Assembly (NCBI GenBank): GCA_016124895.1
Contig: WGMU01000111.1
Span: 1-64,000 of the forward strand
From: a bacterium
GTDB taxonomy: Bacteria; Planctomycetota; Planctomycetia; Planctomycetales; Planctomycetaceae
Direction: 5' to 3'
Length of the DNA stretch: 64,000 nucleotides
Shown: positions 1-64,000 of the stretch, piece after piece
How positions within the stretch are numbered: position 1 is the stretch's first letter
Layout of the letters: each line of letters begins with the position of its first letter
Program-made: the position numbers and the translations under genes
The notes under the pieces: model-generated
Databases searched by the model: none
What the model was told of the DNA's origin: nothing
The model's input: the letters and a program-made list of their open reading frames with translations, nothing else

Positions 1-122
1 ATGTGGAGCGATTCTTTGGTCGCATCAAACAGTGCCGCCGCGTGGCGACACGCTATGAGAAAACAACAGAGAACTTTGCTGGATTCGTCTGGCTGGCAGC
101 ACTCATCGTCGACGTCCTGTGA
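1..122 (+). pseudogene. C-terminal end of an IS5-family-like transposase (partial)
   Basis: Frame 3 is open from the window edge to a TGA at 120-122. Its translation contains ERFFGRIKQCRRVATRYEK followed by NFAGFVWLAAL, the typical C-terminal end of DDE transposases of the IS5 group (the E of the DDE triad followed by a basic helix). Only about 39 codons are visible, so I cannot tell whether the rest, outside the window, is intact. The stop lies 17 bases before the IS1182-type element begins, so the second element inserted at or just beyond the edge of this one. Confidence 0.65.
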
Positions 123-139
123 ATGTCCACACGGCCTAG

Positions 140-1654
140 GAGTCTGTCTGAAAACTGCGAGACCAGCAGGTTTGACGGAAGGTGGCCGTTTCGATGGTTT
201 GGTGAGAGCTTGGGTTATGCCCTTCCGGCGGCGAAGGCTTTCAGCAGATTGTGGGTCAGGCAGAGCAGCGTGAATTCGCCCTGCATCTTCTTCAGGCCTC
301 GCAGCAGGAACTGACGGAATCCGTGGCACGCTTTCAACTGACCAAAGACCGGCTCAACCATCCACTTCCGTTTCGCGTACGTCTCCCGGCCTCGCTTCGT
401 TCGCAGCTTCCGGGCCATCCGCTGCTTTGGCGAAAGCTCGTCGGGAATGCGGCCGCGGGGAGCAGGCGGAAGTTGCTCGTTGTGTTTCAAGCGTCCGGTT
501 GCCAGGTACGGGTCGAGCTGCGTCTCAAGCAGTGTCTGCAGATTCGAGTCGCTGTAATAACCGGCGTCCGCGAGGAACTCTTTCAATTCACCCTGCAGTC
601 CGCCAGCCGCAACGTTTGACTGCAGTTGCTCCAGCAGCGGTTCGACCTGACGCACGTCGTTGGCCTGATTCGTCACGTCGGCCGCGAGGATCACCTGGTT
701 CTCATCCACCACGATCTGAGCGTTACCACACTGGTCGAAGCCTTTATTGGAAACTTTCATGATCTTCGATTCGGGATCAGTGAAGTTTCGCTGGTCCGTC
801 GGCTGCGGAACCACTTTGTCCGGGTCGGTGCGAGGCTGACGGCCCTCCGCTTTCATCTGCTCGACGTGCTGCCTGGCCTTCTGCCGTGCCTGTTCTGCCA
901 CAGCTTCCCGCGCCTGCCGGACCTTTTCCAGCCGCGTTTCCCGGCGTTTCAGTTCGTCGGGGAGTTCCTCGCCGTGACGGTCGCCGAAGCGGGCATCCTC
1001 GTCTTCGTCCGCCTGTTTCGCCGCCGCCAGCAGGTCTGCGATCTCCTGCTGCAACCGCTGCTCTTCGGACAGCATCCGCTCGTAACTCATCGCCTTGTGC
1101 CGCGACGCGTTCGCTTTCACCTTCGAGCCGTCCAGCGCCACGCGTCCGAGCTTCACCAGCCCGGCCTGCTGACACACCAGCAGCGTCTGCACAAACAGCG
1201 ACTGCAGGTGTTCGAGGTTGTCCTTGCGGAAGTCGCTGATCGTGCGGAAGTCGGGAATGTCCTCGCCCACGATCACCCGGAACGCGATGTCTTCGCGGCA
1301 GCGGCTCATGATCTTCCGCGACGAAAACACACCTTTGCAATAAGCATACAGCAGCAGCGTGACCATCATCTGCGGATGAAACGGCGGCTGCCCGCTGACC
1401 GAATCGCGATACCGTTCAAAGAACGGCGCGAGGTCCATCTCGCCAACCACATCCAGCCGGACATAGACCAGATGCCCGTCCTCCAGCCAGTCCCGCGGCG
1501 AGGGCGGCAACAGCCACATCTGATCCGGAGCCCACTTGCGAAACGTCTTGCTCATCCCTGATCACCTGCCTGAGAGAAAGCGAATCCCGACAGACCCCTT
1601 CATCGCAGATATCGACCACGATTTCCAGGTCAGTTGGGATTCTCGGACAGACTC
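140..1654 (-). mobile_element. IS1182-family insertion sequence, complete, flanked by CTAG
   Basis: The ends are inverted repeats: GAGTCTGTC at 140-148 is exactly complemented at 1646-1654, and the match continues imperfectly to about 16 bp (GAGTCTGTCyGArAA). A CTAG lies directly outside each end (136-139 and 1655-1658), compatible with a 4-bp target duplication at a palindromic site; IS1182-like elements often choose palindromes. The element is 1,515 bp and carries one full-length transposase gene, so it may still be active. Confidence 0.85.
215..1555 (-). CDS. IS1182-family transposase
   Basis: A 446-residue transposase that would catalyse cut-and-paste or copy movement of the surrounding element. 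The N-terminal part (about residues 1-110) matches the DUF772 type, with FHPQMMVTLLLYAYCKGV and SRKIMSRCREDIAFRVIVG. The first catalytic Asp is in GRVALDGSKVKANAS, the second in FLADAGYYSDSN, and the Glu in KRKWMVEPVFGQLKACHGFRQF, giving a DDE arrangement. A charged, probably coiled helical stretch (about 155-235) lies between them, as is common in IS1182 members. Length and motifs are those of an intact enzyme; no frameshift is seen. ATG start at 1555. Confidence 0.93.
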   Translation of the reverse strand: MSKTFRKWAPDQMWLLPPSPRDWLEDGHLVYVRLDVVGEMDLAPFFERYRDSVSGQPPFHPQMMVTLLLYAYCKGVFSSRKIMSRCREDIAFRVIVGEDIPDFRTISDFRKDNLEHLQSLFVQTLLVCQQAGLVKLGRVALDGSKVKANASRHKAMSYERMLSEEQRLQQEIADLLAAAKQADEDEDARFGDRHGEELPDELKRRETRLEKVRQAREAVAEQARQKARQHVEQMKAEGRQPRTDPDKVVPQPTDQRNFTDPESKIMKVSNKGFDQCGNAQIVVDENQVILAADVTNQANDVRQVEPLLEQLQSNVAAGGLQGELKEFLADAGYYSDSNLQTLLETQLDPYLATGRLKHNEQLPPAPRGRIPDELSPKQRMARKLRTKRGRETYAKRKWMVEPVFGQLKACHGFRQFLLRGLKKMQGEFTLLCLTHNLLKAFAAGRA

Positions 1655-1787
1655 CTAGGTTTCACATGCGCAGCAGATGCGCATTCCGGGGAGATAGGCA
1701 GGCGATCGGTGGCGGAAATCGAGCGTCCTTGTTGCCCCAAAGGTATCACCGAGGGTATCACCGCCGAAAACACGAAAAGGTATCACG

Positions 1788-1824
1788 AAAAAACCCCGTG
1801 CAAGTCATTGACCTGCAAGGGGTT
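1788..1824 (-). terminator. Probable intrinsic terminator of tRNA-Val
   Basis: Read on the minus strand, just after the tRNA, an 11-bp stem with one mismatch (AACCCCTTGCA pairing with TGCACGGGGTT) is followed by a run of six T. Stem plus T-tract directly downstream of a tRNA gene fits a Rho-independent terminator. Confidence 0.6.
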
Positions 1825-1829
1825 ATGAA

Positions 1830-1903
1830 TGGACGATACTGGACTTGAACCAGTGACCTCCACGATGTCAACGTGGCGCTCTAGCCAACTGAGCTAATCG
1901 TCC
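1830..1903 (-). tRNA. tRNA-Val (anticodon GAC)
   Basis: The minus strand folds as a cloverleaf: 7-bp acceptor stem GGACGAT/ATCGTCC, D arm GCTC...GAGC, anticodon arm CCACG-TTGACAT-CGTGG with GAC at the anticodon, T arm ACTGG-TTCAAGT-CCAGT, discriminator A. CCA is not encoded. It reads GUC valine codons. Insertion-sequence material lies about 170 bp downstream. Confidence 0.93.
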
Positions 1904-2064
1904 TAGGCGGCGGAAAAGTAGGGTCTGAGGGGCGGGGCGTCAAGGAATTGCGAACGTGGTTGCCGAATCGGCCTCACGCTAGTGACGGTTCGGTCTGGCT
2001 GTAACGGATGCGGACGAGTCGGATGGCTACTGACTGTCGAATTGACCTTTGCTCATGACCTGTC

Positions 2065-2123
2065 GCAGGATTCGCAAGAATTCAGTCGGCATACCGAAGC
2101 TTCTGAATTCTTGCGAATCCTGC
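2065..2123. repeat. Perfect 21-bp inverted repeat (hairpin) downstream of the exopolysaccharide block
   Basis: The arms 2065-2085 and 2103-2123 are exact reverse complements, each containing GAATTC, with a 17-base loop that itself contains TCGG/CCGA. The hairpin begins 13 bases after the stop of the minus-strand gene ending at 2136. No T-tract follows on either strand, so it is either a transcript-end/stability hairpin or a dispersed palindromic element rather than a classical terminator. Confidence 0.85.
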
Positions 2124-2135
2124 TACGCGCAATCA

Positions 2136-3419
2136 TCAATTTGAGTCTGTGTAACAGATGGCCTGCAGGTCGGTCACGATCGCGGAAAGGCGAGGTGCCG
2201 ATATGCCTGATTCGGCCTGGTTGATGAGTTGGGCCATCTCCCAGGCTGTCACATAGTGGTACTGCAGATGCCGGTGCTCTGCGGCAAGGATGGCCAGATC
2301 GCGGTGGAACTGCTGTGTCTGTTCGCCGAGCAGAGTATTGATGTTGCCATCCTTGCAACCATGCGTGTGCAGCTTGATGAAGCACCAGTCGGGGCGGCTG
2401 GCGACGTGAACTCCGCATTTCAGCCACTGCAGAAAACGATGGATGGTCGGCGGGCGGTGGTGCAGGATGTCGCCGTTTTCAATTCTCGGGAGGATGGCGC
2501 GGCGGCGGTCTTCCCAGTCAAGTGTCAGCGGCCCCTGAACCATCAGCAGGTGTTTCGCGGGTGGAGCGACGCCGAGTGTTGCGGCGGTGCCGCGATCGTG
2601 CGAACACGGACGGCGGCGGTCGCTCGACGCGTAGTAGATTGAGTTGATGATTCTAGTCTGAGTGGCCTCGGGGGCGGACGGTAGAGTGAAGTCGGCATAG
2701 CAACCGGTCTCGCGCAGAATTGCCAGCTCATTGTTGACTCCGCACCAGCGGCCGTCGGGACGGGAGTTGCACAAGGCCCAGTTGCCGTGAATGAAGCCGT
2801 AGGTCAGTTCGCCGGTCTTCGGGTGACGACGCAGCAGACCGTGCCGGTGATGCAGGGTGTCGCGGAAAGTTTCCAGCTTCTCACGCAGGCCGTCTTCGGT
2901 GTCGTTGTCGTGGTGCAGATGAATCTCGACGTCGCCGAAACCGGCCTCGCAAAGATCACGGAGCTGATCGAGGTACTCGGGCACAAAATACTCATCCTGC
3001 GGGAAGAAGAACGAGTGCTGCGGCGGCCGGCCGGAGGAATCCTCAAACTGTCCGAACAATAAGGGGTAATCTCGGCACCAGCGATCGACACGGGCATCGG
3101 CGACGTGTCGCGGTGGCCGGGCGTTGTCGGGTTCGTAATGATCGCATACGGCGATGAAGACGTGCAGCGGTTCCGCGTTGACGAATCGCGCCCACGGTGT
3201 CTGGTGGCCACGTACCTGCTCAACCGCTGGTTCGCCATCGCTTGAGGTACTCTCTTCGACTGGCCGGACGACGGGCTGATTGAGCCTCGGGCAGACGTTC
3301 ATGCCGAACAGGTAGCTCGGCAGCCAGCGTTCGAGATGTTTCCGACGCACGAGGGTCGCGACGACAACCGTTTCCGCCAGCAGAACGACAACAGCGATGG
3401 CGGCTACGATCCAGTACAT
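2136..3419 (-). CDS. Membrane-anchored polysaccharide-deacetylase-like protein
   Basis: 427 residues. Residues 1-25 form one hydrophobic segment ([22 protein letters not shown]), giving a signal anchor. The rest resembles the divergent NodB-fold proteins found in exopolysaccharide loci: [46 protein letters not shown] and [11 protein letters not shown] supply Asp and His residues suited to metal binding. I infer a role in trimming or modifying a cell-surface polysaccharide; the substrate is unknown. Its start overlaps the end of the upstream NodB gene by 16 bases, so the two are translationally coupled. ATG at 3417-3419. It is the last gene of the minus-strand block, followed by a 21-bp hairpin. 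Confidence 0.7.
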
Positions 3420-4108
3420 AGCGTTCCCCTGACTGACTGCGGCACTGAGCGTCCGCTTCGAGATGAATTCACAAGCTCAGAGACCGTCAGGCAACGCTCG
3501 CAAAGGTCTGGCCGTTGCGTCGCGAAATACTCGACAGCGCTGACCGCATGCGGATGGTTGTCATGGAACAGCACGATGTCGCCTGACCACGGCCGGTAGT
3601 CGCGGCACCAGTCGATGATCGCGTCTGAGCCGACTGGCATGCGGTAATCCTTCGTGTCGTGATTCCAGAGAACGATCGTCTGTCGTTCCTGCCGCAGTGC
3701 CAGCAGCTTGCGCAGAGTCAGTTCGCCTTTCGGAGGGCGAAACAGGCGGCACTCGCGGCCGGTGATGTCCTCAATCAGATCGCGCGTGCGACGGACTTCG
3801 TCAATCAACTGCCGGGCGGACGTCTCGCGAGGTTCGCTGTGCGACCAGGTGTGGTTACCGATGTTGTGCCCGTCGTAGGCGATCCTCTGCAGCAGGCTGC
3901 GATGCTCAGATCCGCGTTCGCCAACGATGAAAAACGTCGCCGTAATGCCTGCGTCCGCCAGCGCGTCGAGCAGCCGTGGTGTGTGATCTGGATGCGGCCC
4001 GTCATCAAACGTCAGCGCGATGCCGGGACCGGCTCCGCGCGACACGATGGCGTGACGTGGCAGCAGGGCTGTCAGGGTTCGCTTCGCTAGCTGGCGGAAG
4101 AATGACAT
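3404..4108 (-). CDS. NodB-family polysaccharide deacetylase
   Basis: 234 residues, matching the CE4 polysaccharide deacetylase family (metal-dependent removal of N- or O-acetyl groups from sugars). Motif 1 is [13 protein letters not shown] with the catalytic base and metal Asp; motif 2 is [10 protein letters not shown] (H-x3-H); motif 3 is RLFRPPKGE; later WNHDTKDY and DIVLFHDNH complete the set. All key residues are present, so an active enzyme is expected. There is no clear signal peptide, only a basic N-terminus ([16 protein letters not shown]). The gene is 129 bases downstream of the acetyltransferase gene and overlaps the next deacetylase-like gene by 16 bases. Confidence 0.9.
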
Positions 4109-4237
4109 AGGAATTCGATGGCTATCGGGAAGTGAGGATGGGCCAGTTTCTGCTACCTCAGTGAGATGGATGGAATCTCGATGGGAACAGAAGAAAACGA
4201 AGGTCAGGAAGGCTCGGCTACCTTTGTTGGTTGTTGT

Positions 4238-5467
4238 TCAATCCTCGTCCTGGCTCAGGCTCGCTTCGGCGTCGCTGGTTGTACTCCAACGAATTTTCTG
4301 CAGCAGGCCGGAGTGCTTGATTGATCGGGCGGCATCGAGCATCGTGAACTTGAAGCTCGGGCGGCGGCGGCGAGCGAAGACCAGTGGCGTGCTGGCATTC
4401 GAGAGTTGTCGTTTGTGCCGCGATTCGGTGGGTAGAAAGTCGTAGGCATCGAAGCCGCGTTCGAGGCAGGCCTGCATCGCGAGGCAGTCAGTGACGACGC
4501 CGGGGCTCAGGGCCTGGTTGTCCTGCGACCGGCCGCATTGATAAAGCAATGCCCGGTTTCGATCGTTGAAGAACTGCAGGCAGCCGATCGTGCCTTCCGC
4601 CGACCGGACTCGGATGAAGAACAGACGCTGATCCAGCACCAGCCGGGCGATCAGGTTTTCGTGGAAGCGAGTGAAGCGTTCGCTCGCGTAGCAGCCGGGT
4701 TTACCGAGCGCTCGCCAGCGAGCCTGATGCAGGTCGATCATCTCGCTGAAGATGTCAGTCGCCTGCGAGATCGATTCTGACCAGTCGACCGAGACGCCGC
4801 CGTAAAGCTGCATGCTGCGGCGGACCTTGCGGCGCGACTTGCTGCGGATTTCGTCAAGGACAGATCCGCCTTTGCTGCGCGGGACTGTCAGGTCGAACCA
4901 GTACGACATTTTGACTTCGCGTCGCAGCGACTGTTGCGGATCATCGAAGCTGTCAGTCAGATCCTCAGTCACGCTGTCGAGATTCCACTGATCGATACCC
5001 GACTGCGATTCGAAGTAGCTTCGCAGTGCCGCGATGAATGAGCGGCGGGCACGCGGCTCGACGAGCAGCTCGTTGTACTGCACGCAGACGCTGTCGGCGT
5101 CAGGTTCGCCGGCCGTGCCCAGATGCAGCGTGCGGATCGGCAGCGGCCCGTCTTTCTGAGCGACTCCCTGTGTGATGAGGCACGCTCCAACAACGCGACG
5201 GGTTGATGCCTCGCGCGCCAGCACGAACCAGTGCGGAACGAGATCACCGTACGAGTCGAGCCAGGCTTCGGTCCAGTCGGTCGAACACATCAGCGGGACT
5301 TCGCACAGGCGATCTTCGAGAGTTCGCCATTCTGCCAGAGCAGCCAACCGATCGCTCGCGCCGCGTACGTCGAGCGTCAGGTCAACGCAGTCAGTCAGTT
5401 GCTGATCGCTCGACGCCGAGTCATTCAGTTCGGCCTCCGGCAGCAGGGCACTCGTTGAATCACTCAT
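4238..5467 (-). CDS. GNAT-fold acetyltransferase, CelD/FemAB-like, exopolysaccharide-associated
   Basis: 409 residues. The pattern RSKSRRKVRRSMQLYGGVSVDWSES, then FFIRVRSAEGTIGCLQFFNDRNRALLYQCG (each read as short pieces), and LACLERGFDAYDFLP-type ending is that of the Acetyltransf_6 (CelD/BcsL-like) group, which acylates substrates in polysaccharide or cell-envelope pathways. I placed the start at the ATG 5465-5467 rather than the TTG at 5488 because AGGA lies about 9 bases upstream of the ATG. The flippase gene ends 54 bases upstream, so a common transcript is likely. The exact acyl donor and acceptor are unknown. Confidence 0.75.
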   Translation of the reverse strand: MSDSTSALLPEAELNDSASSDQQLTDCVDLTLDVRGASDRLAALAEWRTLEDRLCEVPLMCSTDWTEAWLDSYGDLVPHWFVLAREASTRRVVGACLITQGVAQKDGPLPIRTLHLGTAGEPDADSVCVQYNELLVEPRARRSFIAALRSYFESQSGIDQWNLDSVTEDLTDSFDDPQQSLRREVKMSYWFDLTVPRSKGGSVLDEIRSKSRRKVRRSMQLYGGVSVDWSESISQATDIFSEMIDLHQARWRALGKPGCYASERFTRFHENLIARLVLDQRLFFIRVRSAEGTIGCLQFFNDRNRALLYQCGRSQDNQALSPGVVTDCLAMQACLERGFDAYDFLPTESRHKRQLSNASTPLVFARRRRPSFKFTMLDAARSIKHSGLLQKIRWSTTSDAEASLSQDED

Positions 5468-5521
5468 TTCCTGATTTCCTATGTTCAATTAAATGATCAG
5501 GTTGATGGAGCACGAACAGAC

Positions 5522-7003
5522 TTACGCGGCCCGCCAGTGCCGAGCGGCTCGCCGACTGGCCAGCCAGGTCAGACAGAGAACCGTTCCACCACCGCCGGAC
5601 ACCAGCAGCACCGGCAGCCAGGCGGCACCGATCGGCCAGCGGAAACTGACCGCCAGCGAGTACAGCCACAACGCCAGCAGCGCGGGCAGCTGCGGCAGCA
5701 ACACCTGGGTCGCGAATTGCCGCAGAGGAAAGTCGAGCTTCTTCAGGGCGTATGGCAGGAAGGCGAACAGTTCGACGGCAAACACGGGAATCGCCGTTCC
5801 CAGCGCGACGCCGAGCAGCCCGAGCGGTTTGATCAGCAGCAGTGTCAGGCCGATATTCGCCACGGCTTCGGTGAAGTACAGAACCGACGGCACTTCGACG
5901 TGGCCCATGCCGAACAGCACACCGCGCAGGACGCGCATCGGTGTGGCGAGAATCTGAGCGGTCAGCAGCACGACCAGCAACAGGTGCGTTTCGCTGTAGC
6001 TGTGCCCGAGCCATGCCTGGACGATCTGATCGCCGAAGAAGTACGCGCCGATCGTCACGCCGGCTGTCAACAGAAATGAAAGTCCGAGTCCCTTCTGCAC
6101 GAGGACTCGCAACCGGTGATCGAGATCCTGGGCACCGAGTTCTGCGCCTCTCGGCATCAGCACATTTCCGACCATCTGCAGCGGCTGGACGATAAACGTC
6201 ATCAGCCGATGAGCAACGTAGTACGGCACAATGTACGACGTGCCGAACGCGAAGCCGATCACGACTGTATCCGTCGCCTCGATCAACTTATACGCAAAGA
6301 AATCCAGCAGCGAGTACATGCTGAAACCGCCGCACTTCTTCAACGTCGCGAGATCGAAGAAGCGCCAGTGCAGCTTCAGGCCCGGCAGTTGACGGAACAC
6401 GACGGCCAGATAGCCGACGTTTTCGATCAGCGTCGTCAGGAGAAAGATCAGCGCCAGCGTGGCGAGTGCGTGCTCCTTCTGCAGCAGAACGAGCGTCAGC
6501 ACCAGCCGCCCAATGCCGGCGACTGTTTGGAAACCGCGTTCCAGATCAAACCGCTGCAGACCGACGATCACTCCGCCAAACACGCTGCCGAGCAGCCCGA
6601 CAACAACGTTCAGTCCGAGCAGCACGATCACCCAGCGGATCTCAGTGACTGACGTTCCGCCCCAGTCATACAGATACGGAGCCAGCCAGGCGAGTACTCC
6701 AGCCGCGGCGACCAGCACGCCGCTCATCAGCAGGTAAATCACCGCGACAACGTTGACGACCCGATTGACCTCGTTGATCTCGTCCTTCGCATGATGATGA
6801 GCGACGAAACGGCAGATCGTGTTGCCAAAGCCAAGGTTCATCAGCCCCGAGTAGCCGGCGATCGAGCAGATAAACAGCCACAGTCCGTAACTCGAATCGC
6901 CGACTGTGTTCAGCACGAAGGGCATCAGCACCAGGCCGATCAGGATATTAATCCCGTGGTGCCCCCAGCTCGCCAGCAGGTTGATCTTCAGTTTGTATTT
7001 CAT
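5522..7003 (-). CDS. Polysaccharide flippase (Wzx/MATE-like, MOP superfamily)
   Basis: 493 residues with about 12-14 hydrophobic segments, for example GINILIGLVLMPFVLNTVG, VVAVIYLLMSGVLVAAAGVL and IGLTLLLIKPLGLLGVALG. The N-terminal LLASWGHHGINILIGLVLMPF and YGLWLFICSIAGYSGLMNLGF match the polysaccharide biosynthesis/flippase family, which moves lipid-linked sugar units across the inner membrane. The open frame extends 117 codons further upstream, but that part overlaps the preceding gene and is not hydrophobic in the right way. ATG at 7001-7003 is preceded by AGGAG about 12 bases upstream, so I chose it. It lies 38 bases after the ligase/polymerase gene. Confidence 0.88.
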   Translation of the reverse strand: MKYKLKINLLASWGHHGINILIGLVLMPFVLNTVGDSSYGLWLFICSIAGYSGLMNLGFGNTICRFVAHHHAKDEINEVNRVVNVVAVIYLLMSGVLVAAAGVLAWLAPYLYDWGGTSVTEIRWVIVLLGLNVVVGLLGSVFGGVIVGLQRFDLERGFQTVAGIGRLVLTLVLLQKEHALATLALIFLLTTLIENVGYLAVVFRQLPGLKLHWRFFDLATLKKCGGFSMYSLLDFFAYKLIEATDTVVIGFAFGTSYIVPYYVAHRLMTFIVQPLQMVGNVLMPRGAELGAQDLDHRLRVLVQKGLGLSFLLTAGVTIGAYFFGDQIVQAWLGHSYSETHLLLVVLLTAQILATPMRVLRGVLFGMGHVEVPSVLYFTEAVANIGLTLLLIKPLGLLGVALGTAIPVFAVELFAFLPYALKKLDFPLRQFATQVLLPQLPALLALWLYSLAVSFRWPIGAAWLPVLLVSGGGGTVLCLTWLASRRAARHWRAA

Positions 7004-7041
7004 GCGAAGTCTCCGCTCCTCACGGATTCGGAAGAGCGAAC

Positions 7042-8367
7042 TCAGGCAAGGACGCGAACAACAAGATTCAACCCCACGAACATTGCGAGACTCGCCCCGG
7101 CGAGACGCACCATGTGAAACTGATCCCACTGCAGAACCGGTCGGCGAGGCCGCAGGTTCCAGCCGGCGAGATTCAGATATGCCGTGCCGAGCGCCAGGAT
7201 CAGCAGCGTCGACACCGTGTAACAGCGCGACAGCGACATCAGGCCGATCGTCCAGCCCGAGCCGATCGCGGCCATGTAAGGCAGGAATCGAGCCTGTCTC
7301 GGGTTCAGAATCTGCCACGGCTGCGTGTTGAGCCGGAGCAGTCCCCACGCGCAAAAGAAGAACATTCCGAAGAAGAACGTGCCGCCGATGAGGCCCAGTT
7401 CGACATACGCATGGACGAACGAGTTATGCGCGACGAGACCGGCGATGTCGTGATAAGTGCCTTGTCCCGTGCCGAAGAACAGATCCTTCGACCGCAGTGC
7501 AACCAGACCTTCCCGCCACAGCAGCAGGCGATCGTGCCCGGTTCCGTCAGAGAGGTCGATGTTCGCCTGCCTGCCGAGTGCGATTGGAGCGGCGAGCACT
7601 CCCAGAACGCCGATAGCGATCGCGACGCCCTTGCCATAGCGGAACATCAGCAGAACACCGATCGCCGCGGCTGCAGCCAGCATACCACCGCGCGATTTCG
7701 TGCAGACCAGAGCCACCAGCAGCAGCACAATCGGGACCAGCCAGAAGATGCGCAACGGGCCGCGTTCTTTGTCCGTCAGAAACGACAGACAAAGGATCCC
7801 TGTCGCGGTAATCAGCAGCGAGATGTCGTTCGGGTCGGAAAAGATTCCGGTCCCGTTCATGCGGGCGATGCGGATGTCGTCGCCGTCGAGTTCCTGGCCG
7901 TAACTCTCTTCCGCGTGCTTGATAAACGGCAGGTCGACGATTCCCAGATAGTCGATCAGGCAGAACGAGATCATCACTGTCGCGCAGCAGGCGATCACCG
8001 TTGTCAGCCGCTCGAACCGCGACCAGCGATCGACGACGACAATCAGCAGCACGAAAAGCATCGCCGCCTTGGTGAATTCAATCATCCCGTGCAGCGCCCC
8101 ACCGAAATACATGTGTGTAATCTGCGAAACGGGGATCGCCACAAACACACCGACGAGACAAAGCGCGACCGGCTGCCGGAGCAGCGATTGCGGTTTGAAC
8201 TGCTGGAAAACTCCCTGATGAGCAAGCAGCAGCGTGCCGAGGATCAGCACTTCGTAGATCGGCAGCAGGGCGAGCGGCGGGATCATTTCGCCAGGGCGCA
8301 GGATCATCGTCGCTGTCGTCATGCAGAACAGCGCAAAGGCGAGCGATGAAAACTGTGGATTACCCAT
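7042..8367 (-). CDS. O-antigen ligase/polymerase-like membrane protein
   Basis: 441 residues with roughly 10-12 membrane segments. The signature of the Wzy_C/O-antigen ligase family is in the large loop and following helices: RMNGTGIFSDPNDISLL, VCTKSRGGMLA, HDRLLLWREGLVAL, GTGQGTYHDI and VAHNSFVHAYVELGLIGG. Such proteins polymerise or ligate undecaprenyl-linked saccharides at the periplasmic face. It is the first gene of the minus-strand exopolysaccharide block and probably sits under the promoter in 8368-8650. Whether it polymerises (Wzy) or ligates (WaaL) cannot be decided from sequence. Confidence 0.85.
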   Translation of the reverse strand: MGNPQFSSLAFALFCMTTATMILRPGEMIPPLALLPIYEVLILGTLLLAHQGVFQQFKPQSLLRQPVALCLVGVFVAIPVSQITHMYFGGALHGMIEFTKAAMLFVLLIVVVDRWSRFERLTTVIACCATVMISFCLIDYLGIVDLPFIKHAEESYGQELDGDDIRIARMNGTGIFSDPNDISLLITATGILCLSFLTDKERGPLRIFWLVPIVLLLVALVCTKSRGGMLAAAAAIGVLLMFRYGKGVAIAIGVLGVLAAPIALGRQANIDLSDGTGHDRLLLWREGLVALRSKDLFFGTGQGTYHDIAGLVAHNSFVHAYVELGLIGGTFFFGMFFFCAWGLLRLNTQPWQILNPRQARFLPYMAAIGSGWTIGLMSLSRCYTVSTLLILALGTAYLNLAGWNLRPRRPVLQWDQFHMVRLAGASLAMFVGLNLVVRVLA

Positions 8368-8650
8368 GAATGTCTGACCGGAGCGAACGAACCGGCGAGT
8401 TCGTCGCGGTTCGGTTTCTTCAAGGGGAAGGCCGCTGCGAGCGGAGTGCGCGCAGAGAGAGCCGTCTGGTCAGAACATAGGTCGCCGCCGGCGCCCTGCC
8501 GGGCAGATTCCCTGTGCGGCAACTCCGGTCAGGCCGACACGATCGGAACGCTCATCACAACAGGAGCAGGTCGACCCTTGCAGAGTGGGACGCGCGCGTC
8601 TACGACTGTGAAATTCACCGGCTGAACCACCTCCGGAGGAGTTCTCATCG
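8368..8650. other. Divergent intergenic region, no gene seen
   Basis: The 283 bases lie between the minus-strand exopolysaccharide block and the plus-strand cbiX-like gene, so they should hold promoters for both. A 7-bp inverted repeat CGAACCG (8388-8394) / CGGTTCG (8407-8413) lies close to the exopolysaccharide start. No cobalamin riboswitch signature was recognised. GGAGGAG at 8635-8641 is the ribosome binding site for the gene at 8651. Confidence 0.5.
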
Positions 8651-9043
8651 ATGTCGACCGCCGTCCTTCTCATCGCGCACGGAAGCCGCCGCCTGGAAGC
8701 GAATCAGGATCTGGTCGCGGTCGCGGAAGCGCTGAGGACGACCGACGAGTACGACCTTGTCGTGCCGAGCTACCTCGAACTGGCCGAGCCTTCGATCCCG
8801 GATGGAGCCCGGAAGTGCGTCGAACTCGGAGCCAGCGAAGTCCGAATGCTGCCCTACTTCCTGAGCGCCGGTTCGCACGTGACGCGCGATCTGGAACGTT
8901 TCCGCAACGACCTCGCCGCCGAGTTCCCCGCTGTCAGCTTCAAGCTCTGCCCACCGCTCGGCCTGCACCCGCTGATGCTCGACATCATCCGCGACCGGCT
9001 GCGCGAAACTCAGAACGGGACGAGTTGCAGAGTCTCGGATTGA
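8651..9043 (+). CDS. Short-form CbiX chelatase (sirohydrochlorin cobalto/ferrochelatase family)
   Basis: 130 residues, the length of single-domain CbiX/SirB-type class II chelatases, which act as dimers and insert Co or Fe into sirohydrochlorin. The metal-binding His is in LLIAHGSRR (residues 6-14) and a second in PYFLSAGSHVTRDL; LGLHPLM near the C-terminus is also typical. A strong GGAGGAG lies about 10 bases before the ATG. No other cobalamin or siroheme gene is nearby, so I cannot say which metal is used. Confidence 0.85.
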   Translation: MSTAVLLIAHGSRRLEANQDLVAVAEALRTTDEYDLVVPSYLELAEPSIPDGARKCVELGASEVRMLPYFLSAGSHVTRDLERFRNDLAAEFPAVSFKLCPPLGLHPLMLDIIRDRLRETQNGTSCRVSD

Positions 9044-9126
9044 ACTATGCGCAATTCTCAACCTGACAGTCAGCAGCCGATGAATCGCTCTCCGAAGACG
9101 CCGGGCGGTTGCTCCGGAATCACTGC

Positions 9127-9579
9127 CTATTCGACGCTGGGAATGATCACGCCGGAGTGCCAGTACTGCCGCAGTTCCCGGACCAGGTAGAGGAACTTTT
9201 CGAGATCAACCGGCTTCGTCATGTAGGCGGCGACGTCGTACTCCTCACTGTGCTGAAAGTCTTCCGCCGACGTCGAGGCGGTAAGAACGACGATCGGCAC
9301 GTTGGCCAGGGCGTCGCTAGCTTTGACTTCCGCGAGGATTTCCCAGCCGTCTTTGCCGGGCAGCCCCAGATCGAGCAGGATCAGGTCCGGTTGCGGCACT
9401 CGGGAGAAGCGGCCACGTCGGAAAATAAAGTCGCTGGCCTCATTGCCATCCGTCAGCCATGTCATTCGATGCTGGACGTTGCCGTTGCGCAAGGCTCCCA
9501 TCGTGATCCGTGCTGCGACCAGACTATCTTCGACGAGCAGAATCTCCATCGGTCGCCCGACCGTTTCGATGTCTGACAT
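9127..9579 (-). CDS. Single-domain response regulator (CheY/Rcp1-like)
   Basis: 150 residues forming one receiver domain. Acidic pocket E17/D18 (LLVEDS), phosphoacceptor D70 in LILLDLGLPGKDGW, T100 in VVLTAST and K122 in MTKPVD are all present, so it should be phosphorylatable. There is no output domain. The longer loop between beta 2 and beta 3 resembles Rcp1-type regulators. AGGAG lies 6 bases before the ATG. It starts 29 bases after the stop of the membrane kinase gene in the same direction, suggesting one transcript. Confidence 0.92.
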   Translation of the reverse strand: MSDIETVGRPMEILLVEDSLVAARITMGALRNGNVQHRMTWLTDGNEASDFIFRRGRFSRVPQPDLILLDLGLPGKDGWEILAEVKASDALANVPIVVLTASTSAEDFQHSEEYDVAAYMTKPVDLEKFLYLVRELRQYWHSGVIIPSVE

Positions 9580-9608
9580 GACTGGCTCCTTTGTACGACT
9601 GCTCCCGA

Positions 9609-11267
9609 TCAGTCAGCCGAATTCGGTTGCTCAGAACCGGATTCGACAGTTCCGTCAGCGGGAGCCGTTTCGGTCGGCTGTGCATCCTTGTTGATGTACT
9701 CATTGAGCCACGGGTAGCCGACTTTGAAGATGAACCAGACAGCTCCGCCCAGCACCGCAGCAACAACAATGAGATACACGATCAGACTGAATCCGCCAAG
9801 CACGTTCTCAGTCAGATTCCGCAGCCAGCGCCAGCGTTTGCGACGTCGATCTTCCTTGTCAATTTTTGCGTACATGTCTTTCATCGAGTCGGCCCGGACA
9901 TTCTCGCTGGTTTTCGCGAGCGTCTTTTTCATCAGGTCCTCGAACTCGCTGTACGCCGCCAGCGGCAGGAATCCTCCGCCGGCATCTTTCTTCTGAGCCT
10001 GTGTTTTCACATCCAGCACTTCCGACAGAATACCCTGCTGAATCTGCCGCGTGGTCATCTCCTTGACCTGAGTGTCGCCCCTGGAGGTCGTATACCGAAC
10101 GAACCAGTTTGATGTGTCTTTTGCGGCGGTTCGTTTCTGCTGCTCCTGAACGTCCTCGGCCGACGTGCGGAACTGCGGCATCGACTGTCCGGCGGTCGTT
10201 GCTCCTCCTGCGAGTGTGGCTCGCGAGCGAGTACGTGATGAACGCGATGGCGTAGCACCGTTTGTGTCCGCAAAACTGAGCACTTCACTTTCCAGCCCCA
10301 GTGATTCCAGATCGGCAATCACTTCGGCACAGGTCGAGTACCTGTGTTTCGCCTCTTTCTGGATCATCCTGTCGATCATCAACTCCAGACGTTCGGGCAC
10401 GCTGGAGTTCAGTTTACGCACGGATTCGTACTGGCCTTTCTCTTTGGCCAGGATCAGTTTCAGCACGCTGTCGCCCGAGAACGGAAGCTTGCCGGTGAGG
10501 AAGTAATAGAAGGTGCAGCCGAGCGCGTAGATGTCGGTTCGCTGGTCGACGTGTTTCGCGTCGCGAGCCTGTTCCGGCGGCATGTACAGCGGCGTGCCCA
10601 GACCAGTGCCGCTTTGCGTCATCGACATATCCTCGTCGTCGAGCGCTTTCGCCAGTCCAAAGTCGGCGACTTTCACGACGCCCTTTTTTGTGACGAGAAT
10701 ATTATCCGGCTTAATGTCGCGATGAATCAGATTCATCTCGTGCGCGTGAGCGAGCGCGTCGGCGCAGGCGAGGATGACATGCACGGCGTCGCCAATACTG
10801 AGTTCCTTCGACGCGTCCATCACGTCCTGCATACTCTGGCCGTCGACATATTCGATGGCGACAAAGTTCAGGCCCTTGTCGGCTTCCGCCGCGTAAACCT
10901 TGACGGCGTTTGGATGATCGATCCTCGCCATTGCGCGAGCTTCGCGCACAAAGCGTTCGACAAATCCCGGCTTCTTCGCGAGTTCTTTCGAGAGAACCTT
11001 CAGCGCGACGAGCCGGTCAAGACTGATCTGCCTGGCGAGATAGACCTCGCCCATGCCACCCTGGCCAAGCTTTTTGACCAGTTGGAAGTCGCCCAGCCGA
11101 ACGACTTTCTTTTTCTTCTGTTCAGCCCCTGCACTCGTTCCCGAGCGGACGGCGCTGCCTTCTGCGCTGGTGCCGTCGCCGCTGTCGCCTTCTGCTCGCC
11201 CTCTGCGAACAGAGCCCCGCTCAGGCACAGCAGTCTCGCCAAAATCGCCGCCGGAAGTACTGCTCAT
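9609..11267 (-). CDS. Membrane Ser/Thr protein kinase with GYF_2-like domain
   Basis: 552 residues. The kinase domain (about 60-320) has LGQGGMGEVYLAR, VALKVL, HRDIKPDNI, VADFGLAK and GTPLYMPPEQ, all catalytic residues intact. It is preceded by an acidic/Ser-rich N-terminal tail of about 50 residues. At about 385-450, NWFVRYTTSRGDTQVKEMT followed by a helical part resembles the GYF_2 domains seen in planctomycete membrane proteins. One transmembrane helix follows at about 500-530 (FSLIVYLIVVAAVLGGAVWFIF), then a short Thr/Pro/Ala-rich tail. Only one TM segment near the C-terminus means the kinase is cytoplasmic with little outside. The response regulator gene follows closely. Confidence 0.92.
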   Translation of the reverse strand: MSSTSGGDFGETAVPERGSVRRGRAEGDSGDGTSAEGSAVRSGTSAGAEQKKKKVVRLGDFQLVKKLGQGGMGEVYLARQISLDRLVALKVLSKELAKKPGFVERFVREARAMARIDHPNAVKVYAAEADKGLNFVAIEYVDGQSMQDVMDASKELSIGDAVHVILACADALAHAHEMNLIHRDIKPDNILVTKKGVVKVADFGLAKALDDEDMSMTQSGTGLGTPLYMPPEQARDAKHVDQRTDIYALGCTFYYFLTGKLPFSGDSVLKLILAKEKGQYESVRKLNSSVPERLELMIDRMIQKEAKHRYSTCAEVIADLESLGLESEVLSFADTNGATPSRSSRTRSRATLAGGATTAGQSMPQFRTSAEDVQEQQKRTAAKDTSNWFVRYTTSRGDTQVKEMTTRQIQQGILSEVLDVKTQAQKKDAGGGFLPLAAYSEFEDLMKKTLAKTSENVRADSMKDMYAKIDKEDRRRKRWRWLRNLTENVLGGFSLIVYLIVVAAVLGGAVWFIFKVGYPWLNEYINKDAQPTETAPADGTVESGSEQPNSAD

Positions 11268-11945
11268 CGCCTGCCGAACCTCTCTCTGGACGAATGCTGC
11301 TGGAATCGGAACTCCGAACAGAAATACAGACCGGCAGGCATGAATCGAAATCCGCCGATGCCTGCGTAGTATGGGGCCGCTTCAGAATCGAGGCAAACCC
11401 CAACGGCAACCCGCCGATCAAACTGCACGTTGAGGATCGGCTTTCTGCAGTGTGCGCATTCCGCGGGCGTGACACTTCGCGGCGCGGAGTCATATAGAAC
11501 AATGATCCACTCGGCGCCGTAACGGGAATTTCGGAACAGGCACCGACTTTGATCACCCGTGATCCGAGGTGACGGGTGGGCAACCTGCCCATGCAGAAAA
11601 ATGAGACGTCTCGAATAGCCGTCGCGAGCGTGCGGACGTCAGGTGACGTCGCTTCCCGGAACCTTCAAACAGACCGGAAAATGCTACGGCGACGGTCTCT
11701 GCCGTGACCGGGATGTCAGACGACTCGACTGCGTTGCGTCTCAGGTCGTCGGGAATCGAAATCTCGAAATGCTCTGCCCGTATTCACGGAAACCGTTTTC
11801 CCTGCGTCGGTCTGCGGCAGCGTGGTGTTTCGTGTCTGGCCGAATGAGTCGATACGATTCGGGTTTCAGCGGCGCGAACTCGCCGCTTCAACCTGCCCTG
11901 GTCGTCTTCCGGAAGCCGACCGTTGACACTTTGCCGGAGCGTGCG
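11268..11945. other. Intergenic region between divergent genes, no convincing gene
   Basis: 678 bases between the membrane kinase (minus) and the small gene at 11946 (plus). An open frame extends upstream of 11946 to 11643, but its first hundred residues are Arg/Ser-rich, low in hydrophobic pattern and unlike the conserved part, so I left it out. An 8-bp inverted repeat GCCTGCCG (11269-11276) / CGGCAGGC (11332-11339) lies just upstream of the kinase start. No RNA gene or clear promoter was recognised. Confidence 0.4.
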
Positions 11946-12257
11946 ATGTCTCGTCGCGAGCCGCCTCTGCCTCCTGCCTCGTTAAAACTTCACGAAGTCG
12001 AGGGCGATCAGCGGCGGTACGTGCCGCATCCGGATCGCTGGGAAGCGCACATCAAAGCGAACGACGGCAGCCGCGAATACTGTTACTTCAAGAACCCGGA
12101 CGAGGACTGGTTCCATCTGCTGCTGCCTGGCGAGATTTACCTGCAGTACGGCGAGACGAAGTTCTGTCTGAATTGCGCAATCCGGTATGGGCATGTGACC
12201 GACGACCGCCTGTACTGGCAGCACGGCGTGCGTCGAAAACACGACCCGCTCATCTGA
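11946..12257 (+). CDS. Small protein of unknown function
   Basis: 103 residues; I do not recognise the family. It is rich in aromatic and charged residues, with ANDGSREYCYFKNPDEDWFHLLLPGEIYLQ and a lone Cys pair region CLNCAIRYGHVTDDRLYW (read as separate pieces). CxxC suggests a possible single metal or disulphide site. I placed the start at the ATG 11946 because GGAG lies 6 bases upstream (11936-11939) and the sequence quality changes there. It ends 28 bases before priA in the same direction, so co-transcription is likely. Confidence 0.6.
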   Translation: MSRREPPLPPASLKLHEVEGDQRRYVPHPDRWEAHIKANDGSREYCYFKNPDEDWFHLLLPGEIYLQYGETKFCLNCAIRYGHVTDDRLYWQHGVRRKHDPLI

Positions 12258-12285
12258 TTCCCGTCCGCCCTGAAAACCGCTCGAC

Positions 12286-14688
12286 ATGACTTCGGACCGT
12301 CCGCGGCAGAAAGCCCTGTTCGCTCCTGAACCCGACCGTCCCGCCTGGGAAATCGCGGTTGAGGAAGATCGCGTGCTGGCGGAAATCGCGATCAACCGGC
12401 CGTTCGAACAGACATTTCACTACCTGATTCCGGAAGCACTGCGCGAACTGCTCGGACCGGGCCAGCGCGTCGAAATCCCGTTCGGTAAGGGTAACCGCAA
12501 CGAGATCGGATTCTGTGTCGGGCTGACGAATCAACCCCTCGCCAATCGCAGGTTGAAGGAGATTTCCGCACTCGTCGATCGCGAGCCGATCGTCGACGAG
12601 CATCTGCTTGAGCTGACGAAGTGGATGGCCGACCGCTATCTGTGTGGCTGGGGTCAGGCGCTGGCGACAGCCATCCCGCTCGGTGTCAGAAAGCAGGCCG
12701 GTACACGCGAGCTGACCTACTTCTCGCTGGCCGGCAACGTTGACGAACTGCTCGAAAACCAGCGTATTCCCGCGAAGCAGGCGGCCATCATCGATTATCT
12801 GCGATCGGTCAGTGAACCCGTTCGCGGTGACGCGATTACCGAGCACGTCGGCTGCAGTCCGGCTCCAATTCATGGCCTGCGGGACAAAGGCATCGTGATT
12901 CAGGTCCGCAGGCGAACGAGCACGTTCGACGCGTCGCTCGGCCACATTGCCCGCGAACCAGACCTCGAACTGAATGCCGATCAGAGACGAGCGCTAGCCT
13001 CAATTGTGTTTCAGCTTAAGACACGACAGGCGAAAACGTTCGTCCTGCACGGGGTCACCGGCAGCGGCAAGACCGAGGTCTACATCCAGGCGATTCGGGA
13101 AGTCGTCAGTTACGGCCGCCAGGCAATCGTCCTCGTCCCGGAAATCAGCCTGACACCGCAGACGATCCGCCGCTTCCGCAGCCGCTTCGATTCCGTCGCC
13201 GTGCTGCACAGTCACCTGACCGATGCCGAACGCCACTGGCACTGGCAGCAGATCGCGAGCGGCGATGTGCAGGTCGTCGTCGGAGCCCGCAGCGCGATTT
13301 TCGCCCCAACGGCACATCTCGGGCTGATCATTATCGACGAGGAGCACGAGAACTCGTTCAAGCAGGACACCGCCCCGCGCTATCACGCCAGAGAAGTCGC
13401 CCGCCATCGCGCCGAACTGTGCGGCATCCCGCTGATCCTCGGCTCCGCGACTCCAACGCTGGAAACCTGGGCGGAAGTCATCGGGACGGGAACGAGTGCG
13501 GAAGGCGGAATACGGAATGCGGAATCAAAAACCCGGAAGCGGGAAACGGACTCGAACGCTGGCATTCCGCATTCCGCATTCCGAACCCCGCATTCAAGTG
13601 CCCTGCTCTCTCTCCCCTGCCGCGTGTCCGGCCTGCCGCTGCCGCCGGTCACGCTTGTCGATATCCGCAACGATCCGCTGTGCTCGAAAGGGCATTCGAT
13701 TGGGCGCGCGTTGCGGACAGGGATTCAGACGGCGCTGAACGACGATGGGCAGGTCATTCTGTTTCTCAATCTGCGGGGTTACTCGCCGACCGTCTGGTGC
13801 CGAAGTTGCGGGTCCGGCGTCAAGTGCCGCGACTGCGACATCACGTACACATTTCACCGCGACCGGAACATCATCCTGTGTCATTGCTGCGGTGCTGAAA
13901 TGCCGCCGCCCCAGACGTGTCCGCAATGTGGAATGCCGGGCATCCGTTACTTTGGCACAGGAACACAGCGGCTCGAACAGGAAGTCATCTCGAAGTTCCC
14001 GAAGCACCGCGTCATTCGGATGGACAGCGACACGATGAAGAAGCGCGGCAGCCACGACGAAGCACTCGAAAAGTTCCGGCACGGCGAGGCACAGATTCTC
14101 GTCGGCACGCAGATGATCGCAAAGGGGCTCGACTTTCCCAACGTGACGCTGGTCGGAGTCGTCGACGCAGACACGGTGCTGCACCAGGCGGACCTGCGGG
14201 CCTCTGAGCGCACATTTCAACTCATCAGCCAGGTGGCCGGGCGGGCTGGTCGCAGCGCACGCGGCGGCCGGGTATTCGTGCAGACCTGCTCCCCGACCGA
14301 CTTCGCCATTCAGAAGTCGGTCACACACGACTTTCTGGGCTTTGCCAAAGGTGAACTCGAAATCCGCCGCGAAATGGATGCGCCGCCGTTTCGCCATTAC
14401 GTCCGAGTGATCCTGCGCGGTCCGCTGGAGGAGGTCGTTCAGTCTGTCGCGCTCGACATGGCCGACGTGCTGCGCGACGTCGTGAAATCCCGCTCGCTCG
14501 ATCTGCGCGTGCTCGGACCAGCGCCGTGTCCGGTCGCGAAGCTGCAGGCGAATTACCGGTTTCATTTTCTGCTGTCCGCACCGAACCTTGACCCCGTGCG
14601 CGAACTGTGGCGCGAGTTGCGTCCGACGCTGCCTCAGGACCGCAATGTTGAATTCGTCGTCGACGTTGACCCGATCAACCTGCGGTAG
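12286..14688 (+). CDS. priA: Primosomal protein N' (replication restart helicase PriA)
   Basis: 800 residues. PriA binds stalled forks and reloads the replicative helicase. The N-terminal DNA-binding part (about 25-130) includes RPFEQTFHYLIPE and MADRYLCGWGQALATAIP. Walker A is HGVTGSGKTEVY (about 255), Walker B/DEEH is LIIIDEEHENSFKQD (about 350), then SATPTLETW. The zinc-binding insert with eight Cys (WCRSCGSGVKCRDC, CHCCGAEM, CPQCGMPG; about 504-551) is complete, followed by GTQMIAKGLDFPNVTLVGV and VAGRAGRSARGG. An unusual 40-residue stretch at about 403-440, encoded by a palindromic repeat, interrupts the helicase domain in frame. The start has no clear Shine-Dalgarno. Confidence 0.95.
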   Translation: MTSDRPRQKALFAPEPDRPAWEIAVEEDRVLAEIAINRPFEQTFHYLIPEALRELLGPGQRVEIPFGKGNRNEIGFCVGLTNQPLANRRLKEISALVDREPIVDEHLLELTKWMADRYLCGWGQALATAIPLGVRKQAGTRELTYFSLAGNVDELLENQRIPAKQAAIIDYLRSVSEPVRGDAITEHVGCSPAPIHGLRDKGIVIQVRRRTSTFDASLGHIAREPDLELNADQRRALASIVFQLKTRQAKTFVLHGVTGSGKTEVYIQAIREVVSYGRQAIVLVPEISLTPQTIRRFRSRFDSVAVLHSHLTDAERHWHWQQIASGDVQVVVGARSAIFAPTAHLGLIIIDEEHENSFKQDTAPRYHAREVARHRAELCGIPLILGSATPTLETWAEVIGTGTSAEGGIRNAESKTRKRETDSNAGIPHSAFRTPHSSALLSLPCRVSGLPLPPVTLVDIRNDPLCSKGHSIGRALRTGIQTALNDDGQVILFLNLRGYSPTVWCRSCGSGVKCRDCDITYTFHRDRNIILCHCCGAEMPPPQTCPQCGMPGIRYFGTGTQRLEQEVISKFPKHRVIRMDSDTMKKRGSHDEALEKFRHGEAQILVGTQMIAKGLDFPNVTLVGVVDADTVLHQADLRASERTFQLISQVAGRAGRSARGGRVFVQTCSPTDFAIQKSVTHDFLGFAKGELEIRREMDAPPFRHYVRVILRGPLEEVVQSVALDMADVLRDVVKSRSLDLRVLGPAPCPVAKLQANYRFHFLLSAPNLDPVRELWRELRPTLPQDRNVEFVVDVDPINLR
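13506..13583. repeat. Small palindromic repeat element inserted in frame within priA
   Basis: The arm at 13506-13525 (CGGAATACGGAATGCGGAAT) is the reverse complement of 13564-13583 with one mismatch in 20. Both arms are built from the heptamer GGAATGC. The loop is about 38 bases. The stretch translates as low-complexity Arg/Asn/Ser/His sequence lacking in other PriA proteins, and the reading frame is kept. Confidence 0.85.
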
Positions 14689-14701
14689 CGTCACCAGTGA
14701 C

Positions 14702-15358
14702 TCAACAGGACAGCGGCGGATTCTGCCGGACACGCAGGCCGTCGACCGTCAACGCACCGGAGGCAAACAGACGGATCGCCTCGGGATAAGCCTCACATTC
14801 CGCCTCGAAGACGCGCGCCGCCAGCATGTCGGCATCGTCGTCGTCGAGCACGGGAACGACCTTCTGCACGATGATCGGGCCGGCGTCGTATTCGTTATTC
14901 GCGAAGTGGACGGTGCAGCCACTGACTCGCGCACCGCGGGTGAGCACGGATTCATGCACACGATGCCCGTGAAAACCTTTGCCGCAGAACGCCGGAATCA
15001 GCGACGGGTGGATGTTCATCACGCGGTGCTCGAAGTCGTCCGGGATCCGGATCAGACTCAGAAAACCGCCGAGGATCACGAGGTCGATGTCCGTGTCGCG
15101 GCAGAGTCCAAAGATACGGTCGCTGAACGCTTCAACGGAATCAAAGTCGCGCCGCGGAACCACTTCACACGGAAGTTCAAGAGCGGCAGCGCGTTCGACG
15201 CCCCTGCAGTCAGAGCGGCTCGCAATGACGAGCGACACTTTCGCCATCAGTTGTTCGGAGCGGATCTTCTCGACCAGATTCAGCAGCGTTGTACCACCAC
15301 CGGAAATCAATACGGCGAGGCGGACGGGGCGATCAAGTTTCGGCAGGTGAGTTGGCAT
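14702..15358 (-). CDS. purN: Phosphoribosylglycinamide formyltransferase (PurN)
   Basis: 218 residues from the ATG at 15356-15358. PurN transfers a formyl group from 10-formyltetrahydrofolate to GAR in purine synthesis. RLAVLISGGGTTLLNLV is the nucleotide-substrate loop, HPSLIPAFCGKGFHG contains the catalytic His and flanking pocket, SGCTVHFANNEYDAGPII contains the catalytic Asp, and the C-terminal AECEAYPEAIRL is typical. The Asn of the usual N-x-H triad is in MNIHPS. The open frame runs 20 codons further upstream, but that extension would make the protein unusually long. It is convergent with priA, whose stop lies 13 bases away. Confidence 0.92.
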   Translation of the reverse strand: MPTHLPKLDRPVRLAVLISGGGTTLLNLVEKIRSEQLMAKVSLVIASRSDCRGVERAAALELPCEVVPRRDFDSVEAFSDRIFGLCRDTDIDLVILGGFLSLIRIPDDFEHRVMNIHPSLIPAFCGKGFHGHRVHESVLTRGARVSGCTVHFANNEYDAGPIIVQKVVPVLDDDDADMLAARVFEAECEAYPEAIRLFASGALTVDGLRVRQNPPLSC

Positions 15359-15435
15359 CAGTTTGGCAGGTGGCAGACAGGTGACGGAACGTGTCTCACG
15401 TTCGGGGCACAATTTCAAAGTGCAGATTTACGAAT

Positions 15436-16341
15436 TCAGTTTTCAGATTTCGGTCTGCGACGTTTCGCCTGACGATGCAGACGTTCGCGGGTTTTGCGGA
15501 TCGGCAGCAGCATTTCGGTCATCGATTGCCAGCGATCGCGCGGGTCGCGTTCGAGTCCCTTCATGATCGTCGCGGCGACTTCCTCGTCGATACCGGGGCA
15601 GCGGTCGCGGAGATCGCGCGGCGGCTGATTGATGTGGTGCAGCACCGACTCCAGGGTCTCGCCCGCATCCCACGGAAGCTCGCGTGTAAACATCTCGAAG
15701 CAGGTCACGGCAAACGAAAAGATGTCAATCCGCTGGTCCGTCTTCTGCCGCTTGATCAGTTCCGGAGCCATATAGTTGGCCGTGCCGGTCCGGTTGCCGG
15801 GGGCCTGAAACGGCGGCGTGTTCGGAACGACCAGTCCGAAATCGATGAGCTTGACTTCCGCGTCCTTTGTGACGACGACGTTCCGCGGACACAGGTCGCG
15901 GTGGATCCAGCCTTCCTTGTGGAAGTACTCGACGGCCTGGCCGAGCTGGATCATGATGCCCAGGCGGTTTTTGCGCAGCAGTTCGTGCTGCATGTCGATC
16001 AGAAAGCTGAGCGATTCGCCCTCAACGTATTCCATGACGAGGAACTGCTCGTCGTTCGTCGAGATGCCGTGCTCCAGCGTGCTGACGATGTTGGGATGCT
16101 TGAGCTGAACGGCGATTTCGCCCTCGGTCGGTTTGTTAAGCTGCGGCGGAAAGCGGGCTTCGAGTTTTTTCGTCCGGACTTTATCGAGCACTTTGAGAAC
16201 AACTTCGCGACCGGATGCGGAATCGCGGGCACGCCAGACTTTCGACATGCTGCCGCTGCCTGCCTGACCGAACATCTGAAACCGTTTCTGAATGTCGGTT
16301 TTGACGACCTTCGGCTGAAACAGCTTTTTCAGAAAGTTCAT
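15436..16341 (-). CDS. Soluble Ser/Thr protein kinase-like protein
   Basis: 301 residues, almost only a kinase domain (about 20-285), no membrane segment. It keeps a glycine-rich loop (FGQAGSGSMSKVWRAR), VVLKVL with the ATP-anchoring Lys, HRD in WIHRDLCPRNVVV, and DFG in KLIDFGLVVPN, followed by GTANYMAPE. In the catalytic loop the Lys normal in Ser/Thr kinases (HRDxKxxN) is replaced: the sequence is HRDLCPRN. The catalytic Asp and Asn remain, so activity is plausible but not certain. The C-terminal tail is Arg/Lys-rich. A dispersed palindromic element separates it from accD upstream. Confidence 0.85.
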   Translation of the reverse strand: MNFLKKLFQPKVVKTDIQKRFQMFGQAGSGSMSKVWRARDSASGREVVLKVLDKVRTKKLEARFPPQLNKPTEGEIAVQLKHPNIVSTLEHGISTNDEQFLVMEYVEGESLSFLIDMQHELLRKNRLGIMIQLGQAVEYFHKEGWIHRDLCPRNVVVTKDAEVKLIDFGLVVPNTPPFQAPGNRTGTANYMAPELIKRQKTDQRIDIFSFAVTCFEMFTRELPWDAGETLESVLHHINQPPRDLRDRCPGIDEEVAATIMKGLERDPRDRWQSMTEMLLPIRKTRERLHRQAKRRRPKSEN

Positions 16342-16383
16342 CGCGGGCGACTCGGCGAGTTAGTTGTCGAAGCAGGCTATCTG

Positions 16384-16500
16384 CAGCGCAAAGGCGCTAA
16401 GCCGCAGAGAATCGCAAAGGAAGAGTGTTTTTTCCAAGCGTAAGAATTCGATTTTTGAGACCTGTCTTTGCGAACTCCGTGCCTCTGCCACTTTGCGCTG
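16384..16500. repeat. Imperfect palindromic element downstream of accD
   Basis: The left arm 16384-16420 (CAGCGCAAAGG...ATCGCAAAGG) is roughly the reverse complement of the right arm 16465-16500 (TCTTTGCG...CTTTGCGCTG). The block fills the gap between the accD stop (16511) and the kinase start (16341). It resembles the common GCAAAG/CTTTGCG-type dispersed palindromes of bacterial genomes. Confidence 0.6.
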
Positions 16501-16510
16501 AGAGTCTGAG

Positions 16511-17362
16511 CTAGCCGCCGCAGTAGTCGATGATGCGGGCGATTTCGCTGCGAAGATTGTGGCGGTGAACGATTCGGTCAACGAATCCGTACTTCAGTAG
16601 AAACTCGCTGGTCTGGAACCCCGGCGGCAGCTTTTCGTTCACCGTTGCCTGAACGACGCGCGGGCCGGCAAAACCGATCAGCGCTTTCGGTTCGGCGAGG
16701 ATGACGTCACCGAGCGCCGCGAAACTGGCGGCGACTCCGCCCATCGTCGGGTTCGTCAGAATCGAGATGTAAAGCCCGCCGGCTTCCCGGAACCTCGCCA
16801 GAGCGGCCGAGGTTTTACCCATCTGCATCAGCGAGAGGATGCCTTCGTGCATCCTCGCCCCGCCGCCTGATCCACTGAGAATGATCAGCGGCAGCTTCAT
16901 TCTGGTGGCCGCTTCAATGGCCCGCGTCAGCTTTTCTCCGACGACCGACCCCATGCTGCCCATGATGAAATTCGAGTCGGTCAGCGCGAAGACCAGCGGG
17001 CGACCGCGCATGTAACCCTTGCCGGCGATGCAGGCCTCTGAGAGCCCGGTGCGTTTCTGCTCGGTCTTGAGCCGTTCGGCGTAAGGCTTCTTGTCGACAA
17101 ATCCCAGCGGATCGGCCGGCTGCAGTTCAGTAAACCATTCCTCGAACGAGTCTGTATCGAGAAGCTGCTGAACGCGGACGCTGCCCGGCACCGTGAAGTG
17201 GTAATCGCACTCCGGGCAGACGTTCTGATTCTCATCGACCGAACGTTGAAACACGGTCGCCTTGCACTCGGGACATTGCGTCCACAGACCTTCGGGAACT
17301 CCACGTTTGGCCATACCCGTCTTCTGCTGCCACGATTCCACATCCGGCTTGACCCGGCTCAT
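16511..17362 (-). CDS. accD: Acetyl-CoA carboxylase carboxyltransferase subunit beta
   Basis: 283 residues, the usual length of AccD. With AccA it transfers the carboxyl group from biotin to acetyl-CoA, making malonyl-CoA for fatty acids. The N-terminal zinc ribbon has C30-x2-C33 (CPEC) and C49-x2-C52 (CPEC). [32 protein letters not shown] and [14 protein letters not shown] are the crotonase-fold substrate-binding segments, and [11 protein letters not shown] is also characteristic. ATG at 17360-17362. accA is not in the window. Confidence 0.97.
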
Positions 17363-17450
17363 TGCAGTACCCGCCTGTTGTTGAAAATCCGCGGTTGCCG
17401 TCTCGTCGTCGAATCAGACTGGCGGTTGCTTCCGTCAATGACTGGAAAAG

Positions 17451-18101
17451 TTACTCGTCGCTGGAATCATCGCCGCTGCCGGCTTTCACGCTCGCGGCGA
17501 GCGGGATCAGGTGGCTCACGCCGACGCGATGCCCGTTCGTCCCGGTGGTTTCGATCACCTCGACCAGGTTGTCGTCGCAGCAACCGAACAGCGATCCGCA
17601 CAGGTCGTCGGGTTCTTCGCCGCGCAGCGTGAAGCTTATGAGACTCGCGAGTGGCTCGGAAGCAACGACGGCAAAGCAGTCGTACTTCCTGAGCGGCTTT
17701 TTGAGCACAGCCGCCAGACGTTCGACGGCGTCGGTCGTCATCTCACCGTTCGGTGGGCAGACGGTTTCCGGAGCGTCTTCCCACTGCCGGAAGACGGAGG
17801 GGAACTTGCGCCGTACCTCGTCAATACACAGCCCCTGCCAGAGGCCCTGATCGACGTTTCGCAGGTCATCTCGTTCCTTGAGTTTGAGATCGAGCGAGCT
17901 GGCGATCTGCGCCGCGACCGACGCGCACGGTTCACACGGTCCAGTCAGGACGGCCTCGACCGGCAGAGTGCGCAGTGCGTCAATGACTTTCGTCAATTGC
18001 GACTGGCCCCGGTCGTTGAGAGGCAGTTCGAGAGAACCCTGAATTCGCTTCTGCTCGTCAAAGTCAGTACACCCTGGGCGAACCAGAACGACTTTGGACA
18101 T
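17451..18101 (-). CDS. Histidine-phosphatase-fold protein with degenerate active site
   Basis: 216 residues. The N-terminal VVLVRPGCTDFDEQKRIQGS, PLNDRGQSQL and NVDQGLWQGL follow the phosphoglycerate mutase/histidine phosphatase family closely. However, the catalytic His of the RHG motif is Pro9 (R8-P9-G10), the second pocket Arg is missing (GPCEPCASVAA), and the second His is Glu149 (VVASEPLASL). Three of the four catalytic-pocket residues are lost, so I expect a non-catalytic binding or regulatory protein. It starts 156 bases upstream of nothing else on the strand than accD (stop 17451, accD start 17362) and follows rpe by 12 bases, suggesting a shared transcript rpe - this gene - accD. Confidence 0.75.
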   Translation of the reverse strand: MSKVVLVRPGCTDFDEQKRIQGSLELPLNDRGQSQLTKVIDALRTLPVEAVLTGPCEPCASVAAQIASSLDLKLKERDDLRNVDQGLWQGLCIDEVRRKFPSVFRQWEDAPETVCPPNGEMTTDAVERLAAVLKKPLRKYDCFAVVASEPLASLISFTLRGEEPDDLCGSLFGCCDDNLVEVIETTGTNGHRVGVSHLIPLAASVKAGSGDDSSDE

Positions 18102-18113
18102 TAACTTGTCTCG

Positions 18114-18818
18114 TTACAGGGAAGAGCTGACCGGGCGACTCCCCAGCTTTGTCAGCTCGCAGATGGCAGCGCCGTAATCGACTTCGTCGAAAATGGCACT
18201 GCCGACAACAAACAGTTCGGCTCCCGCCGCGGCACAGTCAGCGATGGTCGCAGGACCAATGCCGCCGTCCACCGAGAGCACCGTCTCCGGATGAGTCAGT
18301 TCACGCAGACGCTGCAGCTTATCCAGTGCGGCTGGCATGAATTTCTGCCCGCCAAAACCCGGCTCAACGCTCATCACGAGCACCAGGTCGCAGTCCGGCA
18401 GAAACTGTTCGATCGCTTCGACGGGCGTGCCGGGGTTAATGGCCAGTCCGGCCAGCCGTTCGGCAGCGCGAATCCGTCGCAGCAGCGGCCCGGAGTCCGG
18501 AACCGCTTCGTAGTGAAAGGTGATGGCTTCGCAGCCGGCTTTCAGGTACTCGTCGAGATACCGGTCCGGCTCGGAGATCATCAGGTGAGCATCGAAGATC
18601 GCATCCGTCATGGGACGCAGTCTCTCGAGCACCATTGGCCCGTAGGACAGATTGGGGACAAAGTGTCCGTCCATTACGTCGAGATGCAGGACGGCCGAAT
18701 TCGCGGCGTCCAGCAGTTCAATCTCCCGATGCAGATTGCCGAAGTCACACTTCAGCATCGAGGGAGCGACGATTGGTATCCGGCTTCGCAGCCTGTTGAG
18801 TATGGCCGAACGGCTCAT
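18114..18818 (-). CDS. rpe: Ribulose-phosphate 3-epimerase
   Basis: 234 residues from the ATG at 18816-18818. Rpe interconverts ribulose 5-phosphate and xylulose 5-phosphate in the pentose phosphate pathway. [11 protein letters not shown] starts the TIM barrel; [18 protein letters not shown] and DAHLMISEP carry metal-binding His and Asp residues; [20 protein letters not shown] and [12 protein letters not shown] complete the metal and phosphate sites. The frame is open 42 codons further upstream, but that part is Ser/Arg-rich and unlike the family, so I used the internal ATG. The gene just downstream starts 12 bases after the stop. Confidence 0.95.
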
Positions 18819-19065
18819 GGGCGAAGGTGCCCCATTGAATTCAGAACGGTTGCCCCGGCCAGAGAACCACCGGGAAGAGCGGGACATTGAACCCAAACCG
18901 GGCTCCGCAATCAATTCCGAAGTCGAAACTGGTGAGCGGACCATCAGATTCCGATTCGTTGATGCTGGAATCTGCGACGCCTGGACGCGACAAAACGAGG
19001 GATTTCAAGACGAACAACCGCGAAGCAGCAGCAGAGACACCCTCGTTCAGAGCCCGGAGCTTGCC

Positions 19066-20580
19066 ATGAGACCGCTCGATTTTTCTCCCGCCGCGCGCAT
19101 GGTCGGTTTGCTGCTTTTGCTGACGGTACCTCTCCGTCCTGCTTTCGCCGCCGACCCACCGTCGCATACCGAAGCCCGTAAGGCTCTGGAGAAAGCCGTC
19201 AGTTTCTTCCGGAACGATGTCTCGGCGTCTGGTGGCTACCTGTGGCAGTACAGTGCTAATCTGAAGCTGCGCGAGGGCGAAAATGGCGCAACCGCCACTC
19301 AGGCCTGGGTGCAGCCGCCGGGGACTCCGACCGTCGGTGAGGCACTGCTCGAAGCGTACCTGCTCTGCGGTGAGCCTGTTCTGCTGGACTCTGCCAAAGC
19401 AACTGGCCACGCGCTCGTGCAGACGCAGCTCGTCTCCGGCGGCTGGGACTACCGCCTCGAATTCGACCCGCGGGAACGTTCGGGCTGGCAGTTCCTTGTC
19501 GATCAACAGGCCGGCCTGAAACTGAGTCCGAAGGCGAAGAACGTCACGACGCTCGACGATGACAACACACAGTCCGCCCTGCGCTTTCTGATGAAACTCG
19601 ACACGGTGCTCGACCACCGCGACAAGCCGCTTCACTCCTGCATCGAGTACGCGCTGTCGTCGCTGCTGAAAGCTCAGTACCCCAACGGCGCGTGGCCGCA
19701 ACGATTTTCCGAACCGCCGAACCCGGCCGACTTCCCCGTGCTGAAGGCGTCGTATCCGGACACGTGGCCGCGTGAGTACCCGAAGCTCGACTACCGCAGC
19801 TACTACACGTTCAACGACGACACGATCGCCGACCTGATCGACACGATGTTTCTGGCCGCAGAACTCTACAAGGCTCCGCAGTATGCCGCGGCAGCCGAGC
19901 GGGCTGGCGACTTCATCATCCTCGCGCAGATGCCCGACCCGCAGTCGGCCTGGGCCCAGCAGTACAACGCGAAAATGCAGCCCGCCTGGGCACGACGCTT
20001 CGAGCCGGCCTCGGTCACCGGCGGTGAATCGCAGGGCGTCATCCGGATTCTGATGACGATCTACCGTCACACGGGCAAGGACAAGTATCTCACGCCGATC
20101 CCGAAGGCACTCGACTGGCTGGAACGTTCGAAGCTTCCTGACGGCCGCCTCGCTCGCTTTTACGAGCTGAAGACGAACCGGCCGCTTTACTTCACGAAGA
20201 AGTACGAACTGACTTACGACGACAGCGACCTGCCGACGCACTATGGCTTCCAGATCGGCTCGAGCGTCAAACGGCTGCGCACTGAGTTCGACCAGATTCG
20301 ATCCCAGCCGCGCGAAACAACTCCGCTGTGGACGACGGACCGACGCAAGCCTGGCAACAGCAACTCGCTGCGTGCCGAAGTCCGACAGCTCGTTGATTCA
20401 ATGGACACCCGCGGTGCATGGCTCGAAGAAGGCCGCCTCAAGGACGTTGGCGACGACCGGGCGCAGCCGATCATCACGACGAAGACCTTCATCCGCAACC
20501 TCCGCACGCTGAGCCGCTATCTTGCCGCGACAGATTCGGACTCATCGCGGAAACGTGTGGGGACCAGCAGTATCCGGTGA
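19066..20580 (+). CDS. Secreted pectate lyase, polysaccharide lyase family 10 type
   Basis: 504 residues from the ATG at 19066, which has GGAG 6 bases upstream. Residues 1-28 are a signal peptide (MVGLLLLLTVPLRPAFA, cleavage before ADP). The mature part has the family's blocks: LDDDNTQSALRFL, QYPNGAWPQRF, YYTFNDDTIADLID, AWAQQYNAKMQPAWARRFEP and SVTGGESQGVIRILM. The Arg in ARRFEP is a candidate for the catalytic base of family 10 lyases. It would cleave polygalacturonate by beta-elimination in the periplasm or outside. The gene is divergent from rpe. The open frame reaches back to 18652 but that section overlaps rpe antisense and is not used. Confidence 0.85.
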   Translation: MRPLDFSPAARMVGLLLLLTVPLRPAFAADPPSHTEARKALEKAVSFFRNDVSASGGYLWQYSANLKLREGENGATATQAWVQPPGTPTVGEALLEAYLLCGEPVLLDSAKATGHALVQTQLVSGGWDYRLEFDPRERSGWQFLVDQQAGLKLSPKAKNVTTLDDDNTQSALRFLMKLDTVLDHRDKPLHSCIEYALSSLLKAQYPNGAWPQRFSEPPNPADFPVLKASYPDTWPREYPKLDYRSYYTFNDDTIADLIDTMFLAAELYKAPQYAAAAERAGDFIILAQMPDPQSAWAQQYNAKMQPAWARRFEPASVTGGESQGVIRILMTIYRHTGKDKYLTPIPKALDWLERSKLPDGRLARFYELKTNRPLYFTKKYELTYDDSDLPTHYGFQIGSSVKRLRTEFDQIRSQPRETTPLWTTDRRKPGNSNSLRAEVRQLVDSMDTRGAWLEEGRLKDVGDDRAQPIITTKTFIRNLRTLSRYLAATDSDSSRKRVGTSSIR

Positions 20581-20820
20581 GTCGGTGTCTGGCGGAGTAC
20601 GGTGGCTTCTGAGTCGAGAGCGTTCCCGGTTGCGGTCGCCGTACAGCCGGTGGTGGAGCAGTTTGATTCTGCTGTCAGTGCCTTCCCGGAGATCAGTTGA
20701 GAGCGCGTGTCCCGGTCTCTGCAGCGCATGCCTCCTCTGCTGCCGGACCTGTTCTCTCTGGCGACTCTGATCGACTGGAACAGCGGACCGTGTCGGAGTC
20801 AACACGTCGGAGTGAATCTG

Positions 20821-21150
20821 ATGGCTTTCAATGAACATCACGCGGAACGTGTTCGCAGCCACTTCGCACGACGTCGGAACATTGTTGAGATGAAAATGTT
20901 CGGCGGCGTCGGCTTTCTCCTCAACGGCAACATGTGCGTTGGCGTCTGGAAGGACTTTCTGATTCTGAGAGTAGGCCCGCAGAAGTACGAAGCGGCCTTG
21001 GCTGAGCCCTTTGCCAGAGAATTCGACATCACCGGCCGCGTGATGAAAGGCTGGGTCATGGTTGAGCCGGAAGGTTTTGAATGGGACGACGACCTGCAGA
21101 ACTGGATTCAGCTCGCGCTTCGGTTTGTGAGAACTCTGCCTGCCAGATAG
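20821..21150 (+). CDS. TfoX N-terminal domain protein
   Basis: 109 residues. KMFGGVGFLLNGNMCVGVWKD and LILRVGPQKYEAAL followed by GWVMVEPEGF match the TfoX_N fold, which in gamma-proteobacteria is part of the competence regulator TfoX but in other phyla occurs alone with no known function. GGAG lies 8 bases upstream of the ATG at 20821, which fits better than the longer frame from 20707. No competence gene is nearby. Confidence 0.8.
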   Translation: MAFNEHHAERVRSHFARRRNIVEMKMFGGVGFLLNGNMCVGVWKDFLILRVGPQKYEAALAEPFAREFDITGRVMKGWVMVEPEGFEWDDDLQNWIQLALRFVRTLPAR

Positions 21151-21429
21151 TCGCAGCATGGGCGACCAGGGAAACTGGTAATGCTGTCACTCCACTCATT
21201 CGGGCCGTCGAGTTCAGTCAGCGGTTCTGTGTGAGTGATATTGCGGGACTGAGTTCGCTGCGGGCGCGCACCACCTCGTCTGAAATCTTCGCTCTCTGGA
21301 AGACACGTCGGTGCATTAAAGTGACGTCGAAGTGCTGGTTTCTGATGGTCAGTCTCCTCCAGGCAACGCTCGACAGCGCAGGAAGAGTGGTTTGCAAATC
21401 GCTCCCCGCGCAGAATGAACTGATTGAAA

Positions 21430-22017
21430 ATGCCTGACATCACACAACTGATCAATCTCGCGGAATCCGGCGATGACACGGCCGTGCGGGAGCTGTTCGA
21501 TCGAGTTTATGCGGACCTGAAGCGCATGGCGGCGAGCCGGCTGGCCAGTGAAAAGTCGGGGCAGACGCTGCAGCCGACGGCGCTCGTTCACGAGGTCTAT
21601 CTGCGGCTGTTTGGCGGCACTCGCAGTGGCGACGCTCGGGAGGGAGCCTGGGATTCGCGCGGGCACTTCTTTGCGGCGGCGGCCGAAGCGATGCGGAGGA
21701 TTCTGGTCGAAGCGGCTCGCAGCCGCGGCCGACTGAAACGCGGCGGCGATCGGAACCGTGTTTTCCTTGATCCCGACAGTATCGCCGCGCCGGATCTGGC
21801 AGACGAACTGCTGGCGCTCAATGAAGCACTCGAAGCGCTGGCGGCGATCGATCCGCAGTCCGCGAAACTGGTCTCGCTGCGTTTTTTCGGGGGGCTGACG
21901 ATCAAGGAAGCGGCCACTGCGCTCGGGATTGCCCCGCGGACGGCCGACGCCTGCTGGGCCTACGCCCGTGCCTGGCTGCTCGCCCGAATGCAGAATTCTT
22001 CCAGGTGTGACGATTGA
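21430..22017 (+). CDS. ECF sigma factor, TIGR02999 type
   Basis: 195 residues from the ATG at 21430. Region 2: ELFDRVYADLKRMAASRLASE, then TLQPTALVHEVYLRL and FFAAAAEAMRRILVEAARSRGRLKRGG, the typical pattern of this planctomycete-enriched subfamily. Region 4: LEALAAIDPQSAKLVSLRFFGGLTIKEAATALGIAPRT (read in pieces) is the -35-recognition helix-turn-helix. No anti-sigma gene is adjacent; a membrane Ser/Thr kinase gene follows, and kinase control of such sigma factors is known in this phylum. A promoter-like motif begins 7 bases after the stop codon. Confidence 0.93.
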   Translation: MPDITQLINLAESGDDTAVRELFDRVYADLKRMAASRLASEKSGQTLQPTALVHEVYLRLFGGTRSGDAREGAWDSRGHFFAAAAEAMRRILVEAARSRGRLKRGGDRNRVFLDPDSIAAPDLADELLALNEALEALAAIDPQSAKLVSLRFFGGLTIKEAATALGIAPRTADACWAYARAWLLARMQNSSRCDD

Positions 22018-22023
22018 ATTTCG

Positions 22024-22060
22024 GGAATTCTTCTGCGCATCTTCGAGCCCGCTGTCGCAT
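22024..22060 (+). promoter_or_regulatory. Two-part promoter-like motif upstream of the kinase gene
   Basis: GGAATTCTTCTGCGCA, 12 bases, then CTGTCGCAT. The same arrangement recurs at 24713-24750 before the giant gene, with GCGCA and CTGTCGCAT again separated by 12 bases. The two halves and their conserved spacing look like -35 and -10 elements. The 3' end lies 188 bases before the kinase ATG. Confidence 0.6.
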
Positions 22061-22248
22061 GGGGGAATGAGGCAGATTCCGGCGGAGGCGGGTCTTCACG
22101 ATGAGGCTTTTCAGACGCAGGCCGAAACGCTGCGCAAGTTTCCCTGCAAAGACCACGGCGTTCGGCTTGCCTTGACACGGTATCAGCCGGGCAGGCTGCA
22201 CGAGATACACAGATAATTTGACGGAATGGTTTTTCGCCAGGCACTGAG

Positions 22249-24633
22249 ATGGCACAGTCCGAACAAGAGATTTTCATCGAAGCTCTGTCGTTCCCCGCCG
22301 GGACCGAGCGGAACGCGTTTCTTGACAGGGTCTGCGAGCGCGACTCGCCACTGCGGCAACGAATCGACGAACTGCTGCGTCTGCACGCCAGCGAGGATTC
22401 GGTGCTCGACCGGCAGCCCCTCGAAATCGTCGGCTCGCTGTCGCTGCTGGGAGCCTCAGCAGGCGACGAGCACTCCGAGGAAGAATTCGCGAATGAAGTC
22501 GACGTGACGTTCGAAGCGCTGAAGCCGCATCTGCTCGAACCGTCGCGTGAGGACGCACTCGGACGACTCGGGCATTACGATCTGCTGGAAGTGCTTGGTC
22601 AGGGCGGTTACGGGATCGTATTCAAGGCATTCGACGCGAAGCTCGACCGGCTGGTCGCGATCAAAGTGCTGCTGCCGCATCTGGCCGCGACGTCGCCTCC
22701 GCGGCGGCGGTTTCTGCGCGAAGCCCGGGCCGCCGCTGCGGTCCATCACGAAAACGTCGTGCAGATCTACGCCGTCGAGGAATCTCCGTTGCCGTATCTC
22801 GTGATGGAGTTTGTCTCCGGCGAAACGCTGCAGCAGCGGTCGGACCGGATCGGGCCGTTCGAGCCTGAAGAGGTTATCCGGCTGGGGCTGCAGATCGTGC
22901 GCGGACTGGGGGCAGCTCACGAGAAGGGTCTGATCCATCGAGACATCAAGCCCGGCAATATCCTGATCGAAGACTGCATCGACGGTCGGGCGAAGCTGGG
23001 CGACTTCGGTCTCGCCCGGACGGTCGACGATGCCAGTAACTCGTTCAGCGGAGCCGTGCTCGGCACGCCGATGTACATGTCGCCCGAGCAGGTGCTGGGT
23101 GAAGAACTTGATCAGCGGTCAGACCTCTTCAGCCTCGGCAGCCTGCTGTATCTGATGGTTGCCGGCCGGCCTCCATTCCGCGCTCCGAGTACACTGGCCG
23201 TGTTGAAACGGGTTGCCGAAGACCGGCCGCGGTCGATTCGTGACATCATCCCGGAAGTGCCGACGGGGCTGTGCGATGTCATCGCAATGCTGCACGAGAA
23301 GTCACGCGACGACCGGTATGGCTCCGCCCGGGAAGTCGCCACAACGCTCGAAACCTGCCTGACGAATCCGACGCAGCGGCGACCGCGACGGCGCGCGAGC
23401 GACCGGTTTCCGGGCCGGCTGCTGCGGCATCCGGCGTTCGTCGTTCTCGCCGTTCTGCTGCTCGGATTTCTGGTCTGCGAGGCGACCGGTTTAACGGCGT
23501 TCGTACGAGCCCGTTCGTCCGACGCCAGCCACGTCGCCGGATCGGCACCTCCAACAGGCGGGCCGCGCGACGCTCTGGCCGAAGCCGGGGGCACTGTTCC
23601 GCTCGAAGCCGGGAACGAGACTTTGGATGCGTCGCAGGAAGCGACGGCTGCGTCTGGCGAGTCGACACCGGTTGCGATTCCCGGCCGCACAAGTTCGAAC
23701 ATCGTCGTGACGAGTACGCTCGACGACGGACGTGTGGGCACGTTGCGCTGGGCGGTACAGCAGGGGAATCTGCATCATGGCGAGGACTCGATCACGTTTT
23801 CGCCGGATGTCTTCAAGCAGCCGCAGACGATCACGCTGACCGCCGGGCCGCTGGTTCTGGCCGATTCCGCTCTAACCACCATTCAGGGGGCGGCTGCGGG
23901 AGTGACGATCAGCGGCGATCAGAAGTTTCAGGTGTTCGTCATTGGAGCATCTTCTGATCGAGAGGGTGCGGCGCAGGCAGCGATCGCGAATCTGACGATC
24001 GCCGAAGGTCGCGTGACTGAAGAACTGCGCATCGGCGGCGGAATTCTTGTGCGCAATGGTTCGACACTGACCATGACCGGCTGCCTGCTCCGCGACAACG
24101 AGGCGATGCTCGAAGGCGGCGGAGGCGGGGCAGCCTTTATCAATGGCGGAAAGCTCGTCATGTCGAACTGCACTCTGACCCGGAACCGCGCCTGCGAAGG
24201 TGGCGCGATCAAGAATTACACAGGGACGGCACGAGTGACAAATTGCACCTTTGTCGACAACTCGGCGAATATCGGCGGAGGCTTCTACACGCTGGGTTAC
24301 AACATCGCTCGAACGGAAATCAATAACTGCTTGTTCGTCATTTCGCCCGGCAACGACAGCGTGTTTTTCGACGGTTTTGAAGTCACCGGCGACTTCAACC
24401 TGACCAGCGACGGCAGCGCGCCCGGCTCGCACACGCAGTCGAGCGCCGACGTTCGACTCGGGCCGCTGGGACAGTACGGTGGGGCGACCGAAACGTTCCC
24501 GCTCCTGACCGGCAGTTCGGCTCTCGACGCCGGCAGCAATGACCTCGTCCCGACCGAAACTCGCACGGATCAGCGCGGTCTGGACCGAATCGTCAACGAC
24601 GCGGTCGACATCGGTGCCTTTGAGGTGCAGTGA
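22249..24633 (+). CDS. Membrane Ser/Thr kinase with extracellular beta-helix sensor
   Basis: 794 residues. Residues 1-55 carry the helical N-terminal block common to planctomycete kinases (FIEALSFPAGTERNAFLDRVC). Kinase domain about 107-375: LGQGGYGIVFKAF, VAIKVLLPH, HRDIKPGNI with catalytic D232, LGDFGLAR and GTPMYMSPEQ, all intact. One TM helix (about 398-418, FVVLAVLLLGFLVCEATGL). The outer half (about 480-794) starts VVTSTLDDGRVGTLRWAVQQGN, a CSLREA-type opening, has Gly/Asn-rich beta-helix rungs such as SNCTLTRNRACEGGAIKN, and closes with DQRGLDRIVNDAVDIGAFE, a choice-of-anchor-Q end. It sits between the sigma gene and the giant gene, both on the same strand. Confidence 0.93.
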   Translation: MAQSEQEIFIEALSFPAGTERNAFLDRVCERDSPLRQRIDELLRLHASEDSVLDRQPLEIVGSLSLLGASAGDEHSEEEFANEVDVTFEALKPHLLEPSREDALGRLGHYDLLEVLGQGGYGIVFKAFDAKLDRLVAIKVLLPHLAATSPPRRRFLREARAAAAVHHENVVQIYAVEESPLPYLVMEFVSGETLQQRSDRIGPFEPEEVIRLGLQIVRGLGAAHEKGLIHRDIKPGNILIEDCIDGRAKLGDFGLARTVDDASNSFSGAVLGTPMYMSPEQVLGEELDQRSDLFSLGSLLYLMVAGRPPFRAPSTLAVLKRVAEDRPRSIRDIIPEVPTGLCDVIAMLHEKSRDDRYGSAREVATTLETCLTNPTQRRPRRRASDRFPGRLLRHPAFVVLAVLLLGFLVCEATGLTAFVRARSSDASHVAGSAPPTGGPRDALAEAGGTVPLEAGNETLDASQEATAASGESTPVAIPGRTSSNIVVTSTLDDGRVGTLRWAVQQGNLHHGEDSITFSPDVFKQPQTITLTAGPLVLADSALTTIQGAAAGVTISGDQKFQVFVIGASSDREGAAQAAIANLTIAEGRVTEELRIGGGILVRNGSTLTMTGCLLRDNEAMLEGGGGGAAFINGGKLVMSNCTLTRNRACEGGAIKNYTGTARVTNCTFVDNSANIGGGFYTLGYNIARTEINNCLFVISPGNDSVFFDGFEVTGDFNLTSDGSAPGSHTQSSADVRLGPLGQYGGATETFPLLTGSSALDAGSNDLVPTETRTDQRGLDRIVNDAVDIGAFEVQ

Positions 24634-24712
24634 CGATTTCGCACAGTGCCCCATGAATCGGCAGCCCGTCCTGCCAGTCAGGACCGTCTCTGCGGCGCCC
24701 CGCAACAATCCA

Positions 24713-24750
24713 GGAATTTTTCTTGCGCAATTCCGCCAGCTCTGTCGCAT
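24713..24750 (+). promoter_or_regulatory. Two-part promoter-like motif upstream of the giant gene
   Basis: GGAATTTTTCTTGCGCA, 12 bases, then CTGTCGCAT, matching the copy at 22024-22060 except for one extra T in the first half. It ends 96 bases before the giant gene's ATG. Its recurrence only before these two genes points to common control, plausibly by the adjacent ECF sigma factor. Confidence 0.6.
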
Positions 24751-24846
24751 GTCGCGGTGCGGGGTTCGCCTCAACGACTCTCGGGTGCGCGTCCGTCCCC
24801 GATGTAACAGACCGCAGTCGTTCCAGCAGCCCCGCTGGAGCCGGTC

Positions 24847-27800
24847 ATGTCGAAACGCTTTTTTTCGCGTCTATTTCTGAATCCCTTCAATTACCAGAGC
24901 CGGTCCCGCAAAGGGAGCTGGCGACGCTGGCTGCGGCAGCGAGCCAGCCGGCCGGTCAGCCGCGTCGAGTCGCTCGAAGCGCGGCAGATGCTGACGGCGG
25001 ACTATTCCTACCTGGCCGTTGATGCGACGCCGCTGCAGCTTCAGGTCAGTGGCGGGCAGCTTCAGGTTGTTGAGAGTGAGTCGCCGTCGACCGTCCTGTT
25101 CTCGCAGGCCGTCGCCGCGACGAACGAGGTCCTCATCGACGGCAACGGTCAGGACGTCGCACTGACGATTGATGTCAGCGTCCCGGCATTTGCCCGAGGC
25201 ATCAGCTTCGTCGCCGAGGCCGGAAAGACCGCGCTGGTCGCTCCGGACGGCAGCAACGTCTGGACGATCACCGGCGACCAGTCTGGCACGCTGAACGGCA
25301 TCGTTCAGTTCTCCGGCGTCAACACGCTCGTCGGCGGCGCGGGCAACGACCGTTATCAGTTGAACGCGAACAGCAATCTCGGCTCGCTGGCGATCGACGA
25401 AACGGCCGGTGGCATCGACACACTCGACTTCAGCAGTACGTCGAGCGGCCTGACCGTCGACCTGTCCAGCGCCCTGGAGCAGACGGTCAACTCGAAACTG
25501 AAGCTGCTGCTGACCAGCGGCGAGTCGATCGAAAACGTGGTCGGCGGCAGCGGAGCCGACAACCTGTCAGGCAACGAACTCGCCAACACGATCACCGGCG
25601 GCGCGGGGAACGACACACTGAGCGGAGGAGGCAGTGACGACGTTTACCTGTTCGGGGCGAACTTCGGAGCCGACACGATCTCCGAAGAAAGCGGCGCGTC
25701 GAACGGCGGCTTCGACGCGATCGACACAACGGCCATCTCCAGCAACACGACCGTCCGCAAGCTGAGCGACGGCATGTACTCGCTCACGGTCAGCGGCGGC
25801 AGCATCGCATTCGGCAATGTTGAAAAACTCGCGGCCGGTTCCGGCACCAACACGCTGGATTATTCGAGTGCGTCGTCGGGCGTCTTTGTGAACCTGTCGA
25901 CGCGGTTCGCCGACGACTTCACGGAAGTCAGCGGCTTCCGCAATGTGATCGGATCGAGCTTCGATGACACGATCGTCGGCAACGATCAGGCCAACGTGAT
26001 CAGCGGCGGCCTCGGCAACGACCGGCTCGCCGGCGAGGGCGCGTCCGACACAATCGATGGCGGCGGCGGTTACGACACGCTGACCGAGGTCCGCGACGCG
26101 AACTTTGTGCTGACGAATACCGCACTCGCCGTTACCGGCACCGGTCTCTCGGAAAACACCTCGCTGAACCGGATCGACAGTGTCACGCTGGTCGGCGGCC
26201 TCGGAGCGAACATGCTCGATGCGAGCGGGTTTCGACCGTTGCTGGCGACGACCGATCTGGCGGGGCTGAATCTCGGCGATGGCGTTGATCTGTCGGCGAA
26301 CGATCTGCGGCTGCGACTGACAGACGGCAGTGTGGCCGCCGTCAATCTCGCCGGAGCGAGCACAATTCAGGACGTGCTGAACGCGATCGCCGCGGCGGCG
26401 TCCGGGAAGCTCACCGCGACGCTGAACACCGACTCAAACGCCATTGTGGTGACGCAGACGACTGGCAATGGAGCGGGCAGTCTGTCGTTCTCCTCGACAT
26501 CGTCACTGGCGGCGGACCTCGGCCTGAACATCACCGGCAGCGGCAGTGTGCTGACGAGCCTGCGAACGGTCGCGCGCGGAGCGACTCTTGACGGTGGCTC
26601 GACGATTCCGCTGTCCGTGCTGAATAACGGCACGGGAGTGCGGACGACCGACGAGATGCACCTGCTGCTGCGCGGCCGCGAAAGCACGACACCGCTCAGC
26701 GTGCTCAATCAGGGAACTGGAGTCCGGACAGTCGTTGGCAACGACTTCCAGATCACGCTGACAGACGGCCTGACCGTCAACGTGGATCTGAATTCCAGCA
26801 TGACGCTGCGACAGGCGATCGACGCGATCACGACCGCGGCCAACGCCGTTGCGTCTGGCCGCTTGTCCGTCGAACTCGACGCGCAACTGGGGACAGCGCT
26901 GGTTCTGACCGATGCCACAGACGCCGGAGGTAACCTGAAGGTCGCGTCGCTCAATGGCTCGTTCGCCGCTGACGATCTGGGGCTTCTGGTGGGCAGTACA
27001 GGGGCGAAGCTCGAAGGTGCTCCGCTCGGGGAAATCGCGGCCGATCTGCGCGTCACAATGACTGATGGCGAGTCGGTCGAGATTGATCTGAGCGGCCTGA
27101 CAACGCTCGATCAGGTCATCGAGCGACTCAACACGTTTGGAGAAGGCATCAGCGTCACGGTGAACGCATCGGGAACCGGGATGGTCGTGCGAGACACGAC
27201 CAACGGCCCCGGCAATCTGAAGATCGAAGCGTTGAACGGTTCGCTGGCCGCGGCTGACCTGGGCATCGTCGGCATCGGATCGGGCGGAGTGATCAACGGC
27301 ACGAGCATCGTCAGCGGCAGCCTGCGACTGGATGGCCGCAACGACGCCGACACGCTCATCGGCACGACGGGCGACGACTTCCTGATCACTGGCGGCGGCG
27401 GCGACGCACTCTTTGGCGGCGTGGGTACGGATACTGTGGTCGCGGCACGCGATACGAACATGACGCTCAGCAACGGGAGTCTCGCGCTGGGCACTGGCGA
27501 TGCGGCGTCGCTCAACAGCATCGAACAGGCGCAACTGGCGGGCGGCAACAGCGCGAACGCGATCAACGCGGCGGCCTTCAGTCTCGGCTCGGTCACGATC
27601 ATCGGCGGAGCCGGCAACGACACTCTGACGGGCGGTGCCGGCGATGACCTGCTGTTCGGCGGCGCGGGCGCGGACACAATCGACGGTCAGGGCGGCACCG
27701 ACCGCATCGCCGAAGGCGGCCAGCGCATCGTGCTCGACAGTCTGGGTCATGGCGTGGGTGGAGCGGCGACGGTGGACCTGGCGGAGGGGACGAACGAAAC

Positions 27801-30800
27801 GGTCCTGATCACGCTGGGTGCCGGAGTCACCGGCGGCAGTTACCGGTTAACGTTCAACGGCGAATCCACTTCCGCTCTGCCGTTCGATGCCGACACGTTC
27901 GACATCAAGAGCGCCCTGGCTCAGCTCAGCGGACTTGGACGCGAGGATCTGATCGTCTCGGGCACCGGCACGACCGGTCCGTGGACGGTCACGTTCGTGG
28001 GAACAAAGGGCGGAATGAATGTCCCGGATCTCACAGCGACGAGTATCGATCTGGCCGGAGGAGGAGTGACAGCAACGGTCACGACGCAGGGCAGCCGGAT
28101 TCTGAATTCACTGGTGAGTATCGAAACGGCGACGCTGTACGGCACGCGTGGGAACGACCTGATTGACTCGTCGCTCTTCTCCGGCACGACGGTGATCAGC
28201 GGCTTCTGGGGCAACGACACGCTGATCGGCGGCAGCGGAGCGGACCTGATTCTGGGCGGCGATGACGACGACCGCATCACTGGCAACGGCGGTGCCGACA
28301 CACTCGATGGCGAGTTCGGCGTCGACACGATCGTCGAATCACGCGACGTCAGCTTCACGCTGACCAATACGACGCTTGTTGAAACCGGCGGCGTCCTCGG
28401 CGCAGCGACCGAGACGGACGCGATCGATGGCTTCGAGTGGGCCAGCATGACCGGCGGCTCGTCGGCCAACACGATCGACCTCAGCGCATTCACGGGGCTC
28501 AACGTCGAAGCGTACGTCGCGCTGCTGAATGGCGGCAACGGACCGGGTGCGACGGACGGAACACTGCTGAATCTGACAGGGCTCGAAGCAACGACACCAC
28601 TGGCGGTACTCAATAACGGAGCGGGGATTCGTACGTCGGCGGGAACGGACTTTGTTCTGGTGCTGCGTGACGGCTCGGCCAGAGCGGTCGATCTGGGATC
28701 AGCCGAGACATTGCAGGACGCGTTTAGCGCCATTCACGCGGCCGTGCCGAGTGTCACCGCCGCGCTGGATACCACCGGAACAGCGATCGTGCTGACGGAT
28801 TCGACAGCGGGTGGCGGCAACCTGAGCATCCAGTCGGTAACGAATACTTCTGTGGATCTCGGCTTCAGCCTGCCCGGTGTCGGCGGCGTGCTGACGGGTG
28901 TGTCCATTACCGACGGAGCCAGCGACGTCATCGTGACGCTCAGCGATGGCACGCGCGTCGGCGTGGATCTCTCGTATGTCGCCACGTTCCAGGACGTTCT
29001 GGATGTCTTTGCGGCGTCCCATGAGAAGCTGACCGCTGCGTTCGATGCCGACCGCACGCGCATCGTGTTGACCGACTCCGCGGGTGGCGGCCAGCCGCTG
29101 ACCGTCGTGGCGGCCAACGGATCGCTGGCAGGAGCGAGCCTCGGCCTGACGGGTACCGGAGTCGTCAGCGGCATCGCTTCGCTGACAGGAGCACCGATCG
29201 GGATCGCGATGGCCGCGATCGACGGCAGCGAAGGAAACGACACCCTCATCGGCACGCCTGGCGACGACACGCTCACCGGCGGACTCGGCAGCGACTCAAT
29301 CAACGGCGGCGGCGGAACGAACATGCTGATTGAGCAGCGCGATGCGAACATGACTCTTGGCGCGACGACGCTTGTCGTCGGCAGCGAGACGAACGCATTC
29401 TCTTCGATTCAGCACGTGGAACTGACGGGCGGAGCCAGCGCCAACACGATTGACGCGTCGGCATTCGCGGGTTCGGCCGTGATCAGCACCGGCGGCGGGC
29501 TCGACACGCTCAAAGGTTCGCAGGGCGACACGACGTTCAATATCGACGTGACGGGCCTGACGACGCCGATGTCGGCATCGGACGTCGCGCATCAGGTCAC
29601 GGTTTACAAGGCCGGTGGCAAGAGCACGTATGTCGTGACCGGAACCGACAGCTCGCTGACACAGGATGACTTCTGGTGGGTCAACGAAATCGGGACCAGT
29701 ACCAATACAGAGTACAAGCTCCGTAGCTCTGAGCTTGTTCTGTCTGTCGCGGACATCATCAGCGACGGAAAGGACATCACAATCTCTGCCGATACGGTGA
29801 GGTTGAACGGTCACGCGATCATCAGCGCATCAACGACGGGAGACGCGGGCAACATTTCCATTCTCGGCAAGCGGATTCTGATCGACGGCGGCACGCGGAT
29901 TGACGCCCGGGCGACCGCTTCTGGAAAAAGTGACGGCACGGTCACCATTGCCGCCATCGATGACAAGGCCCGGATCACTGGCGGCCCCCTCGCGGCGCAG
30001 GCCAACATCGACCGGCTCGACACCAGCATCACAATCGGTGCCGCTTCGATTTATGGCGACTCGGTCAACATCAAAGCCGTGGCCGACAGCTGGATGTTCC
30101 TCGGGAACCGCGATTTTTCAGGAGGCTTACTGAGTGACACCGGAAAGAAAATCGGCTCGATTGCCGTGCAAACGATCACGGAAGCCCTGCCGCTTCTGAC
30201 GCAGGTGTCTCACGCTCGATCCACTGCCGACATTGATATTGGTATCGACGCCGCCCCGACGGTCATCGTCGGCAACACGGTCAACATCACGGCCGACACT
30301 GCAGCCAACATCGCCAGCAAGCCGATCGGAATCGTGGTCTCCGTCCCCGTGGCGGTGATGCAGACCTCATCGACGGTCAACCTCAACAACGTCCGAATTA
30401 CGACGACCGAAGATCTGGTCGTCCGCTCGCAGACCGACATGCAGGTCAACAGCGTCGCGGCAGTCCAGGCACTCGGTGCGGCGATTGGTGTGAGCGTCAC
30501 CATCGTCAGCTCGACTTCCACAGCACAGATTGGTCCGGACGCCGTCGTGAACGTGGGGCGCGACCTGTTCGTCCAGGCCGACACGATCGACCGCAACTAC
30601 ACGAACGCGACCGCCTTTGGCGATCTGACGACAATCATCGCTGTTGGCGTAGCGGCCAACGTGGCGGACATCCACTCGCTGGCAGCAATCGATGGGACCG
30701 CCATCGTCGGCCGCAACGTCAACGTCACCACGAAAGTGTCGAAGCAGAAGGTCGAAGGTCAGAAAGGCATTCTGTTTCCGACGTTTTACAACGGCGTGTC

Positions 30801-33800
30801 CGCGTCTGCGCTGATCACTCCGACGTCCACGTTCGGCAACCCGCTGGATGACATCGCGAACGCCGGGATCGGCGAAGTCATCTACCAGATTCTGCACATT
30901 GGCCCCATCCAGAAGTTCCTTCGCGGTCTTTCCAACTGGGTTCCAGTGAAAGACGCTCCGCTGTTTCAGGGAACCGTGGGCAGCGCGTTCGTCTCGTACT
31001 CGACAGACGCCGTGTCCCGTATCGGAGACGCTGTCTCCAGCAACTTGGCTGTGGTCGATGCCGTGGGAACCGTCAACGTGACTTCCACAGTTGATGTCCG
31101 GCCGGACATCACCGCTACAGCACTGAGCAACTTTGTTCCCGGAGAAGGCGAGGTCGTCAAAGACGGCGTGACGAAGCCGATCACTGATAAGGCTGATCTG
31201 GACTTCCGGATTCTGGGACGCCCCACCGTGAGCCTGGGCGTCGCCGTGACCACAGGAATCTATGAGAACAACAGCCACGCTGTGATCAACGGCAACGCGG
31301 TCGTTGATGCGGGTATGGGCGTGGCCCTCGACGCGGAAACCAGGAACAGGTTCGATCCCGCCAGCGTTTATCTGGCCAACCTGGTCGCACCGTTCCGGAA
31401 AGCCACACCGACGTGGAACACGGGAAGTGGCAGCCAGTTTCTGAATGGCAGTGACACTGTCGAGGTACTCAGCGGACACACGGCGGGCGGTGATGTCGGC
31501 AAGGTTTACCGCTACATCGGCCCCGACGGCAGCCAGACGAATCTGTCCGACGAAGACTTCACCGACAAGAACCGCTGGCAGGAAGTGTCACTCGGTTCGG
31601 AAGCGGGACTGGGTTTCGTTCGGACGCTGACGAGCTTCCTCGATAACAACATGGGGCTCGATAACAACCTGATTGATGTCTGGACCCAGTCGGCTGCCCG
31701 CGGTGCCGAGAAACTGGCCATCGCCGGTTCGGTCGCCAACGTCTTCCTGCGACAGAACGCCGACGCAGCGATCCGCAGTGGCGCACAGGTCAATCAGAAA
31801 GAGGATGCCGAGCATCTGCGAACACACAGCCAGATTGTCAGTGTGACGGCCAGCAGCCATAACGAGACGATCGATCTGGGGGGCAACTTTCAGACGCCGG
31901 GGCCAGGCAGCCTGTTTGCGACGGGCAGCAACTTCCGGTCCTGGACGTCCAACCCGACCAAGCCGCTGTACGCATCCATCCAGCGTTACATCAACAGCAA
32001 AAACGGCGCGAAACGCTACGTGCGCAGTTACGGAGCCAGTCGCAGCGCTCCCGGCTTCGACACGTTCGACGGAACCGGCGGTGACACTGTCGCCGCGGTC
32101 GGAGCCACCGCGACCTCGTACTTCTATCGCAACAATGCGACGGCCACGATCGACGATGGAGCGCAGGTCTTCGCCGACAAGCTCGACGTCACCGCGGACA
32201 ACCGGGTTCTGGGCGTGGCCGCCGCAATTTCGGGCGGCAAGTCGGAAGACTTCACATTCACCGGCGTCGCCGTCGTCAATCAGGTCGATAACACCACGAT
32301 CGCGCGAATCGGCGGGCAGGCGGTCGTCAACGTCACTGGCGACACGACGGTTAACGCGACCGATACGTCCAACGTAGTCACCGTGGCCGGCGGTCTGGCT
32401 CGTTCGGAACGAGTCGGCTTCGGTGCGTCGCTGGCTCTGAATCTGATCAGTCGGCAGACGGAGGCTGTAATCGGCAATCTGGCCGATGATACCGTGCTGC
32501 GCTCCGGCGGCTCGTTCCACACCGGCGGCGATCTGGCTCTGAACGCAGAAGCGGGTGGCTTCATCGGTGCATTCGGTGTGGCGGGCGCTTCGGCGGCGAA
32601 CGACACACCGAGTTCTCAACGAACGGGGATTGCCTTCGCTGCTGCAGTTGCCACCAACAAGCTCGATGACACGGTGCGGTCGAGCATCTACCACGCAACG
32701 GTTTCCGCCCGGGACATTGAGCTGCAGGCGAAGGCCGCTCCGATCCTGGAAGCCTTTACGATCGGTGCGTCTCTGGCTCGCGCCAATACCAACAGTGTGG
32801 GTCTGGCCGGCGCGGCGTCGGTCAACGACGTCACCAGTCATGTCGAGACCTCGATCAAAGCCAGCAATGACAACAACCCGGCCGACCTGCGTGGCGTAAC
32901 GGCGCTGGCCGGAGGCGTGGCTCTGACGTCCGAGGATGCGACTCAGGCGTTCGCTCATGCCGGAGCGGTCTCGATCGCGTGGTTCAATTCCGGTGGAGCG
33001 TTGCGGCAGGGCAAAAGCATTTCGATCGGCGCGTCGATCGCGCTGAACCTGATCGGTGAGGACGGCGACAGCAGCTCGACCCACGCATTCATTGAAGACT
33101 CGAAAGTCGTTGCCCAGGACGCGATTCAGGCCGACGCGTTCAACGATGGAAGATTCCAGACACTCGCTGTCGGTGGTTCCGTCTCGGTCATCGGAGGCGC
33201 GGCCCTGCTGCCCAGCGGGGCCGCTGTTTCCCTGGCGGCTGCGGGTGGTTACTCGTCGAATGTCATTTACAGCTCCATTCAGGCATTCGTTCGCGATGAG
33301 AGTGACCTTTCAAGCCAGTTGTCCGGCGGTGTTGAACTCTCAGCGAAGGACAGGACGCGATTGATCAATGCAACTGCGTTTGGAGGCGCCGTGGCCTACG
33401 CGGGCTCGGCGAATCCAGGCGGTGCGACAAATGCCGTGGCCATTGGTGTGGGCATTGCCCGAAATCGGGTCGCTGGTGAGATCTCTGCATTCGTCGATGA
33501 CTCGCAGGTCGCAACCAGTGCTCCACTGCTGGTGACGGCTGCGAATCAGTCCAGCGTGTCGGCTGTGTCGCTGGGCGTTGCAGTCGCGGCTTCGACCGGA
33601 ACTGGCAGTTCCGTGAGCGTGTCAGGTGCCGGCTCGGCCTCGCTGAACGAAATCGACCATGTGGTCCATGCCGGGATCCACGCTTCAGTGGTGACAGCCA
33701 GCGCAGCCACCGAAGTTTTCGCAGAGAACGACGGCACAATCTTTGCCTTTGCTGGCGGCGCTTCCGCAGCGGCCACCAGTGGTGCCAAAGGAGCCACCGT

Positions 33801-36800
33801 TGTCGCGCTGGGGGCGTCGATGATTGTGAACAACGTGGACAGCGCGGTGAGTGCCCTGGTCACCGACACCACGCTGGCCAGCCCCACGCTCGTACTTGAT
33901 GCGACGTCGTCTCCCGTGGTCTCCGGAGTGGCCATCGCGTTTGCGGGTGGAGGTGCTGTGAGCAATCAGACTGCTGCGGCGATCGCCGGGGCTGGAGCGG
34001 GCGTCATCAATCTGGTCACGGACTCCGCCATTGCCGAAGTCCGAGGCGGCCAGATCACGACGACGTCCGGCGATCTGATCATCAATGCGACCGATGACGC
34101 CAATGTGGTGGCCGTCGCGGGAGCCGCGGCGGGATCGGGGAGTTCCGCCGGGAATGCCGCTGCCATCTCCGCGCAGGTGGGAGCTTCCTTTGCCATCAAC
34201 ACGATCGACTCGACGGTTCGAGCCACGATCGCTGACGGTGCGGTTGTCACATCGGCGGAAGACGTCGCGCTGACCGCTTCGCAGGATCAGGACATCCACA
34301 GCGTGGCGCTTGGATTTGCTGGCGGCGGCTCCGGTTCATCCAAACTGGCGATTCAGATTGCTGGAGCCGGATCGGGAGCCGGCAATGAGATCAATGGCAC
34401 GGTTGAGGCTTCCGTGGTGAGCAGCACCGTCACGCTGCCTGGAACTCTAACGGTCAGCGCGCTGGATCATTCGAATATCGTCACCGTCGCCGGAGCGATC
34501 GCTGGTGGTGGCGGCGGTGGCGGCAATATCGGCGTCGCCGGCTCGATCGGCGTCTCGGCGGCTGACGTGGTGATCGGGAACTCGGTGCGAGCCATCGTTG
34601 ATGGCAGCACCGTCAACGCTGTGCATGGCGTCGGCCTTCTGGCCTCATCTGACGCGACCATCACCACGATTACCGTCGGCGGAGCACTGGCCGTCGGCGT
34701 TGGCCAGAACGTCGGCGTCGGGATCGCGGCAGGTGGAGCGGGCTCGGGCAATCGGATTCACAACACGATCGAAGCCACGGTGCGAGGCAATAGCCAGATC
34801 ACCTCGTCGGCGGACGGGCTGACGATCACTGCCAGCGACGATTCCCATATCACGGCGGTGGCTGTCGGAGCGGCACTGGCGATCTCATCCGGTCAGGCTT
34901 CGGTCGCGGTGCCGATCGGTGCAGCGGTCGCAGTGAACCGGATCTCGAACACGCTCAAGGCCGGAATCGAAAACTCGCACGTCGCCAGTGTGGCGGCTCC
35001 GATTTCGATTCACGCGATGGATCGCGCTGACATCGACGCCGTGGCCGTCGCCGCGACGCTGTCGATCGCTGTCGGACAGGGAGGCAGCGTCGGCGTCAGC
35101 GGCGGTGGTGCCGGTGCGGAAAACACCATCCTCACCACAACGACCGCGACGATTGACGACAGCACGATTGACGCGGCACCGTCGATCGAAGTCGCGGCCA
35201 GCTCGACCGCGTCGGTTCACTCGGTGATCACGTCCGTGGCCGGAGCCGGCGTCAGCGGCCAGGGAGCCGGAGTCGGGATCGCGATTGGCGTCGGCGCTGC
35301 CCGCAATTTCATCGGCTACGACAAGCTCGACAACGTGCCGGCGAATGTTACGTCCGAGCAGCGTCCGACTTCGCTGACGTTCGGTACGACGGTCAAAGTC
35401 GAAGACGGGCCGCTCAAAGGCGACGTCTTCCGCTACCTCGGCCAGAACGTCACGGATAGTAACGGCATCAACCTGACTCACGCCGACTATGCCGACACGC
35501 GCGTCTGGCAGCAGGTCAACATCGCAGAAGTTCCCAGCGGTGTTGCGGCGCTCGTTCGTGACTCGGAGCTTCACACGCCGGGCACGCTGACAGTTGATGC
35601 TCAAAGTCACGCCGACATCGACTCGACCGTCGTTGCCGTCGCGATCGCGATCTCACGTGCCCAGGTGGCCGTTGACGTGGGAGTCGGCGGGGCGTTTGCC
35701 GTCAACCGGATTAAAGACGACGTCACGGCGCAGATCGACGGAGCCACGGGCACGGACATGGTGGCCGGCAGCGTGATTATGTCCGCCCGCGACGAATCCC
35801 GCATTCACGCGGACACAGCGGCCGGCGTCGTGAGTGCCGCCTTCGGGCAGGTGACCTCGGTGTCGGTTGCGTTTGGACTGGCGATTGCCTCGAACGAGAT
35901 CGCCAACTCCGTCACCGCGACGATCGTCGATGCCGATTCGCTGTCCACAACGAGCGGCAAAATCGATATCGGTGCGCACTCGCACGACACGATCGACAGC
36001 CTGTCGCTGGCCATTTCCATCGCGCCGGCGTTTGGAAACAACGGCGTGGGTGTCGGCGTCAGCGGCGGCGGAGCGGTCTCGGTCAACGAAGACCTCTCGC
36101 AAACGAAGGCGTCGATCGTCAACAGCGACGTAACCGCCGGCGGTAACGTCTCGGTGTCGGCGACGAACGACAGCGACCTCGACGCCACCGTGGTCATGAC
36201 GTCCGTGTCGTTCAGCCTGGGGAAAGTCGTCGCGGTCGGCATCTCAGTTGGCTCAGCGGTCGCGCGAAACCTGATCGGCTTCACGGCGACGGGCGATCGC
36301 GTGGGCACGCCGGTGCAGGCCTTCGTCGCGAATTCGAGCATCCAGACGACCGGAAGTCTCAACGTCGCTGCGTGGTCCAACGCCAGCATCAACTCGGAAG
36401 TGGGAGCCGGTGCCGCCGCGATCGCCGTGACGACTTACATCATCAGTACCAGTGTGGCCGTGGCTGGTGCAGGAGCGGGCAGCGACAACCGGATTGCCTA
36501 CGACACGCAGGCTTACATCGATGGCGACTCGACGGGCATCTCCGTCAGCGGCCTCGCGATCAGCGCCGACGATACATCAACAATCAATGCTGAAACGGGC
36601 AGCGTGGCCGTCGCGGCGAATCTCGCGCTGGTCGGCGCGTCCGTCAGTCTTGGCGTTTCTGTCGCTGACAACGTGATCGACAACCACGTCAGCGCGACCA
36701 TTGCCCACGTGGACGCGCTGCGGACAACCAGTGGAGACATCTGGCTGTCGGCAACCGAGCACGAGATCATTCGCGCGAACACGTTCTCCGCGGCGGGAGC

Positions 36801-39800
36801 GCTCGGTATCACGATTGGCGGCGCGGTCAGTAACGCGACCACGGATGCCAGCAACACCGTCACCAGCGCCGTGTCGACGGGCATCGTCAGCAGCGACGTG
36901 ACGTCGGCGGGCAACATCTCGCTGACGACCGAAGAGCGATCGAGCATCGACGCGACGATTCAGGCGGTTTCCGTGTCCGTGGGCATCGCCAGTCTGGCGC
37001 TGGGAGTGACTCTCGCGGACAACACCGTTGGCGGTTCCGTGACGGCTTACGTGACGGAGAGCAGCGTGGCCGCCGAAAACAGCGGCGATATCAGCGTCAA
37101 GGCGACGTCTCACCCGAGCGTCACGACGAGCAACACCGTCGGCGCAGCCTCGCTGCTGATCGGCGTCGCCGCAGCTGGCGGCCGGGCGTCTTCGACGATC
37201 AACAATATCACCGGCGCCTTCGCCCGGAATGCTCAACTGACGGCTGTCGGCGACGACATCCGGATCGAGTCGAACGCCACGAACTCAATCGATCCGCAGG
37301 CACTCGCCTTCTCGGGCGGAGCCGTTTCGATCTCCGCCCTGAATGCCGACGCCACGATCGGCGGTCGCACGGTCAGCTACGTCGAGGGCAGCAGCAGCGT
37401 GAACGCCGCGACGTTGAACGTTGTTTCCGGAAGCACGAACACGGCGACGCCGAAAACGCAAATCGCTGGCGTCGGTACGTTCGCAATCACGGCCGCGTCC
37501 GCAGACACGAACATCACCCGCGCGACGGACTCGGTTCTGGCCAACGGCTCGCAACTGGAAATCGGCTCGACCGTCGTGACGTTCAGCGCGAATTCGATGT
37601 CAAACGCAACGGCGACGGCGCAAAGCGTGACCGCGTCGCTGATCAGCATCGGAGCGATCGGCCTCAACACGAACGTCACGCCCGGCACGCGGGCCGCTCT
37701 TGAGAACGGTTCGACAATTCGGGCCAACGGTGGAACCGTCAACCTCTCGGCCACGGAATCCAGCGAGGCTCACACGCGACTGCAGTCCGTGGGTGTCGGA
37801 CTGCTGATCAACGTCAACGTCAGCCATCCGACCGCAACGGCCGCTCCGCAAACGAAGGCTGAAGTGCTGGGTGATATCATCGGCACGACGGCGAACACGC
37901 GCGCGGCCGCCGTCAACGTGCAGGCGATGTCAAACGATCGTGCGGAGACACTCTTCCACAGCAACAACGGAGGCCTCATTAACGTTTCGTCCGGATCGAC
38001 ACATGCCGTGGCACATCCGACAACTCAGGCCAACGTGGGTGCTGGCCGCACGATTCTGGCCAGCGGCGACGTGTCAATCAGCAGCCAGTCCATTTCGGAA
38101 GCCGACTCATCGTCGCGCGGCTCGTCCGGCGGCGTTGTGACGATCAGTTCGCTCTCGGCGACGGCGGAATCGACGCCCTCTGTCACTACGAACGTCGGGT
38201 CGACCGCGATGATTGACGCCGGTGGGACAATCAACCTCGGAGCCAGCGCATTCCTGAACCGCAATTCATCAGACAGGACACGAGCTGAATCGGGCGACGG
38301 CTTCACCACCGCCGCCAGCGCCAGCAGTTCCGGTGGCTTCGTTACGATTCAGGATGCCGACTCGACAGTCACCGTGACATCCGTCGCGCAGAACCACCTG
38401 GGAGCCAGCTCGAAACTCACGGCAAACCAGATCCTGATGACGGCCAGCGGCGTCACAGCCGGAGAAGTGCTGACGGTCGGAGCGGGTGGCGGCTTCATCT
38501 CCGCCGGCGGAGTCGATGCCACGCTGACGGACAACAACACCGCGCACAACACGCTCGATACTGGCGTCACGCTGACCGCCCACGACTCGATTTCGATGGT
38601 CGCCAGCACGCTGGTTGACGATTACGGCAAGTCATCAGCGGATATCGGCGGGTTCGTCTCGAGTGTCTTCGCCAATACGACGCTGCGGATTGACTACGAC
38701 AGTGCCAATCTGATCGGTTCGTCGTCGAGCCTGGTCGCCGGCGGGTCGCTGTTCGTCGATGCCACCAACGCTCTGATTGCGTATGGCGAATCCCACGCCG
38801 AGTCCGGCGGTCTCGGGGCGGGGGCCTATTCGAGCAACTCCGATGGCCAGCCGGACTCGCCCCAGAACAAGGGTGTGCAGATCACTGGCAACGTCCGGAC
38901 TGAAGTCTTCGACAACGCGCATCTGAAAGGCGACTCAGTCACTCTGCGCGGACGCGTCACCAGCCTGACCGCTCACATGGAGACGAAATCCAAAGGCAAA
39001 GGGCTCGGCACGAATTCCGACACGGTCGCGAACGTCGATCTCAACGACCAGGCACTGGTCACCATTCACAGCGGAGCGGTCATCGAAGCGGCAGGTGATC
39101 TGAATCTTGTCGCCGACCACGCACAGACACAGGCGACTTCGCACTCGAATGCCGTCGGCGCGTCGGCGGGTGGCGATTCCGATTCGACGTCCATCGTCGA
39201 TCTGGACAGCCTGTCGCAGGTCACGACGCAGACGGGTTCGCAGATCATCGCCCACAACCTGAATGTCGAGGCGACCTACTACGTCAACTATTACGACCGT
39301 CAGGCCGACCGCAGCGGCGGGATTGACTTTGGCTCGTCGCGAGTGCGCGGCGACTACAACCCACAGCAGGTCATCAACTGGCTGGGGAATGTCGAGATCA
39401 CCGCCCTGACCCCCGACCGCAAACTGGTCCTGGATGAGCAGGGCCGCGTCGAGTTGAACGAAGGCGTCACTGTGAACGGAAACAGTGGCATCGTCTCCGG
39501 CATCAGCGGCCTCGGCTGGAATCCGGAAGACAAGGGTTCGGTTCGCTTCCACTCGATTCCGGTCAGTTCGTTCGATGGCCAGACCGCTCCGGGTTCCGTC
39601 CTGGCGACGACCGGGTTCAGCCTGCTCCCGACACCGCTCATTTCGTTCCACGATTCCGTGCGGTCCGTCGAGGTCATCAATCGGGGCGGGCAGCCTCTCT
39701 TCTTCGCACCGATCGACGTTGTGAACTCATCGCAGGCCACCGCTCCGACGATCACACTGGACGTCAACGCCTTCTCCCCGGTCCTGGGAGGGATCTTCCG

Positions 39801-42800
39801 AGTCGAGCGCGTGTTCGATCCCACGACGATCCACATCGAATCGGGCGGTGGCGTCATCTTCAACGGAGACGTCGCGATCAATAATCCGCTCGGTTCGACG
39901 TCGATCACCGCGGCGAACATCAATGGCTTTTCGGGAACCTTCCGCTCACACAATCTGGAACTGCATTCCAGCGGAGATATCGGATCGGTGATCACCGAGT
40001 TTCCCGGCGGCAAGCCGGTCTCGCACCTGTGGAAGATCGAGCTGACGCAGATCGATGACGGCGGATTTTTCCTGGGGCTCGTCGATCCGGGCAGCCCCCA
40101 CCTGGTTCTCGACGCCGGCGGTGTGATCACGGCTTCGATCACGGGACTGCGACGTTCGACGCGCAGTTCCTTCACGGCGTACCTTGATCAGGTCTCGGCC
40201 CGGAAGTTGAACGTGGAATTCAATCCGGCCAGGGAGGAACTTTCCTTCGGCAACCTGGGTACGGTTCAGGTCGTCAAGACGCTGCCGGGAACCGGCTCGT
40301 TCCCGGTCGGAGCATTCACCAGAAACGTCTACCAGGTTTACGACATCGGGTTCTTTGGCAGCACCAGCGACGCGCCCACGACCAATACCAACGTCTTCGG
40401 CCAGTCGAACGGGAACGTCAGCACCGCGACGTACCAGGTGGACGGGCCTTACGAGATCACCGATCTGGAACACTCAAGCGTCGATGTGAAGCCAAACGCG
40501 ATCCTCGACTTCCTGCACTACCAGGAAGCCGCGTCGCTGCCGACGAACTTTACTCCTGGCGAGCAGCAGCAGTGGGTGGACCTCAACGGCGACGGAGCCC
40601 TCGATCTGATCACCGGCTCCGGTTCCACGCTGACGGTGCTGACGAACGATCTGGCGAACACCGACACGTTCGTGATCGCTCAGACTATCAGCAACGGCCA
40701 GTTGATCAGGGGCTTCGCACTGGGCGACGTGGATCAGGACGGCGACTTCGATCTGGTCCTCCAGCAGGGTGGCTCCGTCCGCGTTCTGCTGAACTTCGGT
40801 GGCGTCTTCAGCGGTGCTGAGATGCTGCTGAACCTGTCGAACTTCTCGGGGACTCCGACCGGCGGCGTGGCTGTCGCGGACCTCGACGGCAACGGCTATC
40901 CGGACATCATCGATACGGGCGACCGCGGCATCGCCATCCACCCGATGACTGAGAACGGCAATTCCAGCAGCCTGCTGGCGATTGGCGGCAGCTACTCGAA
41001 GATCGACGTTGGCGATTATGACCGCGACGGTGACATCGACCTGCTGATCGGCGGTAACGGCGTGGCCTCACGCATCCTGCGAAACGACGGCGACTTCACT
41101 TTCACAGACGTTGGCCTCTATTTCCCGGCCACGATCGACGGACCGCTGCAGTTCGGCGACAGCGACGGCGACGGTGATCTCGACGTGCTCGTTCTGGGTG
41201 CACCGGTCAACGGAGAACGCACTCTGTCGATTTACGAAAATACGGGTGACGGATTCAGTGTGCGCTACTCGCAGGAGGACGCGATCACCAGCGTCCTGTG
41301 GAATGACCACGACGACGACGGTGACCTCGACGTCCTGTTCCACTACTCCCTGACGTTTAACGGCATCTATCTGGGCGACGGCAACTTCTATGGCATCAAT
41401 GTTGGAACTCCCGGAGATTCCAGTTCGCCTCTGTTTGTCTACACCGATACCGACAATCTCGTTCAGAGCGCTTCGCTGACAGGTTGGTCGGCAGCGAATC
41501 TGGTCAACGGTCACGGCGTCGATGTGCTCTATACCGGCGTGAAAGACGGCCAGCCGGTCTACAGAATCTACGAGAACCAGCAGCCGATGCTCGACGTCCT
41601 GCCGCCGGCACCGACCGGTGCCGGAGCGACCACGCAGGCATCGTTCGCGACGATCAGTTGGTCCAGCCCGCCGGGAACCGGCACGACCACGTCGCCCTAC
41701 ACCTACAACCTGAGGGTCACTCATGGCTCCGACACGTTCGAGATCTCCACGCCGTCCGGCCGGGGAGCGATCTCCGGAACGAAGTTCGATCTGACCGGCA
41801 TCGTTCTCGGCGACATCTACGACTTCGCCGTGCAGGCTGTGGACGCGTCCGGGCGACGCTCCGCCTGGACGACCGGCACTTTCGTCAGCACTCCGTTCAT
41901 CTTCGTCAATCAGACCGGTGATACGGACGACGGCGATCCGACGAACAATCAGACGACGCTGCGCGAAGCGGTCAATCTGGCGAACAGTCAGCCAGGCAAT
42001 TTTGTCATTCAGCTCAACGTCGCTTCGATCCAGCTCAACAGCGCTCTGAATGTGACCAGCTCGCTGTCAATCACGGGGCCCATCGCCAGTACCGTCGAGA
42101 TCGTCGGCAGCGGCAGCGACCGCATCTTCAACATCGATGACGGGAACCTGGCGACAACCGTGGATGTGAAGCTCGAAAACCTCGTCCTCAAGGGCGGCCG
42201 GGCCACCGACGGCGGAGCGTTGTACTCCACCGAAAACCTCACGCTGAACGACATCCGGTTCGCGGACAACGTGGCGACCGGTGACGGCGGCGGTGCATTT
42301 CTGAATGTTCCCAGTAACGCGCACGTCTCGATTGGCACTCTGCGTTCGGATCCGTACTTCGGCACCAACCACGCGGACCACAACGGTGGCCTGATCGCCA
42401 TCTCCAACGCGGGATCCGTCTCGATCAACAGCAATTTCCAGCTCGACGGAACCTCGGCCGGAAACGACGGCGGAGCCTTCTACATCGACAACCAGTCTTC
42501 CGGGCATATCTCAATGGCGGCTTACGCCATTCGAGCAACCGCCGGGAATGTCGGGGGGACGCTGGCCCTCGTGAACAGTGGCTTTGCCGACCTCAATGTG
42601 AGTGGCTACGAGGGCACGGCTCAGCAGGGCGCCGGTCTCTGGATTCACAACACGCAGCCGTCTGCGACGACAATTCTCTCCGGTCGTGAGGCAGCGAATG
42701 TCGCAGATGTCGGCGGCGGACTTTATGTGGTCAACGATGGCGGCACCGTGAGCACTCGCAACCTGGCGTTTGACCAGAACAGAGCCAACACCGGTGCCGG

Positions 42801-45800
42801 ACTGTTCCTGACGCAAACCGGAGGCATCACCACGCTCAAAGAGATCTACAGCGAACGCAACACGTCACTCGTCGGCCAGGGAGCGTCGATGGAGCTGCAG
42901 AACTACTCCGGCACGCTGACGGTGTCGTCGAGTCTGCTCCGCGAGAACGTGGCCGCGGGTGCCGGCAGCGCCATCGCCTTTGTGTCCGACGGCAGCGCCG
43001 CTCGAACGACCATCAGCGGCAACACCTTTGTGAGCAACCAGACTGGTTCCGACGGCACCGTCTTCGGCGTCGTGCAGGGCGGAGTGGCCAACGTCGTTCA
43101 GAACACGTTCTCGGCGAATGCGCTGACCACGGCCGATGCCACGGGCGGTTCCGCACTGGCGATCCACGCATCACCTGGTACGGCGACGAACGTGATCGCG
43201 AACACGATCGCCTACAACAATTCCAGCGTCGCGGCCGGAGCCGGGTCGCTCTCACTGACGGCCACTGGCGACGGCGACCGCACGATCCTGAGCGTCAACA
43301 ACCTGGTCGCCGATAACGTGCTGGCCGGCGGAGCGTCGGCTTACACGGTCACCAGTGCGAACCCGATGACCGAGCATTACCAGCTCACCGAATCCGGCAA
43401 CTGGGTCGGTAACAACGCCGGCCTGCTGCCGCTGACGTTGACGCTGGGCGGACTGGTTCCCGTCCATCCGCTGGCTGCCGACAGCCCCGTCGTCGATCAG
43501 GGAGCCGACGCCAGCCTGCTGCCGCAGTTCGATCAGCGCGGCGGCGGGTTCGATCGCGCGGCGGGACGTCCGGACGTCGGCGCGTTCGAACGACAGGCCG
43601 CCGGCTCGTACACGTTTGTGGTCTCGACTCTGGAGAACCGGCCCAACGGCGATATGAGCGACGGCAACCTCAGCCTGGTCGAAGCCATCCGCCGGTCGAA
43701 TGCCTCGCTGGGTCCTGACACGATCGTGTTCTCACCGGCGCTGTTCGGCGGCACGATGAGCGAAGCGAGCAATCTGCTGTATCTGTTCCAGGACTCGACG
43801 ACCTACGTGATCGACGATCTGAGCATCGTTGGCCCCGGCGCCAATCTACTGTCGCTGCGGTATCCGAAATTCGTGGTCGACGACGGCAACCCCGGCCATC
43901 AGATCAACTTCTCGATCTCCGGCCTGCGCGTGATCGACCAGTTCGTCGCTCAGGAATTCAGAGAGAACACAACGCTGTCCGGAGTCATCTTCGACCAGAC
44001 GTCCCAGTTCGGCGCATCCCGGCTCAACGTCCGCCCCGAAGCCGGCGCCACGTTCCAGCTCACGAACTCGTACCTGAATCGGACATACCTCGACGTGTCC
44101 GGTCCCGGCAACGCGTTCATCGACTCCAGCACGATCCAGGCTCCCGATGCGCTGCCCGCCTTCTTCCCGTCCCAATGGAGCCCGAACCCGAGCATCATCG
44201 CCGAGCCCGGCAGCTACGTAACAGTTCGCAACTCGACGCTGCTCGGCATCGCTCAGATGAATTTCGGCGATCCCATCGAAATCTCTCCCGCCACGGGAGG
44301 CATCGATGGCGCGGCGACCGTCATCAGCAGCATCGTGCCGTACGTCGGAGCCGGTTCGACGGTCATCAACAGTCTCATCGAAAACGGCGACCCGGCCGGA
44401 CTGACCGCGACCTCGTCCGCGGGCACGATCACGATCGACACGACCGCCCCGGACGCGCCGGTGATCAACGCGCCGTCCGGTCTGATCAACGATTCCACAC
44501 CAGCGATCAGCGGCACGGCCGAAGCCGGCAGCACGCTCACAATCGTCGTCAATCCCGACGACGACGCCTCGACGTTCAACAGCTTCACACTGACCACAAC
44601 GGCTGACAGTTCCGGCGACTGGAGCATCGACATCCCGGCCGAACACGCACTGCTCAGCGGTCAGCAGGCGTCATTTACCGTCACGGCCACCGACGCGGCG
44701 CAGAACGTCAGCACCGAATCGACTGGTGGCGTCGAGATCGACACGACCGCTCCGGCCGCACCCGTCATTTCGTTCCCGGTGTACGCCGACAGTCACTCGC
44801 CCGAGTTCGACGGGATTGCCGAACCCGGCAGCACGATCACCGTCGTCCGCGATGTGAACGGCTTCTTCTTTGACGTTGCCACGGTGACTGCCGACGCCAA
44901 CGGCCGCTTCCACTTTGCCGGCCCCACGGTTGACGGCTCCACCGAGGCCAGCGGAACCAGCATCAACCTCAGGCTGACGGCCACTGATGCCGCGGGGAAT
45001 ATCAGCGACGCCGCGACCGGTTCGTACAAGACGGATTCGCAGGCACCATTTTCCGCGAGCATTGAATCCGTCAGTACCAGTGGCGGCGTCGGCACCCTGA
45101 CACAGCCGCACTTGCAGGGGCGGGCCGATCCCGGTTCGCTGGTGACTCTCACGATTGACCCGGACAACGATGCATCAACCAGCAACAGTTTTGCTCTTAC
45201 GACCACAGGCGATGCCTTCAGCTACTGGTATCTCGACGTTCCGGCCGAGCACGCTTTAACGGTTGGCGACACGTTCGCGGCGACGGTCGTCGTCACTGAC
45301 GCGGCCGGAAACAGCAGAACGTCCAGCACGTCGACATACAGCCTTTACGACGACACGACATCCAACCCACCTGTGCTTTTCTCGCCGACGCTCGTCAACA
45401 GCGCGACACCAACAATCCGGTTCGTTGCTCAAAGCAATTGGCCGCAGTCCGTCGTCGTGGATTTCGACAACGATCCTTCGACAGACAACAGCGTCGATCT
45501 CAGCGGTGATATCGCGACTTCAAACAATGGCTACTACTCGCTGACAATCCCCGCGGATCATGCGCTGTCGGACGGACAGATCATCGCTGTTACTTTGCAA
45601 GCCCACTTCGGTGACCCGGCCAACTACACCATCACCGCCGACCTCACGGCATCCAATGCACCGGTTACTGCGATTCCCGCCTGGCTCAACTCGACAACGC
45701 CGACGTTGACCGGAATGGCGGAAGCACTCAGTACGGTGCTGGTCACTCTGGATCCGGACGACAAACCGTCGACGGCCAACAGCGTCCTGTTCACCACAAC

Positions 45801-48800
45801 CGCTCTCGCCGACGGAAGCTGGTTGGTCGATGTGCCTGCCAGCGCCGGATTGCGGAACGGCACACCGGCGGGTTACTCGATCGTCGTGATTGACGCCGCG
45901 ACAAATGAGAGTCCTGCCACAGAGGGGAGCTTCACTGTCGATCTGACGGCTCCAATCGTTCCCGTGCTGTACGTCGCCGCGACGGTGACTTCGGCCACGC
46001 CGACGCTGGCCGGCAGTGCCGAGCCGTTCTCGCAGATCACGCTCGTCGTCGATCCCGACAACGATCCGATGACCGACAACAGCGTCACGTTGACAACCAC
46101 CGCGTCGGCCACGGGCGGATTCAGCATTGCGCATCCTTCTGCACTGGCAGACGGAGCGACCGCCTCCGTGACGGCGACGTCCACCGATCCGGCAGGCAAC
46201 GCCACCTCATCGGTTACTTCCACGTTTACAGTCGATCTGAATGTCACTTCGGGGTCGGCACTGGACGTCGATCATCGAGTGCCCTCGACCGGCGGAGCGA
46301 CCTCCGACACCACGCCGACCGTTTACGGAACCGGCCGTCCAGACGGGCAGGTGCGTGTCTACATCGATCCGGATCAGGATCCCGTGACCGATAATACGCT
46401 CGTGCTGACCACGACGGCCGACATCGACGGAAACTGGTCGGTCACAGTCGCGGACATGGCCGCGTTCACTGACGGCCAGACGGTCGGGCTGGTCGTCATC
46501 CAGACCGACGAAAACGGTAATGAGATCGGATCTGCTTCCGGCGACGGCACCATCGACCCGCGCTTTATCGGTGTCGTTTATCTCGGCGGCGACTACGTCG
46601 TTCCCGCGCTGCGTCCCGACAGCCCGGCAATTGATGCGGGGTCGAATCCGCTGAATCTGCAAAACGACATTCGCGGCACCGGCTTCGCCCGCGTCAACGG
46701 CGCGGTGATCGACATCGGGTCGTACGAGGCTCAGCCAGCGATCTTCACGGTCACCGTCGACAACCAGTCGGACAACGGCGATTACAGCGCGAACGACCTC
46801 AGCTTCCGGGAAGCGATCAAACTGGCGAATCTGAACCCCGGAGTCGACACGATCCGCTTCGCGCCCGATTTGACCACGATCCCGATCACGCTGGCCGACT
46901 TCTCGAATGTCCGGCAGGACGTGGATCCCTCGATCGCGGATTTCTTCCCGCAGATCGCCATCACCGAATCGGTCAACATCGAAGGCCGCAACGATCGCAG
47001 CGTCGTCCTGACTACAACTCAGTCGGAGTCGATCGAAACAGCTCCGGGGAACTACCAGTTCGGGACGGCGTTTGTCTTCGACGATGGCCAGGCCGACTCG
47101 CAGGTCACCATCCACATCAGCGGCATCACGCTGCCGACGTCGTTCATCAACCATGAGAATCTGATTCTCGACAACGTCTCACTGACGAATCACGGCGGCC
47201 AGTTCAACGGCTTTACGTATGTGACTTCGACGGGCAATCTAACCATCAGCAACAGTTCGCTGGATCTCGTTTCCGGGATTTTCGTGAATGGTTCCGGCGT
47301 GGCCGATTCCTCGATCAGTCTGATCAACGTCGAGATCAACCATCCGAACACTCAACTGCGTGCCACGGATGCGTCCGTGCTGCTCGATCGGATTCACATC
47401 GACGCGCAGGATGTCTTCGTGCCAAACGGCGATGTGAATTCGCCCATCACGGCGAATGGTCTCTTCGTGCTGATGACTCCCGGAGCCTTGACCGTCCGCG
47501 ATACAGACTTCCGCACCGTCGTGAATTACACCACGAATGGAAGCGTCACCTACGGCGGGTTCGTCGGCTTTCCGACGACCTATATCCGCTTCGTCACGGA
47601 CAGCGGCGTTCCGGACCTGTCCAATCCGTCGAATTCTCTGGTGCTCGACAACGCACAGATCAATGGCTGGAGTGTGCCGACGATGGACCCCGGCTCAGTC
47701 ACGACGGACGAAGACACGGCAATCGACATTGACCTGCGTCCGTTTGCAGTCAACGCGAGCGACGAGCCGCTCGGCCCGATCACTGCCGTACTCAACGCCG
47801 TTGGCGGAACTGTTGAACTGCTGCCCGACGGCTTCACGGCACGGTTCCACCCGAACGCCAATTTCAATGGTGCGGCCTCGTTCGAGTACTCCGTGCTGAC
47901 CGAGCCCGTTGCCACGTCGCTGCGGCCATTTGACGTCTACAACTCGCTCGATTTCGATTCGACCCTGCTGCCGGACAACTCGATCGCGTACTCACGCGGG
48001 ACCATCAACGTCAACGTCTCTCCGGTGGACGATCCGCTGAGCGTGTCTCTGTCACCGGTCGCGGCGATTGAAGACACGGCACTCGATCTCGACCTGCACA
48101 GCTTTGCCAGCGACATCGATTCGCCACTGAGCAACCTGATCTTCACGGTCGGCAGCCAGACCAGCGTGACTGCGACGCTGCAAGGCGACGGCCACACGGT
48201 TCATCTTGTGTTTCCGCAGAATTACTTTGGCCCGGCCAGTTTCGAGTTCGACGTCACCGACGGCGTCAACACGTTCCAGAACCAGTTGGTGGCGATCAAC
48301 GTGGCAGCGGTCAATGACTCCCCGACAATCTTTGTGCCGGAGACGAATCCCAGCCTGAAGAACACGCAGTCACTGCTGATCGGTGATCTCTCCGTAGCCG
48401 ATGTTGACTCGGCCACGCTGACGGCTACGGCGGCAGTCACCTCCGGAACGCTCCAGCAAGGAGCCGCGACCGCCACGCAGCTCACGCGGACTGGAACCGC
48501 CGCTGAAATTGACGACTGGTTCGACACACTGGAGTTCCACCCGCAGGCCGGCTTCTCGGGCATCGTCGCGTTGACTGTTCAACTGAGCGACGGCGCGGCA
48601 GTGTCGTCCACGAATTTCCTGATCGGCGTCACGGAAAACACTGCGCCGAATCTGAACCCGGTGAACGACCAGGTCTCAGTGGACGAAGGCGAAACGGCCT
48701 ACCAGTCCGGCAACTATTTCGACGCCGACAACGACCCGGTGACACTGTCTGCCTCGATCGGCACGATTGTCCGGAATGACGACGGCACCTGGGACTGGAG

Positions 48801-51800
48801 CCTGTCGGGACTTGACGGACCGGAAGATTCGACAACAGTCACGATCTCGGCGACCGACAGCGACAACGCGTCTTCGATGACGACGTTCGCGCTGGTCGTC
48901 AGCAACGTTCCGCCCGCCGTTCCGGTCGATGCCGACGGCACCGACGATGCCATACCGGAAGACGCGGTCAACGGCGATCCGGTCGGCATTACGGCCTTCG
49001 CGGCCGATGTCCCCGGTGACCCGATTACCTACTCGCTGAACAGCAAGGGCAGTCGGCCGTTCCAGATTGATCCCGTCACCGGCGTTGTGACGATCGCCGA
49101 CGCCAGCCTGCTGAATTACGAATCGCACAAGGCTTACACCATCACAATTATCGCAAGCGACGGAATCGGCACATCCGAGCAGAGTTTCACAATCGCCGTT
49201 CTGAATGTCGCTCCGTCAGTCCCGACCGACAGCGACCCCGCACCGAATGCGGTTTCTGAAAGCGCGACCAGTGGAACTCCGACGGGCCTCACTGTCGCGT
49301 CGTCCGACGTGCGCGGTGGCACGCTGGCGTACTCGCTGAGCAACGATGCCGGCGGTCGGTTCCAGATCAATCCAGCCAGCGGCGTCGTGACCGTCAGCAA
49401 TGCAGGTCTGATCGACTTTGAATCGGCAACGTCGTACACGATCACGGCGGACGTCTCCGATGGCACGGCGAGCATTTCGCAGGACTTCACGATCGACATC
49501 CTCAACGCACCGCCCACGTCTCCGAGTGACACGGACCTGGCCGCGAACAACGTCTCCGAGGATGCAGTCAACGGAGACCTGGTCGGCATTACGGCTGCCG
49601 CGCCGGACATCCACGGAGGCTCGGTCACGTACTCGCTGACGGACGACGCCGGCGGACGCTTCGCGATCGATCCAGCGACCGGCGTCGTCTCCGTCCTCGA
49701 CTCGTCGCTGCTCGATTTTGAATCAGCAACGTCACACACGATTTTCGTGCAGGCGAGCGACGGCACGGATTCGTCGACGACGAACTTCATCATCACGGTC
49801 ACGAATGCCGCACCGTCCGCGATTTCGGACAGCGACGCCGCAGTAAACTCGATTTCGGAAGATGCGGTGAACGGCGACCTTGTCGGCATCATGGCCGCGG
49901 CAACCGACATTCACGGCGGCACGATCACGTACTCGCTGACGGATGATGCCGGCGGACGATTTGTAATCGACTCGGCGACCGGCGGCGTCAGTGTCCTGGA
50001 CGCGTCGCGGCTGAATTACGAATCGGCAACATCCCACACGATCAGTGTGCAGGCGAGCGACGGCACGGATTCGTCGACAGCGACTTTCACCATCACAGTC
50101 GCAAATGCCGCACCGTCCGCGATTTCAGACAGCGACGCGGCAGCAAACTCGATTTCGGAAGATGCGGCGAACGGCGACCTCGTCGGCATCATGGCCTCGG
50201 CAACCGACATTCACGGCGGCACGATCACGTACTCGCTCACGGACGCCGCCGGCGGACGATTCGTGATCGACTCGGCAACCGGCGGCGTCAGTGTCCTGGA
50301 CGCATCGCGGCTCGACTTTGAAACGGCGACGTCCCACAGCATCACCGTGCAGGCGAGTGACGGAACGGCGTCGACCACTCAGGACTTCATGATCACCGTT
50401 ACGAATGTCGCACCAGGACAGCCCACCGATGGCGACGCCGCGGCGAACGCGGTACTCGAACACGCTGCGGCCGGCACACCGGTCGGGATCACGGCGACGA
50501 CGAGCGACATTCACGGCGGAACGGTTCATTACTCGCTGAGTGACGACGCCAGCGGCCGGTTCCAGATCGACCCTGACACGGGCGTCGTGACCGTCAACGA
50601 TTCGAATCTGCTCGACTTCCAGACAGCGTCGACGCACGCCATCACGGTGCTGGCAAGCGACGGGACCGCGATCGCGTCAGCGAACTTCACAATCGACGTT
50701 CTCAACGCGGCTCCAGATGCACCTGTCGACAGCGACCCGTCGCCGAACACGGTTTCGGAAGCCGCGACGAGCGGCGACCTCGTCGGCGTCACGGCGGCGG
50801 CCAGCAGCGCCGGCAGCGCTCCGATTGCATACTCACTGACGAACGACGCCAGCGGTCGATTCCAGATTGATTCCGACACGGGCGTCGTGACGGTCGCAGA
50901 TGCCGGCCTGCTGGATTTTGAATCGGCGCTGTCGCACACCATTACCGTGCAGGCAAGCGATGGTTTCGCGACCTCAAGCCAGAGCTTCACGATCGCGGTC
51001 ATGAATGCCGCTCCGTCAATGCCGGCCGACACTGACAGCTCGCCCAATACGGTCTCCGAAAGCGCGACGGACGGAACCCTGGTCGGCCTGACGGTCACCT
51101 CGTCCGACATTCACGGAGGAACAGTGACGTACTCGCTGAGCGACGATGCGGACGGCCGCTTCCGGATCGATCCGGCCAGCGGAGTTGTCTCGGTCAAAAC
51201 GGCGAACCTGATCGACTTTGAGTCGGCGACGTCGCACACGATTACGGTCGTCGCCTCGGACGGAACCGCGTCAGCGTCGCACAACTTCACAATCGACGTG
51301 ACCAATACACCACCAGCCATGCCGGTTGATGTCGACCCGGCTGCGAACAGCGTCTCCGAAGGCGTCTCAAACGGTGACTTCATCGGCGTCACCGTGTCGG
51401 CGACCGATATTCACGGTGGCACGGTCACGTACTCGCTGACGGACGACGCCGGTGGACGTTTCGCGATCGATCCCGCAAGCGGCACCGTCACCGTCCTTAA
51501 TGCGTCATTGCTCGATTATGAGACCGCGACATTGCACACGATCACCGTGCAGGCGAGCGACGGCACGGGCGTCGTCACCCAGGACTTCGTCATCGACATC
51601 AGCAACGAGGCTCCGTCGGCGATCACCGACAGTGACGCCGCTCTGAACGCGGTCTCGGAAGGGGCGTCGAACGGAGACCTCGTCGGTATCACCGTAACGG
51701 CGACCGATATTCACGGCGGCACGGTCACGTACTCGCTTTCAGACGATGCGGGCGGACGCTTCGCGATTGATCCGGCAACCGGCGTCGTCACCGTTCGCGA

Positions 51801-54387
51801 TGCCTCACTGCTCGATTACGAATCAGCGACGGCGCACAGCATTACGGTGCTGGCGAGCGACGGGAACGACTCGGTTACGCAGACATTCACAATCGACGTG
51901 ACGAACGATGCTCCGTCGGTACCAGCGGACACCAACCCGGCTGCTGACGGTATCTCTGAGGGGGCCGCGAGCGGCGACCTCGTCGGGATCACCGTAACGG
52001 CGACCGATATTCACGGCGGCACGGTCACGTACTCGCTTTCAGACGATGCGGGCGGACGCTTCGCGATTGATCCGGCAACCGGCGTCGTCACCGTTGCCGA
52101 CGCAAGTCTGCTCAACTTTGAAACGGCGGCGGCGCACACAATCTCCGTGCTGGCGAGCGACGGAACGAACACGTCGACTCAGAACTTCACGATCAGCGTG
52201 TCGAACGTTGCGCCATCGCAGCCGATGGACAGCGACGCGGCGACGAACTCGATTCCCGAAGCCGTGACGAACGGCGATCCGGTCGGCATTACTGTCGCGG
52301 CGGCGGACGTTCACGGCGGACCGCTGACTTATTCGCTAAGCGGCGACGCGGGCGGACGCTTTCAGATCGACCCGACCAGCGGCGGCGTCTCTGTGCGGGA
52401 TGCGAACCTGATCGATTTTGAGTCGGCCACTTCGTACGCGATCACCGCTATCGTCAGCGACGGAGCCGCGATGCTGTCGCAAGACTTCATGATTGACGTT
52501 ACCAATGTCGCTCCGCCGGTGCCCGTGGACACGGATCCGGTCGCGGACAGTGTGTCCGAAGGCGCATCGAATGGTGACAGCGTTGGCGTCACGGCCTCTG
52601 CTCCGGATATCCACGGCGGCGCGGTCACGTACTCGCTGACGAACGATGCGGGCGGCCGTTTCCAGATCGACGCGGGTTCCGGCGTCATCACCGTCGCTGA
52701 CGCCACGTTGCTGAACTTTGAAGGCGGCAGCTCGCAGACCATCACCGTGCGGGCAACCGACGGCACGGCAGCGTCGAGCGCCGAGTTTTCGATCGCCATT
52801 ACCAGCGTCAACGTGACCGGGACGTTATCGCCCTTCCAGCGGTCAGCGGACGGCGTGCTGACGTTCTCGGAAATCGATCCGTCGATTGCCGATACGATGA
52901 CGCTGTCACTCAACGGCGACCGGCTGAGCATCAGCGATCCACCCGCTGATTTCGGCGTCGTTCCTGGAGTCGGGCCGGTGCCGTCATCCAACCTCGAAGT
53001 GTTCGCCTCGAAGATCAGCGGACTGGTCCTCAATCTCAGCAGCCAGCCGGACAGCCTGACGATCGACTTCAGCGGCGGCAGCCCGATTCCCGCTGGCGGA
53101 ATCCAGTACGACGGCGGCGCCGGCCTTAATGACGAACTCATCATCCGAAACGCCGGGCTGCTGGCTGATGTGACCATCATCCGGCCCATGACTGCAGGCA
53201 GCGGCGTGATCGAGTTCATCGCCGGATCTGCTCACAGTTTTGTCAGCTATCACGACACCGAGCTGATCCGCCTCGAAGGCACACAGGCGTCGACGTTGCG
53301 GATTGAGCTGCCGGATCTGTCTGATCTGTTGAGCGTGTCTGACACTGGCCCGGCGAACGATGGAGTGATGGAGATCCTGGCCAGCGGACTCATCGGAGTA
53401 CAATTCGCGACGGACGGCCTGCACAGTCTGACGGTCTTCGGCAACGGCGGGAACGATCAGCTCTCGGTGACCGGACTCGACGCGTCGTTTGCCGGCGAGG
53501 TCGTTCTCGATGGCGGTTCTGGTGACGACGTGATTGATGCTTCCACGATCAGCCTCGGCGTGTCGATCTCTGGAGGAGCCGGCGACGACACGCTGATCGG
53601 TGGATCCGGCAACGACCTGATCGTCGGCGAGGCTGGCCATGACGTGCTTGACGGTCAGGCGGGCGACGACACGTTGCGGGGTTCCAGTGGTCGCGACACG
53701 CTGCTCGGCGGTGCAGGCAACGACTTCCTGCTCGGCCAGGGCGGCAGCTTCGATTCGCTCGATGGCGGTGCCGGTATCGACCTGCTCGACGGCGGCTCGG
53801 GACCGTCCCGCTTCCGCGACGAGATCGACGGTGCTCTGGTTCTCAACGCAGACGGGTACAGCGACCCGGCGATCGGACAGACGATCGGCGAGGTTTTCTC
53901 ACTGCAGATCATCGGAAGTGCTCACGACGATGTGATCGATGCGCGAGCCTTCCTCGCGGCACCAGTGGTTCTGGACGGTGGCGACGGAAACGACACGCTG
54001 CTGGGCACTGTCAGGAACGACGTGCTGCTGGGAGGCGCCGGCGACGACCTGCTCTTCGGCGGCGCGGGCAACGACACCCTGAAAGGCTTTGCCGGCAACG
54101 ATCGCCTTTACGGCGGTGATGGTAACGACGTCCTGTACGGCGCCGCGGGACGCGACACGCTGCTGGGCGGCAACGGCGGTGACTACCTGTTCGGACAGGG
54201 AGGCAGCTACGACGTGCTGCACGGAGGCGATGGTGCAGACGCACTCGACAGCGGCTCGGGACCCGACTTCGTCTTCACTGACAACGCCGACCAGATGACT
54301 GCCGACAGCCGGGACATTCTCAACCCGGACGTGTCGCTGCTCGATTCGGTCTTCAACGAGTTTCAGGACCTGGTCTCCAATCTGTAA
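24847..54387 (+). CDS. Giant multidomain calcium-binding surface protein, 9,846 residues
   Basis: One uninterrupted frame, about 1 MDa. The N-terminus is basic and has RVESLEARQMLTAD (39-52), a LEPR-XLL-like planctomycete surface-protein motif, with no ordinary signal peptide. Order after that: RTX-like nonapeptides interleaved with flagellin hook-IN-like modules (about 150-1495); a long Ala/Val/Gly-rich repeat filament (about 2430-4800); FG-GAP/VCBS repeats with DxDxDGDxD sites (about 5239-5520); an FN3-like domain (5580-5685); two CSLREA beta-helices (5687-6530); seven Ig-like repeats (6532-7239); a third CSLREA beta-helix (7296-7610); cadherin-like tandem domains (7615-7925); thirteen 100-residue cadherin-like repeats (8019-9318); C-terminal RTX repeats (about 9575-9790). 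The C-terminal RTX suggests type I secretion, but no exporter gene is in the window. A role in adhesion or cell coat is inferred. Confidence 0.9.
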   Translation: MSKRFFSRLFLNPFNYQSRSRKGSWRRWLRQRASRPVSRVESLEARQMLTADYSYLAVDATPLQLQVSGGQLQVVESESPSTVLFSQAVAATNEVLIDGNGQDVALTIDVSVPAFARGISFVAEAGKTALVAPDGSNVWTITGDQSGTLNGIVQFSGVNTLVGGAGNDRYQLNANSNLGSLAIDETAGGIDTLDFSSTSSGLTVDLSSALEQTVNSKLKLLLTSGESIENVVGGSGADNLSGNELANTITGGAGNDTLSGGGSDDVYLFGANFGADTISEESGASNGGFDAIDTTAISSNTTVRKLSDGMYSLTVSGGSIAFGNVEKLAAGSGTNTLDYSSASSGVFVNLSTRFADDFTEVSGFRNVIGSSFDDTIVGNDQANVISGGLGNDRLAGEGASDTIDGGGGYDTLTEVRDANFVLTNTALAVTGTGLSENTSLNRIDSVTLVGGLGANMLDASGFRPLLATTDLAGLNLGDGVDLSANDLRLRLTDGSVAAVNLAGASTIQDVLNAIAAAASGKLTATLNTDSNAIVVTQTTGNGAGSLSFSSTSSLAADLGLNITGSGSVLTSLRTVARGATLDGGSTIPLSVLNNGTGVRTTDEMHLLLRGRESTTPLSVLNQGTGVRTVVGNDFQITLTDGLTVNVDLNSSMTLRQAIDAITTAANAVASGRLSVELDAQLGTALVLTDATDAGGNLKVASLNGSFAADDLGLLVGSTGAKLEGAPLGEIAADLRVTMTDGESVEIDLSGLTTLDQVIERLNTFGEGISVTVNASGTGMVVRDTTNGPGNLKIEALNGSLAAADLGIVGIGSGGVINGTSIVSGSLRLDGRNDADTLIGTTGDDFLITGGGGDALFGGVGTDTVVAARDTNMTLSNGSLALGTGDAASLNSIEQAQLAGGNSANAINAAAFSLGSVTIIGGAGNDTLTGGAGDDLLFGGAGADTIDGQGGTDRIAEGGQRIVLDSLGHGVGGAATVDLAEGTNETVLITLGAGVTGGSYRLTFNGESTSALPFDADTFDIKSALAQLSGLGREDLIVSGTGTTGPWTVTFVGTKGGMNVPDLTATSIDLAGGGVTATVTTQGSRILNSLVSIETATLYGTRGNDLIDSSLFSGTTVISGFWGNDTLIGGSGADLILGGDDDDRITGNGGADTLDGEFGVDTIVESRDVSFTLTNTTLVETGGVLGAATETDAIDGFEWASMTGGSSANTIDLSAFTGLNVEAYVALLNGGNGPGATDGTLLNLTGLEATTPLAVLNNGAGIRTSAGTDFVLVLRDGSARAVDLGSAETLQDAFSAIHAAVPSVTAALDTTGTAIVLTDSTAGGGNLSIQSVTNTSVDLGFSLPGVGGVLTGVSITDGASDVIVTLSDGTRVGVDLSYVATFQDVLDVFAASHEKLTAAFDADRTRIVLTDSAGGGQPLTVVAANGSLAGASLGLTGTGVVSGIASLTGAPIGIAMAAIDGSEGNDTLIGTPGDDTLTGGLGSDSINGGGGTNMLIEQRDANMTLGATTLVVGSETNAFSSIQHVELTGGASANTIDASAFAGSAVISTGGGLDTLKGSQGDTTFNIDVTGLTTPMSASDVAHQVTVYKAGGKSTYVVTGTDSSLTQDDFWWVNEIGTSTNTEYKLRSSELVLSVADIISDGKDITISADTVRLNGHAIISASTTGDAGNISILGKRILIDGGTRIDARATASGKSDGTVTIAAIDDKARITGGPLAAQANIDRLDTSITIGAASIYGDSVNIKAVADSWMFLGNRDFSGGLLSDTGKKIGSIAVQTITEALPLLTQVSHARSTADIDIGIDAAPTVIVGNTVNITADTAANIASKPIGIVVSVPVAVMQTSSTVNLNNVRITTTEDLVVRSQTDMQVNSVAAVQALGAAIGVSVTIVSSTSTAQIGPDAVVNVGRDLFVQADTIDRNYTNATAFGDLTTIIAVGVAANVADIHSLAAIDGTAIVGRNVNVTTKVSKQKVEGQKGILFPTFYNGVSASALITPTSTFGNPLDDIANAGIGEVIYQILHIGPIQKFLRGLSNWVPVKDAPLFQGTVGSAFVSYSTDAVSRIGDAVSSNLAVVDAVGTVNVTSTVDVRPDITATALSNFVPGEGEVVKDGVTKPITDKADLDFRILGRPTVSLGVAVTTGIYENNSHAVINGNAVVDAGMGVALDAETRNRFDPASVYLANLVAPFRKATPTWNTGSGSQFLNGSDTVEVLSGHTAGGDVGKVYRYIGPDGSQTNLSDEDFTDKNRWQEVSLGSEAGLGFVRTLTSFLDNNMGLDNNLIDVWTQSAARGAEKLAIAGSVANVFLRQNADAAIRSGAQVNQKEDAEHLRTHSQIVSVTASSHNETIDLGGNFQTPGPGSLFATGSNFRSWTSNPTKPLYASIQRYINSKNGAKRYVRSYGASRSAPGFDTFDGTGGDTVAAVGATATSYFYRNNATATIDDGAQVFADKLDVTADNRVLGVAAAISGGKSEDFTFTGVAVVNQVDNTTIARIGGQAVVNVTGDTTVNATDTSNVVTVAGGLARSERVGFGASLALNLISRQTEAVIGNLADDTVLRSGGSFHTGGDLALNAEAGGFIGAFGVAGASAANDTPSSQRTGIAFAAAVATNKLDDTVRSSIYHATVSARDIELQAKAAPILEAFTIGASLARANTNSVGLAGAASVNDVTSHVETSIKASNDNNPADLRGVTALAGGVALTSEDATQAFAHAGAVSIAWFNSGGALRQGKSISIGASIALNLIGEDGDSSSTHAFIEDSKVVAQDAIQADAFNDGRFQTLAVGGSVSVIGGAALLPSGAAVSLAAAGGYSSNVIYSSIQAFVRDESDLSSQLSGGVELSAKDRTRLINATAFGGAVAYAGSANPGGATNAVAIGVGIARNRVAGEISAFVDDSQVATSAPLLVTAANQSSVSAVSLGVAVAASTGTGSSVSVSGAGSASLNEIDHVVHAGIHASVVTASAATEVFAENDGTIFAFAGGASAAATSGAKGATVVALGASMIVNNVDSAVSALVTDTTLASPTLVLDATSSPVVSGVAIAFAGGGAVSNQTAAAIAGAGAGVINLVTDSAIAEVRGGQITTTSGDLIINATDDANVVAVAGAAAGSGSSAGNAAAISAQVGASFAINTIDSTVRATIADGAVVTSAEDVALTASQDQDIHSVALGFAGGGSGSSKLAIQIAGAGSGAGNEINGTVEASVVSSTVTLPGTLTVSALDHSNIVTVAGAIAGGGGGGGNIGVAGSIGVSAADVVIGNSVRAIVDGSTVNAVHGVGLLASSDATITTITVGGALAVGVGQNVGVGIAAGGAGSGNRIHNTIEATVRGNSQITSSADGLTITASDDSHITAVAVGAALAISSGQASVAVPIGAAVAVNRISNTLKAGIENSHVASVAAPISIHAMDRADIDAVAVAATLSIAVGQGGSVGVSGGGAGAENTILTTTTATIDDSTIDAAPSIEVAASSTASVHSVITSVAGAGVSGQGAGVGIAIGVGAARNFIGYDKLDNVPANVTSEQRPTSLTFGTTVKVEDGPLKGDVFRYLGQNVTDSNGINLTHADYADTRVWQQVNIAEVPSGVAALVRDSELHTPGTLTVDAQSHADIDSTVVAVAIAISRAQVAVDVGVGGAFAVNRIKDDVTAQIDGATGTDMVAGSVIMSARDESRIHADTAAGVVSAAFGQVTSVSVAFGLAIASNEIANSVTATIVDADSLSTTSGKIDIGAHSHDTIDSLSLAISIAPAFGNNGVGVGVSGGGAVSVNEDLSQTKASIVNSDVTAGGNVSVSATNDSDLDATVVMTSVSFSLGKVVAVGISVGSAVARNLIGFTATGDRVGTPVQAFVANSSIQTTGSLNVAAWSNASINSEVGAGAAAIAVTTYIISTSVAVAGAGAGSDNRIAYDTQAYIDGDSTGISVSGLAISADDTSTINAETGSVAVAANLALVGASVSLGVSVADNVIDNHVSATIAHVDALRTTSGDIWLSATEHEIIRANTFSAAGALGITIGGAVSNATTDASNTVTSAVSTGIVSSDVTSAGNISLTTEERSSIDATIQAVSVSVGIASLALGVTLADNTVGGSVTAYVTESSVAAENSGDISVKATSHPSVTTSNTVGAASLLIGVAAAGGRASSTINNITGAFARNAQLTAVGDDIRIESNATNSIDPQALAFSGGAVSISALNADATIGGRTVSYVEGSSSVNAATLNVVSGSTNTATPKTQIAGVGTFAITAASADTNITRATDSVLANGSQLEIGSTVVTFSANSMSNATATAQSVTASLISIGAIGLNTNVTPGTRAALENGSTIRANGGTVNLSATESSEAHTRLQSVGVGLLINVNVSHPTATAAPQTKAEVLGDIIGTTANTRAAAVNVQAMSNDRAETLFHSNNGGLINVSSGSTHAVAHPTTQANVGAGRTILASGDVSISSQSISEADSSSRGSSGGVVTISSLSATAESTPSVTTNVGSTAMIDAGGTINLGASAFLNRNSSDRTRAESGDGFTTAASASSSGGFVTIQDADSTVTVTSVAQNHLGASSKLTANQILMTASGVTAGEVLTVGAGGGFISAGGVDATLTDNNTAHNTLDTGVTLTAHDSISMVASTLVDDYGKSSADIGGFVSSVFANTTLRIDYDSANLIGSSSSLVAGGSLFVDATNALIAYGESHAESGGLGAGAYSSNSDGQPDSPQNKGVQITGNVRTEVFDNAHLKGDSVTLRGRVTSLTAHMETKSKGKGLGTNSDTVANVDLNDQALVTIHSGAVIEAAGDLNLVADHAQTQATSHSNAVGASAGGDSDSTSIVDLDSLSQVTTQTGSQIIAHNLNVEATYYVNYYDRQADRSGGIDFGSSRVRGDYNPQQVINWLGNVEITALTPDRKLVLDEQGRVELNEGVTVNGNSGIVSGISGLGWNPEDKGSVRFHSIPVSSFDGQTAPGSVLATTGFSLLPTPLISFHDSVRSVEVINRGGQPLFFAPIDVVNSSQATAPTITLDVNAFSPVLGGIFRVERVFDPTTIHIESGGGVIFNGDVAINNPLGSTSITAANINGFSGTFRSHNLELHSSGDIGSVITEFPGGKPVSHLWKIELTQIDDGGFFLGLVDPGSPHLVLDAGGVITASITGLRRSTRSSFTAYLDQVSARKLNVEFNPAREELSFGNLGTVQVVKTLPGTGSFPVGAFTRNVYQVYDIGFFGSTSDAPTTNTNVFGQSNGNVSTATYQVDGPYEITDLEHSSVDVKPNAILDFLHYQEAASLPTNFTPGEQQQWVDLNGDGALDLITGSGSTLTVLTNDLANTDTFVIAQTISNGQLIRGFALGDVDQDGDFDLVLQQGGSVRVLLNFGGVFSGAEMLLNLSNFSGTPTGGVAVADLDGNGYPDIIDTGDRGIAIHPMTENGNSSSLLAIGGSYSKIDVGDYDRDGDIDLLIGGNGVASRILRNDGDFTFTDVGLYFPATIDGPLQFGDSDGDGDLDVLVLGAPVNGERTLSIYENTGDGFSVRYSQEDAITSVLWNDHDDDGDLDVLFHYSLTFNGIYLGDGNFYGINVGTPGDSSSPLFVYTDTDNLVQSASLTGWSAANLVNGHGVDVLYTGVKDGQPVYRIYENQQPMLDVLPPAPTGAGATTQASFATISWSSPPGTGTTTSPYTYNLRVTHGSDTFEISTPSGRGAISGTKFDLTGIVLGDIYDFAVQAVDASGRRSAWTTGTFVSTPFIFVNQTGDTDDGDPTNNQTTLREAVNLANSQPGNFVIQLNVASIQLNSALNVTSSLSITGPIASTVEIVGSGSDRIFNIDDGNLATTVDVKLENLVLKGGRATDGGALYSTENLTLNDIRFADNVATGDGGGAFLNVPSNAHVSIGTLRSDPYFGTNHADHNGGLIAISNAGSVSINSNFQLDGTSAGNDGGAFYIDNQSSGHISMAAYAIRATAGNVGGTLALVNSGFADLNVSGYEGTAQQGAGLWIHNTQPSATTILSGREAANVADVGGGLYVVNDGGTVSTRNLAFDQNRANTGAGLFLTQTGGITTLKEIYSERNTSLVGQGASMELQNYSGTLTVSSSLLRENVAAGAGSAIAFVSDGSAARTTISGNTFVSNQTGSDGTVFGVVQGGVANVVQNTFSANALTTADATGGSALAIHASPGTATNVIANTIAYNNSSVAAGAGSLSLTATGDGDRTILSVNNLVADNVLAGGASAYTVTSANPMTEHYQLTESGNWVGNNAGLLPLTLTLGGLVPVHPLAADSPVVDQGADASLLPQFDQRGGGFDRAAGRPDVGAFERQAAGSYTFVVSTLENRPNGDMSDGNLSLVEAIRRSNASLGPDTIVFSPALFGGTMSEASNLLYLFQDSTTYVIDDLSIVGPGANLLSLRYPKFVVDDGNPGHQINFSISGLRVIDQFVAQEFRENTTLSGVIFDQTSQFGASRLNVRPEAGATFQLTNSYLNRTYLDVSGPGNAFIDSSTIQAPDALPAFFPSQWSPNPSIIAEPGSYVTVRNSTLLGIAQMNFGDPIEISPATGGIDGAATVISSIVPYVGAGSTVINSLIENGDPAGLTATSSAGTITIDTTAPDAPVINAPSGLINDSTPAISGTAEAGSTLTIVVNPDDDASTFNSFTLTTTADSSGDWSIDIPAEHALLSGQQASFTVTATDAAQNVSTESTGGVEIDTTAPAAPVISFPVYADSHSPEFDGIAEPGSTITVVRDVNGFFFDVATVTADANGRFHFAGPTVDGSTEASGTSINLRLTATDAAGNISDAATGSYKTDSQAPFSASIESVSTSGGVGTLTQPHLQGRADPGSLVTLTIDPDNDASTSNSFALTTTGDAFSYWYLDVPAEHALTVGDTFAATVVVTDAAGNSRTSSTSTYSLYDDTTSNPPVLFSPTLVNSATPTIRFVAQSNWPQSVVVDFDNDPSTDNSVDLSGDIATSNNGYYSLTIPADHALSDGQIIAVTLQAHFGDPANYTITADLTASNAPVTAIPAWLNSTTPTLTGMAEALSTVLVTLDPDDKPSTANSVLFTTTALADGSWLVDVPASAGLRNGTPAGYSIVVIDAATNESPATEGSFTVDLTAPIVPVLYVAATVTSATPTLAGSAEPFSQITLVVDPDNDPMTDNSVTLTTTASATGGFSIAHPSALADGATASVTATSTDPAGNATSSVTSTFTVDLNVTSGSALDVDHRVPSTGGATSDTTPTVYGTGRPDGQVRVYIDPDQDPVTDNTLVLTTTADIDGNWSVTVADMAAFTDGQTVGLVVIQTDENGNEIGSASGDGTIDPRFIGVVYLGGDYVVPALRPDSPAIDAGSNPLNLQNDIRGTGFARVNGAVIDIGSYEAQPAIFTVTVDNQSDNGDYSANDLSFREAIKLANLNPGVDTIRFAPDLTTIPITLADFSNVRQDVDPSIADFFPQIAITESVNIEGRNDRSVVLTTTQSESIETAPGNYQFGTAFVFDDGQADSQVTIHISGITLPTSFINHENLILDNVSLTNHGGQFNGFTYVTSTGNLTISNSSLDLVSGIFVNGSGVADSSISLINVEINHPNTQLRATDASVLLDRIHIDAQDVFVPNGDVNSPITANGLFVLMTPGALTVRDTDFRTVVNYTTNGSVTYGGFVGFPTTYIRFVTDSGVPDLSNPSNSLVLDNAQINGWSVPTMDPGSVTTDEDTAIDIDLRPFAVNASDEPLGPITAVLNAVGGTVELLPDGFTARFHPNANFNGAASFEYSVLTEPVATSLRPFDVYNSLDFDSTLLPDNSIAYSRGTINVNVSPVDDPLSVSLSPVAAIEDTALDLDLHSFASDIDSPLSNLIFTVGSQTSVTATLQGDGHTVHLVFPQNYFGPASFEFDVTDGVNTFQNQLVAINVAAVNDSPTIFVPETNPSLKNTQSLLIGDLSVADVDSATLTATAAVTSGTLQQGAATATQLTRTGTAAEIDDWFDTLEFHPQAGFSGIVALTVQLSDGAAVSSTNFLIGVTENTAPNLNPVNDQVSVDEGETAYQSGNYFDADNDPVTLSASIGTIVRNDDGTWDWSLSGLDGPEDSTTVTISATDSDNASSMTTFALVVSNVPPAVPVDADGTDDAIPEDAVNGDPVGITAFAADVPGDPITYSLNSKGSRPFQIDPVTGVVTIADASLLNYESHKAYTITIIASDGIGTSEQSFTIAVLNVAPSVPTDSDPAPNAVSESATSGTPTGLTVASSDVRGGTLAYSLSNDAGGRFQINPASGVVTVSNAGLIDFESATSYTITADVSDGTASISQDFTIDILNAPPTSPSDTDLAANNVSEDAVNGDLVGITAAAPDIHGGSVTYSLTDDAGGRFAIDPATGVVSVLDSSLLDFESATSHTIFVQASDGTDSSTTNFIITVTNAAPSAISDSDAAVNSISEDAVNGDLVGIMAAATDIHGGTITYSLTDDAGGRFVIDSATGGVSVLDASRLNYESATSHTISVQASDGTDSSTATFTITVANAAPSAISDSDAAANSISEDAANGDLVGIMASATDIHGGTITYSLTDAAGGRFVIDSATGGVSVLDASRLDFETATSHSITVQASDGTASTTQDFMITVTNVAPGQPTDGDAAANAVLEHAAAGTPVGITATTSDIHGGTVHYSLSDDASGRFQIDPDTGVVTVNDSNLLDFQTASTHAITVLASDGTAIASANFTIDVLNAAPDAPVDSDPSPNTVSEAATSGDLVGVTAAASSAGSAPIAYSLTNDASGRFQIDSDTGVVTVADAGLLDFESALSHTITVQASDGFATSSQSFTIAVMNAAPSMPADTDSSPNTVSESATDGTLVGLTVTSSDIHGGTVTYSLSDDADGRFRIDPASGVVSVKTANLIDFESATSHTITVVASDGTASASHNFTIDVTNTPPAMPVDVDPAANSVSEGVSNGDFIGVTVSATDIHGGTVTYSLTDDAGGRFAIDPASGTVTVLNASLLDYETATLHTITVQASDGTGVVTQDFVIDISNEAPSAITDSDAALNAVSEGASNGDLVGITVTATDIHGGTVTYSLSDDAGGRFAIDPATGVVTVRDASLLDYESATAHSITVLASDGNDSVTQTFTIDVTNDAPSVPADTNPAADGISEGAASGDLVGITVTATDIHGGTVTYSLSDDAGGRFAIDPATGVVTVADASLLNFETAAAHTISVLASDGTNTSTQNFTISVSNVAPSQPMDSDAATNSIPEAVTNGDPVGITVAAADVHGGPLTYSLSGDAGGRFQIDPTSGGVSVRDANLIDFESATSYAITAIVSDGAAMLSQDFMIDVTNVAPPVPVDTDPVADSVSEGASNGDSVGVTASAPDIHGGAVTYSLTNDAGGRFQIDAGSGVITVADATLLNFEGGSSQTITVRATDGTAASSAEFSIAITSVNVTGTLSPFQRSADGVLTFSEIDPSIADTMTLSLNGDRLSISDPPADFGVVPGVGPVPSSNLEVFASKISGLVLNLSSQPDSLTIDFSGGSPIPAGGIQYDGGAGLNDELIIRNAGLLADVTIIRPMTAGSGVIEFIAGSAHSFVSYHDTELIRLEGTQASTLRIELPDLSDLLSVSDTGPANDGVMEILASGLIGVQFATDGLHSLTVFGNGGNDQLSVTGLDASFAGEVVLDGGSGDDVIDASTISLGVSISGGAGDDTLIGGSGNDLIVGEAGHDVLDGQAGDDTLRGSSGRDTLLGGAGNDFLLGQGGSFDSLDGGAGIDLLDGGSGPSRFRDEIDGALVLNADGYSDPAIGQTIGEVFSLQIIGSAHDDVIDARAFLAAPVVLDGGDGNDTLLGTVRNDVLLGGAGDDLLFGGAGNDTLKGFAGNDRLYGGDGNDVLYGAAGRDTLLGGNGGDYLFGQGGSYDVLHGGDGADALDSGSGPDFVFTDNADQMTADSRDILNPDVSLLDSVFNEFQDLVSNL
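25300..29330 (+). repeat. N-terminal RTX-like nonapeptides interleaved with hook-IN-like modules
   Basis: RTX-type clusters (GGxGxDxLx) occur at about 25333, 25600-25641, 26008-26067, 27340-27430, 27600-27700, 28200-28330 and 29225-29330. Between them, modules opening TPLSVLNxGxGVRT and continuing with x-LTDGxxxxVDL, an I-x-DVLDAI helix and a D-x-xxGGGNL segment occur at about 26260-26560, 26690-27000, 27030-27290, 28570-28900 and 28915-29180. These resemble the flagellin hook IN motif found in FliD-type cap proteins. Confidence 0.65.
32140..39250 (+). repeat. Ala/Val/Gly-rich repeats of about 62 residues
   Basis: A motif of the form A-x-I-x-D-S-x-V-x-(4-8)-x-V-x-A recurs about every 180-190 bases, for example near 34040, 34220, 34410, 34600, 34780, 34970 and 35150, roughly 35 times in total. 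Each unit carries a long run of alternating small hydrophobic residues (VAVAVAIAIS). The pattern is that expected of a beta-solenoid or other extended beta filament; no exact fold is claimed. Confidence 0.7.
40560..41400 (+). repeat. FG-GAP/VCBS-type repeats inside the giant protein
   Basis: Six to seven units with calcium-type loops: DLNGDGALDL, DVDQDGDFDL, DLDGNGYPDI, DYDRDGDIDL, DSDGDGDLDV, DHDDDGDLDV. Each is followed by a beta strand and a Gly turn, as in integrin-like beta-propeller blades. Confidence 0.85.
44440..46560 (+). repeat. Seven Ig-like repeats of about 100 residues
   Basis: Units begin near 44440, 44740, 45030, 45350, 45640, 45940 and 46240 with patterns such as DTTAPAAPVIS, then TPTLxGxAEPxS, then VDPDNDPxTxNSxTLTTTA. 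The TAPxAPV opening and GxAEPGSTVTV core are typical of bacterial Ig-like domains in large adhesins. Asp-rich loops may bind calcium. Confidence 0.8.
48901..52800 (+). repeat. Thirteen cadherin-like repeats with an exact 300-bp period
   Basis: Each unit begins N-x-A-P at 48901, 49201, 49501 and so on to 52501, exactly 300 bases apart with no length variation. Each contains SEDAVNGDLVG, DIHGGTVTYSL, DDAGGRFAIDPATGVV and LLDYESATSHTITVQASDG, matching cadherin/dystroglycan-type domains with an LDxE-like calcium site. Units at 49801 and 50101 are nearly identical, and 51688-51795 equals 51988-52095 over 108 bases. Confidence 0.92.
53572..54210 (+). repeat. C-terminal RTX nonapeptide repeats
   Basis: About 15 nonapeptides of the GGAGNDTLx type in two clusters (53572-53740 and 53980-54210), such as GGAGDDLLFGGAGNDTLKG. 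Such calcium-binding repeats near the C-terminus are typical of substrates of type I secretion. Confidence 0.9.
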
Positions 54388-54879
54388 TCACCCGTTCCAG
54401 TCTGCAGACTCGATTCCTGAGAATCATCCAGCGAGCCGGGCTGAAGCCGCGACTGTTGCTAATCTGCAAACGACTGTTGCCAATCTGCAAAGCAGTTGCG
54501 AGACGAAACTCTCCACCGGCTGAACACGGGCTCGAATCTCCCCGCACCACTGGCGCTTCGTCCTCACTGCGACCACAGTGCCTGCGGCAGCCCATCGTTG
54601 AACAAATCCCACGTCACGCTTGCCTGGGTGCATCAACAATCCAGCACAACTCGCAATTTCGCCGTCTGTCGAGATCAACGAGTTGCAACCAGATCAGAAC
54701 GTCCGAGTATCTGCGTCTTCGGCCAGATCAACGTCAGCAAACCCGCACACGATAAGCTCCTGCGACCCAATTTCGTCGCGTCGGACGATGGAACCGACGC
54801 AGGTAACGAGGTTCGCAGAAAACGCTCCGGTGTGAATCCGACCTCCGCAGATTGGCAGCTTCACCTTCGACGGCCCGGT
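54388..54879. other. Region after the giant gene with a 21-bp tandem duplication
   Basis: Nearly 500 bases without a convincing gene. A 21-bp unit, CGACTGTTGCTAATCTGCAA plus A, at 54450-54470 is repeated directly at 54471-54491 with one difference. AGTCTGCAGACT at 54399-54410 is a 12-bp perfect palindrome just after the stop. An open frame crosses from 54496 into the decayed gene below, but its first part has no recognisable similarity. Confidence 0.5.
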
Positions 54880-55599
54880 GGTCGCGTCACCGCCTTCTTG
54901 CCGAACGCCGTCGGCGAAACAGCCGGACTGTGGCTGGCGTTCGCGGAATGGCTGCCGAGTCCGGATCACCCGCTGACGGCCCGGGTGATCGTGAACCGCG
55001 TCTGGCAGCATCACTTTGGCCGTGGCATCGTCGCGACTCCCGACAACTTTGGAGCAACCGAGGCCGAATCGCTGCGGGACGCGGTCATCGCGGTCAGCGG
55101 ACAGCTCGACGACAAACGCGGCGGTCCGCCGGTCATGCTGGAGCCTCTGCCCGACGGCCAGCAGACGATCCCGAATCAGCAGCGCCGCAGCGTTTATCTG
55201 CTCGCCCGCCGATCCAATCCGGCCACGTTCATGCGCGTCTTCGACTATCCCGTCATCGACGTGAACTGCACTCGCCGTTCGACATCGGCCACGCCGCTGC
55301 AATCGCTGACGATGATCAACAGCGAATTCGTCACAGCCAGCGCTGCCCACTTCTCGCAGTGGGTCCAGACCGAAGCCGGCCCCAAAGCTAAGCTGCCGCA
55401 GAAGATCACAATCGCCTACTGGACCGCCCTCTCACGAGCCCCGTCCGCTGCCGAACTAGAACTCGCCCAGGACCACATCCAGCACCTGTCGACGCTCTAC
55501 GAGCAATCCGGCACAAAAGCCGACGATGCCCGCCAGCATTCCTTCGAGAATTTCGCTCACATGCTCCTGTGCTCGAACGAGTTCCTGTACGTCGACTGA
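54880..55599 (+). pseudogene. Remnant of a DUF1553 (PSD1-type) gene
   Basis: The visible part begins at PNAVGETAGLWLAFAEWLPSPDHPLTARVIVNRVWQHHFGRGIV (read in pieces), the DUF1553 start of large planctomycete proteins that normally also have a cytochrome-c-like and a DUF1549 domain. Those N-terminal domains are missing. At about 55050 the text runs directly from TPDNFG to TEAESLRDAV, skipping some 65-70 residues that normally lie between (the HPELLDWLA, GWSIKxLHR, YRQSS region). The remainder to FLYVD at 55599 is intact and in frame. I judge it a decayed gene; a small functional remnant cannot be excluded. Confidence 0.75.
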
Positions 55600-55921
55600 C
55601 TGCCGGCAAAAGGCGTGTGGTTAATTAACACTCCACAGGCACGTTAGTTCCAGTGGCACAGCTTAGCCGACAGTAATGCAGCAGCCGGGCGGCCTGTTTG
55701 CTTGCAAACCGGGTCGTGCAACGACAAGAGGCCTTTCCTGTTTCTCAGCTGCTTCAACTCCACTGCCTCTTGTGCTTCGCACACAGGATGACAGGCATCC
55801 TGTGCCACCCTTGATCGTTTCTGATCAACAAGTGCCACTCGCGACCACTCCCCCCCCGACTTCTTCACCCGTTCGAGCAGGTTCACTGTGGGGTCCCGTG
55901 AGGAACTGGAACGGTGTCCCG
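55600..55921. other. Intergenic region with a short hairpin, no gene seen
   Basis: 322 bases between the decayed DUF1553 gene and the convergent end of rloB. A 9-bp perfect hairpin, CACAGGATG (55782-55790) / CATCCTGTG (55796-55804), and a run of eight C at 55850-55857 are the only features noted. The hairpin could serve as a bidirectional transcript end. Confidence 0.4.
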
Positions 55922-56551
55922 TTATTCGCCCCAAATCCGCTTGGTGAGACGATACATCCCAGTAGTCGGATTCCGATTCTCCTCGCCATCGCGTTCTGCA
56001 ATCTGATCAAGACTTTCCGCACGCGTCACTGCATCGGCGTACCCGATCTTGTACTGCTCGAAATCGACATGTTTGTCGTATTCTGGGATGAAATGCTTCA
56101 GCATCTCGCGAATCTGGTCGCGATGCTGCATTCCGGGACTGGCGCGGAAATGCAGCAGTAACCAGAGTTCGATTGCGGGATTGGAGATTGCCAATTCAAT
56201 CTGATTATCCCGAGCCATCTGCTTCGCGTCGGCGACGGTCTGGTGGTCGTCGATGTCGAACACGCACCAGACATCGTCGTACTTCAGGTTGTCATCCGAT
56301 TCCCGCCGGGCCTGCCTTTCAGCCTGTCGTAGTCTGTCTCTGGCGATCTTGACGAGCGCGTGCGGATCTCGCCCGTGGCGATCCTCGACTTCAACATCGA
56401 CCAATGGATTCCTGCACGCCTTCTTGAGCCCGTCGAGATACTGCGGTTCCGTCACTGCCCCCTCGGTCACGACGAGAATGCGGGGTCTTGCCTCTTTGAA
56501 CGGTGCGCGACGAGCCTGTCTGCGATCTCTGTTACGACGATTACCTGACAT
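55922..56551 (-). CDS. RloB-like protein of an RloAB/AbiL-type defence pair
   Basis: 209 residues. ILVVTEGAVTEPQYLDGLKK (residues about 25-44) is the RloB opening, with the conserved Glu of a TOPRIM-like fold; VWCVFDIDDH holds the acidic DxD pair. ISNPAIELWLLLHF is also characteristic. RloB/AbiLii proteins act with an RloA ATPase, probably as a nuclease effector in abortive phage defence. The N-terminus is Arg-rich. It starts 6 bases after the ATPase gene's stop, so the two form one transcript. The Gly-x-Asn-Pro-Thr-Thr ending is intact. Confidence 0.88.
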   Translation of the reverse strand: MSGNRRNRDRRQARRAPFKEARPRILVVTEGAVTEPQYLDGLKKACRNPLVDVEVEDRHGRDPHALVKIARDRLRQAERQARRESDDNLKYDDVWCVFDIDDHQTVADAKQMARDNQIELAISNPAIELWLLLHFRASPGMQHRDQIREMLKHFIPEYDKHVDFEQYKIGYADAVTRAESLDQIAERDGEENRNPTTGMYRLTKRIWGE

Positions 56552-56557
56552 CTCGGC

Positions 56558-57844
56558 CTACTCTCCAGTGATTGAAAAGTCGCCGAGAAACGGAATGGCC
56601 CCGTAACGTCCTTGAAGGTAGCCGCGTTCGAGATTCTCTGCCTTTCGCGGCTTGTAATCCGTCAGTGGATAAAGAACCGTCGCACCTTCCGGATCCTTTT
56701 CGGTCAGCCAGACTTGATCGCGACGCAGTGCTGGCTCACCAACAATCGTGCCAAGGAGATTTGTGTCATGCGTTGTGAACAGTATCTGTGCACCTCGCTG
56801 ATTGATGGCTGGGTCGTTGAACTGCCGAACGATCTGATGCGCTAACGCTGGATGCAGACTCCCTTCGAGTTCGTCGACAATGAGAACTCCGCCACTTTCC
56901 AGCACGCGAAGAACAGGAAGTGCCATACGAAACAGGGTTTGAGTTCCTCGGGATTCATCTTCGAGCGGAAGCCATGAGTCGCTGGAATTCTGATGCTGGA
57001 AGTAGAACTTCCGAGACACCCTGCGTGGCCGGTCTTCGATTTCACGCGTCACGACTTTGACATCCACAATTCCGACATCGGCCTTGCGAATCAATTCGCA
57101 GAACCGATCCCGAAAGGTGTCTTCTTCTGCGTCCGGAAACAACGATGGCTGCGTTTCCGAGAGCGGGTCGTCACCCAGCAGTCGGGCCAGCACATGCTCA
57201 CTTTGTGGTCTCCAGTAGCCAGGCATTCCGAACCGCCCGATTCCGAGGCTCCCTAAAGGCATCATCGACCGAAACCAGGCAGCCACCGCCTGCAACTGTG
57301 CATGACGGTGCTGAGATGCTGCCGAGAGGAAAAGCGCGTCGGGGCGAGTCACTTCTTCGATGACTCGATTCTCTCCACGCAGGTTTTCCCCAAACTTGAT
57401 TGGCGTGTCATTGTCTCGCTCAAACCAGACCTGCTTCTTTCCGTTCGGCCAGGCGTAGAGCCACTCTTCGAGAAACTGCTCGTCGGAGACGACAAAGCCG
57501 TACTGATACCGGATGCCTGATTCAAGAAACGTCGCTTCGAAGAGCGAAGGCTTCGTCGCACTTTCTCCCCAGGCAAAAGCACGCCGTGGAATCCCCTCAT
57601 CTGGCCCCCAGAACCGATGCGAAACCAGAACTGCATCCCGCATGAAAGTGAGAGCGGAGAGGACATTGCTCTTGCCACTCGCGTTTGCACCATAGATGCC
57701 CGCTGCCGTCAGGAGCGCCTCCGAGTAACCATCGACGTGACGTCGTCTCGGGTCTTCCGCGTCACCAACGCGTCCAGCTTCCATCGTCAGTACCTGCTCA
57801 TCGCGCAATGAGCGGTGATTCTCGACTCGAAATTCGATGAGCAT
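56558..57844 (-). CDS. RloA-like AAA/ABC-type ATPase of an RloAB/AbiL-type defence pair
   Basis: 428 residues, an SMC/ABC-like AAA15 ATPase. Walker A is GANASGKS (52-59); SRGTQTLFRMALPVL stands at the signature position; Walker B is GGVLIVDELEGSLHP; the H-loop is FTTHDTNLL. RloA/AbiLi proteins sense infection and control the partner RloB effector. AGGTCA-type GGAGG lies about 10 bases upstream of the ATG at 57844. The promoter should be in 57845-58069. Both catalytic motifs are complete, so the cassette looks functional. Confidence 0.9.
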   Translation of the reverse strand: MLIEFRVENHRSLRDEQVLTMEAGRVGDAEDPRRRHVDGYSEALLTAAGIYGANASGKSNVLSALTFMRDAVLVSHRFWGPDEGIPRRAFAWGESATKPSLFEATFLESGIRYQYGFVVSDEQFLEEWLYAWPNGKKQVWFERDNDTPIKFGENLRGENRVIEEVTRPDALFLSAASQHRHAQLQAVAAWFRSMMPLGSLGIGRFGMPGYWRPQSEHVLARLLGDDPLSETQPSLFPDAEEDTFRDRFCELIRKADVGIVDVKVVTREIEDRPRRVSRKFYFQHQNSSDSWLPLEDESRGTQTLFRMALPVLRVLESGGVLIVDELEGSLHPALAHQIVRQFNDPAINQRGAQILFTTHDTNLLGTIVGEPALRRDQVWLTEKDPEGATVLYPLTDYKPRKAENLERGYLQGRYGAIPFLGDFSITGE

Positions 57845-58069
57845 GAAGACGGTGACCTCCTGCGAAACATTACGGTATTTCGGTCAATTTACGCAAGAAC
57901 CGCGCGCAAACCGCATGGAAATCAGCAACAACACAGTCCTGTTGTGGCGATTTCGCAGGTTCTGTTCCTTAGATCGCATTCACCCCGGCCTATCCGCCAC
58001 ACCCAGAGCCACGTTTTCTGGCCGCCGTTTACATTTTCGATTGCCGAGTCGAGTCCGCAGGACGACGGG

Positions 58070-59647
58070 CTACTTTCCAATGGCTCGGCGTAACAGGTTG
58101 TGCGTGATCTGCTGCACTCTGTCGTCGGGGCCATGTGGGCGGGACCAGTGGGACCAGGGGAGCCAGTGGCCAGGTGGGCTCGCCAGATCCTGACACCACC
58201 AGATGGTCGACGCGTTGAAGACGAAGTTGCCCTTCGGTCCCGGATAGATCGTGGATGTCCAGCGCTGCGGATTGACTCCGCCCTGCAGCGCCGTGCCTTC
58301 CGCAACGATTTCCAGACCGGGGATATCGGTTGGCGGGTCGCCGTGATACTCCCATCCAATCAGACCGGGGATCGCTTCGCCTTTCCGCATGCCGGTCCCG
58401 GCAAAGATCCAGTGATCCGGCTTTGCACAGATCCAGTCGCCACCACCATTTACCGGATCCACATTTCGTGAACCGATCAGGTAGCCCTCGTCTGGACCAC
58501 GATGCGGAAACGGGCCGTTGTCCTTTTCTCGTGCCGTGGCGTATTTGTATTCGCCACCGTACGGCCCGCCGCGAAAGATGATGCGATTCGGATCGCCGTC
58601 TGAACTGGCGCGGAACGGAGTGACCCAGCACACGGAATTGCCCGACAGAAACAGCAGGTTGACACCCTCGTCACGCATTTTGACAACGCTGTTGTACTGT
58701 CGGGCATCCCAGTACTCGTCGTGCCCGTTGCTGATGAAGGCCTTGCACCGCAGGCCGCGATCCGGAGTCAGCATGTCGCTGTTCGAGCAGTACGTGACGT
58801 CATAGCCGTGCTGCTCCAGCCAGTAGGCCAGAGGGAACTCAAAACACAGCCATTCGCCGGAACCGATGGTCTGCGGGTTCTCGAAAATCTGCGGATACTT
58901 TCCATACGGTCGATCGAAACTGACATCGGCCCACGGTCCCTGATTCCCTTTCGGGTGCGTGTAGACCGAATAGCCGTCGGGCCACTGGTTGTAAGCCTGC
59001 CAGGTGTTGTCGGAACACTGCAGCAGGATGTCGGCGGGGCGATCGTCCCGCACAATGAAGACCACGTAGTTCTGCCAGTAGCCGAAGCCGGAAGCGTCGG
59101 ACTCGGTCGTGAGCCGCCCCAGATAAACGCCGCTCGGCCAGTCATGCGGAATCGTCAGGGTCGTGGTCGGCTGCCAGTGACATTCCCGGATGCGTTTTTC
59201 GCCGACTTCCGGCAGCGGTTGAGCGATTCCGTGGAACGGCCCCAGCGTCGTCATCAGCCGAGCACCACGGCCTCCATAATAACCCGTGCGGAAGATCTCG
59301 ATCCTGAATTTCTGCGGGGGATTCGTCGACACCATGATGTCGATCGACTCGCCCGCCGAAACGCTCTGCTTCGAGCAGTAGCCTTCGATCGACTGACACC
59401 GCAGTCCGTCGCGTTTGTCGAGCCGGACTCGCGTGAGTTGCCAGTCGCGTGAACCCTGTTGCTGGTTCTCACGCCGTATGAGCGTTGGATCACTCGCGGT
59501 CCCGGCTGCCTGGCGATCGCCCGCCGCTTCCCGGGCGAAGGAATTGACAGTCTGGCCTGCAGAGGCCACCACTCCAGTGATCGTCGCTGCCGCTGCAGTT
59601 TTCATGAGATCCCGCCGGTTCATCTCGCCTGGACGTTCTTCGCTCAT
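58070..59647 (-). CDS. Tat-exported protein, N,N-dimethylformamidase large-subunit-like family
   Basis: 525 residues from the ATG at 59645-59647. The N-terminus MNRRDLMKTAAAATITGVVAS (within the first 30 residues) is a Tat signal with the twin-Arg pair. The mature part matches the DMFA2_C-like domain: FRTGYYGGRGARLM, PHDWPSGVYLGRLTT, FIVRDDRPADILLQCSDNTWQ, YNQWPDGYSVYTH, and NGHDEYWD. In the one characterised enzyme this domain hydrolyses dimethylformamide with iron, but most family members have unknown substrates, so I do not assign a reaction. The frame is open upstream to 60277, but that extension is Arg/Ser-rich and antisense to the mreB leader. Confidence 0.75.
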   Translation of the reverse strand: MSEERPGEMNRRDLMKTAAAATITGVVASAGQTVNSFAREAAGDRQAAGTASDPTLIRRENQQQGSRDWQLTRVRLDKRDGLRCQSIEGYCSKQSVSAGESIDIMVSTNPPQKFRIEIFRTGYYGGRGARLMTTLGPFHGIAQPLPEVGEKRIRECHWQPTTTLTIPHDWPSGVYLGRLTTESDASGFGYWQNYVVFIVRDDRPADILLQCSDNTWQAYNQWPDGYSVYTHPKGNQGPWADVSFDRPYGKYPQIFENPQTIGSGEWLCFEFPLAYWLEQHGYDVTYCSNSDMLTPDRGLRCKAFISNGHDEYWDARQYNSVVKMRDEGVNLLFLSGNSVCWVTPFRASSDGDPNRIIFRGGPYGGEYKYATAREKDNGPFPHRGPDEGYLIGSRNVDPVNGGGDWICAKPDHWIFAGTGMRKGEAIPGLIGWEYHGDPPTDIPGLEIVAEGTALQGGVNPQRWTSTIYPGPKGNFVFNASTIWWCQDLASPPGHWLPWSHWSRPHGPDDRVQQITHNLLRRAIGK

Positions 59648-60269
59648 CGTGTTCTCTCTTTGTCTGTCCGGTGTCGGCTTACGTTGACTGATGATTGCAC
59701 CGGGTCGTGCAGACGGATCTGTCAGTCTGCAATCAGAGTTAAGCCACTGGCTCTGCCGGTGAGAATCCATCAGGCTCGGTCGTTCCGGCATGAATAACGC
59801 ATTGTCGTGGCTGAAGTCTTCAGGATAAACCCAGGTCCAAACCATTGTTTGAACTCGGCTGCAACAGGTGACTGTCCTCGCACACTCAAGCGCCCCGGTC
59901 GACAACTCCGGAGTGATTTCAGCAGCCTTCTTCGCCCTGTCGGTCCGGGCGACCGGAGCGTTGGACTCTGACTCGCTAACCCACTCGAGGTCGACACTCC
60001 GAAGCTGACTGGTTGGACTGCTGACGCCAAGAGGTCTTATCGAACGGATCGTTCTGGTGGGACAGACGGAGTGTTTGCGGGCAGTTCCTGGAAGGTCACG
60101 CGACGATGCTGACCGTCGTCTCCAATTCGGGTGTCCGAGACCTCGTCTTGCTGCCGTTTTGCGATCGCCGGTACAAATCACAGTTCTTCGGGGCGTGGTG
60201 GGATGCTGCGCTGGCCGGAGATGTGAATTCTCAGACAATACGACTCGCACCAGGGATGGCTGGCGGCGC
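59648..60269. other. Divergent intergenic region between the Tat protein and mreB
   Basis: 622 bases with no convincing gene on either strand. It must contain promoters for both flanking genes. I recognised no conserved motif, RNA gene or strong repeat in it. Frames that cross it are Arg/Ser-rich and continue into neighbours only because of the high GC content. Confidence 0.4.
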
Positions 60270-61319
60270 ATGTTCAACTGGATGCGTCAGCGACTGTGCC
60301 CGGATCTCGCCATTGATCTCGGCACGGCAAATACGCTCGTGATCGTTCAGGGGGAAGGAATCGTCCTGAACGAGCCGTCTGTGGTTGCGCTGCAGAAAGG
60401 CACGCGGCGAGTCATGGGTCGCGGAGCGGCTGTCGGCAAGCTCGCCAAACAGATGCTCGGTCGCACGCCGGAAAACATCACGGCCGTCCGACCGCTCAAG
60501 GACGGAGTCATCACGGACTTCGAGCTGTGCGAGGCGATGCTTCGCTACTTTATCGAGAAAGCCAGTCGTCACGTGCGCGGGCTGCGGCCGCGCGTGGTTA
60601 TCGCAGTTCCCGGCGGAATTACACCGGTCGAAAAACGCGCGGTCTTCAACAGTGCCGAACGCGCCGGAGCCGGACGCGTTTACCTGATCGAAGAGTCTCG
60701 GGCGGCAGGCATCGGAGCCGGGCTGCCGATTTCCGAACCGATCGCGAGCATGGTCTGCGACATCGGTGGCGGAACGTCGGATGTTGCGATTCTGAGCCTG
60801 GGCGAGATCGTCGTCAGCGAATCGGTCCGCGTGGCCGGCGACGAGTTTGACGAGGCGATTGTCGAGTACATGAAACAGCACTTCTCACTGAAGATCGGGA
60901 CGCAGACGGCGGAGCAGATCAAACTGCGGCTCGGCAGTGCCTACCCGCTCGAACAGGAACTGACGAGCGAAGTCCGAGGGCTCGACACGATCAGCGGTGT
61001 GCCGCGCAAAGCGGTCGTGACCAGCGAAGAAGTTCGCGAGGGCCTGAAACCAACGCTCGAAGCCATCGTCGGCTGCGCGAAGACCGTCATCGAACGCTGC
61101 AAACCGGAACTCGTGGCAGACATCGTTGATACTGGAATCGTGTTGACCGGCGGCGGGGCCTTGCTGAGAGGCATCGATCGGCTCTTTCACGAGCAGCTCG
61201 GCATTCCAGTGAGGGTCGCTGACGAACCACTTAACACGGTCGCTCGTGGTGCCGCGATCTGCCTTGAACATCTGTCGGAGTGGCAGGACAGGTTTGATAC
61301 CGGCGAACGGGCTGCGTAA
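60270..61319 (+). CDS. mreB: Rod shape-determining protein MreB
   Basis: 349 residues from the ATG at 60270, the usual MreB length. Bacterial actin that positions lateral wall synthesis. Phosphate 1 motif LAIDLGTANTLV, phosphate 2 VCDIGGGTSDVAIL, adenosine motif IVLTGGGALLRGID, and the catalytic region VIAVPGGITPVEKRAV are all present. An N-terminal hydrophobic/amphipathic stretch (FNWMRQRLCPDLA) could bind membrane. It is the first gene of a mreB-mreC-mreD-PBP2 cluster. Confidence 0.97.
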   Translation: MFNWMRQRLCPDLAIDLGTANTLVIVQGEGIVLNEPSVVALQKGTRRVMGRGAAVGKLAKQMLGRTPENITAVRPLKDGVITDFELCEAMLRYFIEKASRHVRGLRPRVVIAVPGGITPVEKRAVFNSAERAGAGRVYLIEESRAAGIGAGLPISEPIASMVCDIGGGTSDVAILSLGEIVVSESVRVAGDEFDEAIVEYMKQHFSLKIGTQTAEQIKLRLGSAYPLEQELTSEVRGLDTISGVPRKAVVTSEEVREGLKPTLEAIVGCAKTVIERCKPELVADIVDTGIVLTGGGALLRGIDRLFHEQLGIPVRVADEPLNTVARGAAICLEHLSEWQDRFDTGERAA

Positions 61320-61383
61320 GGCGGCTCGCGAATGACCCGACTCGCGGAACGCGTTCTCTGAGTTAAGGGTCGAGTTTTGAGCA

Positions 61384-61448
61384 GTAGCGAAACTCGCGCA
61401 GAGTTTCGGCGGTGTGACGCTGCCGAGAGTCTACGCGAATTTCGCTAC
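61384..61448. repeat. Imperfect palindromic element between mreB and mreC
   Basis: The arms 61384-61404 and 61428-61448 are reverse complements at 18 of 21 positions (GTAGCGAAACTCGCGCAGAG against CTACGCGAATTTCGCTAC on the other side). An inner CGGC/GCCG pair extends the fold. It occupies most of the 160-base gap between the two genes and could form a hairpin in their shared mRNA. Confidence 0.7.
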
Positions 61449-61479
61449 GTGTCAGTCGGGGGCGAAAGCTGGAATCATA

Positions 61480-62439
61480 ATGGACTCGACTTCGAACAGT
61501 TCGGCATTCAAAGCGGCGGCCGGTTGTCTGCTGGTCGCCGTTGTGCTGGCTGTGCTGCCTGAGTCGGCGGTCTCGTCGCTCCACGATCTGGTGCGATCCG
61601 CGATGGTTCCGGGGCAACGGGCTGCTCAGACTGGCTCCGACTGGCTGTCCACTCGAATTTCTTCGCTGCTCTCCAGTGAGCTGGCTGCGCGGGATCAGGA
61701 GATTGAGCTGCTTCGAGCGGAACTGGCCACGGCTAACCTCACGGCTCGGCGTGCTCAGTTGCAGTCGCGATCGCTGCAGACGGAAATTGACTCGCTGCAC
61801 AGAAACGGCCCCTCGCCGTTTGCATCGGAAGCGGTCTCGCCGATCGTTCGCGAACGAGCTGTTGAAGCACGGGTGCTGGGGGCGGATATCGTCGCTGTCT
61901 GGAAATCGCAGCGCCTGCTGGATCAGGGAACATCCGCCGGCCTGGCGAGCGATCAGTGGATTCTGGACGGGGCAGACGTCGCCATCGACGCAGGCATCGA
62001 TCAGTCGCTCTCGTCAGGATTGCCGGTCTTTGCTGGACGCTGCGTCGTTGGTCGCATTGTTGATGCCGGGCGCTGGACGAGTTCGCTGGAACTCCTGACC
62101 GCTCCAACCTTCCGGGCGCAGGCCATGATCACGCGAGAAGGGACGCGCGGGCTGGAGTTCGCAGGAACGGGAATCTTTGAAGGTGCCGACGACGGATCCT
62201 GCCGGCTCGTCGAAGTCGGGGCGCAGTCGTCTGTGGAAATCGGTGATGCTGTCTACTCGGCGACTGATCCGGGTATGGAAACGCCGATGCTGTTCGGGTT
62301 CGTGACGGCAGCGTCGCTTGAGCCCGGCGCGTTGCACTGGGAGATCCGTGTCGAGCCGGCGGCCGACCTGAGCCGACTCCGCAAGGTTCAAGTCGTCGTA
62401 CCCTCGGTCAATCAGGAACGCTTGCTGGGACAGCGATGA
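61480..62439 (+). CDS. mreC: Rod shape-determining protein MreC
   Basis: 319 residues from the ATG at 61480. One N-terminal TM helix (CLLVAVVLAVLPESAV), a coiled coil at about 55-110 (LSSELAARDQEIELLRAEL), then the MreC beta domain: VEARVLGADIVAVWKSQRLLDQGTSAGL in pieces, DGADVAIDAG, LPVFAGRCVVGRIVDAG and LLTAPTFRAQAMI. MreC links MreB to PBP2 in the periplasm. Its stop overlaps the mreD start by four bases (ATGA). Confidence 0.9.
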   Translation: MDSTSNSSAFKAAAGCLLVAVVLAVLPESAVSSLHDLVRSAMVPGQRAAQTGSDWLSTRISSLLSSELAARDQEIELLRAELATANLTARRAQLQSRSLQTEIDSLHRNGPSPFASEAVSPIVRERAVEARVLGADIVAVWKSQRLLDQGTSAGLASDQWILDGADVAIDAGIDQSLSSGLPVFAGRCVVGRIVDAGRWTSSLELLTAPTFRAQAMITREGTRGLEFAGTGIFEGADDGSCRLVEVGAQSSVEIGDAVYSATDPGMETPMLFGFVTAASLEPGALHWEIRVEPAADLSRLRKVQVVVPSVNQERLLGQR

Positions 62440-62969
62440 CGCGAGTGGTTGCACTTCTCTGCTGCGGGTACGTATTGCTGGCCGTGCAACTGGTGCTGCC
62501 GGTTGAGGCTGACCGCCTTGACATGACCGGGCAACTGCTGACTGGCGGAGCGATCGTCTGGCTGCTGATTCCGTGGCTGGCCGCTGTGCCTGATCGAAGA
62601 ATCGGCATTCTGACTGCCGCGGTGTACGGAGTGGCCATTGACTGCCTCGGCGGGTTGCACCCTGGCCTGCTGCTGGGCCTGACTGTCACGCTCACGGCGA
62701 TGCTGCAGAGTCTGCCCTGGCCGACGCTGCTCAAATCCGGGCCACGCATCGTCGCGAGCAGTTTCGTATGCGCGCTGCTGCCGGCGATGGCCGTTACTGC
62801 AGTTTCACTGGCACTGCAGCCGACAGCCGTCGCACCTCAATCGCTCGTCGCCAGTTTGCTGATCGCGTCGGGAACTGGAGCAGTGGTGTCTGCAGCGTCA
62901 GTCAGTCTGTTTCGTGGTATCTCCAGTGCCGGCCGGGAGACCTCGGAAAGAACGCAACTGGCACGCTGA
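62436..62969 (+). CDS. mreD: Rod shape-determining protein MreD
   Basis: 177 residues with about five hydrophobic segments, small integral membrane partner of MreC. YVLLAVQLVLPVE, GGAIVWLLIPWLAAVPDRRIGIL, VAIDCLGGLHPGLLLGL, and ASSFVCALLPAMAVTAVSLAL are the membrane parts; the D-x-x-G-G-L-H-P-G-L-L pattern after the third helix is typical of MreD. The start overlaps the end of mreC by four bases, indicating translational coupling. Confidence 0.85.
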   Translation: MTRVVALLCCGYVLLAVQLVLPVEADRLDMTGQLLTGGAIVWLLIPWLAAVPDRRIGILTAAVYGVAIDCLGGLHPGLLLGLTVTLTAMLQSLPWPTLLKSGPRIVASSFVCALLPAMAVTAVSLALQPTAVAPQSLVASLLIASGTGAVVSAASVSLFRGISSAGRETSERTQLAR

Positions 62970-63038
62970 CGCTTCAGAAAAAGGACTCTGTCGCTGAGTG
63001 TCTTCTTCGTTTCTCGTCTTCTGTTCTGAAAGTCACTC

Positions 63039-63174
63039 TTAATCGGACAGCGTCACTTGCGGTTGCCGTACAAGCACGAAGCGCAAGCGAGTGAATCAGT
63101 TACGTCAAACACACTCGCTTGCGCTTCGTGCTTGTATCCTCTCATATTCCGCCAAAGTGGCCCTGTCCGATTAA
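63039..63174. mobile_element. MITE-like palindromic element with nested inverted repeats
   Basis: 136 bp between mreD and the PBP2 gene. The ends TTAATCGGACAG (63039-63050) and CTGTCCGATTAA (63163-63174) are perfect inverted repeats, and the similarity goes further inward with mismatches. Inside, 63069-63093 and 63112-63136 form a second perfect inverted repeat of 25 bp (GCACGAAGCGCAAGCG core). It has no coding capacity. TTAA at both outer ends could be a target duplication. Confidence 0.8.
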
Positions 63175-63244
63175 TCATCGTTGGAGTTCGGTTCTTCGAC
63201 AGAAGGAAAGACGGTCACTGTCTTCAGCAGTGACGAGTACCGCC

Positions 63245-64000
63245 ATGCAGAACCGTCCGGTCAACCTGTTTCACGATGCAGAGTCTCAGCCAGGCCTGCG
63301 TGACACGTACTCGCTGGAGAAGAGTCCGGCGTTGCGGCTGGTGGTTGTGTTTGCAGCTTTAAGTCTCCCGCTGTTCGTTGTCGCCGGGAAACTCGTCCAC
63401 CTGCAGTCGGAGCACGGCGATCAGTATCTGGTCGGGTTTGGGGAACACGTTGAGGAGAGCTTTGGGACGATTGAAACGACGGACGGCCGCATCCTGCTCG
63501 ACGGGACTGTGCTCGCGCACGATGTCGCCAGCTACCGGTTGAAGCTGCACTATCGCTGGCTGGAAGAACCCGCGGATGGCGTCTGGCTCCGACGGAAAGC
63601 CCGCGAACGAGTCCCCAGGTCAGAGTGGCGGGACCGCAGCCGGATCGAAGCGGCTGAGCAGGCCGTTCTGGCTGAGCGGCAGCGCATGTGGCAGCGGCTG
63701 GCAGAACAGCTCGAACTGACCGACGACGAATTTGCGAATCGACGTCATCGCGTTCAGCAGCGAGTCGAGCGGATCGTCGAACTTGTGGAACGAAATCGCG
63801 AACGCCGTGACGCCGAAGCTGCGGCAGAACTGCAGCGGGAGCGTGACGCTCTGGCCCGCGACCGAGGCTGGCTGGAGTCCGGCTGGCAGACGGTTAAGGA
63901 CGAATTGACGACTCCGCCAAAACGGGCCGCTCACGAACCGGTCGAAGTCACCGAAGAGTTCGCGTATCACGGCATCGCAGACAATCTCGCGTTCGAACAG
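63245..64000 (+). CDS. mrdA: Penicillin-binding protein 2 (N-terminal part, runs off the window)
   Basis: 252 codons from the ATG at 63245 to the window end with no stop. One TM helix (ALRLVVVFAALSLPLFVVAGKLVHLQ, about 30-55) is followed by FGTIETTDGRILLDGTVLAHDVASYRL in pieces, the PBP-dimer opening of class B PBPs. PBP2 makes transpeptide cross-links in elongating cell wall. After about residue 115 comes a long charged Glu/Arg/Gln-rich helical insert (RIEAAEQAVLAERQRMWQRL and on), longer than in E. coli PBP2. The transpeptidase domain is outside the window, so the PBP2 rather than PBP3 identity rests on the mreBCD neighbours. Confidence 0.82.
   Translation, partial: MQNRPVNLFHDAESQPGLRDTYSLEKSPALRLVVVFAALSLPLFVVAGKLVHLQSEHGDQYLVGFGEHVEESFGTIETTDGRILLDGTVLAHDVASYRLKLHYRWLEEPADGVWLRRKARERVPRSEWRDRSRIEAAEQAVLAERQRMWQRLAEQLELTDDEFANRRHRVQQRVERIVELVERNRERRDAEAAAELQRERDALARDRGWLESGWQTVKDELTTPPKRAAHEPVEVTEEFAYHGIADNLAFEQ

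Follow-up and report, generated by a model that had tools for sequence, protein, structure and literature searches.

Why a gene encoding an apparent histidine phosphatase that lacks its catalytic residues should lie between rpe and accD is the question raised by an ORF, referred to here as X (216 amino acids; 17451..18101, minus strand), in the window, namely the 64,000-nucleotide stretch of planctomycete DNA analyzed (contig WGMU01000111.1, assembly GCA_016124895.1, positions 1 to 64,000). Delineation of X is based on the ORF itself, its match to PF00300, its orthologues and its predicted fold. The gene rpe, encoding ribulose-phosphate 3-epimerase (18114..18944, minus strand; PF00834, E 3e-67), ends 12 nt upstream of X, and accD, encoding the acetyl-CoA carboxylase carboxyltransferase beta subunit (16511..17362, minus strand; PF01039 and PF17848), lies 88 nt downstream, the three genes sharing one strand. 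A Ser/Thr protein kinase gene (15436..16341, minus strand; PF00069, E 8.5e-46) comes after accD. Promoter and terminator scans returned no signal exceeding that of shuffled sequences. Elsewhere in the window, a pectic acid lyase is encoded by a divergent neighbor of rpe (19066-20580, plus strand; PF09492, E 3.3e-22), and a single ORF of 9846 amino acids (24847-54387, plus strand), containing repeated domains and, toward its end, Gly/Asp-rich repeats, apparently encodes a giant surface or secreted protein.

In a Pfam profile search, X matched PF00300 with a score of 90.6 bits (E 1.4e-25; gathering cut-off 21.7), with residues 4-147 being covered. An AlphaFold model of X, generated from an input comprising the window sequence and those of 79 of 80 named loci (L151 was excluded, as it is truncated at the end of a contig), gave a mean pLDDT of 90.8. 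The best fold match to this model in the PDB was the phosphoserine phosphatase PspA (4ij6; Z 24.4, 198 residues aligned, rmsd 2.4), with other branch-1 enzymes also being matched. The histidine phosphatase fold assigned in a first-pass annotation of this DNA is thus borne out by both profile and model, which together point to X being, by descent, a branch-1 histidine phosphatase. X nonetheless reached no NCBIfam equivalog cut-off, scoring 81.8 bits against the 350 of NF045917 and 83.3 bits against the 162.9 of TIGR03162 (PspA / alpha-ribazole phosphatase).

The catalytic pocket was considered next to that of Aquifex aeolicus HFP, which comprises R8, H9, N15, R58, E82 and H149 according to its description (PMC12051542), and the residue numbering of which is shared by X as far as residue 82. 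Five of these six canonical residues are changed in X: H9 is replaced by Pro, N15 by Asp, R58 by Pro and E82 by Asn, and the second His is lost. The first pocket Arg, R8, is kept in the window X. When X was aligned jointly with 23 active-type paralogues, a label that denotes catalytic residues present in the sequence and carries no activity measurement, R8, H9, N15, R58, E82 and the second His were all found to be invariant in the latter. The affected codons, all on the minus strand, are codons 8-9 of the former RHG motif (R8, P9; 18075..18080), codon 58, where Pro replaces the second pocket Arg (17928..17930), codon 82, where Asn replaces the Glu proton donor (17856..17858), and codons 148-150 (S-E-P; 17652..17660), the alignments revealing that the second catalytic His was lost here, most likely at 148, next to a conserved acid and an invariant Pro. 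At residues 9, 58 and 82, respectively, His, Arg and Glu appear in 23/23 active-type paralogues.

That these changes are not peculiar to the window was seen upon alignment of 47 orthologues, the window included, from which L048-L050 were excluded as active-type paralogues. Residue 8 is Arg in 39 rows, His in four, Lys in three and Gln in one. Residue 9 is never His (Pro 41, Ser 5, Ala 1), residue 15 never Asn (Asp 43, Glu 2, Lys 1, Cys 1) and residue 58 never Arg (Pro 30, Ser 10, Ala 5, Asn 1, Gln 1), while Asn82 and Pro150 are invariant. An acid occupies position 149 in every row (Glu 38, Asp 9), and no His occurs at positions 144-152 in any of the 47 orthologue rows. Conserved replacements at sites where the active-type paralogues are invariant are accordingly P9 (87% of rows), D15 (91%) and N82 (100%), with positions 58 and 148 being variable among the orthologues. 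Further residues, i.e., Q17, L24, L87, C115 (85%) and P117, are conserved in X only when compared with the 23 active-type paralogues. In a second set of 80 named loci, residue 149 is non-acidic in 13, and a single row, L159, presents a His at column 149, without H9. Those loci were recovered with the seed N[LV]DQGLWQ, and N82 and D84-Q89 are therefore conserved by construction in that set, for which reason N82 was counted in the 47-row set.

The register of the second His differs with the method employed. Both a profile-profile alignment by hhalign and the joint alignment with the 23 active-type paralogues place it at Ser148, while phmmer against PspA places it at Glu149. From these alignments, the register can be fixed only to within one residue, with the Ser148 position being the most likely, and because hhalign and the joint alignment agree on Ser148, Glu149 is a doubtful replacement for the second His. 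Of the substitutions proposed in the first-pass annotation, the conversion of RHG to RPG through Pro9 and the absence of the second pocket Arg from GPCEPC, where Pro is found at 58, both hold. The second His is absent, as had been claimed, but its replacement by Glu149 gives way to the likelier Ser148. Likewise, the loss of three of four catalytic residues is real but undercounted, five of six having been lost, with N15>D and E82>N having been missed. Pro9 and Glu149 were expected to be conserved if X were a conserved pseudo-phosphatase; the former is retained in 41/47 rows (otherwise Ser or Ala) and the latter position is acidic in 47/47, although neither residue is strictly fixed. Orthologues keeping RHG together with the second His, which would have spoken for local decay, did not appear in the 47 rows, and no reactivated copy was seen among them, as expected of a conserved pseudo-phosphatase. 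Because both histidines are missing, phosphohistidine catalysis of the known type is, at the level of sequence, excluded for X, and we infer that X is devoid of the activity of an active histidine phosphatase.

X is widely, although not universally, distributed. An orthologue was detected in 47 of the genomes of 59 relatives, the window's own genome being counted. In a broader, class-wide sample of 148 genomes, 106 yielded strong matches (E at most 3.8e-46) and 42 yielded none of that strength. The next-best match below the strong set scored 5e-31, and those of the weaker matches that were read proved to be active-type paralogues. No strong match was found in any listed member of family f3, and plasmid records yielded only distant matches, every one of less than 60% identity. 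The named records containing X are titled as planctomycetes, among them Singulisphaera acidiphila, Tautonia sociabilis, Paludisphaera soli and Lacipirellula limnantheis, with L141 being titled 'bacterium'. The record titled Candidatus Kuenenia stuttgartiensis (L152) presents a locus of the type seen in Planctomycetaceae records, and its label may be wrong.

Of 14 pairs compared, 13 gave a finite dN/dS estimate for X, ranging from 0.008 to 0.141, the L112-L113 pair being saturated; in the same comparison, values were 0.017-0.173 for rpe and 0.006-0.091 for accD. Strain-specific decay of X was thereby ruled out, given the 47 orthologues and these ratios. As the pocket substitutions are fixed or nearly fixed across a bacterial class under purifying selection, they go beyond what chance would produce. 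One stop codon was noted within the X match in each of four genomes of the class (G304, G039, G048 and G306).

The linkage of X to rpe and accD, also proposed in the first-pass annotation, proved to be general, with at least one of the two genes being kept in all 46 of the relatives' loci. X is preceded by rpe in 41 of those loci and followed by accD in 42. The gap between rpe and X is 50 nt or less in 31 of the 41, with the two genes overlapping in seven of these 31. Of the 80 named loci, 77 include accD, 69 include rpe and all include at least one of the two. X is retained beside accD only in G037, G046 and G050 and beside rpe only in G003, G045 and G054, so that neither gene is thereby shown to be the partner of X. 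In 12 of the 13 genomes without X in which both genes were found, rpe and accD are either far apart or on separate contigs; these do not amount to 12 separate events because these are mostly draft genomes and relatives share losses. The thirteenth, G026, presents rpe and accD some 93 nt apart. Given this arrangement and the 42 of 148 class genomes without a strong match, X can be dispensed with. No match for rpe and none for accD was obtained in three other X-less genomes, G017, G018 and G044. When evolutionary distances were compared over 38 loci, a partial correlation of 0.39 (5-95%, 0.26 to 0.52) was obtained for X and rpe given accD, as opposed to 0.06 for X and accD given rpe, values to which we attach little importance, given the limited variation of accD and the relatedness of the rows. 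They point weakly to Rpe over AccD, with the loci containing X and accD alone pointing the opposite way.

The origin of X was considered by examining accD loci outside the class. From 115 accD matches, 40 such loci were retained, mostly one per family, with genomes known to carry X being excluded. No histidine phosphatase was found beside accD in these 40 loci with four profiles, the few above-threshold matches being short fragments. Across the phylum, adjacency of rpe and accD recurs, with rpe lying directly upstream of accD in 23 of the 40 loci (L189-L228) and no X in between, and for this reason the rpe-accD pair probably predates X. In seven further loci, from five other families, a dead copy of X lies directly upstream of accD, preceded by rpe in six of the seven. 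These copies contain RAG, RDA, KSE, RCS or RGS instead of RHG, and Glu or Gly at position 82. In a 44-row tree, 16 active-type paralogues were split from all X-type rows at 100/96, with the seven other-class copies falling on the X side, and the 21 Planctomycetia X rows formed one side of a branch supported at 99/97. This fits a single insertion, which we infer, followed by early loss of catalysis, and, on the sequences compared, the change of E82 to Asn is one that belongs to Planctomycetia. A fusion of X and rpe, suspected in L063 given a 634-codon open frame, was ruled out, as the rpe match lies in another frame.

The kinase gene following accD was also considered as a functional pair with X. 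It follows accD in eight of ten accD loci (L161-L170), nine of the ten being from X-less genomes, and was not found in the X-containing loci L032, L033, L035, L040, L042, L045 and L046, these being among those in which more than 1.2 kb was read past accD. Such pairing was set aside, since the kinase persists in genomes without X and was not found in some with X; the kinase gene is linked to accD rather than to X. Adjacency of kinase and accD was seen in many Planctomycetia loci, with only two weak matches (29% identity) in the 40 loci of other classes, and may reflect control of acetyl-CoA carboxylase by phosphorylation.

Having been kept for so long between rpe and accD without catalytic residues, X probably fulfills a non-enzymatic job at this locus. 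The reading we somewhat favor is that X serves as a non-catalytic regulator or adaptor of the rpe-accD operon. X would accordingly represent a dedicated pseudoenzyme subfamily of the branch-1 histidine phosphatases, a copy of which would have been inserted once into the older rpe-accD pair in an ancestor common to Planctomycetia and some neighboring classes, would have lost phosphohistidine chemistry early and would since have been held by purifying selection. In Planctomycetia, the rebuilt cleft would consist of P9, D15, N82 and E/D149-P150, together with the lid motif GLWQG...CPPEGE. As the lid and the rebuilt floor are both conserved, the cleft presumably retains a binding role, and the linkage to rpe and accD suggests that the target is a product of the operon. 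Made together with Rpe and AccD, X would act without catalysis, with the former active-site cleft serving to recognize either a non-phosphate ligand or part of a partner protein. More tentatively, and on balance doubtfully, X may be a class-wide regulator in which an anion pocket has been turned into a partly acidic recognition site, i.e., a non-catalytic subunit or switch coupling Rpe (pentose-phosphate pathway) to AccD (the committed step of fatty acid synthesis) in planctomycetes.

Other explanations have to be weighed against a regulator or adaptor. According to the first-pass annotation, X could signal carbon status by binding a phosphorylated metabolite, which would occupy the former phosphate pocket. 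Retention of R8 in 39 of 47 orthologues, and the sharing of an operon with rpe, the product of which acts on sugar phosphates, would agree with this. Yet of the basic pocket formed by R8, H9, R58 and the second His, only R8 is left, itself His, Lys or Gln in eight of 47 rows, and acidic residues have been installed at 15 (43 Asp and two Glu of 47) and at 149 (47/47). With the positive pocket so reduced and acids added, phosphoryl binding is improbable, and the proposal is an unlikely one. It is slightly less probable still that the rebuilt cleft (D15, N82, E/D149, C115) catalyzes some other reaction or binds a metal. New polar residues are indeed conserved exactly at the old catalytic positions, as is C115 in 85% of rows, but the copies from other classes lack N82, having Glu or Gly instead, and we know of no enzyme of the histidine phosphatase superfamily that works without the nucleophilic His.

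Alternatively, X would pair with an active histidine phosphatase as the non-catalytic half of a heterodimer, as in the case of PspB, a notion that we consider quite unlikely. The closest solved structure is that of PspA of Hydrogenobacter thermophilus, and the genome of the window does contain one further full-length His_Phos_1 gene. On the other hand, no active paralogue lies beside X in the loci read, and among 30 X-bearing genomes, chosen mostly for presenting a single match in the 148-genome class search, 11 (G005, G029, G030, G036, G161, G192, G211, G229, G244, G282 and G287) contained no other match extending over more than 107 of the 194 profile positions. Pairing with an active paralogue is, therefore, not general. 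Slimmer yet are the chances that X acts chiefly in cis, its translated sequence serving as a spacer that couples the expression of rpe and accD. While X does lie between the two genes, overlapping rpe at seven of 41 junctions, and the genes are apart in most X-less genomes containing both, selection at the protein level on specific residues is not expected of a spacer, six genomes keep X with one gene only and G026 joins the genes without it. Hardly credible, finally, is a slowly decaying relic without function, for which the several lineages without X and the four interrupted matches might speak, but which is countered by the dN/dS ratios, residues invariant over 47 orthologues and class-wide synteny.

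As a non-catalytic regulator or adaptor or otherwise, X defines a real, conserved and so far unnamed pseudoenzyme subfamily. No account of this pseudoenzyme was found in the literature searched, and few bacterial pseudoenzymes of the histidine phosphatase superfamily seem to have been described. In the main text of an essential-gene study of Planctopirus limnophila (PMC10632474), the terms histidine phosphatase, phosphoglycerate mutase, ribulose and acetyl-CoA are all absent. X genes are likely annotated in databases as histidine phosphatase or phosphoglycerate mutase, and metabolic models relying on such names would be misled. An old, operon-linked X with invariant replacement residues offers a clean test case for the re-use of a phosphatase pocket and, should X control the carboxyltransferase or Rpe, would reveal an additional level at which lipid and carbon metabolism is controlled in a phylum whose cell biology is unusual.

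Several known systems offer points of comparison. A. aeolicus HFP, a phosphatase of the riboflavin pathway (9mmh), adopts the same fold as the X model (Z 23.2), with nearly the same pocket numbering. Unlike X, HFP is enzymatically active and retains the full set of six pocket residues (PMC12051542). PspA, the iPSP of H. thermophilus (4ij5/4ij6), is the best PDB match to X in sequence (E 6.4e-16) as well as in fold; the two are 23-25% identical, and in wild-type PspA (4ij5) the RHG His and the remaining catalytic residues are intact, whereas X has lost five of six pocket residues. PspB of H. thermophilus iPSP2 is reportedly a histidine-phosphatase-like, non-catalytic subunit that works with an active paralogue. 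Such a partner was not seen at full length in 11 of the 30 chosen X-bearing genomes. A further parallel is offered by XcAP-1, XcAP-2 and XcAP-3 of flea saliva, secreted animal proteins of the acid phosphatase type, which belong to branch 2, as opposed to X, a bacterial protein of branch 1. In these, both catalytic histidines are lost, with the RHG His having become Gly and the second Ser or Pro, and the proteins are inactive yet bind ligands (PMC10728186). The same study describes a fatty acid modelled near the dead site, as well as the binding of amines and leukotrienes/lipids (PMC10728186). The XcAP proteins provide a precedent for the re-use of a dead histidine phosphatase site.

Follow-up and report, generated by a model that had tools for sequence, protein, structure and literature searches.

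Planctomycetes encode dozens of ECF sigma factors, few of which have known targets, and active ECF sigma factors carry the residues DAED in region 2.2. The closest described systems are the kinase-activated pairs of group ECF43, EcfP-PknT of Vibrio parahaemolyticus and EcfK-PknS of Xanthomonas citri, in which a Thr of EcfP or EcfK is phosphorylated by the neighbouring kinase, turning the sigma factor on (PMC8999054, PMC13147305). Four planctomycete groups linked to Ser/Thr kinases, ECF59, ECF61, ECF62 and ECF217, have been described as regulated by phosphorylation (PMC8999054), and in Rhodopirellula baltica under stress the ECF factor RB138 and the Ser/Thr kinase RB140 rise together (PMC2754498). 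Classical self-regulated ECF promoters, for their part, carry AAC at -35 and CGT at -10 (PMC8103513).

Here we consider a locus within a 64,000-nucleotide stretch of planctomycete DNA (the window), where an ECF sigma factor gene is followed by a Ser/Thr kinase gene and a giant gene, each of the latter two preceded by a copy of the same two-block element. Judging from sequence comparison, we put at roughly 0.88 the probability that both copies serve as promoters for the ECF sigma factor whose gene immediately precedes them. As in ECF43, the sigma factor lies beside a membrane Ser/Thr kinase and has uncharged residues for DAED with a Thr at the same place; unlike ECF43, it belongs to another subfamily (PF07638/TIGR02999), and its locus has two copies of one putative promoter, before the gene of the kinase and before that of a giant surface protein; the -35 core of this promoter is specific to the locus. 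It shares with ECF59, ECF61, ECF62 and ECF217 the setting of a planctomycete ECF factor beside a Ser/Thr kinase, and probably belongs to one of these groups. The element resembles classical ECF promoters in its two blocks of fixed spacing beside a sigma gene and in a -10 block that contains GTC, and differs from them in lying 3' of the sigma gene and before the kinase instead of upstream of the sigma gene, with TCGCAT at -10 and TG plus a locus-specific core at -35. The giant gene is like those of planctomycete extracellular or LEPR-XLL proteins (PF07595) and like other giant genes in its N-terminal VESLEARQMLTA motif, its RTX and cadherin repeats and its great length, but its PF07595 match stays under the cut-off. 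Sigma-kinase pairs are known; what appears to be new is the link of a giant-type gene to a putative dedicated sigma-kinase promoter. The features are as follows, all on the + strand.

21430..22017, +: ECF sigma factor gene, 195 aa (ATG at 21430; PF07638, E 3e-57; TIGR02999)
22024..22033, +: A/T-rich block GGAATTCTTC of copy 1, just 5' of the -35 core; fits the AATTT part of the learned model
22034..22039, +: -35 core TGCGCA of copy 1 (predicted kinase promoter); the core varies with the sigma region 4 helix across loci
22052..22061, +: -10 block CTGTCGCATG of copy 1; 17.5 bits, the window's best site
22249..24633, +: Ser/Thr kinase gene, 794 aa (PF00069, E 3e-46; NF041518; from the translation)
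24713..24723, +: A/T-rich block GGAATTTTTCT of copy 2, 5' of the -35 core (from the sequence)
24724..24729, +: -35 core TGCGCA of copy 2 (predicted giant gene promoter; from the sequence and the frozen model)
24742..24751, +: -10 block CTGTCGCATG of copy 2; 15.5 bits, the window's second-best site
24847..54387, +: giant gene, 9846 aa; LEPR-XLL-type N-terminus VESLEARQMLTA; RTX calcium-binding, cadherin, Ig-like and FG-GAP repeats

The sigma factor, its kinase and a possible switch at T50

In region 2.2 the window sigma factor reads QPTA, with T50, where DAED is expected; the replacement of DAED by uncharged residues with a conserved Thr is that of kinase-activated ECF factors. The pattern x(A/P)T occurs in nearly all of about 149 sigma homologues, and the T is invariant in a 10-sequence alignment. 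A single-sequence search of the sigma factor against the PDB gave no match; a profile alignment to M. tuberculosis SigL places QPTA at region 2.2 and also aligns the recognition helix of region 4, which in the window is IAPRTADACW and includes R170, D173 and A174.

The kinase comprises a cytoplasmic kinase domain, a transmembrane stretch at about residues 395-417 and a beta-helix ectodomain with a choice-of-anchor Q domain, and its gene adjoins the sigma gene, as a Ser/Thr kinase gene does in 49 of 60 held-out loci. Against PF07595 the giant protein gives E 0.0013 and 18.8 bits, under the cut-off of 25.5, with VESLEARQMLTA visible near its N-terminus. A choice-of-anchor Q/parallel beta-helix module (NF041518) is common to the kinase ectodomain and the giant protein, and the kinase receptor and its own target giant may have a ligand or partner in common.

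Let us suppose that the promoter assignment is correct. Region 4 of the sigma factor would then read the -35 core TGCGCA and region 2 the -10 block (TG)TCGCAT. Expression of the cognate kinase would start from copy 1, and that of the giant LEPR-XLL/RTX/cadherin surface protein from copy 2. The membrane kinase would most likely phosphorylate the sigma factor at T50 in QPTA, and the phosphate might restore the negative charge needed for RNA polymerase binding. Such a circuit would be closed: a signal would act through the kinase and the phosphorylated sigma factor to produce both more kinase, as positive feedback, and the giant surface protein, as output. By analogy with EcfP and EcfK, we consider activation of the sigma factor through phosphorylation by the kinase to be likely, and the joint rise of RB138 and RB140 fits a kinase-sigma circuit, although it does not test one.

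It is possible, if distinctly less probable, that the promoters do belong to this sigma factor and that the kinase does not activate it via T50, control being exerted by the level of the sigma factor, by another residue or independently of the kinase. Other sites matter in EcfK (T106), and a review doubts a single mechanism across groups; the closest reviews also describe some kinase-linked groups outside ECF43 that retain acidic residues, which means that the phospho-switch may not apply to every group. On the other hand, x(A/P)TA with a nearly invariant Thr stands in place of DAED, and the neighbouring gene, which has the same predicted promoter, is that of the kinase; both points argue for the switch at T50.

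The two-copy element and a model learned from other loci

The earlier note, made from this DNA alone, had described two copies of a motif, and both are confirmed: GGAATTCTTCTGCGCA-N12-CTGTCGCAT at 22024-22060 and GGAATTTTTCTTGCGCA-N12-CTGTCGCAT at 24713-24750. Their ungapped shared part is TGCGCA-N12-CTGTCGCATG, at 22034-22061 and 24724-24751 with identical spacing, and their GGAATT parts differ by a one-base indel. Copy 1 as a whole, GGAATTCTTC-TGCGCA-N12-CTGTCGCATG (22024-22061), lies directly 3' of the sigma gene, with 6 bases between the stop codon (22015-22017) and GGAATT; copy 2, GGAATTTTTCT-TGCGCA-N12-CTGTCGCATG (24713-24751), lies between the kinase and the giant gene. Neither the window nor the whole genome of 8.13 Mb has any exact match to TGCGCA-N12-CTGTCGCATG other than these two. 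With up to three mismatches allowed, the genome yields 67 matches against 91 for a reversed control pattern, and thus no excess of further copies or targets of the window variant. Over 28 bp the two intergenic regions agree in at most 20 bases (P ~0.013 by first-order Markov resampling of the window alone), a likeness reached by 62 of 1484 random pairs of window segments. On the window data alone the likeness is mildly significant, and the case for function rests on comparison. The predicted 5' leader of the kinase, at about 180 nt, is long and counts against the promoter reading. Inside the kinase coding region, GGAATTCTTGTGCGCA at 24040-24055 is like the upstream half of the promoter in 15 of 16 bases and is without a -10 block.

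For the comparison, sigma homologues were gathered with their downstream DNA, about 100 relatives being compared overall with genes called as longest ORFs, and a two-block model was learned by unsupervised EM from 50 regions between sigma stop and kinase start, the window locus excluded. These regions were cut at the kinase start; left uncut, they led the EM to conserved sequence coding for the N-termini of the kinases. The element obtained is AATTT..TGa, N17, tgTCGCATtg, with 76% of the weight on a gap of 17 and a log-likelihood of 282, compared with 65-79 in shuffled sets. When the frozen model is applied to the roughly 128,000 positions of the 64 kb window, the two copies take the top two places, at 17.5 and 15.5 bits; the next independent site reaches 12.1 bits and the maximum on the reversed sequence is 12.8. 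What is found 5' of the target genes is therefore what is expected of an ECF promoter, two conserved blocks at fixed spacing. In a held-out set of 60 loci from 40 unseen genomes, some of them in the same genus as training genomes, the frozen model gives at least 10 bits in 32 of 49 sigma-kinase gaps and in 1 of 60 segments inside the sigma gene. In L041/L130, whose sigma factor is 61% identical, the site is weak (7.2 bits), and some other loci are without any. In L114, L081, L101, L102, L060 and L085 the -35 block and the sigma stop codon have bases in common (..GTGA), and one sequence would double as stop codon and predicted promoter.

A search of relatives for GCGCA-N12-CTGTCGCAT, which the earlier note had suggested, fails: in 59 relatives the matches lie mostly in coding DNA, because the -35 core is specific to each locus. 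Until that specificity was found, these coding-DNA matches resembled a refutation of the earlier reading. Self-regulation of the sigma gene, by the same promoter placed upstream of it, was considered and rejected. The median score is 1.9 bits upstream of sigma genes, close to the 1.2 bits inside them, against 11.3 bits downstream, and 5' of the window's sigma gene the best site has 9.0 bits, with no promoter copy. The element thus belongs to the kinase side, and the sigma factor would presumably be made from another promoter and controlled after its synthesis.

Second copies also follow the kinase elsewhere. With a threshold of 12 bits within 320 bp 3' of the kinase, the motif is present in 10 of the 37 loci that have DNA past the kinase, compared with 2 of 87 regions that follow other genes (P 9e-5) and with 0.8% of windows drawn at random; in the held-out loci the same threshold is reached in 6 of 46, whereas 4 of 840 random windows reach it (P 2.5e-6). 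In 27 of 37 and 40 of 46 loci (about 70-85%) nothing after the kinase scores 12 bits, which means that target genes either vary from locus to locus or are located elsewhere. Genes so placed include some of LEPR-XLL type in L132 (two genes), L135, L152 (2087 aa) and L157 and, among held-out loci, in L238, L260 and L287, with L271 weaker at 9.0 bits, and some with signal peptides in L148, L151 and L166.

Some single loci deserve description. L132 (G051 C11) has three copies, at 1400, 4428 and 6275: one precedes the kinase, and two LEPR-XLL-type genes in succession have one each. In L167 (G053, 3877-17501) a giant ORF of LEPR-XLL type, at least 4541 aa long, comes after the sigma-kinase pair and has no recognisable promoter copy. 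L159 (G000 C154), a second sigma locus of the window's own genome, has at ~1377 a strong promoter of another type, TGGCGTGA..CGGCGCATTG, at 20.3 bits; a kinase signature was looked for directly after it and none was seen.

The window layout recurs in other families of the class, in the genomes G175 and G154. Both have sigma factors of the window's helix type, PRTADA-x-W, as do the nearest relatives of the window sigma factor. In G175 (sigma 66% identical) TGCGCG-N12-TTGTCGCAT is followed by a kinase, TGCGCG-N12-TCGTCGCAT and a giant gene of at least 4972 aa; the kinase is 56% identical to that of the window over 374 aa, and the N-terminus of the giant protein is 37% identical over 192 aligned positions. 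In G154 (sigma 60%) the order is TGCGCG-N12-TTGTCGCAT, kinase, TGCGCG-N12-CCGTCGCAG, a LEPR-XLL gene of 2790 aa and another long open frame.

The -35 core and the recognition helix of region 4

Within a locus, copies of the -35 core (TG plus five bases) match at 5.75 of 7 positions, compared with 3.38 of 7 between loci, and none of 20,000 permutations is as high, kinship among the sequences inflating such permutation tests somewhat. The flank just 5' of the core is not shared within loci (P 0.71), so that the copies are not simple duplications, and sharing of the core is seen again in the held-out loci (P 0.0005). Between loci, the more alike two sigma factors are in region 4, the more alike their cores tend to be (r 0.37, P 0.001); for region 2 there is no such relation (r 0.03, P 0.35). 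When single columns are scanned for association with the core, R170 (window numbering) comes first with z 10.4, followed by D173, S144, A174 and P169; four of these five fall in the recognition helix IAPRTADACW, and the same scan for the -10 block and the spacer gives no comparable peak. R170 goes with TGG or TGC and other residues with TGA (15:2 vs 2:22, P 2.5e-7 in the first set), a rule followed in 27 of 27 cases in unseen genomes (19:0 vs 0:8, P 4.5e-7); TGCGC cores pair with helices in which AD is not followed by R (PRTADA, PRKADQ and similar). The region 2 control, the flank control and the held-out set together argue against relatedness as the cause of this covariation. As expected of an ECF factor, then, covariation and its replication in held-out loci indicate that the recognition helix of the cognate region 4 sets the specificity of the -35; since this helix and the promoter change together, sequence can be used to assign such promoters to their sigma factor. 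That the sigma factor drives both the kinase and the giant gene, as the earlier note had proposed, is supported computationally by the model ranks, the region 4 covariation, the second copies and the layout.

These observations bear on whether the element instead might be the operator of a separate transcription factor which the sigma gene merely adjoins. The self-complementary TGCGCA of the window, a palindrome, would suit an operator, but elsewhere non-palindromic cores (TGAGG, TGGCG, TGGCC) occur at the same spacing, core variation tracks the recognition helix and two blocks 17 bp apart suit a sigma factor, which leaves this explanation very improbable. We regard with similar scepticism the use of the promoters by another sigma factor, either a paralogous ECF factor or the main one. 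Planctomycetes are rich in ECF factors, and this genome has further homologues, such as that of C154 with TGGCGTGA; this paralogue, however, has its own -35 (TGGCG) matching its own helix (PRTADRLW), the -35 core is matched within the locus, and a sigma-70-like promoter sought in 21100-25000 was not found. Least probable of all is a likeness due to chance, segmental duplication or an RNA-level element, for which the P of ~0.013 from the window alone and the -35-like GGAATTCTTGTGCGCA inside the kinase might speak, since a model trained elsewhere puts both sites on top, the flanks of copies in one locus bear no relation to each other, RNA folding does not surpass that of shuffles (z +1.4 and +0.6) and an Rfam search gave no match.

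Possible local circuits in planctomycetes

Returning to recognition of both promoters by the adjoining sigma factor, we are inclined to think that the planctomycete kinase-linked ECF factors make up many local circuits, each insulated from the others. Every sigma factor would have its own -35 'address', readable from the region 4 helix (R or A at 170 and its neighbours), and this address would recur before its kinase and, at many loci, also before the gene of a dedicated surface protein, giants included. If this is true, the code would predict from sequence, across the phylum, which sigma factor controls which surface protein. A locus-specific promoter code tying together sigma factor, kinase and giant surface protein would lead to testable predictions on targets and on the control of giant genes, and it suggests that orthogonal sigma-promoter pairs under Ser/Thr kinase control occur as a set in nature.
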